Below are positions 1-29,363 of a stretch of DNA of 29,363 nt, piece after piece; position 1 is the stretch's first letter, and each line of letters starts with the position of its first letter. Origin of the DNA: a virus; IMG/VR virus record IMGVR_UViG_3300033571_022986, positions 1 to 29,363 of that record; one strand, given 5' to 3'. Below the pieces are notes generated by a model that saw only the letters and a program-made list of their open reading frames with translations, was not told the origin of the DNA and did not search any database. The position numbers and the translations under genes are program-made.

Positions 1-23
1 ATATAAAAAATAACAAAATTTAT

Positions 24-54
24 TTTGACATTTACAAAAGCTTATTTATCTTTG
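24..54 (+). promoter_or_regulatory. Bacteroidota-type sigma promoter P1 upstream of the ssDNA-binding protein gene
   Basis: The leader contains TTTG at 24-27 and TATCTTTG at 47-54 separated by exactly 19 bases. This matches the -33 TTTG / -7 TAnnTTTG promoter known for the primary sigma factor of Bacteroides and Flavobacterium. The -33 box also reads TTGACA (25-30). Transcription would start near 60-62, leaving a leader of about 27 bases before the ATG at 89. The leader is AT-rich and lacks a Shine-Dalgarno sequence. The element suggests that host RNA polymerase transcribes the replication operon directly. Motif and spacing are seen; promoter function is inferred. Confidence 0.72.
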
Positions 55-88
55 CATTTATTATATAACAATTAAAAATAGTTAATTT

Positions 89-883
89 ATGGATTTAAGT
101 AAAATCAGGGAACGATTGGATTCGTTCAACAAGCAATCAAAGCCATCGGGCTCAAAGAGAATCTGGAAACCTCAACCAGGTCAACAAGTTGTAAGAATTG
201 TGCCATATATCCACAATAGAGATTGGCCATTTTTGGAACTTTATTTTTATTATGACCTTGGTAAACGTACCATTATTGCGCCTCAAAACCTAGGAGAACC
301 AGACCCTGTTCAAGAATTAGCTGACAAACTGAAAGCTACCGGTGAAAAGGAAGATTGGTTATTGGCAAAGAAAATTGAACCAAAAATGCGAACCTATGTA
401 CCAATTTTAGTTAGAGGATTGGAACACGAAGGAGTTAAATTTTGGGGTTTCGGTAAAACTGTGTACGAAGAATTGTTGAAAACAATTGATGACCCAGATT
501 ATGGTGACATTACAGATTTGAAAACAGGTTCTGATATTACAATTGAATACGAACAGCCAAAAGATGGTTATCCTAAAACTTCATTTAGAGTTAAACGAAG
601 TCAATCTCCTGCAACAACCGACCCAGCAGTTTTACAGTTATTGAAAGAAATGCCAACAATTCGTGATATTTGGGAAGTACCATCATACGATGAATTAGCA
701 AGACTATTGGATAATTTCATCAATAATACAGAAGATGAAACTGTAGATTCTAAAGTTTCTAATACTGAAGAAACTGAAGATACTGAACTACCTTCGGATT
801 TTTATTCATCTGATATCAAATCAGATAGACGCGTTTCAGCGACATCTGATATAGATGCTGCGTTTGACGAAATGTTTGCATAA
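89..883 (+). CDS. 32: gp32-like single-stranded DNA-binding protein, cysteine-free
   Basis: This 264-residue protein would coat single-stranded DNA during replication and recombination and recruit other replisome proteins through its tail. The N-terminus is short and basic (residues 1-27). It is followed by the W-x-P-x-x-G-x-Q-x-V-R-I strand typical of T4 gp32 OB folds (about 26-38) and a second conserved block around residues 97-125 (RTYVPILVRG, KFWGFGKTVYEELL). The last 50 or so residues are acidic and Ser/Thr-rich and end in DAAFDEMFA, like the gp32 tail that binds partners. T4 gp32 has 301 residues and a structural zinc held by three Cys and one His; this protein has no cysteine at all. 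It is the first gene behind promoter P1 and ends 2 bases before uvsX, as expected for partners in strand exchange. Family assignment rests on fold pattern, length, acidic tail and neighbours. Confidence 0.85.
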   Translation: MDLSKIRERLDSFNKQSKPSGSKRIWKPQPGQQVVRIVPYIHNRDWPFLELYFYYDLGKRTIIAPQNLGEPDPVQELADKLKATGEKEDWLLAKKIEPKMRTYVPILVRGLEHEGVKFWGFGKTVYEELLKTIDDPDYGDITDLKTGSDITIEYEQPKDGYPKTSFRVKRSQSPATTDPAVLQLLKEMPTIRDIWEVPSYDELARLLDNFINNTEDETVDSKVSNTEETEDTELPSDFYSSDIKSDRRVSATSDIDAAFDEMFA

Positions 884-885
884 TT

Positions 886-2118
886 ATGGCAAAGAAAATA
901 GAGACTGAAACAGTTGACAATTTGGCAAGTGAGCTTGTTTCTTCATTGAATAGTAAATTCACACATTCAATAGATAAAGCAGCATATTTTTTATCAGATC
1001 CTGATGTAGTTGCTGATATTAAAAAATGGGTACCGACAGGTTGTGACATGTTAGATTTAGCAATCGCAAATAGACCTAACGCAGGCTGGCCTGTTGGTAG
1101 AATCATTGAGATTACAGGATTAGAAGCATCTGGTAAATCATTGTTGGCTGCGTATGCGTTGAAAAGCACGCAACAGAAAGGTGGATTGGCTATTTACATT
1201 GATACTGAAGCAGCAACGAGCCGAGAATACTTACAAGCAATTGGTGTTGATATTGAAAAGATGGTATATATTCCATTGGAAGCATTGGAAGATATTTTTG
1301 ATTCAATTGAAGCAACAATTGCAAAGGTTAGAAAGGCGAATAAAGATGTATTAGTTACAATTGTAGTCGATTCAATTATGGGAGCTACTACAAAGAAGGA
1401 GTTAGAAGGAGAGCATGGTAAAGATGGATATGCAACTGAAAAGGCAATTGTATTGTCAAAGGCGATGCGTAAAATTACAAACATGTTAGCAAGACAAAAT
1501 ATATGTTTGATTCTTACAAATCAGTTGCGTATTAGAATGGGAGTGTCGTTTGGCGACCCCTACTCAACATCAGGTGGTAAAGCAGTTGCATTTCACTCAT
1601 CTGTCAGAATTAGATTGAAATCATTAGGTCAAATTAAAATGAAACTTAATGGTGTCGAGCAAGTAATTGGAATTAAAACGAGAGCAATTGTTCAGAAAAA
1701 CAGGTTAGGCCCACCATTGAAATCTGTTGATTATGACATCTATTTTGAATCCGGTATTGATAATTATGGCAGTTGGCTTGAAACATTGAAGACGTACAAG
1801 TTAGTAACATCTGGAACATATTGGTCCATGCCATTGTCTTATACAAGCATTTTGCAAACAAACGATAAAGGCAAGGGTATTGAAAAATCTTTTAATGATG
1901 AACTTGTTAATCCAGAATCTGGTGAAATCAAAAAAACAGACGGAACCTTAAAATTCAGAAGTAAAGATTTCGGTAAATGGATGGAAGCAAATCCTAAATT
2001 GAAAGAATTTATATATGATATGATATGTGATAGAGTGATTATGGTGTATAAAGTCAATGAAGATTTTGGAATTGATGATATTATAGTTGATGAGGATTTT
2101 ATTTCAGAAGATGATTAA
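886..2118 (+). CDS. uvsX: UvsX/RecA-type recombinase
   Basis: This 410-residue ATP-dependent strand-exchange protein drives recombination-dependent replication and repair. Walker A is GLEASGKS (residues 78-85), closer to bacterial RecA than to the T4 UvsX P-loop. Walker B is the hydrophobic strand ending VVDS (Asp162). A RecA-like L2 region follows (NQLRIRMG then SGGKAVAFHSSVRIRL). Length is near T4 UvsX (391). The C-terminus is acidic (DEDFISEDD). It starts 2 bases after the ssDNA-binding protein gene, the protein that UvsX must displace or cooperate with. There is no intein: the ATPase core is continuous. No UvsY mediator was recognised in this window. Confidence 0.93.
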   Translation: MAKKIETETVDNLASELVSSLNSKFTHSIDKAAYFLSDPDVVADIKKWVPTGCDMLDLAIANRPNAGWPVGRIIEITGLEASGKSLLAAYALKSTQQKGGLAIYIDTEAATSREYLQAIGVDIEKMVYIPLEALEDIFDSIEATIAKVRKANKDVLVTIVVDSIMGATTKKELEGEHGKDGYATEKAIVLSKAMRKITNMLARQNICLILTNQLRIRMGVSFGDPYSTSGGKAVAFHSSVRIRLKSLGQIKMKLNGVEQVIGIKTRAIVQKNRLGPPLKSVDYDIYFESGIDNYGSWLETLKTYKLVTSGTYWSMPLSYTSILQTNDKGKGIEKSFNDELVNPESGEIKKTDGTLKFRSKDFGKWMEANPKLKEFIYDMICDRVIMVYKVNEDFGIDDIIVDEDFISEDD

Positions 2119-2120
2119 TT

Positions 2121-2133
2121 AAAAGGAGTTATT
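2121..2133 (+). promoter_or_regulatory. Strong Shine-Dalgarno site before the gene at 2134
   Basis: AAAAGGAGTT lies just before the ATG at 2134 with AGGAG at 2124-2128 and a 5-base spacer. Most genes in the window have A-rich leaders without such a site. The same nine bases, AAAGGAGTT, plus three spacer bases and ATG recur at 15966-15980. Confidence 0.8.
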
Positions 2134-2490
2134 ATGCGAAAACAAATTTATGAGTATCGTGTCATTGGACATGCTAACAAAGGATCTAAAAAGAATCCTG
2201 TTTGGGAATCTGAAATTATCGATGAAGGTGAAATTTTGGCAACAGATTTAAAAGAAGCTGAATTTTTTGTGCATCGTAAAATTGATAGTGATGATATTGA
2301 ATTATATGGGTTGGAAAACATTGAAATTGTTATCAGGTCATTTTTAAAAAACAATTACACAATATGGCCTTCAGTTAGTAATGGTTCGACATTTATTTAC
2401 GATACGTCGCCATATCATACTGATACACAATTTACAACAACCGGTGTAAATGATTCTATTAATGTCGTCAGCAGAACAGTAACAATTTAA
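2134..2490 (+). CDS. Hypothetical protein, 118 residues, between uvsX and the 5' nuclease
   Basis: I do not recognise this protein. The first 70 or so residues look like a compact alpha/beta domain (KQIYEYRVIGHANKG, then an amphipathic segment KEAEFFVHRKI). The last 45 residues are rich in Thr, Ser and Asn and look extended. There is no membrane segment, cysteine cluster or obvious catalytic motif. It has one of the two strong ribosome-binding sites in the window, and its stop lies 2 bases before the next gene, so it is translated as part of the replication operon. Its position among recombination and lagging-strand genes suggests an accessory role in DNA metabolism, which is inference only. 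It could also be a divergent small recombination mediator, but nothing in the sequence proves that. Confidence 0.75.
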   Translation: MRKQIYEYRVIGHANKGSKKNPVWESEIIDEGEILATDLKEAEFFVHRKIDSDDIELYGLENIEIVIRSFLKNNYTIWPSVSNGSTFIYDTSPYHTDTQFTTTGVNDSINVVSRTVTI

Positions 2491-2492
2491 GT

Positions 2493-3536
2493 ATGAACAG
2501 ACTCCAAGAAGTATGGAAATCATTTGCAGATGAATTGGGAACTCCGAGAGAAAAGGATGACCATGTTTTAATCATTGATGGATTAAATACATTTATCAGA
2601 GTATTTAGCGCAGTTCCCGCATTGAACGATGATGGAATGCATGTTGGAGGGGTAATAGGTTTTTTAAAATCAGTAGGTGCGAATATCCGTCAGTTTCAGG
2701 CAACGCGCTGTATAGTTGTGTTTGATGGGACTGGCGGATCACAGCGCCGACGAAAATTGTATCCTGATTATAAAGCAAATCGTAAAAATAAAACAAAATT
2801 AAATCGTTACGAGGAATTTGCAGATTTAGTTGATGAACAAAAATCAATGAAACAGCAGTTTTCAAGGTTAGTTGAATATTTTGATACACTTCCTTTAACA
2901 GTAATTTCGATTGATAATATTGAAGCAGATGATGTTATTGCATACATTACTAAACAATATTATGCGAATAAAGGCAATAGAATTACAATAGTTTCATCAG
3001 ATAGAGATTTCATACAACTGACAAATGACAGAGTACGAATTTGGAGCCCAACTAAAAAAATTTTATATACTACAGAAAAAGTTAAAGAAGAATTTGGAAT
3101 ATTGCCAGAAAATTATTTACTTTACAGGATAATGTCTGGCGATACATCTGATAACATACCTGGAATTGAAGGTATGGGATTAAAAACTCTTATAAAACGA
3201 TTTCCTAAAATTACGGATTTCCCATGTAGTTTTGATGATATTTTATCTGAATCAAAAATTTGTGTGGATAATGGGCAAAAAATTAAAATTTTCAATCAAA
3301 TATTGGATAATCAGCATATATTGGATAGAAATTATAAGTTAATGCAATTAACAGAGGTTGATATTTCACCGACAAGTATGCTAAATATTTGTCAAAAAAT
3401 CGATTCTGAAATTAATAAATTGAATAGTAGACAATTTAAAAAGTTATTTACAGAGGACAAATTGTATGCTAACATAAAGGATTGCGATAGATGGTTAAGA
3501 GACACTTTTTATAGATTGAATACTTATGCGAGATAA
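2493..3536 (+). CDS. rnh: RNase H / FEN-type 5'-3' exonuclease
   Basis: This 347-residue enzyme most likely removes RNA primers and 5' flaps on the lagging strand, like T4 RNase H (305 residues). The metal-binding acidic residues of the family are present: IIDG with Asp29, VFDG followed by RRKLYPDYKANR (arch/gateway region), IEADD with Glu144, Asp146 and Asp147, SSDRDF with Asp170 and Asp172, and GDTSDN with Asp217 and Asp220. A helix-hairpin-helix follows (PGIEGMGLKT). The extra C-terminal 100 residues have no clear motif. The gene lies directly upstream of, and overlaps by 11 bases, the replicative helicase gene, which suggests translational coupling of the lagging-strand proteins. It could equally be named as a DNA polymerase I-type 5' nuclease domain homologue; the fold is the same. 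Confidence 0.9.
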   Translation: MNRLQEVWKSFADELGTPREKDDHVLIIDGLNTFIRVFSAVPALNDDGMHVGGVIGFLKSVGANIRQFQATRCIVVFDGTGGSQRRRKLYPDYKANRKNKTKLNRYEEFADLVDEQKSMKQQFSRLVEYFDTLPLTVISIDNIEADDVIAYITKQYYANKGNRITIVSSDRDFIQLTNDRVRIWSPTKKILYTTEKVKEEFGILPENYLLYRIMSGDTSDNIPGIEGMGLKTLIKRFPKITDFPCSFDDILSESKICVDNGQKIKIFNQILDNQHILDRNYKLMQLTEVDISPTSMLNICQKIDSEINKLNSRQFKKLFTEDKLYANIKDCDRWLRDTFYRLNTYAR

Positions 3537-4914
3537 AAACTTATCAGGATTTGGATTTAAATTCCAAGCAAAAATAATTTCATGTATAATGACCGATGCG
3601 ACATTCGTCAGTCAAATATATGATTTACTTAAAACTGAATATTTTGATAGTGAATCAATAAAGTTTTTGGCAGACAGGTCATTAGAATACTTTAAAAAAC
3701 ATAAAAAGATTCCCACTATTGATGTATTAAAAGTTTTTATTGATGGAGTTGAAGACAAATTACTTAAACAAGAAATTGTCAATACATTAAAAGAGGCAGT
3801 AAAATCTGCAACTGCGAGTGATTTAGATTTTATAAAAGAAACCACTCTCGATTTTTGTAAAAACCAAGAACTTAAATCAGCTATATTAGAATCAGTTCAA
3901 TTGTTAAAAACTGGTGATTATGATTCAATAAAAAATATTATTGATAGTGCACTAAAAATTGGAATGAATTCTGATATTGGTATGGATTATCTCGAAAATG
4001 TTGAAATTCGTTACCAAGAAGATTCGAGACACCCTCTATCAACAGGATGGAATGTCATCGATGAAATTACAAAGGGTGGGTTGGCAGCGGGAGAATTAGG
4101 TGTAGCCATAGCCCCATCAGGTGCAGGAAAGTCTTGGTTATTATCTTCTTTAGGAGCAAACGCATTAAAACAAGGTAAAACTGTCGTACATTATTCATTA
4201 GAATTGAGTGAGAATTATACAGGTTTGAGATATGATTGCATATTGACTGGAATAAGTTTAGATAAGATTCATCTGCATGTTGATAAAGTAAAAGAAACTT
4301 TGGGGCAAATTCCTGGCAAATTAATTATTAAATGGTTTCCAACAAAGTCTGTATCGTTGATGGGATTACGATCGCATCTTACAAAGCTCAAAATGTTGGG
4401 TACAGAACCTGATTTAGTCATTATTGACTATGCTGATTTGTTAAAATTTGGTAATAGTAAAATGGCCAAACATGAAATATTAGAAGCATTATACGAAGAT
4501 TTACGAGGGTTTGCAGGAGAAAATAAAATTCCTATTTGGACAGTGTCACAATCAAATAGGGAGGGATTAAATGATGATATTATTGAGGCAGATAAAGCTG
4601 CAGGAGCATATGCAAAAATATTCCCAGCGGACTTTGTTATGTCATTATCAAGAAAGGCTCAAGACAAATTATCAAATACTGCAAGATTGCACATAATTAA
4701 AAATAGATTTGGGGTGGATGGTGTGACATTTCCTGTATATATGGATACATCAAGAGGTGTCATTAATGTGCATTCTGAAACAAGTTCAAAAGGTAAAGAG
4801 GTATCAAACACAATGACAACTGATTCTGAATATAATCGTCAACGATTGAAACAACGAATGAGTCAATTAAACGAAAAAGTTAATGAAAATTCAAAGTCAA
4901 ATCATTTATTTTAA
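3526..4914 (+). CDS. 41: DnaB/gp41-type replicative DNA helicase
   Basis: This 462-residue hexameric 5'-3' helicase would unwind DNA at the fork. The N-terminal third is helical, as in the DnaB/gp41 N-terminal domain. The RecA-like motor starts near residue 170 (STGWNVIDEITKGGL). Walker A is APSGAGKS (196-203), Walker B is LVIIDYADLL (Asp301), and a sensor/H3-like strand reads TVSQSNR near residue 342. A further conserved stretch reads RLHIIKNRFG near the end of the motor. T4 gp41 has 475 residues. The start at 3526 lies inside the 3' end of the 5' nuclease gene. The polar C-terminal tail (from about residue 425) may be a contact site. No primase (gp61) or loader (gp59) gene is seen next to it, so these may lie outside the window. 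Confidence 0.92.
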   Translation: MRDKNLSGFGFKFQAKIISCIMTDATFVSQIYDLLKTEYFDSESIKFLADRSLEYFKKHKKIPTIDVLKVFIDGVEDKLLKQEIVNTLKEAVKSATASDLDFIKETTLDFCKNQELKSAILESVQLLKTGDYDSIKNIIDSALKIGMNSDIGMDYLENVEIRYQEDSRHPLSTGWNVIDEITKGGLAAGELGVAIAPSGAGKSWLLSSLGANALKQGKTVVHYSLELSENYTGLRYDCILTGISLDKIHLHVDKVKETLGQIPGKLIIKWFPTKSVSLMGLRSHLTKLKMLGTEPDLVIIDYADLLKFGNSKMAKHEILEALYEDLRGFAGENKIPIWTVSQSNREGLNDDIIEADKAAGAYAKIFPADFVMSLSRKAQDKLSNTARLHIIKNRFGVDGVTFPVYMDTSRGVINVHSETSSKGKEVSNTMTTDSEYNRQRLKQRMSQLNEKVNENSKSNHLF

Positions 4915-4940
4915 ATAATTATATAAAACAAAGGATACAA

Positions 4941-5279
4941 ATGTACGTTTACAAAGTTACACATCTTCCAACAGGAAAATATTATTTAGGTGTTAGCACA
5001 TTGCCTAAAACCACATTCGACCCATCTAAAGATTACGATCCGCATAATCAATTTGAAGTTTACGGAAACAATGGAACTAAACTCAAAATGGTTAATGTTG
5101 AAAAACGAATCATTTGTATTGCTGGGGATGAAAATGAATTGGCGAATTTGGCAGCAGAGCACGCTAAAAATTGCGAAAATGATTTTAATTTTTTAGGATT
5201 AAAGGGTCAACCTGTTCCTGCACAGCCTAAATCAGAACCAACGGTTGTAGCAACAAAGACATCCAATCCAACAACTTAA
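4941..5279 (+). CDS. Small GIY-YIG-like domain protein, probably not an active nuclease
   Basis: The N-terminus (YVYKVTHLPTGKYYLGVS) matches the first hairpin of GIY-YIG nucleases, with the two paired tyrosine motifs reduced to VYK and YLG. A helix around residue 75 contains a Glu (NLAAEH) that could correspond to the catalytic Glu. The arginine normally found in the first helix is not obvious: the segment after YLG is rich in Thr, Asp and Pro. The last 25 residues are Pro/Thr-rich and disordered. At 112 residues it is the length of one GIY-YIG domain with no DNA-binding region, unlike homing endonucleases. AAAGGA lies upstream of the start. It sits between helicase and nrdB, a common place for homing endonucleases in T4 relatives, so it could be a decayed or repurposed one. 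Function is unproven. Confidence 0.6.
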   Translation: MYVYKVTHLPTGKYYLGVSTLPKTTFDPSKDYDPHNQFEVYGNNGTKLKMVNVEKRIICIAGDENELANLAAEHAKNCENDFNFLGLKGQPVPAQPKSEPTVVATKTSNPTT

Positions 5280-5335
5280 TTATTAAACACATATTAATTT
5301 TATTTAGTTATTTCTTAAAATGACATGGCACACCT

Positions 5336-6316
5336 ATGAACATATTTGAACCTCGACACACGATTAAGCCGTATGAATATCCTGAATTAATAGACTTTGC
5401 CCAAGCAATTATAGATTCGCATTGGCAAGTCAAGGAATTTCAAACGCAATTAAAAACTGATATGCTTGATTTTAATACAAAATTAACATCAGTTGAAAAA
5501 GAAGCAGTAAAACGTGCAATGTTAGCAATCTCACATGTTGAACATGCAGTGAAAACATTTTGGGCAAGACTTGACATGAGAATGGATAAACCAGAGATTT
5601 CATTCGTAGGTTCAACATTTGGTGGTAATGAGGTAGTGCATTCATTTGCTTATGCTGAATTATTGAAACAATTGGGATTAGATGACGACTTTTCACATCT
5701 TATGGAAATTCATTCAATTGCAGATAGAACAAAATATCTTAAAAAATATTTAGAAGGTATGAGTTCAAGATCGAACAAAGAATTTACTAAATCATTGATA
5801 TTGTTCACATTACTTGTTGAAAATGTATCATTGTTCAGTCAATTTTTAATTATATCATCGTTTTCAAAATACAGTAACAAGCTTAAAACGATACATAAAA
5901 TTATCAATGCGACTGCAAGAGAAGAGATAATTCATGGTAAATTTGGAAGCCATTTAGTCAATATAATCAGACGTGAAAATCCTGAATGGTTTGACCAAGA
6001 GATGGAAGATAAAATTAGAAGAAACGCAAGAAAGGCGTTTTCAGCTGAAATGAAAGTATTGGATTGGATATTTGAAATGGGCGACTTGGAATTTATGCCA
6101 AGAATTGCAGTAAACGAATTTTTAAAATCGAGATTCAATAATAGCCTTGAATTAATAGGATATGCACCTGAATTTGAAACAGATTCGGAATTATTAGAAA
6201 AATCTGATTATCTCACAAATATGCTCACAGCAACAGCAGATTTTGATTTTTTTGACCAGAGAAGTGTTGATTACTCCAAAGGTTTAGATTATAACGAAGA
6301 CTCATTATTTGATTAA
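5336..6316 (+). CDS. nrdB: Class I ribonucleotide reductase, beta (radical) subunit
   Basis: This 326-residue subunit houses the metal cofactor and radical used by NrdA to make deoxyribonucleotides. All six expected metal ligands can be placed: Glu69 (HVEHAV), Glu99 and His102 (EVVH), Glu162 (VENVS), and Glu197 and His200 (EEIIH). A tyrosine seven residues after Glu99 (Tyr106) fits the radical tyrosine. The first ligand is Glu rather than the Asp of E. coli NrdB. The context (VKTFW, then MDKPEI, then EVVH) is like the NrdB of Bacteroidota. The gene precedes nrdA by 13 bases, so the two are co-transcribed. The 56 bases upstream show no clear promoter or ribosome-binding site. Metal type and radical chemistry cannot be decided from sequence alone. 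Confidence 0.92.
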   Translation: MNIFEPRHTIKPYEYPELIDFAQAIIDSHWQVKEFQTQLKTDMLDFNTKLTSVEKEAVKRAMLAISHVEHAVKTFWARLDMRMDKPEISFVGSTFGGNEVVHSFAYAELLKQLGLDDDFSHLMEIHSIADRTKYLKKYLEGMSSRSNKEFTKSLILFTLLVENVSLFSQFLIISSFSKYSNKLKTIHKIINATAREEIIHGKFGSHLVNIIRRENPEWFDQEMEDKIRRNARKAFSAEMKVLDWIFEMGDLEFMPRIAVNEFLKSRFNNSLELIGYAPEFETDSELLEKSDYLTNMLTATADFDFFDQRSVDYSKGLDYNEDSLFD

Positions 6317-6329
6317 AAATTAAGGATAC

Positions 6330-7997
6330 ATGGAAAGGTTTGAATGGTTAACCGAAGATGCTCGTGTCTTTTTGGACAGAGGGTACATAGAAAATATTTC
6401 TGCTGAAGAACGCTATATGCAAATTGCTAGTAGAGTTGAGGAAATAACTGAAATAAGCGGAATTTCAGATAAAATATATGAGTATTCAAAAAGAAATTTA
6501 CTTTCATTTTCATCCCCAATATTGAGTAACTTTGGCAATAACAAAGGGTTGCCAATATCTTGTAATTTTGGCGTAGTTGATGATACGTTACATTCTATAT
6601 TGCACGGAATGTATGAAATGGGAATGTTAGCTAAAAATGGAGCAGGTACAGCCAAAAATTTATCAAATATACGCCCGTATGGTTTGACTTATGGAAAAGA
6701 CGGATTAGGTAAATCGGAGGGATTGATTTCTTGGGTTCAAGAGTATAGTTCTATAATTTCCAAAGTTAGTCAAGGCGGGATGCGTAGGGGCTTTTTAACT
6801 GTATATTGTTCAGTTGATCATCCTGAAATTGATTGGTTCTTGGATATTGGAGCAAATGGCGATGCAAAAAAATCTCCAGGTTATGCCATACAAAATATAA
6901 CAACTGGTGTTACTATTCCTGCAGGTTGGATTGATGCAATGAAAGCAGGAGATAAAGAAAAACGAAAGATATACGCAAAAATATTGAAGCGTAGAAGTGA
7001 AATTGGATTTCCGTATATTTTATTCGAAGACAATTGCGATAACCAAAAACCTCAAGTGTATATTGATAAAGATATGAAAATCTTTACAAGTAATATATGT
7101 ACAGAAGTTATCGAATATTGTGATAATGAAAAAGAGTTTACTTGCTGTTTGATGTCATTAAATGCAGCGCATTTTGATGAATGGCCCGATGATTTAGTAT
7201 TTACAGCAAATATTATATTGGATGCAGTTATTAGTGAGTATATCGAAAAAGGTTCTAAAATTGCTGGTTTAGAAAAAGCAGTCAAATTCGCATCAGAACA
7301 CCGCGCAATAGGAGTTGGTATTTTAGGATTTCATTCATATTTGCAAAAGAAAATGGTCCCATTTGGAAGTTTGGAATCATATCAAATCAATAATAAAATT
7401 TTTAAAAAATTAAGAGACGAGTCAGATTACGCAAGTAAATGGATGGCTGAACATTGGGGCGAACCTGAAATGTTAAAGGGTTATGGTCATAGAAATACTA
7501 CACGAATTGCAATTGCCCCTACAAAGTCATCTTCATTTATTATGGGACAATGGTCATTATCCATTGAACCTATCAAGAGTAATTATCATGAAAAGACGCT
7601 TGCCAAGATTCAAACAACATATAAGAATCCGCAATTGCAGGAAATATTGAAAGGATATGGGAAGGATACAAGAGAGGTATGGAATTCAATATTACAGAAT
7701 AATGGTTCAGTGCAGCATTTAGATTTCTTATCTGAATTAGAAAAGGATGTATTCAAGACCTTTTCTGAAGTCTCACAAGTAGATGTTATAAAACTTGCTG
7801 CACAGCGCCAGAAATGGATTGACCAAGGACAATCGATTAACATTATGATTCATCCTAAAACTCCACCAAAAGATGTTAGTAATCTTGTATTGACTGCACA
7901 TGAAGAGGGTATTAAAACATTATACTATCAATATTCAATTAATGCAGCGCAGGAGTTTAATGAAAATCTCATGACGTGCAGTTCATGTGAAGCATAA
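6330..7997 (+). CDS. nrdA: Class I ribonucleotide reductase, alpha (catalytic) subunit, without ATP-cone
   Basis: This 555-residue catalytic subunit reduces ribonucleoside diphosphates. The active-site residues are present: Cys78 (PISC), Asn255, Cys257 and Glu259 (NICTE), Cys272 (CCLMSLN), the radical-transfer pair Tyr532-Tyr533 (LYYQYS) and a C-terminal redox pair Cys550 and Cys553 (CSSCEA). E. coli and T4 NrdA have more than 750 residues. Here the N-terminal ATP-cone, which senses ATP/dATP for overall activity, is missing, and the barrel is also shortened. The enzyme is therefore likely insensitive to dATP shut-off, an advantage for a phage that needs large dNTP pools. AAGGATAC precedes the start. 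No thioredoxin or glutaredoxin gene lies alongside, so host reductants probably recycle the C-terminal cysteines. Confidence 0.92.
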   Translation: MERFEWLTEDARVFLDRGYIENISAEERYMQIASRVEEITEISGISDKIYEYSKRNLLSFSSPILSNFGNNKGLPISCNFGVVDDTLHSILHGMYEMGMLAKNGAGTAKNLSNIRPYGLTYGKDGLGKSEGLISWVQEYSSIISKVSQGGMRRGFLTVYCSVDHPEIDWFLDIGANGDAKKSPGYAIQNITTGVTIPAGWIDAMKAGDKEKRKIYAKILKRRSEIGFPYILFEDNCDNQKPQVYIDKDMKIFTSNICTEVIEYCDNEKEFTCCLMSLNAAHFDEWPDDLVFTANIILDAVISEYIEKGSKIAGLEKAVKFASEHRAIGVGILGFHSYLQKKMVPFGSLESYQINNKIFKKLRDESDYASKWMAEHWGEPEMLKGYGHRNTTRIAIAPTKSSSFIMGQWSLSIEPIKSNYHEKTLAKIQTTYKNPQLQEILKGYGKDTREVWNSILQNNGSVQHLDFLSELEKDVFKTFSEVSQVDVIKLAAQRQKWIDQGQSINIMIHPKTPPKDVSNLVLTAHEEGIKTLYYQYSINAAQEFNENLMTCSSCEA

Positions 7998-8036
7998 AAA
8001 TGTAAAAAATATTTAAAAAATTTAAATTAATTCTAT

Positions 8037-8396
8037 ATGGAACAAAAAAATTTCACGCATTACAGAGATTTTTCATTCATTGTTAAAAAATCAGGAGACC
8101 CTAAATGCAGGGTTGTATCAACCGATTTAGTTCTTACACACTCCGTTATGGATGATTTTTCAGAATTTTTTGATGAATTCAATGGTTCATTATTTTGTTC
8201 ATCAGCAGATCCTGATTTTGAACGTGTTTTAGATTTATATAATAGTGCTGTAAGTTTCGATTGTATAGCAATTGATAGAATTGATGTAGATTACGAAAAT
8301 TTAGATTGGCTATCAAACGAGTTGTTAGATGAACTTAAAAAAAAGTATCAAGGAGAAGAGTTCTATGATATCATTTTTTTAAGATACAGACACTAA
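8037..8396 (+). CDS. Hypothetical acidic protein, 119 residues
   Basis: I do not recognise this protein. It is acidic overall, with a middle segment (DDFSEFFDEF) and a C-terminal half (DRIDVDYENLDWL, then LLDELKKKY) that look helical and negatively charged. It has no membrane segment and three scattered cysteines that do not form a zinc motif. It follows nrdA after 39 AT-rich bases with no ribosome-binding site and precedes another unknown gene by 34 bases. The start is the first ATG in frame and follows a T/A-rich stretch like those of its neighbours. Its placement between reductase and MazG-like genes may hint at nucleotide metabolism, but the acidic character would also suit a DNA-mimic or host-factor inhibitor. 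Neither idea is supported by a motif. Confidence 0.7.
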   Translation: MEQKNFTHYRDFSFIVKKSGDPKCRVVSTDLVLTHSVMDDFSEFFDEFNGSLFCSSADPDFERVLDLYNSAVSFDCIAIDRIDVDYENLDWLSNELLDELKKKYQGEEFYDIIFLRYRH

Positions 8397-8430
8397 AATT
8401 AATATTCAATAAATTTTTAAATTATAATAT

Positions 8431-9057
8431 ATGTATACGATTGCTAAAAATGCAGAGCATAACCAACGTTTGATAATGGATTTTTTAAAAATGGCATATC
8501 CATCGAGTGAACCTTCAATTAGTGATTTGATTAATGACAACATAATTAACGGGTCGAGAATAGTAGAATTGGCAGTTAGTAAGGTTTCGGGATTGGAGTT
8601 TTCACCGACTGGATATAATCAAGATTTTATTGATATGTCAGATGTTAAAACAGCCACATTACAGAGACACGATAGAATTAGAACTCGACTTTTGGCAAAC
8701 GGATCCAAAAAAAGATATAAATCCACATCTTATACAATCAGTATTAGTGATGTGAATAAAAAATTTGGTGTGTTGAGAATAATAGCTTGGAATAGATTTC
8801 TTAATAGATATCATTTTTTTAGAATACCTCCATCTGCAGTGTTTAATAAATGCATTTTAAAAATAACATTTGATGCAGAAACTATAACTCCAACAGGGAA
8901 ATATGCCCAATATGAAGTTGAGACATTTGAACAAGTCAGTGCTCCATTAAATTCAAGAGAGCTTGTATCGACTATAACTTCAAATATTTCCGAACAGACT
9001 ATTGAGTTGCAGATAGATAAAATTATGAGTATGATTAAAAATAATTCTAACAAATAA
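8431..9057 (+). CDS. Hypothetical protein with a possible PD-(D/E)XK nuclease-like core
   Basis: This 208-residue protein has a helical N-terminus followed by GLEFSPTGYNQDFIDMSDVKTAT (split in words: GLEFSPTGYNQ, then DFIDMSDVKTAT). The spacing of Asp residues ahead of D-V-K recalls the D...(D/E)XK active site of restriction-type nucleases. A basic stretch follows (RHDRIRTRLL, then GSKKRYKS), then strands typical of such folds (VLRIIAW, YHFFRIP). The C-terminal 40 residues form a likely helix that may mediate oligomer contacts. It lies between nrdA and the MazG-like gene. An Endo IV- or restriction-like nuclease would suit host DNA breakdown feeding the dNTP pool, but this is inference from one weak motif. 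It may instead be a structural protein of no catalytic function. Confidence 0.55.
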   Translation: MYTIAKNAEHNQRLIMDFLKMAYPSSEPSISDLINDNIINGSRIVELAVSKVSGLEFSPTGYNQDFIDMSDVKTATLQRHDRIRTRLLANGSKKRYKSTSYTISISDVNKKFGVLRIIAWNRFLNRYHFFRIPPSAVFNKCILKITFDAETITPTGKYAQYEVETFEQVSAPLNSRELVSTITSNISEQTIELQIDKIMSMIKNNSNK

Positions 9058-9064
9058 CAAAAAT

Positions 9065-9430
9065 ATGACAGTAAAAGAATATCAAAAATTAGTAAAAAGA
9101 ACTGATGCACTTCTTCCAGAAAAATATCATTCAATGGGAGCAATCCATATGTTAATGGGTATGACTACTGAAATCGGCGAGTTAATGGATCCTTACAAGA
9201 AAAATCTTGCATATGAAAAGCCTATTGATTTTATTAATGTCAAAGAAGAAATTGGTGATTTATTGTGGTATATTGCAAATTTTTGTAATTTGCACTCTTT
9301 TGATATTGAGGAAATAATGGAAACAAATGTTAAAAAATTGCAAGCAAGATATCCTGAAAAATTTGATAAAATGTTAGCAGTTCAACGTAACTTATATAAA
9401 GAGAGAATTATTTTAGAAGATGGTCAATAA
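9065..9430 (+). CDS. MazG-like nucleotide pyrophosphohydrolase
   Basis: This 121-residue all-helical protein carries the MazG signature: Glu36-x-x-Glu39 (TTEIGEL) and, after a 22-residue loop, Glu62-x-x-Asp65 (KEEIGDLLWY). These acidic residues bind Mg2+ and the triphosphate. Family members hydrolyse NTPs or dNTPs to monophosphates plus pyrophosphate; phage versions have been proposed to act on ppGpp or on non-canonical nucleotides. The single-domain length fits phage MazG proteins. It sits 6 bases upstream of the DNA polymerase gene, suggesting it conditions the nucleotide pool used by the polymerase. Substrate cannot be told from sequence. Confidence 0.87.
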   Translation: MTVKEYQKLVKRTDALLPEKYHSMGAIHMLMGMTTEIGELMDPYKKNLAYEKPIDFINVKEEIGDLLWYIANFCNLHSFDIEEIMETNVKKLQARYPEKFDKMLAVQRNLYKERIILEDGQ

Positions 9431-9436
9431 ATTATA

Positions 9437-12067
9437 ATGTATAGAAGCATTTTTTATGATGAAAAAAAGAATAAAATTCATTTATGGGGTGATGGTGACC
9501 ACGATGACAATGGATATAACACATATGAATATTCGCCATATGCATATTTAATTGACCAAAATGGCGAGCATCAAACCATAGATGGGTTCAAATGTAAAAA
9601 AGTATCATCGTGGTCAGATGATGCAGTTAAAATGGGATTGGTTTATGAGCATAATGTATCACCCACGACTAGATTTTTAATTGACAAATATGCTGAATCC
9701 GATGAAATTTCCAAGTCAAATAAAATATTGTACTTGGATATAGAAGTTGCAAAAGAAGAACGATATAGTTCGCCTGCAGATGCAAATAATACAGTTACAG
9801 CTATAACTTATTATGCAACTGGAGATACTGAATATACGTGTCTACTTTTGGATAGTAAGCGTAAATCAAGTACGTATTCTACTGAAATAGAAATACAGAC
9901 AAAGTCTGAAAATAAAAAAGTTGCAGCAAATATTGTAACATATACAAGTGAGCATCAATTATTAAGAGCATTTATGATGCAATATCAAAAAATTGGTCAT
10001 AATGTTATTACTGGATGGAATGTTGAATTTTTTGATATGCCATATTTGTATAACAGAATACTTAAACTTTTCGATTATGATATGGTGAATATGTTTAGTC
10101 CAGATGCTAAAATTGTACGTAAGAAATACGTTAATTCTGGCGAATTAGTATATATCGCAGGAATTACCATTTTAGATTATCTAAATTTATACAAGAAATT
10201 TACGTATACAGAACAATCAAATTATAGATTGAACACGATTGCCAATTTTGAATTAGGTAGAGGTAAGGTAGAATATGAAGGCGATTTGGATCATTTATAC
10301 AATACTGATATTGTAAAATTTGCTGAATACAATATTATAGACGTTGAATTGGTAGTGTCATTAGATGAAAAAATGGAATTGGTTATGACTGCGTTGGGGC
10401 TATGCCATAAAGGTCATTGTGCTCATAGTGACATTCAATATACAAGCGCATATTTAGATGGTGCAGCATTGACATATTGCAGAAGGAATAATCTTGTAGC
10501 GTCAGCAAATAAGTCACAGCGAGATGAACCTGCACAAGGTGCATTTGTAAAAAAGCCCAATCCTGGATTATATAAATGGGTATATGACTTGGATTTGACG
10601 AGCCTGTACCCAATGAATATGATTACTTTAAATATTTCACCTGAAACTAAATTTTCAAAAGTAATCAATTGGGATGAAGAACAATATGGCAAAGGAGCGA
10701 ATATTGAATATGAAATTGAAGTATATCGTGATAATACAATAGCAGGTGAATTTGATGACTTTTTCAAACCTACAAAACCTAAAAATTTTAAAATAAAAGG
10801 TTCTGATGCACTAAAGAAATATTTACTTGATAATAATCTTTCAATAGCATCAAATGGAGTCACGTACACAATGGATAAAACAGGAGTAATTCCTGCAATT
10901 TTGAAAATGTGGTTTGATGATAGAAAAACATTTAAAGATTTAAGAAAGCGAGCGGAAAAAGACGGCGATTTGGCATTAGCAGCTGCCTATGATAGGAAGC
11001 AATTAATTACTAAAATTCTGTTAAATTCTTTTTATGGAGTATTGTTACTACCATCATTCAGATTTTATGATAAGGCAAATGGTGAAGCAGTAACATTGAC
11101 AGGGCAATCTGTTATTCAATGGGCAACAAAAGCAGCGGATTTTTTTTATAATAAAGAGTTGGGTACAAAAGGTGTGAATTATTGCATATATACTGATACG
11201 GATTCAATCTTTGAGCCACTTGAACCATTATTTGTTCACAGGTTTGGTTCAATGGAACAATATAATGATGACGAAATAATAAGCAAATGCAAAGAAATAA
11301 TCAATGATGTACAAACATGGGTAAACAATTCATATTCAGCATATGCAAAGAGATATCATAATGTTAATGAGCATAGATGGGATATTAAGCAGGAATTGAT
11401 AGCAAAGCGTGCATTTTGGGTTGGGGCAGTAAATGATAAAACAGGTGATGTTGAAGGTGTAAAAAAACGTTATGCACAATGGATTGTTGATAAGGAAGGG
11501 CATAAGGTTAATCATATGGATGTAAAAGGTTTGGATGTTGTTAGATCAAGTTTTCCTGCAAAGTTTAGAGAGTTTATGAATTCAGTTCTGCATGATATTT
11601 TACATGATGCCACCAAGGATGAAATGAATGAAAAGGTTAGACAGTTTAAATCAAAAATGAACACATATGATATTTTAGATATAATGTTACCAACTGGAGT
11701 AAAGGATGTTGAAAAATGGAAAACAGATAAATTTGGGCAAAGATTGAAAGGGACACCTGTACATGTCAAAGCGGCAATGAATTATAATGATGTTTTGAAA
11801 TTTACGAAAAATGAAAGTGTACCTGAAATTTCAGATGGTGATAAAATCCTATGGGCATACATGAAACAAAACAAATACAATTTCGATACAATGGCATTGA
11901 AAGGTTTTGAAGATCCTGAATCTATTATGAGGTTTGTTTCTGATTATATCGATAGGGATGAAATTTTTGAAAGTTCACTAAAATCTAAATTAACAAATTT
12001 TTGGATTTCATTGGGATGGGGAGAGATAGTGATTAACAATTTAAGTAATAAATTTTTTAAATTATAA
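9437..12067 (+). CDS. 43: Family B replicative DNA polymerase (T4 gp43 type)
   Basis: This 876-residue polymerase has proofreading and synthesis domains in the usual order. Exo I is YLDIE (Asp101, Glu103), Exo II is NVEFFD (Asn195, Asp200) and Exo III is YNIID (Tyr298, Asp302). Polymerase motif A is DLTSLYP (Asp386), motif B is KILLNSFYG (Lys526 to Gly534) and motif C is YTDTDS (Asp587, Asp589). All catalytic acids are present. T4 gp43 has 898 residues. The last residues (NNLSNKFFKL) end in a paired aromatic peptide, a plausible clamp-binding tail like that of other family B phage polymerases. The reading frame is unbroken, with no intein or intron at the conserved motifs. The clamp gene follows after 55 bases. 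Confidence 0.97.
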   Translation: MYRSIFYDEKKNKIHLWGDGDHDDNGYNTYEYSPYAYLIDQNGEHQTIDGFKCKKVSSWSDDAVKMGLVYEHNVSPTTRFLIDKYAESDEISKSNKILYLDIEVAKEERYSSPADANNTVTAITYYATGDTEYTCLLLDSKRKSSTYSTEIEIQTKSENKKVAANIVTYTSEHQLLRAFMMQYQKIGHNVITGWNVEFFDMPYLYNRILKLFDYDMVNMFSPDAKIVRKKYVNSGELVYIAGITILDYLNLYKKFTYTEQSNYRLNTIANFELGRGKVEYEGDLDHLYNTDIVKFAEYNIIDVELVVSLDEKMELVMTALGLCHKGHCAHSDIQYTSAYLDGAALTYCRRNNLVASANKSQRDEPAQGAFVKKPNPGLYKWVYDLDLTSLYPMNMITLNISPETKFSKVINWDEEQYGKGANIEYEIEVYRDNTIAGEFDDFFKPTKPKNFKIKGSDALKKYLLDNNLSIASNGVTYTMDKTGVIPAILKMWFDDRKTFKDLRKRAEKDGDLALAAAYDRKQLITKILLNSFYGVLLLPSFRFYDKANGEAVTLTGQSVIQWATKAADFFYNKELGTKGVNYCIYTDTDSIFEPLEPLFVHRFGSMEQYNDDEIISKCKEIINDVQTWVNNSYSAYAKRYHNVNEHRWDIKQELIAKRAFWVGAVNDKTGDVEGVKKRYAQWIVDKEGHKVNHMDVKGLDVVRSSFPAKFREFMNSVLHDILHDATKDEMNEKVRQFKSKMNTYDILDIMLPTGVKDVEKWKTDKFGQRLKGTPVHVKAAMNYNDVLKFTKNESVPEISDGDKILWAYMKQNKYNFDTMALKGFEDPESIMRFVSDYIDRDEIFESSLKSKLTNFWISLGWGEIVINNLSNKFFKL

Positions 12068-12076
12068 TTAAAATAA

Positions 12077-12108
12077 TTTGTAGAATCAAAAAATGTTCGT
12101 ATATTGTG
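12077..12108 (+). promoter_or_regulatory. Possible second Bacteroidota-type promoter ahead of the clamp gene
   Basis: TTTG at 12077-12080 is followed after 19 bases by TATATTGTG at 12100-12108, an imperfect match to TAnnTTTG. The spacing equals that of promoter P1. It lies in the 55-base gap between polymerase and clamp genes. An extra promoter would make sense because clamps are needed in large amounts. The -7 box differs from consensus in its last bases, so confidence is limited. Confidence 0.35.
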
Positions 12109-12122
12109 CTAAATAATTTAAT

Positions 12123-12866
12123 ATGAAAAAGGAAAAATTAGTAAATTTTATACAAAAGTATTCATTGGGTGGTCAGTGCAATCAGGTCAAAGTATCTTCG
12201 AAAAGTAACAAATTATACACTACGTTTGCAACAGACCAAAAGGATTTGTTAGGATTTGTTGTAATGAATGATGTAGATATTCAGAATCCGGGGGATACTA
12301 CATTATCATCAGATTTTCAATTTGGTATTTTTAATACTTCTGTGTTGACAAAGGTTCTGTCTGCAATGCAGCAGGAAATTAATGTAGAATTTAAAGAAGA
12401 ATTTGGTAAGATTGTATCTATGCACATAAATGACAATGTGATGCAAAGTCAAATTATGTTAGCTGATTTGGATATTATTGAAAGTCCTCCAACAATAAAT
12501 GAATTACCCCCATCTGATGCTATATTAAGAGTATCACCAATATTTATTGATCAATTTATAAAGGCAAAAAATGCATTGGTTGATTCGGATACGTTTGCGT
12601 TTGTGCAGAATGATAAAAATGTAAATTTAGTATTGAATTATGCAGAACACAATACGGATAAAATTACATTAAAAATGGAAAGCGATGAAAATAATTCAAA
12701 TATTCCTATAATGAAATTCAATGCAAATTTGGTGAAAGAAATTTTTATTGCCAATAAAGATTGCTTGCATGGTTCAATAAGTTTAAGTTCACAAGGATTG
12801 ATGACGATTACCTTTCAAGGAGAGTCGCATAATACAAAATATTTATTAGTAATGTTACAAAATTAA
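12123..12866 (+). CDS. 45: Sliding clamp (T4 gp45 type processivity factor)
   Basis: This 247-residue protein would form a trimeric ring that tethers the polymerase, and in T4 relatives also helps late transcription. There is no enzymatic motif. Assignment rests on the two-domain beta-rich pattern, the length close to T4 gp45 (228), the closing strands (GLMTITFQG, then TKYLLVML) and the position between polymerase and clamp-loader genes. The N-terminus starts with a basic helix (MKKEKLVNFIQKYS), as in gp45-type clamps. A possible promoter lies directly upstream. The next gene begins after 4 bases. Confidence 0.86.
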   Translation: MKKEKLVNFIQKYSLGGQCNQVKVSSKSNKLYTTFATDQKDLLGFVVMNDVDIQNPGDTTLSSDFQFGIFNTSVLTKVLSAMQQEINVEFKEEFGKIVSMHINDNVMQSQIMLADLDIIESPPTINELPPSDAILRVSPIFIDQFIKAKNALVDSDTFAFVQNDKNVNLVLNYAEHNTDKITLKMESDENNSNIPIMKFNANLVKEIFIANKDCLHGSISLSSQGLMTITFQGESHNTKYLLVMLQN

Positions 12867-12870
12867 AAAA

Positions 12871-13404
12871 ATGGTTAAGCCTGAAAATTATAATGTGTTA
12901 TACACAAATACCTTGTTAGAAGGATGGGAAATGACATTGGGTCGTTATATCAATGAGTATCATAAACAAAGCCCACTGCCAAGCACAGCTGTTTGTGTAT
13001 TAGATGGAGCGTATCAATTTTTTACAAAGACATGTCAGTATGTAGCATTTGATATAAATTTGGATTTTTGTAGAGTTGATAGTGAAATTTCATCGGTTAT
13101 GCGATTTGAATCTCCAATAAAATCCAATAATAGAATTTATATTTTTTGTGATGTGCTGGATACTGGAAAAACGGCGAGTATTGTAGCTGATTATTATAGT
13201 AAACAATTTTCGGCAGCAGAATTGGTACTTTGCGCAGTTGCAGACAAATCGAATGTGCAGATAAGTGAATTGAAGGCGCGATATACAAAAATTTGGACAG
13301 GATTTCATTTAACTGATGAATGGATTGTAGGTTATGGAATGGCGAATCCGCAAGGATATATGATGCAATCACCTTCTATTTTAAAGTTAAATCCAAATGA
13401 TTGA
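12871..13404 (+). CDS. Hypoxanthine-guanine phosphoribosyltransferase-like protein
   Basis: This 177-residue protein matches type I phosphoribosyltransferases of the HGPRT subgroup. VCVLDGAYQFF (about residues 41-51) corresponds to the first loop, CDVLDTGKTAS (93-103) to the PRPP-binding motif with Asp97 as the expected catalytic base, and LTDEWIVGYGM (near residue 149) to the purine-binding closing segment. In the canonical motif the residue before the first Asp is Glu; here it is Cys93, so PRPP-ribose contacts may differ. Family members join hypoxanthine or guanine to PRPP, giving IMP or GMP. It lies between the clamp gene and a group of small genes, 4 bases from the clamp. A purine salvage or DNA-modification role is possible. 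Whether it is still an enzyme is uncertain. Confidence 0.78.
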   Translation: MVKPENYNVLYTNTLLEGWEMTLGRYINEYHKQSPLPSTAVCVLDGAYQFFTKTCQYVAFDINLDFCRVDSEISSVMRFESPIKSNNRIYIFCDVLDTGKTASIVADYYSKQFSAAELVLCAVADKSNVQISELKARYTKIWTGFHLTDEWIVGYGMANPQGYMMQSPSILKLNPND

Positions 13405-13564
13405 ATTTTTTAGACATGCGACTGGGCTTTGCGGAGAAGGGCATCCCAATTTACTTTTAGGTGGAGGGGTATTAGTAGTAGCATATCGATATTGTTTGTG
13501 CTGGTTGAAAATGAAATTCAATAAAAATCATGTGTGCGACCATGCCAAAAGCAAAAAAATTTAA
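13397..13564 (+). CDS. Small membrane protein, 55 residues, overlapping both neighbours
   Basis: An ATG inside the last codons of the phosphoribosyltransferase gene (8-base overlap) opens a 55-codon frame. It starts MIEFFRHATGLCGEGHPN, continues with a single hydrophobic span of about 19 residues (LLLGGGVLVVAYRYCLCWL) and ends in a basic tail rich in Lys and His. One membrane span with a positive C-terminus fits an inner-membrane protein with a cytoplasmic tail. The GLCGEGHPN stretch resembles the start of small phage proteins I have seen in diverse phages, but I cannot name the family. Without it, positions 13405-13529 would be an unusually long gap for this operon. It overlaps the next gene by 35 bases. 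Five cysteines or more make a metal site or disulfide imaginable, but this is not shown. Confidence 0.6.
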   Translation: MIEFFRHATGLCGEGHPNLLLGGGVLVVAYRYCLCWLKMKFNKNHVCDHAKSKKI

Positions 13565-13751
13565 GCGAGGTCAATTAGTTCAAGATACTAATGATGTAAT
13601 TTATATTTACGTAAAAAGAAACAAGTTGACTTCACATGCAATCAAATTGGACAACAATGGTATGCCGATTTGCATGTGTGAGATTATCACGCAAGATTTA
13701 GGGCCAATAAAAAATATACCAGAAGGATTTACATCAATTCAAATTTTATAA
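13530..13751 (+). CDS. Hypothetical basic protein, 73 residues
   Basis: I do not recognise this protein. It begins with a basic stretch (KAKKFKRGQLV) followed by alternating strands (VIYIYVKRN, then SHAIKLDNNG), which suggests a small beta barrel of SH3 type. An alternative ATG at 13542 would give 69 residues; the upstream start is preceded by an A-rich tract and is preferred slightly. It overlaps the 55-residue membrane protein gene and precedes the next small gene by 14 bases. Nothing in it indicates catalysis. Confidence 0.65.
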   Translation: MCATMPKAKKFKRGQLVQDTNDVIYIYVKRNKLTSHAIKLDNNGMPICMCEIITQDLGPIKNIPEGFTSIQIL

Positions 13752-13765
13752 TTAAAAATATCTTT

Positions 13766-13984
13766 ATGAGAACAGATGGACAGCGTTATTTCAAAGTAGA
13801 TGTGGAAATTAGTTCAGAAACTGACAGAGGTAAGTATAAAAAACATACCGAGCAGTACTTAACTCTTGCGACAGGATGCACTGAAGCAGAAGCTCAAGTT
13901 ATCAAAAACTTTACAGATGTTGGAGATATTAGAGATTACAGAGTTAAGGGTGTGTCTGAAACTAAAATTGTTGAAGTAATCTGA
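13766..13984 (+). CDS. DUF4494-like small protein, 72 residues
   Basis: The pattern YFKVDVEIS, then TEQYLTLATGCTEAEAQVI, then DYRVKGVSETKIVEVI resembles DUF4494, a short protein of unknown function seen mainly in Bacteroidota and their phages, in which a Tyr-Leu strand is followed by a T-E-A-E-A helix. The recognition is from memory and needs a profile search. The fold would be a small beta-alpha-beta unit without catalytic residues. Its stop codon shares one base with the start of the glycosyltransferase gene, so the two are translationally coupled. If right, it adds to the evidence for a Bacteroidota host. Confidence 0.6.
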   Translation: MRTDGQRYFKVDVEISSETDRGKYKKHTEQYLTLATGCTEAEAQVIKNFTDVGDIRDYRVKGVSETKIVEVI

Positions 13985-15024
13985 TGAAAATATTCATTGT
14001 TGATAATGCATCATATGGTGTAAGTGAGCAGCACAGGTGGATTAGTGTTATATCAGATTTAAAAAATACACACTGCATTGGTGAGGTATTTCATATAAAA
14101 GGCAAATCTAATTTTCACAGATATCATGCTGCAAATAAATATCAGACCATAGATGCATTATCCAATGAATTAATGTTCCATTTAAAAACGACAGTTGATG
14201 ACAATTCCATTTTCATATTTGCAAATGCCAGAGATGCATTAGTATTGTCATTAAATGAATATAGAATTTTAACGAAGAAAAAATTTAAGATTTTTGCATA
14301 TTGGGTTGATTCAATACACTTAACGCAAGGCATTTTATATAAACGTGCTGAAAAGCCATATTTGACTTGGATTAAAAGTTTTGAAAAATGTATAATTGAT
14401 GCGTTGGATTTAAATATGGTTCCTTATGATTTACTTCATAACAGGATGATTAAAACATATTCGGATAGGGTGTGTAAAAAAATAATTAAATGCGCATTAC
14501 CATTCGATTCAACTTTGAATGAGTCTATTTTAGAGATACAGCAATTTGAAATTCCAAGAGAAGATATAATTGTTTTAAATACTGGTCCTGAAGATATTAT
14601 GGATGCTACATTGTTTAGAGCAATAACACGAGAATTTCCAACATATGAATTTATAAATATTGCTGATAGATATTTGACATCTATAGAATATAGACGTCTT
14701 CTTGCAAAATCAAAAGCAGTAATATCATTGAATAAAGCTGATGATGATCCGTATACCATTGTGGAATCAATGACATTGGGGTGCATTCCTATTCTCCCTG
14801 ATATTGAAATATATAAAGAGATGTTTCATTCTGATTGGATTTATTCAAGTATTATATTTAAACTTCCGTATTTAAACTTTATACGAAATCGAGAAGAAAT
14901 ATTTCTAAAAATTTCAAATTGTGTAGAAAATTATGAATCATTTAATATAGAGGAGCAATGCGATTCTGTGATTGATAAATATTATAATTCGGACAATTTA
15001 AAACAAATTTTATGCAATCAATAA
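13984..15024 (+). CDS. GT-B-like glycosyltransferase inside the replisome operon
   Basis: This 346-residue protein has two Rossmann-like halves. The N-terminus starts MKIFIVDNASYG. The C-terminal half has the donor-site pattern DDDPYTIVESMTLGCIPILPD (split: DDDPYTIVES, TLGCIPILPD), equivalent to the EX7E motif of GT-B enzymes with Asp253 in place of the first Glu and Glu261 as the second. Length is near T4 beta-glucosyltransferase (351), but I see no specific similarity to it. It overlaps the next gene, gp44, by 13 bases and the preceding gene by 1, so it is made with the clamp and clamp loader and not with the sugar genes downstream. That location makes a DNA-directed role conceivable. Protein or lipid acceptors remain possible. 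Confidence 0.68.
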   Translation: MKIFIVDNASYGVSEQHRWISVISDLKNTHCIGEVFHIKGKSNFHRYHAANKYQTIDALSNELMFHLKTTVDDNSIFIFANARDALVLSLNEYRILTKKKFKIFAYWVDSIHLTQGILYKRAEKPYLTWIKSFEKCIIDALDLNMVPYDLLHNRMIKTYSDRVCKKIIKCALPFDSTLNESILEIQQFEIPREDIIVLNTGPEDIMDATLFRAITREFPTYEFINIADRYLTSIEYRRLLAKSKAVISLNKADDDPYTIVESMTLGCIPILPDIEIYKEMFHSDWIYSSIIFKLPYLNFIRNREEIFLKISNCVENYESFNIEEQCDSVIDKYYNSDNLKQILCNQ

Positions 15025-15950
15025 ATCCAATAAAAAATTCGTTATGGACAGAAAAACATCGGCCCGCAAAATTACAAGATTATATTGGGAACGAATTTCT
15101 TAAAGATACAATTCAGAGATATATAGAGCAAGACGACATTCCGCATTTATTGTTTTATGCAAGAGCAGGAACAGGTAAAACAACATTAGGAAAAATCATT
15201 GTCAATTCGATTGATTGCGATGTATTATATATAAATGCGTCTGATGAAAATAATGTTGAAACAATTAGAACAAAAATCAAATCATTCGTTTCAAGTGTAG
15301 GATTCAAAAAATGGAAGGTTGTATTTCTTGATGAAAGTGATTATCTTACATCAAATGCACAAGCTGTTTTGAGAAATATGATGGAGCAATTTTCAAAAAA
15401 TTCAAGATTCATACTCACATGCAATTATCCTGAAAAGATTATAGATCCTATTCAAAGTCGTTGTTCAGTGTTTGAAGTATATCCACCTTCAAAAAAAGAT
15501 GTTGCTGTACGATTAGTTAGTATCTTAAATGAAGAAGGAGTTCAATATGATAATAAAGATGTAGCAGTTGTAGTTAACAATTCATATCCTGACATTAGAA
15601 GAGTAATTAGTTCAGCACAAAGACAAGTAGTTGATGGTAAATTAGTTTTAACAAAGCAGGCAGTCATGGAAATTGATTACATGATAAAGATACTTGAACA
15701 ATTAAAAACAGGCGCATCTGCAAAGGATATGTACACAAATATACGTCAAATAATTGCTGATAGCAAGGTTAGAACATTTGATGATTTATATAGATTTTTG
15801 TATGATAATTTGGATGACTTTGCACCTAATGGTAAACAAGCAGCAGTTATACTTGAAATTGCAAAAGCAATGAGAGAAGATATGAATTGTGTTGATAAAG
15901 AGATTAATATAATGGCAATGTTTGTTGAAATTATTTCAAATTTAAAATGA
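15012..15950 (+). CDS. 44: Clamp-loader ATPase large subunit (T4 gp44 type)
   Basis: This 312-residue AAA+ protein, an RFC small-subunit homologue, opens and loads the sliding clamp. It starts with the RFC box (WTEKHRPAKLQDYIG). Walker A is ARAGTGKT (50-57) and Walker B is VVFLDESD (Asp107, Glu108). Sensor 1 lies in FILTCNYPEK. The arginine finger is in IQSRCSVFE (Arg150). T4 gp44 has 319 residues. The C-terminal collar domain is helical. It overlaps the glycosyltransferase gene by 13 bases. Its partner gp62 lies one small gene downstream. Confidence 0.95.
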   Translation: MQSINPIKNSLWTEKHRPAKLQDYIGNEFLKDTIQRYIEQDDIPHLLFYARAGTGKTTLGKIIVNSIDCDVLYINASDENNVETIRTKIKSFVSSVGFKKWKVVFLDESDYLTSNAQAVLRNMMEQFSKNSRFILTCNYPEKIIDPIQSRCSVFEVYPPSKKDVAVRLVSILNEEGVQYDNKDVAVVVNNSYPDIRRVISSAQRQVVDGKLVLTKQAVMEIDYMIKILEQLKTGASAKDMYTNIRQIIADSKVRTFDDLYRFLYDNLDDFAPNGKQAAVILEIAKAMREDMNCVDKEINIMAMFVEIISNLK

Positions 15951-15965
15951 TAATTATTAATAAAT

Positions 15966-15977
15966 AAAGGAGTTTTT
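15966..15977 (+). promoter_or_regulatory. Strong Shine-Dalgarno site before the zinc-ribbon gene
   Basis: AAAGGAGTT at 15966-15974 is followed by three T residues and ATG at 15978; AGGAG sits 5 bases from the start. It repeats exactly the element before the gene at 2134. The other genes of the operon lack it, apart from weaker AAGGA-type sites at 4941 and 6330. Confidence 0.8.
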
Positions 15978-16238
15978 ATGGATATTCAACAATTAGATCC
16001 CAAGATTTTATTAAATCAGTCAAAGCCAGAAATATGCCCACAATGTGATGGAAATTTTTTTAGGCAAACATTTATGTTTAGACGAGTTTCAAAAATTTTA
16101 GTGGGTGCCCCGCAAGACCAATTGATACCAATTCCAGTATTCAGATGTGATGACTGCGGAACACCAATTGGTGATATGGTTCCTGATGATAATAATGAAA
16201 CGGAAGAAACGGATGGCAAAATTATTAAAATGACTTAA
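15978..16238 (+). CDS. Small zinc-ribbon protein between the two clamp-loader genes
   Basis: This 86-residue protein carries two CxxC pairs (ICPQC near residue 20 and CDDC near residue 57) separated by about 35 residues with strands between them, a classic zinc ribbon. The tail is acidic (DDNNETEETDG). It has one of the two strong ribosome-binding sites in the window, and its stop lies one base before the gp62 gene. Zinc ribbons of this size act as nucleic acid or protein adaptors in transcription and replication. Being set between the clamp-loader genes suggests a link to clamp loading or clamp-dependent late transcription, which is inference. I cannot match it to a named T4 protein. Confidence 0.7.
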   Translation: MDIQQLDPKILLNQSKPEICPQCDGNFFRQTFMFRRVSKILVGAPQDQLIPIPVFRCDDCGTPIGDMVPDDNNETEETDGKIIKMT

Positions 16239-16239
16239 A

Positions 16240-16710
16240 ATGGCAAATGCGTCGATAAAGGCAAAAAGTATTTTTGATTTTTTAACGTGTTTATTTCAGG
16301 ATAAAATTAAATGGGAAGATTTATCTGATGTGGATAAAAAAGCATTTAGCCCATATATGATAAATCGGTTCATTTCAATGCATCCTGATTTTGTTGGGGT
16401 AGTAAATTATTTACAGCAGTACACTATTTCTGGGATGAATTCTAAAGAAGTGTATAAATTGTATTTAGATTTACTACCCAAGCAAAAATTTTTTGCTAAA
16501 TATATCAAATCTAAAAGGGAGGAAACAGATAAAATTTCTCCAAATCTAATTGAATTCATATCAACGCAAGAGAATTGGTCAACTGATGAAACTTTTGATA
16601 ATATATCATTTATTTTATCGACTGACATGGGATGCGAAGTATTGCGAGATTATTTAAAATTATTTGGAATTTCGGCAGACGACGCCAAAAAAATTTACAA
16701 AATTAATTAA
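16240..16710 (+). CDS. 62: Clamp-loader small subunit (gp62 type)
   Basis: This 156-residue helical protein is assigned as the partner of gp44, which completes the five-subunit loader. The diagnostic run is FSPYMINRFISMHPD (about residues 36-50), followed by a segment with YKLYLDLLPKQKF and a basic stretch (KYIKSKREE). These match the short conserved blocks of gp62 in T4-like phages, which is otherwise poorly conserved. T4 gp62 has 187 residues, so this is a shortened form. It has no ATPase motif, as expected. It follows gp44 after one small zinc-ribbon gene. Identity is supported by motif and position, but a profile or structure comparison would settle it. Confidence 0.75.
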   Translation: MANASIKAKSIFDFLTCLFQDKIKWEDLSDVDKKAFSPYMINRFISMHPDFVGVVNYLQQYTISGMNSKEVYKLYLDLLPKQKFFAKYIKSKREETDKISPNLIEFISTQENWSTDETFDNISFILSTDMGCEVLRDYLKLFGISADDAKKIYKIN

Positions 16711-16712
16711 GT

Positions 16713-17669
16713 ATGAGCATAAAATATGCAACAAGTATCTTTGGTTTACAATCTGAAGGTGAAATAAATATGGATACGGATAAAATTGTTTCCTTTAGCC
16801 AGTATTCAAAATACAAAAAATGTCCTAAAAGTTGGGAGTTGCATTATGTTCGAAAACATAAAGTTTCAAAGGAAACAATTAGTTTTGTTTATGGCCAAGC
16901 AATGCACACAACCATACAAACATTTTTGCACACGTGTTATGTAAAGTCAGTTAAAGAAGCAAACCAAACTAATTGGGAGGCATTTCTGCTTGAGCAAATG
17001 AAAAATGAATATAAAGAACGTGTGGAAAAAAATGGTAGCCACTTTTCATCAAAAGAACAATTAGCAGAATATTATTCAGATGGTGTTGAGATTTTGAAGT
17101 TTATAAAATCAAAACGTACAAGATATTTTTCAACAAAAGGTATTAAATTGGTAGCAATTGAACTTCCAATAGTCGCTATACCTGATCCTAAACGTCCCAA
17201 TATAAAAATGCAGCAACATTTGGATTTAGTCTTTTATGATTCAGATTCAAAAGAATATACTATTGTTGATATAAAAACCGCAAAAAATGGTTGGAATCAA
17301 TATAAAAAGAAGGATAAAGCGACTACAAATCAATTAGTGTTATATAAAAAGGAATTTTGTGAAAAATATAAAATTGACCCAAGTAAAGTAAATATTGAAT
17401 ATTTCATATTACGACAAAAAATTGACCCTGATAGTTTGTGGCCCATAAAAAGAGTCTCGCAATTTTCACCCGCATCAGGAAAAATTGCAGTATCTCAAGT
17501 ATCAAAAGACTTTCAAAATTTTTTGGATGAATGTTTTGATTCTGATGGGCAATATATTGATAAAAGTCATCCTGCATTATGTGGAAAAAACATGTTTAAT
17601 TGTAGATTTTGTGAATACAACGACCGAGAAGATTTATGTCCAGTAGCAAATAGAATTCAAAATGTATAA
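16713..17669 (+). CDS. Cas4/AddB-like PD-(D/E)XK nuclease with Fe-S cysteines
   Basis: This 318-residue protein begins with SFSQYSKYKKCPKSW, typical of the RecB/Cas4 nuclease family, followed by YGQAMHTTIQ. The catalytic core has Asp171 (HLDLVF) and Asp186-Ile-Lys188 (VDIKTAK), then the QLVLYKKEF segment (QxxxY motif). Four cysteines fit a 4Fe-4S cluster that pins the two ends: Cys37, Cys297, Cys300 and Cys309. Family members cut or resect DNA ends with 5'-3' or 3'-5' polarity. A second ATG at 16770 (MDTDKIVSF) would shorten it by 19 residues and begins nearer to the conserved core. It lies between gp62 and a SLOG-like gene, overlapping the latter by 8 bases. A role in host DNA breakdown or recombination-linked end resection is likely. 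Confidence 0.83.
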   Translation: MSIKYATSIFGLQSEGEINMDTDKIVSFSQYSKYKKCPKSWELHYVRKHKVSKETISFVYGQAMHTTIQTFLHTCYVKSVKEANQTNWEAFLLEQMKNEYKERVEKNGSHFSSKEQLAEYYSDGVEILKFIKSKRTRYFSTKGIKLVAIELPIVAIPDPKRPNIKMQQHLDLVFYDSDSKEYTIVDIKTAKNGWNQYKKKDKATTNQLVLYKKEFCEKYKIDPSKVNIEYFILRQKIDPDSLWPIKRVSQFSPASGKIAVSQVSKDFQNFLDECFDSDGQYIDKSHPALCGKNMFNCRFCEYNDREDLCPVANRIQNV

Positions 17670-18069
17670 AATTGCAATAATTGGTAGTAAAGATTATGTT
17701 AGAGAAAGTAATATTGCATCTTTTATTAATAAAATAAAAAAACAATTCGGCCCTACAGTAACAATAATATCAGGAGGAACTGACATTGGGACAGAATATT
17801 GGGTAAAAAAATATACTTTGGAGCTTGGATTGAAATTTAAAGAATATAATCCATCATACACCGGATATAGAATGCATTCTGCACTTAAAGAATCATACTA
17901 TGGTAAGGGATTTCACCCAAGCCATTTTTACGATAGATATAAACGTATGTTACAAGAAGCCGATAGATTGATTGTATTTGCTGAAAATTATTCTAATCTT
18001 GAAGCAGATTTAGAATATGCGATAAAATTGGCAAAAAAGAAAAATATTTCTCATATTATTATTTATTAA
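17662..18069 (+). CDS. SLOG/YspA-like Rossmann protein (DprA superfamily)
   Basis: This 135-residue protein opens with IAIIGSKDY, then TVTIISGGTDIGTEYWVKKY (split: TIISGGTDIG, TEYWVKKYTLELG), typical of the nucleotide-binding loop of SLOG proteins such as YspA (DUF2493), LOG and DprA. A later segment, ADRLIVFAENYSNLEADLEYAI, matches the closing motif in which a surface residue contacts the ligand. SLOG proteins bind nucleotides or nucleotide-derived signals, and some act in anti-phage signalling. It overlaps the Cas4-like gene by 8 bases and ends the replication block. An NAD- or nucleotide-sensing role, or a DNA-uptake or recombination role, cannot be separated from sequence alone. Confidence 0.7.
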   Translation: MYKIAIIGSKDYVRESNIASFINKIKKQFGPTVTIISGGTDIGTEYWVKKYTLELGLKFKEYNPSYTGYRMHSALKESYYGKGFHPSHFYDRYKRMLQEADRLIVFAENYSNLEADLEYAIKLAKKKNISHIIIY

Positions 18070-18103
18070 TTTCAAAAAACATACTTATTTAAAAAGTTTC
18101 AAT

Positions 18104-19606
18104 ATGCAGTTACCAAAACTAAAAAAGGTTACCGAGGCGCAATTACAGCGCCCAAAAATACTTTTGTTAAGTGATGATATGTTTACAACAAGTGGTATTG
18201 CCACAATGTCACGAGCTTTCGTATTTGGAACAGTTGATAGATTCAATTGGGTACAGTTAGCCGCTGCCATAAATCATCATTCGGCAGGAAAAGTAATTGA
18301 TGTCAGCGACCAAGTTGCAACCGAAACGGGAGTCGAAGATGCATCAGTCAAATTATATCCGTATAATGGATATGGAGATCCTCAAATTTTAAGACAACTG
18401 ATTGAAGTTGAAAAACCCGATGCCATTTTGCATTTTACAGATCCAAGATATTGGATGTGGTTATATCAAATGGAGCATGAACTTCATAATAGATACAACA
18501 TTCCAATAGCTTATTATGCAATTTGGGACAATTTCCCATATCCTCATTGGAATAAATCAGCATATGGTTCATGTGATTTGATAATGGGTATTAGTAAACA
18601 ATCTCATTTGATTCACAATAAGGTTCTTGAATATGCAGATATTAAGACGCATGATTTAAATTCAGATCCTGATTTAACAAAATATGAACCTGGTGATGTG
18701 TTAACAAGTTATGTTCCGCATGGAATAGATAGTACCGTATACAGGCCAATTTTTGAAGATGCGCTTGATTGGAATGAATATAATCTATTTGAAACTGAAT
18801 TTAGAAAAAAACATAACGCACAATTTGTAGTATTTTGGTCAAATAGAAATATTAGAAGGAAGCAGCCTGCTGATGTTATTCATGCGTTTAAATTGTTTGT
18901 AGATAAATTGCCAGAAAATGAAAGAACTCAATGTGCATTATTAATGCATACTGCTCCGAGAGATGCTAATGGAACAGATTTAGTAGCAGTCAAAAAGGCA
19001 ATTGCTCCCGATTGTAATATCATTTTTAGTGTAGATAAATTATCAAATAGGCATTTAAATTTCTTTTACAATTTAGCAGATGTCACATTGAACATTGGAA
19101 GTAATGAGGGATTTGGATTATCATCCGCAGAATCAGTCATGGCTGGGACATGCATTATAAGTAATGTGACAGGTGGATTGCAAGATCAAATGCGATTTGA
19201 AGACAATGAAGGTAATTGGTTTACACCTTCAAATGAAGTAAGTTCAAATCATAGAAAAACTTATACTGATTGTGGAGAATGGGCATTTCCAGTATTTCCA
19301 TCAAATCTTTCAATTCAAGGTTCACTTGAAACACCATACATTTTCGATGATAGGGCGCATGATACAGATATAGCAAGTGCAATTAATGTAGCATATAATT
19401 TTGGAAGACTTGAATTGAAACGCCGAGGATTGATTGGTAGAGAATGGATGATGTCTGATGAAAGCAATATGGAAATTAAGGGTATGTCAAATGGTATTGC
19501 TGATGGATTGAATACGTTATTAAAAGTTTGGAAAGGTGGTAAACGTTTCGGACTATATAAAGTTAATGAAAGTAAAAAAATTGTTGAAACAGGTATAACA
19601 TTATAA
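18104..19606 (+). CDS. GT4-like glycosyltransferase 1
   Basis: This 500-residue GT-B enzyme has a Rossmann N-terminal half (PKILLLSDDMF, then TSGIATMSRAF) and the GT4 donor site SNEGFGLSSAESVMAG, with Glu335 and Glu343 forming the EX7E pair. It would transfer a sugar from a nucleotide donor with retention of configuration. The first nine residues (MQLPKLKKV) repeat a motif found at the C-terminus of the next gene. Insertions after residue 370 make it longer than typical GT4 proteins. It opens the glycan island after a 34-base gap with no visible promoter, and the next gene begins 2 bases after its stop. Sugar and acceptor are unknown. Confidence 0.86.
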   Translation: MQLPKLKKVTEAQLQRPKILLLSDDMFTTSGIATMSRAFVFGTVDRFNWVQLAAAINHHSAGKVIDVSDQVATETGVEDASVKLYPYNGYGDPQILRQLIEVEKPDAILHFTDPRYWMWLYQMEHELHNRYNIPIAYYAIWDNFPYPHWNKSAYGSCDLIMGISKQSHLIHNKVLEYADIKTHDLNSDPDLTKYEPGDVLTSYVPHGIDSTVYRPIFEDALDWNEYNLFETEFRKKHNAQFVVFWSNRNIRRKQPADVIHAFKLFVDKLPENERTQCALLMHTAPRDANGTDLVAVKKAIAPDCNIIFSVDKLSNRHLNFFYNLADVTLNIGSNEGFGLSSAESVMAGTCIISNVTGGLQDQMRFEDNEGNWFTPSNEVSSNHRKTYTDCGEWAFPVFPSNLSIQGSLETPYIFDDRAHDTDIASAINVAYNFGRLELKRRGLIGREWMMSDESNMEIKGMSNGIADGLNTLLKVWKGGKRFGLYKVNESKKIVETGITL

Positions 19607-19608
19607 AT

Positions 19609-20949
19609 ATGAATAAAAAAATAGTTTTCGCAGGACCCGTAGGAACACGCAGTGGTTATGGTGCAAGGGCAAGAGATATTTGTAAAGCATTAATAAGTTC
19701 AGGTTACGATTTATCAATCATTCCTTTAAATTGGGGGACTACACCAATTGACGCATTGGATGAAAATAATGATACTGATAAGGAAATTTTAAAAAGATTT
19801 CATACGGGACCAAATTTAAATTATCAACCGGATATTTTTATTCATTGTACTATACCGAATGAATTTCAACCTGCAGGTAAATTTAACATAGGTCTTACAG
19901 CAGGGATAGAGACAGATGCATGTCAACCTGAATGGATTGAGGGATGTAATAGAATGAATTTAGTATTGACGAGTAGTGAACATTCAAAAAAAGTTTTTGA
20001 GACAATTGAATTTGAAAAGCGGGATAAGCAGACAAATCAAGTTATTGAAAAAATAAAATGTAGGACACCAATTGAAGTTTTATTTGAGGGTGTGGATACA
20101 GATGTATATTTTAAGAGTGATAAATTTGAATCTGCTGAATTGAAAGGATTTTTAGATTCAATACCAGAATCATTCGCGTATCTTTTTGTAGGTCATTGGT
20201 TGCAAGGTGATTTAGGACAGGATAGAAAAGATGTAGGTATGTTAGTACATACGTTTTTAAATACATTCATGAATGAACCTGAAAATAAACGACCTGCGTT
20301 ATTATTGAAAGTGAGTTTGGCAGGTTTTTCTTTACCAGAAAGGCATTCTATTGAAGATAGAGTCCAACAAATTCAGCAAATGGTACGGGATTCGGGATTT
20401 ACTGGAACATTTCCAAACATTTATATATTGTTTGGTGATCTTTCTGATTCTGAAATGAATGAGTTATATAATCATAGTAAGATAAAAGCTATGGTGTCAT
20501 TTACAAAGGGAGAAGGATATGGAAGACCTTTGCTTGAATTCACAACAACAGGAAAGCCTGTGATAGCACCTAATTGGTCAGGTCAAATAGATTTTCTTAA
20601 TGCTGAATATTCATACTTGTTACCAGGAGGATTGAATAAAGTACATGATTCAGCAGTAAATCAATGGATAGTTCAAGGTTCGCAATGGTTTACAGTTAAT
20701 TATGGATTAGCATCGGCGACATTAAAACAAATTTTTAACAATTATAATTCTGCTGCATCAAAGTGTAAAAGTCATCTAAAATATACATTGGATAAATTTA
20801 CAATGAAACATATGGAAAATAAATTGAAAGAATATTTGGAAAATACAAATAAATTTCTTACATTGCAAAATATTCCAATTGAAAATAAATTGAATTTACC
20901 TAAAATTAATTTACCAAAATTGAAGAAAGTAAATGAGCAAAACGATTAA
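19609..20949 (+). CDS. GT4-like glycosyltransferase 2 with LPKLKKV tail
   Basis: This 446-residue GT-B enzyme begins IVFAGPVGTRSGYGARARDI, a glycine-rich acceptor loop, and has the donor site GEGYGRPLLEFTTTGKPVIA with Glu302 and Glu310. The C-terminal 40 residues are helical then extended and end with the repeat NLPKINLPKLKKV (nucleotides 20896-20931). The last seven residues of that repeat equal residues 3-9 of glycosyltransferase 1. It overlaps the next gene by 17 bases. As a pair with the upstream gene it may add consecutive sugars. Its substrate cannot be named. Confidence 0.86.
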   Translation: MNKKIVFAGPVGTRSGYGARARDICKALISSGYDLSIIPLNWGTTPIDALDENNDTDKEILKRFHTGPNLNYQPDIFIHCTIPNEFQPAGKFNIGLTAGIETDACQPEWIEGCNRMNLVLTSSEHSKKVFETIEFEKRDKQTNQVIEKIKCRTPIEVLFEGVDTDVYFKSDKFESAELKGFLDSIPESFAYLFVGHWLQGDLGQDRKDVGMLVHTFLNTFMNEPENKRPALLLKVSLAGFSLPERHSIEDRVQQIQQMVRDSGFTGTFPNIYILFGDLSDSEMNELYNHSKIKAMVSFTKGEGYGRPLLEFTTTGKPVIAPNWSGQIDFLNAEYSYLLPGGLNKVHDSAVNQWIVQGSQWFTVNYGLASATLKQIFNNYNSAASKCKSHLKYTLDKFTMKHMENKLKEYLENTNKFLTLQNIPIENKLNLPKINLPKLKKVNEQND

Positions 20950-21541
20950 ATTAAAAAGTGAACCGAAACCTGAAAAAGTCAAGGTTAATTATGATGAAAA
21001 ATCACCTATAACAGGTAATTTTACAGTATTGGTTGAAAAAATTGAAGTTCCTAAAGAAGGTAATGAAGGACAACCAATAATGGACACATACAAAATTTGT
21101 ATGGAGACAGGATATCAAACTTATTGGGATACATGGAAAGAAGAAAATCCTGATTTGATTGCGAATATAGAAAGGCAAATGCCAGAATATATTGTCAAGC
21201 ACAAATATGTTGATTCATATAAACGTATTTGGTATCCAATGACTACAATTTCATATGTCGCTTCACTGTACCCTACAATTGATGCAAATAATCAATTGGA
21301 ATGGACAGTTGCTAAAATTTATATTGCTGAAAGTGAAGAGGAGTTGAAAGACAGAAAAGTAGTTAAATTACCAGTACTGGTTGAAAATGAAACAAAAATG
21401 GCATATTTTATTGTAGATGAAGCAAATGCAAAACATTGGAAATTAAATGAGTTTGAATCTGCATTCGATGAATATCAATTGATAGTCACTGAAGAAAGCG
21501 AAAAGTTATCTGAAAATGTAAACGAATTAGTTAATGAGTAA
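20933..21541 (+). CDS. Hypothetical protein, 202 residues, within the glycan island
   Basis: I do not recognise this protein. The first 25 residues are basic and look flexible (TIKLKSEPKPEKVKV). The body is rich in aromatic and charged residues (GYQTYWDTWKEEN, then YKRIWYPMTTISYVASLYP) and looks alpha/beta. A final acidic helix closes it (EESEKLSENVNELVNE). There is no membrane span, signal peptide or enzyme motif. It overlaps its upstream gene by 17 bases and its downstream gene by 8, so it is coupled to the glycosyltransferases on both sides. It could be the glycan acceptor, an adaptor or a virion component. This is inference from position. Confidence 0.75.
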   Translation: MSKTIKLKSEPKPEKVKVNYDEKSPITGNFTVLVEKIEVPKEGNEGQPIMDTYKICMETGYQTYWDTWKEENPDLIANIERQMPEYIVKHKYVDSYKRIWYPMTTISYVASLYPTIDANNQLEWTVAKIYIAESEEELKDRKVVKLPVLVENETKMAYFIVDEANAKHWKLNEFESAFDEYQLIVTEESEKLSENVNELVNE

Positions 21542-22253
21542 GTATTTTTCGATAAGTTATGCGATTCCAGTATGCAATGAACATGAGGAATTGAAACAAT
21601 TATTAGTGCAATTGAATGACTTTGTAGATAAGCATGACCAAATAGTTATTCAATCTGATGAAGGAAATACAACAGAACAAGTATTTCAAGTAATTGATTG
21701 GTTCAGAGAAAATTGTAAGTGTGAGTTTGATTTCGTTCAATGGCCCTTGAAAAATGATTTTGCACAATTTAAGAATAATCTCAAATCGAATTGTAGAAAA
21801 GATTATATATTTCAGATTGATGCCGATGAGTTATTAGGTGATGGTTTATGTATGAATATTCATTCATTATTAACAGAAAATGGAGATACTGAATTATATT
21901 TCATACCAAGAATCAATATTGTGAAAGGTTTGACACGAGAATATGCCGAATCTCAAAATTGGAATATTAGGCAGATTGATTTTCCAATTGCGACTGAATA
22001 TAATGAATATGTAGTTAATTTCCCTGATAGACAAGCGAGGTTGTTTAAAAATAAACCTGAAATAAAATGGCGAAATAAAGTTCATGAAGTTATTATTGGA
22101 CACAAAAGTTATATTGATATGGCACAAGGATTTTATGAATTAGATCCTGAACAAGTTCAAGCATGGTGTTTGATTCATATAAAGGATTTTGAACGACAAA
22201 AGAAACAAAATCAAAAATATTTGCAAATATCAAAGGTTGGGAATGATTGGTAA
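21534..22253 (+). CDS. GT2-like glycosyltransferase 1
   Basis: This 239-residue GT-A enzyme starts with SISYAIPVCNEHEELKQLL, the usual family 2 N-terminal strand and helix. The metal and nucleotide-sugar motif is DAD (Asp96, Asp98) in FQIDADELLG. FPDRQARLFKNKPEIKWR then KVHEVI matches the late region of GT2 proteins that act in LPS core assembly (WaaE/KdtX-like). It overlaps the preceding gene by 8 bases and the following gene by 11. Metal-dependent, inverting transfer is expected of the family; the acceptor is unknown. Confidence 0.85.
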   Translation: MSKYFSISYAIPVCNEHEELKQLLVQLNDFVDKHDQIVIQSDEGNTTEQVFQVIDWFRENCKCEFDFVQWPLKNDFAQFKNNLKSNCRKDYIFQIDADELLGDGLCMNIHSLLTENGDTELYFIPRINIVKGLTREYAESQNWNIRQIDFPIATEYNEYVVNFPDRQARLFKNKPEIKWRNKVHEVIIGHKSYIDMAQGFYELDPEQVQAWCLIHIKDFERQKKQNQKYLQISKVGNDW

Positions 22254-23136
22254 TATCGTAACACATTGTATTTCAACGTATAACAATTTGCAATATCTAA
22301 AAATTGCGATTGATTCTGTTAGAAAAAATAGTTATTATAATACAGCACCTTTCATAATCCATGCTGAAAATTGTACTGATGGTACAAATGAATGGTTATT
22401 AGAAAACGAAGACAAATATAATCTGACTTTATTGATTGAACCTAATAACTCTATTGTCCGAGGTATTGGTGGTGGAATGAACATATGCGCCGAAAATGTT
22501 AAAACTGAATATATAAATTTTTTACATTCCGACTTTTATGTTACAAAAAATTGGGATTTGGAATTGATGAAAATTCATGATAAATACCCAAATGAAAAAA
22601 TATGGGCTAATTCGCATAGGGTAGAACCTAATATGTTCAATTCTCCTCAACGTCACGGAACTGTTATTGTAGATAAAGATATATTTGGAGCGTATTGGAA
22701 CGACTTCAATTCAAATGCATTTGACGAATGGGCTGATGAGTTTGTATCTATAAATGATTTCGAAATTCCAAAGGGAGAGGGAGTAAGCGGTTTGGTTAAA
22801 AAAGAAGTATGGGATGAAACAGGCGGCAATGATCCAATTTTTTCACCTGCAAGTTGGGAGGATATGGATTTATTTTTGAGATTGATGATGAATTCTGTGA
22901 AGTTTGTATTACCATCGAAATCATTAGTTTGGCATTTTGGGGCGAGAGGTAGCCACAGATTGGAAGAGAACGATGGAAAGAGTTCAGAACGTCAGAAACA
23001 ATCTGAATTGGCGAATATGCAAAAGTGGGTAGCAAAGTGGGGCATTTTACCAGAGTTTGATGAGTATGGAATGATTCGTCTGACTAATTTTATATACGAC
23101 CAATGGGGCGCTGTACTTCCGTTAAACTATAAATAA
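22243..23136 (+). CDS. GT2-like glycosyltransferase 2
   Basis: This GT-A protein has 297 residues from the ATG at 22243 (MIGNIVTHCISTYNN). A longer frame opening with TTG at 22189 would overlap the upstream gene by 65 bases and adds a lysine-rich stretch with no similarity, so I prefer the ATG. Motifs are HAENCTDGTNEWL (sugar-nucleotide strand), LHSDFYV with Asp97 in the DxD position, and a late SWEDMDLFLRL with the catalytic Asp/Glu pair. Its stop lies 3 bases before the next gene. It and the preceding gene form a tandem GT2 pair. Confidence 0.83.
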   Translation: MIGNIVTHCISTYNNLQYLKIAIDSVRKNSYYNTAPFIIHAENCTDGTNEWLLENEDKYNLTLLIEPNNSIVRGIGGGMNICAENVKTEYINFLHSDFYVTKNWDLELMKIHDKYPNEKIWANSHRVEPNMFNSPQRHGTVIVDKDIFGAYWNDFNSNAFDEWADEFVSINDFEIPKGEGVSGLVKKEVWDETGGNDPIFSPASWEDMDLFLRLMMNSVKFVLPSKSLVWHFGARGSHRLEENDGKSSERQKQSELANMQKWVAKWGILPEFDEYGMIRLTNFIYDQWGAVLPLNYK

Positions 23137-23139
23137 TTT

Positions 23140-23541
23140 ATGGCAAGAAAATATTTACCTACATTGAGTGAATTGATTGACAGATTGTCAATCGTGCAAT
23201 TGAAAGAAGTGTTTATTTCAGAACACAAATCCGAATACGCGAAGGAAATACAAGATATTGTACATGATATTCAGGAACACATCAACGAAAACAATACGAA
23301 ATTTACTGCGGAAACTATACGAGCTATTATAGTTTTGAGCCAAATGAATTTACATATATGGCACAACGAATCGAATTATCGTAAAGGCATTAAAGACGGA
23401 AATAATTTAGAATTGACTCATGGAATTAATGGGATTAGAAATACTGCAAAAAACAAGATTCAAGAAATAGTGGGTGGTAGGAAGGATTATAAAATAGATT
23501 GTTTGGCTGCAGAATTTAAGGATTGGGAAATTAGTTGGTAA
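23140..23541 (+). CDS. Helical protein, 133 residues, possibly DUF4254-like
   Basis: The protein is predicted all-helical. Features are LPTLSELIDRLSIVQLKEVF at the start, a middle segment with LSQMNLHIWHNESNYRKG, and a closing helix with HGINGIRNTAKNKI. The leucine-rich start and I-W-H-N-E centre recall DUF4254-type proteins, which are often found next to glycosyltransferases in bacterial surface-sugar loci. I offer that only as a resemblance. There are no membrane segments or enzyme motifs. The TAA stop shares its last base with the ATG of the next gene. An adaptor or acceptor-handling role in the glycan pathway is possible. Confidence 0.72.
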   Translation: MARKYLPTLSELIDRLSIVQLKEVFISEHKSEYAKEIQDIVHDIQEHINENNTKFTAETIRAIIVLSQMNLHIWHNESNYRKGIKDGNNLELTHGINGIRNTAKNKIQEIVGGRKDYKIDCLAAEFKDWEISW

Positions 23542-24350
23542 TGGAAAATATTGTAATATATTGTAAAAGTTACATCAATGATTTGGAGCGCGTTAAAATT
23601 CAAGCTCAATCAATTGAAAAATTCAATGTGGATAGTATACCTTATTATGTATCTTGTCCAAAAAGTGATTACCCGTCTTTCAAATCAAATCTCCCGGAAT
23701 TTGTGAATTTGATATCGGATGAGGATATAATACGTGATAACATGCATCAGTCATGGCACAATCAGCAAATTGTGAAATCGCAGTTTTATAAATATGTGGA
23801 TACGATAAATTACCTATGTATAGATTCCGATTCTTATTTTATCAGACCATTCCGTAAGGCAGATTTTATTGCAGTTGCAGATACGCCATATACTATAATG
23901 CATCAGCAAAAAAATTTATTTCAATGGACTTGCAGATATAAAAAAGAATTGGGATTTGACCCACAAAAAAGTTTTGATGAATGTCGAGTTCAAATAGGAA
24001 ACATTTTTGATAGGCAGATTAAAGTCAATTATGATTTTGGCCCGTCTCCAACAATATGGTCTAAAAAAGTTTGGGATGCATTAGATGAAAATTATTTGAA
24101 ACCGAATAATTTAACTTTTAAGCAATTGATTGAAGTTGTTCCGAGCGAATTTACTTGGTATGGGGAAGCATTATTGGCGTTTAAACCAATAGAAATCTAC
24201 CCTATAGAACCACTTTTTATGGTGTTTCATTATCCATTGCAATATCAACAATTTTTACAACAAAATTATACGGAAGAAGATTTGGCATCATGTTATATGG
24301 GAATCATAATGACATCTAACTGGAATGCCCCATTAAGGTATAACGCATGA
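23541..24350 (+). CDS. DUF6492-like glycosyltransferase
   Basis: This GT-A-type protein has 269 residues from the ATG at 23541. The in-frame TTG at 23535 is ignored because the ATG forms a TAATG junction with the upstream stop. The motif LCIDSDSYFIRPF supplies DSD (Asp95, Asp97), like the DxD of DUF6492 and related bacterial transferases of surface sugars. Later parts contain VVPSEFTWYGEALLAF and a C-terminal region with FMVFHYP. No signal peptide is seen, so it acts in the cytoplasm. Its end overlaps the epimerase gene by ATGA. Substrate unknown. Confidence 0.78.
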   Translation: MENIVIYCKSYINDLERVKIQAQSIEKFNVDSIPYYVSCPKSDYPSFKSNLPEFVNLISDEDIIRDNMHQSWHNQQIVKSQFYKYVDTINYLCIDSDSYFIRPFRKADFIAVADTPYTIMHQQKNLFQWTCRYKKELGFDPQKSFDECRVQIGNIFDRQIKVNYDFGPSPTIWSKKVWDALDENYLKPNNLTFKQLIEVVPSEFTWYGEALLAFKPIEIYPIEPLFMVFHYPLQYQQFLQQNYTEEDLASCYMGIIMTSNWNAPLRYNA

Positions 24351-25201
24351 ATATATTAGTAACAGGTGGAGTTGGATTTGTTGGTTCTAATTTGGTAGAA
24401 AAACTTAAATCAGATGGGCATAAAATAATTGTTATTGACAATTATAGCGCAGGAAAGCGAGAGAATGAAATATCGGATGTCATTTATGTAAATGAGCATA
24501 CAAAAAATATAAATTCGATAATTTTACCATTTGAGCCAGATGTAGTATTTCATTTGGGGGAATACTCAAGAATACATCCGTCATTTGAAGAATACGAACG
24601 AGTTTGGCAATACAATACAGTGGGCACATTTGAGGTTTTGAATTTTTGTAAAAAACGAAATATAAAAATTATTTATGCTGCGTCGAGTACAAGATTTGCA
24701 AAGGAAGGAATAGATCATTCTCCATATGCATTGACAAAATATATGAGTGTTCAATTAGTAAAAGGATTTAGTAAATGGTATGGTCTTAAATATGCAATTT
24801 GCTATTTTTATAACGTTTTTGGGCCTAAACATGATAGTAGTCCCGTACCTGGTTATGAATCAGTCATAAGTATTTTCCATAAACAGTTTAAAAATAATCA
24901 ACCATTGACAGTTACAGGCGACGGCAGCCAAGAAAGAATGTTTACCTATGTCGGAGATGTGGTAGATGGATTAATCAAGTCGTGGGACTATCAAGAAAAT
25001 GATGAATTCGATTTGGTCAATCCGATAAAATCGTATAAAATACTTGAAATAGCAAAAATGTTTTCTAATAATATTGTATTTGTTCAATCAAGAAATGGTG
25101 ACAGAGCAAAGAGTGACCCGCAGAATTATATTGAAACATGTAATAAATTAAATTGGGAGCCCAAAGTTGGTGTCGAACAATGGATAGAGGAAAACAAATA
25201 A
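24347..25201 (+). CDS. NAD-dependent sugar-nucleotide epimerase/dehydratase (extended SDR)
   Basis: This 284-residue enzyme modifies a nucleotide-activated sugar, probably as a 4-epimerase or dehydratase. The NAD site is GGVGFVG (Gly7, Gly10, Gly13) and the catalytic pair is Tyr127 and Lys131 (YALTK). The usual Ser/Thr is in YAASSTRF about a dozen residues earlier. DGSQERMFTYVGDVVDG is the substrate-side motif of the GalE/RmlB group. The protein is somewhat short for GalE (about 330). The start overlaps the previous gene by ATGA and the stop shares its last base with the next ATG. Confidence 0.9.
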   Translation: MNILVTGGVGFVGSNLVEKLKSDGHKIIVIDNYSAGKRENEISDVIYVNEHTKNINSIILPFEPDVVFHLGEYSRIHPSFEEYERVWQYNTVGTFEVLNFCKKRNIKIIYAASSTRFAKEGIDHSPYALTKYMSVQLVKGFSKWYGLKYAICYFYNVFGPKHDSSPVPGYESVISIFHKQFKNNQPLTVTGDGSQERMFTYVGDVVDGLIKSWDYQENDEFDLVNPIKSYKILEIAKMFSNNIVFVQSRNGDRAKSDPQNYIETCNKLNWEPKVGVEQWIEENK

Positions 25202-26514
25202 TGCATGTAATTATTCCAATAAATGGGCGGAATGAGAGAATGGGAAGTTTGTTTAAAACTTCCAAACATTTACTTTTATACCGAGGGAAACAATTGTTAT
25301 TGCACACTATCGATAATCTAAAATATAGATTTCCAAATTGTGAAATTACTATTTTAACTAACGATTTTTACGCAAGTGACATACAAAAAGTATGTAACTA
25401 TAACGCTAATGTAATAGTAATTTCTCCAACTTCTTCACAAGTAGAGACGCTTAAAACGTTTACAACAAAACTTTCAGGAGCAGTTCTATTTGTAGATTGT
25501 GATATCGTGCCAATGACGATTTCAGAGTTTGATACTAAATTTACAACAGTATTTGCATTTGAGAACACTACTAAATTATTAAATTATAGTAATTTTAAAT
25601 CTGATAAAAATAATAATATAGTCGATTGCAATGAAAAACGAAAATTGTTTAAATACGCAGGGGCTGGAGTATATTATTTTTCAGATGTTGAATTGTTTAA
25701 TACGCAATCGGAAAATTGTAATAACGTATCTGAATGTGTTCAAAATTTAATACTGAATGGAGAGACTTGTAAATTGAACACTACGAGCAAAATTGAACGA
25801 TTTGGTACTCTTCAAGATATATACATAGATAATTTTTCATTTAGAGCTCACAAGCAGAAAGATTTAAGTACTGGGTTTACTGATAATAAAGTATACAAAT
25901 ATCGAAACATTGTTGTTAAAATTGGCAGCACCGTAAACAATGAATATGAATGGTATAAATCATATACAGATAAAAAACATATACCAAATATAATATCATG
26001 TGCTGATGGGAAGATGACAATGGAATATATCCATAGAAATAATGATTTTAATTTGGATGATGTGTTTGAGTTGGTGTCAAATTACAAATCCTATGCCAGA
26101 TTGAACGATTTGACATTTGATAGTTATATTGAAAATATAAAACGACATTTAAATGATAATTCAAATATAACAAACGGGGATAAATTAATATCACATTTAA
26201 GTAATTTGAATATAGAGCCAACATTTTGCCATGGTGATTTAAGTGTCATGAATTTAATTCCAACTACAAATGGGATAAAAATGATAGACCCACTATACTC
26301 AAGATATAAATTTGGGTCGTATCAGTTAGATTTAGCTAAATTGTGTTTCAGTTTTAAATTTTATAAAAATGACTCCGCATCATTCAACTATATTAAACAG
26401 CAAATTGATATAAAATATATTGATGTGCTAATAGCAGCTGAATCTGTTAGAGTTGCATCTTATAAAAAGGAATACAGTTTCATTTCAGAAAATTTAATTA
26501 ATGAAATAATATGA
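25201..26514 (+). CDS. Fused nucleotidyltransferase and APH-like kinase
   Basis: This 437-residue protein starts at the ATG at 25201, coupled by TAATG to the epimerase stop. An upstream in-frame TTG at 25153 lies inside that gene and is not favoured. Residues 1-230 resemble a sugar-phosphate or phosphocholine nucleotidyltransferase: IIPINGRNERMG, then SKHLLLYRGKQLL, and the metal motif VDCD (Asp99, Asp101). From about residue 235 an APH/choline-kinase-like domain follows, with the Brenner motif CHGDLSVMNLI (His344, Asp346, Asn351) and the metal Asp363 in MIDPLY. One chain could phosphorylate a sugar or alcohol and then activate it with CTP or another NTP. This pairing recalls LicC plus LicA, or kinase-cytidylyltransferase pairs of capsule loci. 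Specificity is not readable. The next gene, a phosphatase, overlaps by ATGA. Confidence 0.8.
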   Translation: MHVIIPINGRNERMGSLFKTSKHLLLYRGKQLLLHTIDNLKYRFPNCEITILTNDFYASDIQKVCNYNANVIVISPTSSQVETLKTFTTKLSGAVLFVDCDIVPMTISEFDTKFTTVFAFENTTKLLNYSNFKSDKNNNIVDCNEKRKLFKYAGAGVYYFSDVELFNTQSENCNNVSECVQNLILNGETCKLNTTSKIERFGTLQDIYIDNFSFRAHKQKDLSTGFTDNKVYKYRNIVVKIGSTVNNEYEWYKSYTDKKHIPNIISCADGKMTMEYIHRNNDFNLDDVFELVSNYKSYARLNDLTFDSYIENIKRHLNDNSNITNGDKLISHLSNLNIEPTFCHGDLSVMNLIPTTNGIKMIDPLYSRYKFGSYQLDLAKLCFSFKFYKNDSASFNYIKQQIDIKYIDVLIAAESVRVASYKKEYSFISENLINEII

Positions 26515-26864
26515 AGCCTAAAACTATATTTTGTGATATTGATGGTACATTGGTAACCCATAGCTTGCCAACAGATAGTTCAAAACCATCATTTAAAATG
26601 GAACTATTACCAGGAGCAATAGAAAAATTAACTGAATGGGATAAGAAAGGATATTATATAATATTAATAACAGGGCGTAAGCAGAGCTTGCGTAAAATGA
26701 CAGAACGTCAGTTAGCAGAAGCGGGGATTTTTTATGACAAATTGCTCATGGGAATTGGGAGTGGCGAAAGAATTATGATAAATGATATGAAACCAGATGG
26801 AACTAAAACTGCAACTTCTATTAATGTCAGTAGAAATTCAGGAATAAACGATATAAACATTTAA
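26511..26864 (+). CDS. Small HAD-family phosphatase
   Basis: This 117-residue protein keeps the HAD catalytic motifs in a minimal fold. Motif I is DIDGT (Asp9 nucleophile, Asp11 acid/base), motif II is ITGR (Thr54) and motif IV is MINDMKP (Asp92). There is no cap domain, so a large or exposed phosphate substrate is likely. Comparable small HAD proteins occur in capsule and LPS loci beside nucleotidyltransferases, where they dephosphorylate sugar phosphates. It overlaps the fused transferase-kinase by ATGA, which suggests consecutive steps of one pathway. The start ATG is fixed by that overlap. Confidence 0.86.
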   Translation: MKPKTIFCDIDGTLVTHSLPTDSSKPSFKMELLPGAIEKLTEWDKKGYYIILITGRKQSLRKMTERQLAEAGIFYDKLLMGIGSGERIMINDMKPDGTKTATSINVSRNSGINDINI

Positions 26865-26868
26865 AAAT

Positions 26869-27669
26869 ATGAAATCAAGTGTAATATTTGCGGTATCAAT
26901 ATTTGATGAAAATAAAATTCACGTGTTAGATGAATTTTTTAATGAGTTTAAAAGAAATTTTTCAGATTGTGATTTTTATATTGGTATTAATTATAACTCA
27001 CTTCCACAAGTTGAATCTATTATTGAATCATATAGATTAAATACATTCGTTAGCAGAGTAGTCGAATCAGAATTGTACACCGGATCCGACGCATCTGCTT
27101 ATCAAGCAGCATTGAAATTATTAAAATATAATAATAAGTCGTATGATATATATTGGTTTGGTCACACAAAAGGAGCAGTGAATCACAGACCATTTGAAAG
27201 GTCATTGTATTTAAAAGAATTGTTTGGCAACAGACTTGAAATTGAGTCACTATTTTTAAATAATCCTAAATTAGGAAGCTATGCGTTAAGGGGAGTTTCA
27301 AGAAGTGCAGGTCGTATCGAATGGGCTACTTATAATAAAGACCATGAAATTCATTTATGTGAAAATGTTGTCACTGAAGAATTGCCATTTACTCATGTTA
27401 ATTGGTCATATATAGAAACTATGTACGCCATAAATAAAGAATCTGTAGAGACCTTTTTAAATGTTACAACAGATAATTTTTACAACAATAGAATATCAGA
27501 ACCATGTTATTTTGAAACAGTATTCCCATGGGTAGCTACCAGATGCGGATACTTTCCATATATAAAAGAATCAGAATGTTTTTTTAAAGAGCGCAATTTG
27601 AAAGATATAACACGCGAGTGGATTGAAACTAATAAATTATACCACCTCAATAACTATTTGGATTTATGA
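26869..27669 (+). CDS. Glycosyltransferase-like protein, 266 residues
   Basis: Family membership is uncertain. The N-terminal strands (SVIFAVSIFDEN, then CDFYIGINYNS) look like a GT-A nucleotide-binding half, and IYWFGHTKGAV resembles the HTK motif of some polysaccharide transferases. Later conserved-looking segments are YALRGVSRSAGRIEWA and EPCYFETVFPWVATR. No classical DxD is evident. There is no membrane span. It is placed between the HAD gene (4-base gap) and another transferase-like gene (ATGA overlap), so a role in the same pathway is likely. Confidence 0.62.
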   Translation: MKSSVIFAVSIFDENKIHVLDEFFNEFKRNFSDCDFYIGINYNSLPQVESIIESYRLNTFVSRVVESELYTGSDASAYQAALKLLKYNNKSYDIYWFGHTKGAVNHRPFERSLYLKELFGNRLEIESLFLNNPKLGSYALRGVSRSAGRIEWATYNKDHEIHLCENVVTEELPFTHVNWSYIETMYAINKESVETFLNVTTDNFYNNRISEPCYFETVFPWVATRCGYFPYIKESECFFKERNLKDITREWIETNKLYHLNNYLDL

Positions 27670-28415
27670 AAATATTAGTATCTTTGTCTTCATACGGAAA
27701 TAAAAATTTGCATTACTTAAATTCTATAGTTGATGAATATAAGTCGTATAAAAAATACGATATTTTCATAGATGTGCATTGTACGGTGCCAATAGAACGA
27801 ACTGATATAAATCAAATAATTCACGAAAATCCATCAACTACATCATTATTTCATAGAAAGGATTTTATAGAAAAACAGAATGATTATGATTTATTTATTT
27901 TTTCTGAATATGATATGTTGATACGCGAGCACTGCATAGACACTTTTTTAAAATACGATAAACTTCTTCCTATAGATTATTGTTTGGGGTTTATACGATA
28001 TGAAAACACTCCCGAGAATGAGGAGTATTTGATAGATTTGTGGAAGAACATTTCAGGGTATAATTACATACATTCAGTAAATAATGAGTACTTTGAAGTA
28101 TCAAATGTGCATCAAGCATGTTATGTACTAACTAAAGAAAAATTAAAATTTGTAATTCAAAATTCTGATTTTGATATTGATACATTGAGTGGAAATGGCC
28201 CTGAAATGGCTTCATCAGGAATATTCAAAAATTGGCCCATAGGGCCTAAAGGTTTGATTACTAAAGTATTGCCTAAAAATAAAGATATTGATTTTTGTTT
28301 CATACATCACATGGCAGATTGTCATTGCAATCCTCCAGGAGTAAATTCAGATTATATGACATTTAGAAACAACACTATAACGAAAAAATTATTATTTCAA
28401 GATTTAAATTTATAA
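27666..28415 (+). CDS. Glycosyltransferase-like protein, 249 residues
   Basis: The protein begins MKILVSLSSYGNKNLHYL, as in GT-A proteins. It has YDLFIFSEYDMLI with Glu81-x-Asp83, an ExD version of the DxD metal motif, and later FIHHMADCHCNPPG with His and Cys residues that might bind metal. The C-terminal half contains ACYVLTKEKL, a pattern also seen in acceptor domains of such enzymes. It overlaps the preceding gene by ATGA and the next begins 6 bases after its stop. Sugar and acceptor are unknown. It may be related to the preceding gene in fold. Confidence 0.64.
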   Translation: MKILVSLSSYGNKNLHYLNSIVDEYKSYKKYDIFIDVHCTVPIERTDINQIIHENPSTTSLFHRKDFIEKQNDYDLFIFSEYDMLIREHCIDTFLKYDKLLPIDYCLGFIRYENTPENEEYLIDLWKNISGYNYIHSVNNEYFEVSNVHQACYVLTKEKLKFVIQNSDFDIDTLSGNGPEMASSGIFKNWPIGPKGLITKVLPKNKDIDFCFIHHMADCHCNPPGVNSDYMTFRNNTITKKLLFQDLNL

Positions 28416-28421
28416 TATATT

Positions 28422-29363
28422 ATGGAGTCGATAGCGAAAAAAGTAAACGGAAAAAAATTTTTAGTAACAGGAGGTACAGGTTTTTTTGGTACAAATTTTA
28501 AAGAATATGTTCAAAAAATTGGTGGGCACGTAGTGACAGTCGGTTCAAATTATGATTTATCAAATGAAAGCGAGGCTGAACTGTTATTTCAAAAACATTT
28601 GTTGGATAAGTTTGATTATATTATTCATGGCGCTGCATTACAAGCTGCAGGGGATTGGCCGCTTCATCATAAGGCAGAGCAGTATGATGTGAATTTGAAA
28701 ATTCATGCCAACACATTTAAAATGTGGCATAAGTATCAGCCACAAGCAAAAATGATAGGCATTGGAAGTTCGTGTTCGTATCCAAAAACTAAAGAAGTTT
28801 TAGCAGAATCCGATTATTGGGATGGCGCAATGCATGAATCAGTAGATATATATGGATTCACTAAAAAGGCAGTTAGCGTTGGAATTGAGGCATATAAATC
28901 TCAATATAAATTAAATGGGACGACTGTAATTTTTGCGACACTTTACGGCCCTCACGACCATTTTGACCCAGAAAAATCACATGTTGTGTCTGCTTTAGTT
29001 AAAAAATTTGTGGACGCAGTTGATAATAACGAATCTGAAGTTGAAGTTTGGGGAGATGGCACGCAAACAAGAGAATTGATTTTTGTGGACGACCAAATCA
29101 AAGCATTACTTTCAGTGTTAGATTACAACGGCTCGTTGATTAATATTGGAACGGGAACGTCAATTACTATTAAGGAATTGGCAGAAACAATCAAAAAACA
29201 ATCTGGATTTGTAGGTAATATATTTTATAATACTAATCGTTTCGTTGGAATTAAACATAAAGTTTTGGATGTTACTTTAGCTAAAAATGAATTTGGTTGG
29301 ACGTCTAATATACAACCGGATACATTAGAAAATAATTTAAAGAAAACGATTGATTGGTATAAA
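28422..29363 (+). CDS. GDP-L-fucose synthase-like epimerase/reductase (3' end cut by window)
   Basis: An open frame of 314 codons runs from the ATG at 28422 to the window end with no stop, so the gene is probably missing only its last few residues (relatives have about 310-320). It is an extended SDR. The NADP site is GGTGFFG (residues 17-23), the Cys of GSSCSYP is Cys118 and the catalytic pair is Tyr144 and Lys148 (YGFTKK). LYGPHDHFDP and ESEVEVWGDGTQTRELIFV match GDP-L-fucose synthase, which converts GDP-4-keto-6-deoxymannose to GDP-L-fucose with NADPH. The Cys and His residues of that family are consistent with epimerase function. It follows a transferase-like gene by 6 bases. No GDP-mannose dehydratase is in the window. 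Confidence 0.87.
   Translation, partial: MESIAKKVNGKKFLVTGGTGFFGTNFKEYVQKIGGHVVTVGSNYDLSNESEAELLFQKHLLDKFDYIIHGAALQAAGDWPLHHKAEQYDVNLKIHANTFKMWHKYQPQAKMIGIGSSCSYPKTKEVLAESDYWDGAMHESVDIYGFTKKAVSVGIEAYKSQYKLNGTTVIFATLYGPHDHFDPEKSHVVSALVKKFVDAVDNNESEVEVWGDGTQTRELIFVDDQIKALLSVLDYNGSLINIGTGTSITIKELAETIKKQSGFVGNIFYNTNRFVGIKHKVLDVTLAKNEFGWTSNIQPDTLENNLKKTIDWYK

Follow-up and report, generated by a model that had tools for sequence, protein, structure and literature searches.

What does a T4-type phage build with a long, tightly packed block of glycan-assembly genes, and on which acceptor? The question is raised by positions 18104–29363 of IMG/VR record IMGVR_UViG_3300033571_022986, whose whole stretch of 29,363 nucleotides is called the window here. 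It was two decades ago that glycan genes were recognised in marine T4-like phages, and to our knowledge no target of theirs has been reported.

The island and its phage background

The island consists of 13 tightly packed genes on the + strand, 3' of a T4-type replication module (Table 1). A preliminary description of the sequence counted twelve, although its own list sums to 13, and all of its open reading frames have been found again at their coordinates and on the + strand. Its view that the genes adjoin through overlaps or gaps of a few bases is borne out, with intergenic distances of −17 to +6 bases after the starts of three genes (GT2b, 22243; DUF6492, 23541; the fused nucleotidyltransferase–kinase, 25201) are moved from TTG to ATG. 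Each of the latter two corrected starts shares one base with the stop codon before it. The end of the contig falls within the last gene, and so the block is not closed in the window. The island of a relative, G008, runs on for about 6.7 kb with seven further genes, and the missing 3' end is seen in cassette-sharing relatives, where the block goes on with methyltransferases, a further SDR and additional transferases and closes with a GT2, after which lysis genes follow. The RecB-like nuclease gene is a conserved 5' neighbour of the island.

Table 1. Genes of the island and its left flank
Part	Feature	Position	Strand	Match or remark
Left flank	PD-(D/E)XK (RecB-like) nuclease	16713..17669	+	PF12705 4e-15; tblastn match in 77/82 loci
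Left flank	Small SLOG/YspA-like protein	17662..18069	+	PF10686 weak; 18/82 loci
Core	GT4a, GT-B glycosyltransferase	18104..19606	+	PF00534 2.7e-6, above cut-off
Core	GT4b, GT-B glycosyltransferase	19609..20949	+	PF00534 3e-5, just below cut-off
Core	Small protein unk202	20933..21541	+	Family directly 3' of GT4b
Core	GT2a, GT-A glycosyltransferase	21534..22253	+	GT2 family support weak
Cassette 1	GT2b glycosyltransferase	22243..23136	+	PF00535 1.3e-11; ATG start corrected
Cassette 2	unk133, four-helix, weakly DUF4254-like	23140..23541	+	
Cassette 3	DUF6492 GT-A-like putative transferase	23541..24350	+	PF20102 1.4e-10; ATG start corrected
Cassette 4	SDR1, nucleotide-sugar epimerase/dehydratase	24347..25201	+	PF01370 1e-39
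Cassette 5	Nucleotidyltransferase fused to choline/APH-type kinase	25201..26514	+	ATG start corrected
Cassette 6	Small HAD phosphatase	26511..26864	+	PF03767 5e-8; PDB Pnkp1 1e-7
Cassette 7	Transferase-like by position and appearance only	26869..27669	+	72% in L108
Cassette 8	Transferase-like by position and appearance only	27666..28415	+	72% in L108
Cassette 9	SDR2, GDP-L-fucose synthase-like	28422..29363	+	Cut by contig end

Pfam and NCBIfam profile matches, on which the family assignments are based, agree with most of the enzyme classes proposed earlier. PF00534 is matched by both GT4-like transferases (18104 over the cut-off, 19609 just under it); of the two GT2-like transferases, the match is clear for the one first placed at 22189 (1e-11) and weak for that at 21534. 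The DUF6492-like protein (1e-10), the two SDR enzymes (1e-39 and 8e-37) and the HAD phosphatase likewise have their family matches. The genes at 26869 and 27666, described as two more transferase-like proteins, are present, and their label comes from position and appearance, their products giving no Pfam match in the profile search.

The assignment to the T4-type phages is confirmed by PHROGs matches to gp32, UvsX, an exonuclease, a helicase, NrdB/NrdA, MazG, gp43 and gp44, and 15 of the 17 long relatives carry the Gp23 capsid family; the capsid region itself lies outside the window. The possibility raised earlier that the block represents chromosomal capsule genes in a misassembled contig is refuted, because the same cassette follows, in the same order, a divergent version of the same core in three other phage contigs.

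The transferase core and its cargo

GT4a and GT4b are common to about 120 related phage contigs, which represent a large and for the most part uncultured group of aquatic T4-type phages. A tblastn match to GT4a is present in 82 of 82 loci, and at least 598 viral stretches match GT4b; since the loci were gathered through GT4b or unk133, these frequencies are biased towards those two. GT2a is found in 55 of 56 islands, and the core, in the order GT4a–GT4b–small protein–GT2a, adjoins clamp-loader and nuclease genes. The catalytic residues of the core are 99–100% conserved over deep divergence: E335-x7-E343 of GT4a is kept in 113 of 113 sequences, E302-x7-E310 of GT4b in 119 of 119 and D96-A-D98-E99 of GT2a in 99–100% of 102. 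GT2a also weakly resembles the peptide glycosyltransferase SunS (TIGR04195, 4e-4, far under the cut-off). Flavobacterium phage immuto and Microcystis phage Mel-JY01 are the only isolates in the phage collection that match GT4a (E ≤ 1e-5) and GT4b (E ≤ 1e-10). Rhodothermus phage RM378 possibly carries a minimal core without cargo, beside polymerase-like and ribonucleotide reductase genes.

The 56 islands contain 203 gene families, 118 of them singletons, and many GT2, SDR, aminotransferase, methyltransferase and NeuB families occur in the bounded islands. The mean Jaccard index of island content is 0.22 even where the core identity is 65–80%. The nine-gene cassette of the window recurs elsewhere in the same order with 63–91% amino-acid identity, where the core is only 35–51% identical; GT2b is 63–65% identical in L105, L107 and L108, and the DUF6492 gene is 77% identical in L108. 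The cassette-sharing phages rank 72–74 of 119 by core similarity to the window, and the rank-1 core neighbour does not carry the window's cassette.

The pairs L008/L037 and G008/L148 are cleaner cases of exchange than the window. Between L008 and L037, amino-acid identity is 0.39–0.58 in the core (dS 1.06–1.42, GT4a to GT2a) and 0.59–0.93 in the cassette (dS 0.27–1.31, median about 0.77), and it falls again to 0.42 in the terminal GT2. Gene 22 of G008 is 96% identical to its L148 counterpart at the amino-acid level (dS 0.53), and GT4b of the same pair is 45% identical (dS 1.34). For the window and G008, core and cargo both have saturated synonymous sites, so that exchange in this pair rests on core–cargo discordance and not on dates; on the same ground, a recent transfer of the window's cassette finds no support. 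As judged from these comparisons, the cargo 3' of the core is exchangeable between phages, as a block or piecewise. Conserved flanks around an exchanged centre of sugar-nucleotide and transferase genes are also found in bacterial capsule and O-antigen loci; unlike these, the island has no membrane machinery and resides in phages with a T4-type backbone. Of the full donor-plus-transfer pathway proposed earlier, the glycan-assembly operon stands, and the single fixed pathway is replaced by a conserved core with an exchangeable cassette.

Acquired capsule genes could in principle be stuffer DNA or drift without function in infection, and stuffer DNA has been raised as a possibility for cyanophage LPS genes (PMC3037559). 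This is very improbable here, however, given the conservation of the catalytic residues and given that the cassette genes are intact and under purifying selection (dN far below dS) and that the overlapping reading frames of the block are retained.

Donor-sugar enzymes and small conserved proteins

The nearest PDB entry of SDR1 is 4zrm, a UDP-glucose 4-epimerase (2e-34). SDR2 matches NF047922 (2.5e-47, under the equivalog cut-off) and PDB 1bsv (1.6e-36), carries SSC, YxxxK and SHV motifs and looks like a GDP-L-fucose synthase (Fcl). No gmd was found in the window, which is truncated at the contig end, and none was seen in the island of G008, and the donor pathway is to this extent not the complete one described before; another island, G005, does carry gmd. 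For the fused nucleotidyltransferase–kinase, both proposed halves are present with weak matches, NTP_transf_3 (1e-3) and choline kinases over the C-terminus (E 0.012–0.014), and comparison with LicA/LicC-type CDP-choline enzymes gives only these. The protein carries HGDLSVMN and IDP motifs. No relatives were found in GenBank phages or among 296 genomes sampled from the order Flavobacteriales; collections of viral sequences and of genomes gave nothing in pattern scans, and the same scans missed the real relatives in L105, L107 and L108.

The two small proteins had been suggested as acceptor or adaptor. The unk202 family lies immediately 3' of GT4b in 49 loci, and its position between GT4b and GT2a is fixed in 42 of 56 islands. 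Most members begin with a Cys-rich, Zn-ribbon-like CPxC...CxxCG segment, which is degenerate in the window's copy. The AlphaFold2 model (pLDDT 85) has no significant fold match in the PDB, and its sole match in BFVD is one uncharacterised phage protein; unk202 is a possible adaptor. The 133-residue unk133 has 456 viral relatives, the best 80 of which are 81–92% identical, and also occurs as a lone gene in Flavobacteriales chromosomes. Because it is so strongly conserved and stands alone in those chromosomes, it is unlikely to be the acceptor. Recent transfer has been ruled out as the source of its high identity, with dS saturated and dN about 0.12. Its four-helix model (AlphaFold2, pLDDT 82) has no significant PDB fold match, and as a reported element unk133 appears to be new.

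The acceptor and relation to known systems

No plausible flippase, polymerase or priming transferase was found among 723 downstream proteins, only seven of which have at least two hydrophobic segments (six of the seven are shorter than 115 residues). In the window's block and in the complete island of G008, neither these functions nor any protein with at least two such segments was found. Since the block is without priming, flipping and lipid-linked polymerising functions, a soluble product of the phage is the likeliest acceptor. A counterpoint is that the phage could borrow transporters or lipid carriers from its host. The same absence weighs against remodelling of the host surface, by which host LPS or capsule would be changed during infection and superinfection blocked. 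The enzyme classes resemble those of O-antigen loci, and such remodelling has been proposed in print for the marine T4-like phage P-SSM2 and pelagimyophages (PMC2984593; PMC7029224), but a lytic cycle leaves little time for replacing surface glycans, and we regard this role as quite improbable for the island.

Gene content, the conserved core, catalytic motifs, the variability and exchange of the cassette and the absence of membrane proteins form the basis of another reading, to which we give about an even chance: the island may be a phage 'serotype' locus whose enzymes assemble a variable glycan on some soluble product of the phage, with virion protein as the likeliest candidate. We infer its step order, sugars, acceptor and benefit as follows. 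GT4a, GT4b and GT2a, with the small partner protein in most islands, would make a short glycan base, the same throughout, on an acceptor that every phage of the lineage has, and the cassette would supply special activated sugars and attach the variable outer part. In the window, the fucose-synthase-like SDR would yield a deoxysugar, SDR1 a second nucleotide sugar and the fused kinase–nucleotidyltransferase a small alcohol or sugar in NDP-activated form; the HAD phosphatase would act on an intermediate. The variable glycan may alter recognition of the particle by hosts, grazers or binding proteins. More tentatively, and somewhat short of an even chance, these phages may be a widespread uncultured T4-type lineage with serotypes of its own, in which a fixed base and a swappable cassette decorate the particle (or DNA) with O-antigen-like exchange, unk202 and unk133 being accessory. 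Should the particle be what bears the glycan, cassette exchange would give phage populations a diversity of serotypes.

The T4 late promoter motif TATAAATA occurs less often than by chance in the window, and none of 81 loci has it upstream of GT4a; this absence is a counterpoint to the serotype-locus reading, and is uninformative against a background of 2%.

As the preliminary description held, this phage-borne glycan-assembly operon far exceeds the needs of T4 DNA glucosylation. Hypermodification of DNA, in which the core transferases would glycosylate a modified genomic base and the cassette would extend the attached sugar for varied protection from host nucleases, is nevertheless a minority reading that we consider rather doubtful. 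The core lies next to clamp-loader and nuclease genes, and in RM378 next to polymerase-like and ribonucleotide reductase genes, a replication neighbourhood that fits DNA modification and is a counterpoint to the virion-protein reading. In T4, DNA is glucosylated by a pair of transferases (PMC13216743), and, according to a passage in PMC12619734, virus-encoded transferases placing diverse glycans on DNA have been reported (Pyle 2024). On the other hand, 21 records, among them the complete immuto, Mel-JY01 and RM378, gave no recognised dCMP-hydroxymethylase; the window's own genome is incomplete. PF00303 is missing from 14 of the 21; its matches with a readable motif (G007, G008, G309, G311, G313 and G316) are Asn-form thymidylate synthases, the immuto protein is annotated ThyA, and the L221 match is sub-threshold. 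The Pfam matches of GT4a and GT4b are confined to PF00534 and related families, outside the T4 alpha-GT and beta-GT families, and a Tet_JBP search returned nothing, its control being equally silent. Furthermore, immuto already encodes a 7-deazaguanine DNA pathway with DpdA, and many different sugar pathways are not obviously required for DNA protection.

The T4 alpha and beta DNA glucosyltransferases are similarly two GT-B transferases near replication genes of T4-type phages; the island differs in its Pfam families and in having a GT2 and as many as about 20 cargo genes besides, and no gene for hydroxymethylcytosine synthesis was recognised in its relatives. Large glycan-gene blocks likewise occur in marine T4-like phages as the LPS clusters of P-SSM2, S-SSM7 and S-SM2; that of P-SSM2 has 24 genes (PMC2984593), and in the two largest T4-like cyanophages glycan genes account for about 72–85% of the additional genome size (PMC3037559). 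These clusters lie near hli03/phoH and tRNAs, whereas the window's block follows clamp-loader and nuclease genes via the GT4a–GT4b–GT2a core, and P-SSM2 in the phage collection matches neither GT4a nor GT4b at the above thresholds. Glycosyltransferases, those of the pelagimyophage hypervariable region and the moraphage core ones, also recur in uncultured aquatic phages (PMC7029224, PMC12619734). Compared with the core by description, the pelagimyophage enzymes often lie near tail fibres and are read as host LPS modification, and the moraphage enzymes are listed separately, in four core groups. T4-like phages with glycan clusters are already known; the core-plus-cassette organisation and its exchange appear to be new. 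In immuto and Mel-JY01 the core order is that of the window, and the variable cargo differs from the window's and is annotated gene by gene as glycosyltransferase, epimerase or hypothetical. With the three-transferase core in these culturable phages, and possibly in minimal form in RM378, the glycan target is directly testable.

The fixed core and its phage backbone

The glycan island is a real, ordered and widespread system. It lies in an IMG/VR viral fragment of 29,363 bases, the first 18 kb of which are filled by a T4-type replication module (gp32, UvsX, exonuclease, helicase, NrdB, NrdA, MazG, gp43, the gp45 position, gp44, the gp62 position and a PD-(D/E)XK nuclease). The DNA polymerase is only 36% identical to that of the Microcystis phage Mel-JY01 and 30% to that of cyanophage S-CAM1, and so the phage belongs to a deep branch, most of it uncultured. 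Between 18104 and the end of the contig, 13 ORFs lie on one strand with intergenic gaps of -17 to +6 bases, after three TTG starts are swapped for ATG at 22243, 23541 and 25201. The enzyme classes named in the preliminary description are largely confirmed; the proteins at 26869 and 27666, called transferase-like there, have no family match and are only putative transferases.

Features of the window and of compared loci
Feature	Position	Observation
DUF4494 protein	13766-13984	2e-9; also annotated in the Flavobacterium phage immuto, among queuosine/7-deazaguanine genes
346-aa protein	13984-15024	C-terminus GT-B-like in look; no Pfam match; just 5' of clamp loader gene; weak relatives in loci L004 and L016 only
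GT4a	18104-19606	E335-x7-E343 kept in 113/113
GT4b	19609-20949	E302-x7-E310 kept in 119/119
unk202	20933-21541	
GT2a	21534-22253	D96-A-D98-E99 kept in 99-100% of 102
unk133	23140-23541	133 aa, unannotated
SDR2	28422-29363	GDP-L-fucose synthase-like
RM378 core-like genes (L215)	8806-14910	around ribonucleotide reductase gene
unk133 copy, locus L192	6001-6396	in-frame stop; MAG labelled Thaumarchaeota

GT4b matches at least 598 viral stretches. tblastn across 82 compared loci finds GT4a and GT4b in all 82, the PD-(D/E)XK nuclease in 77 and GT2a in 66, the remaining island genes of the window being mostly rare; with unk133-derived loci added, GT4a or GT4b is present in about 120. Of the 56 islands whose sequence extends 7 kb or more 3' of GT4b, 55 contain GT2a and 42 the unk202 family. 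Since the catalytic signatures are nearly invariant, GT4a, GT4b and GT2a all look like active enzymes, none of them a decayed partner.

The cultured Rhodothermus phage RM378 has a GT4a match (2e-60) with a weak GT4b-like protein next door (2e-8), and two GT2a-like proteins after the ribonucleotide reductase gene. The neighbours include no annotated sugar cargo, and it is possible that this set is a minimal form of the core. GT4a-GT4b-unk202 occurs twice in one bacterial assembly of the Flavobacteriales order (G135; loci L211 and L213); these copies probably stem from captured infections or from phage contigs that were binned with the host, and could indicate a host.

The exchangeable cassette

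The 56 islands contain 203 families, 118 of them singletons, and gene content stays dissimilar between islands at core identities of up to 80% (mean Jaccard 0.08-0.22). Like O-antigen and capsule loci, the phage islands have conserved ends and a swapped middle. The window's nine-gene cassette from GT2b to SDR2 recurs in identical order at three related loci (L105, L107 and L108) with 63-91% amino-acid identity, whereas their core proteins are 35-51% identical to the window's, ranking 72-74 of 119 in core similarity; G001, the contig closest by core, carries quite different cargo. This case is discordant yet undatable because synonymous sites are saturated. Two other pairs are clearer cases of exchange. 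Loci L008 and L037 have nine consecutive cargo genes in common at 0.59-0.93 amino-acid identity (dS 0.27-1.31), against 0.39-0.58 (dS 1.06-1.42) in the left flank from GT4a to GT2a and 0.42 in the terminal GT2. Between G008 gene 22 and L148, the SDR is 96% identical (dS 0.53) and GT4b 45% (dS 1.34).

Because relatives' cassettes run on past SDR2, the window stops short of the island end, and gene absences such as that of gmd cover its visible part alone. Beyond SDR2, the contig G008 encodes a methyltransferase, a DUF3431 protein, an FkbM methyltransferase, an SDR, a 528-aa protein, a 241-aa weakly DUF707-like protein and a terminal GT2 (386 aa), followed by a small hydrophobic protein and then endolysin and holin relatives. 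A terminal GT2 of the immuto gp169 type is found 3' of GT4b in 14 islands. In another island (G005), GDP-mannose dehydratase is encoded together with a GT10-like protein.

The putative acceptor

Membrane-length hydrophobic segments are absent from all proteins of the window's block. Two or more hydrophobic segments are found in 7 of 723 downstream proteins of relatives (six shorter than 115 aa, one of 350 aa), and in none inside the complete G008 island. This near absence of membrane-type proteins speaks against a self-contained pathway to a lipid-linked polymer. As to DNA, Asn versus Asp tells thymidylate synthase apart from dCMP-hydroxymethylase; the readable PF00303 hits carry Asn, as in thymidylate synthase, and PF00303 is not found in 14 of 21 records. 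Immuto has the island plus a 7-deazaguanine DNA pathway, and GT2a weakly resembles the peptide S-glycosyltransferase SunS (4e-4, far under that model's cut-off). Taken with the scarcity of membrane proteins, the Asn-type hits, immuto's pathway and the SunS likeness favour a soluble phage product, a virion protein foremost.

LPS-type clusters have been published for the T4-like cyanophages P-SSM2 and S-SSM7 (PMC3037559, PMC2984593), and glycosyltransferases for pelagimyophages (PMC7029224) and moraphages (PMC12619734). Such genes are usually read as modifying the host surface or DNA (PMC3037559, PMC2984593, PMC7029224, PMC12619734). For the present island, DNA is a rather unlikely acceptor and the host surface an improbable one, and a virion or other phage protein has about an even chance. 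The mechanism proposed for the island is plausible. The following appear to be new: an anchored core of three transferases, a serotype-locus architecture in which exchange can be demonstrated, and accessory proteins that are conserved; no earlier description of the core-plus-cassette arrangement was found among open-licence papers.

Accessory proteins

The unk202 family comprises 49 proteins immediately 3' of GT4b, most of which start with a Zn-ribbon-like CPxC...CxxCG; in the copy of the window, most of these cysteines are gone. The best PDB hits of the family profile, RPB9-type ribbons, are non-significant, and the fold predicted for unk202 (pLDDT 85) matches nothing in the PDB significantly.

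unk133 has 456 viral relatives, the best 80 of which are 81-92% identical, with dS saturated and dN near 0.12. It shows weak DUF4254 likeness, and its four-helix model (pLDDT 82) has no significant PDB match. Of 296 genomes in a Flavobacteriales order sample, 17 carry unk133 as a lone gene, for example between infC and recA or adjoining a dihydrolipoamide-dehydrogenase-like gene, and about half of the sampled phage copies lie near GT4b. Therefore, unk133 is a cellular protein that phages also carry, and is unlikely to be a dedicated acceptor. Marine Flavobacteriales and Neomarinimicrobiota MAGs both carry lone chromosomal copies. By assignment from sequence by eye, dehydrogenase E1-alpha/beta-like pairs recur in unk133 islands, and other islands have genes for a PfkB- or HldE-like kinase and for a cytidylyltransferase (L104, L132, L137, L166, L061); these neighbours may possibly form an unusual sugar pathway. 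In Desulfomonile (L204), a 41% identical relative lies beside genes assigned by eye as GHMP-kinase-like and transketolase-like.
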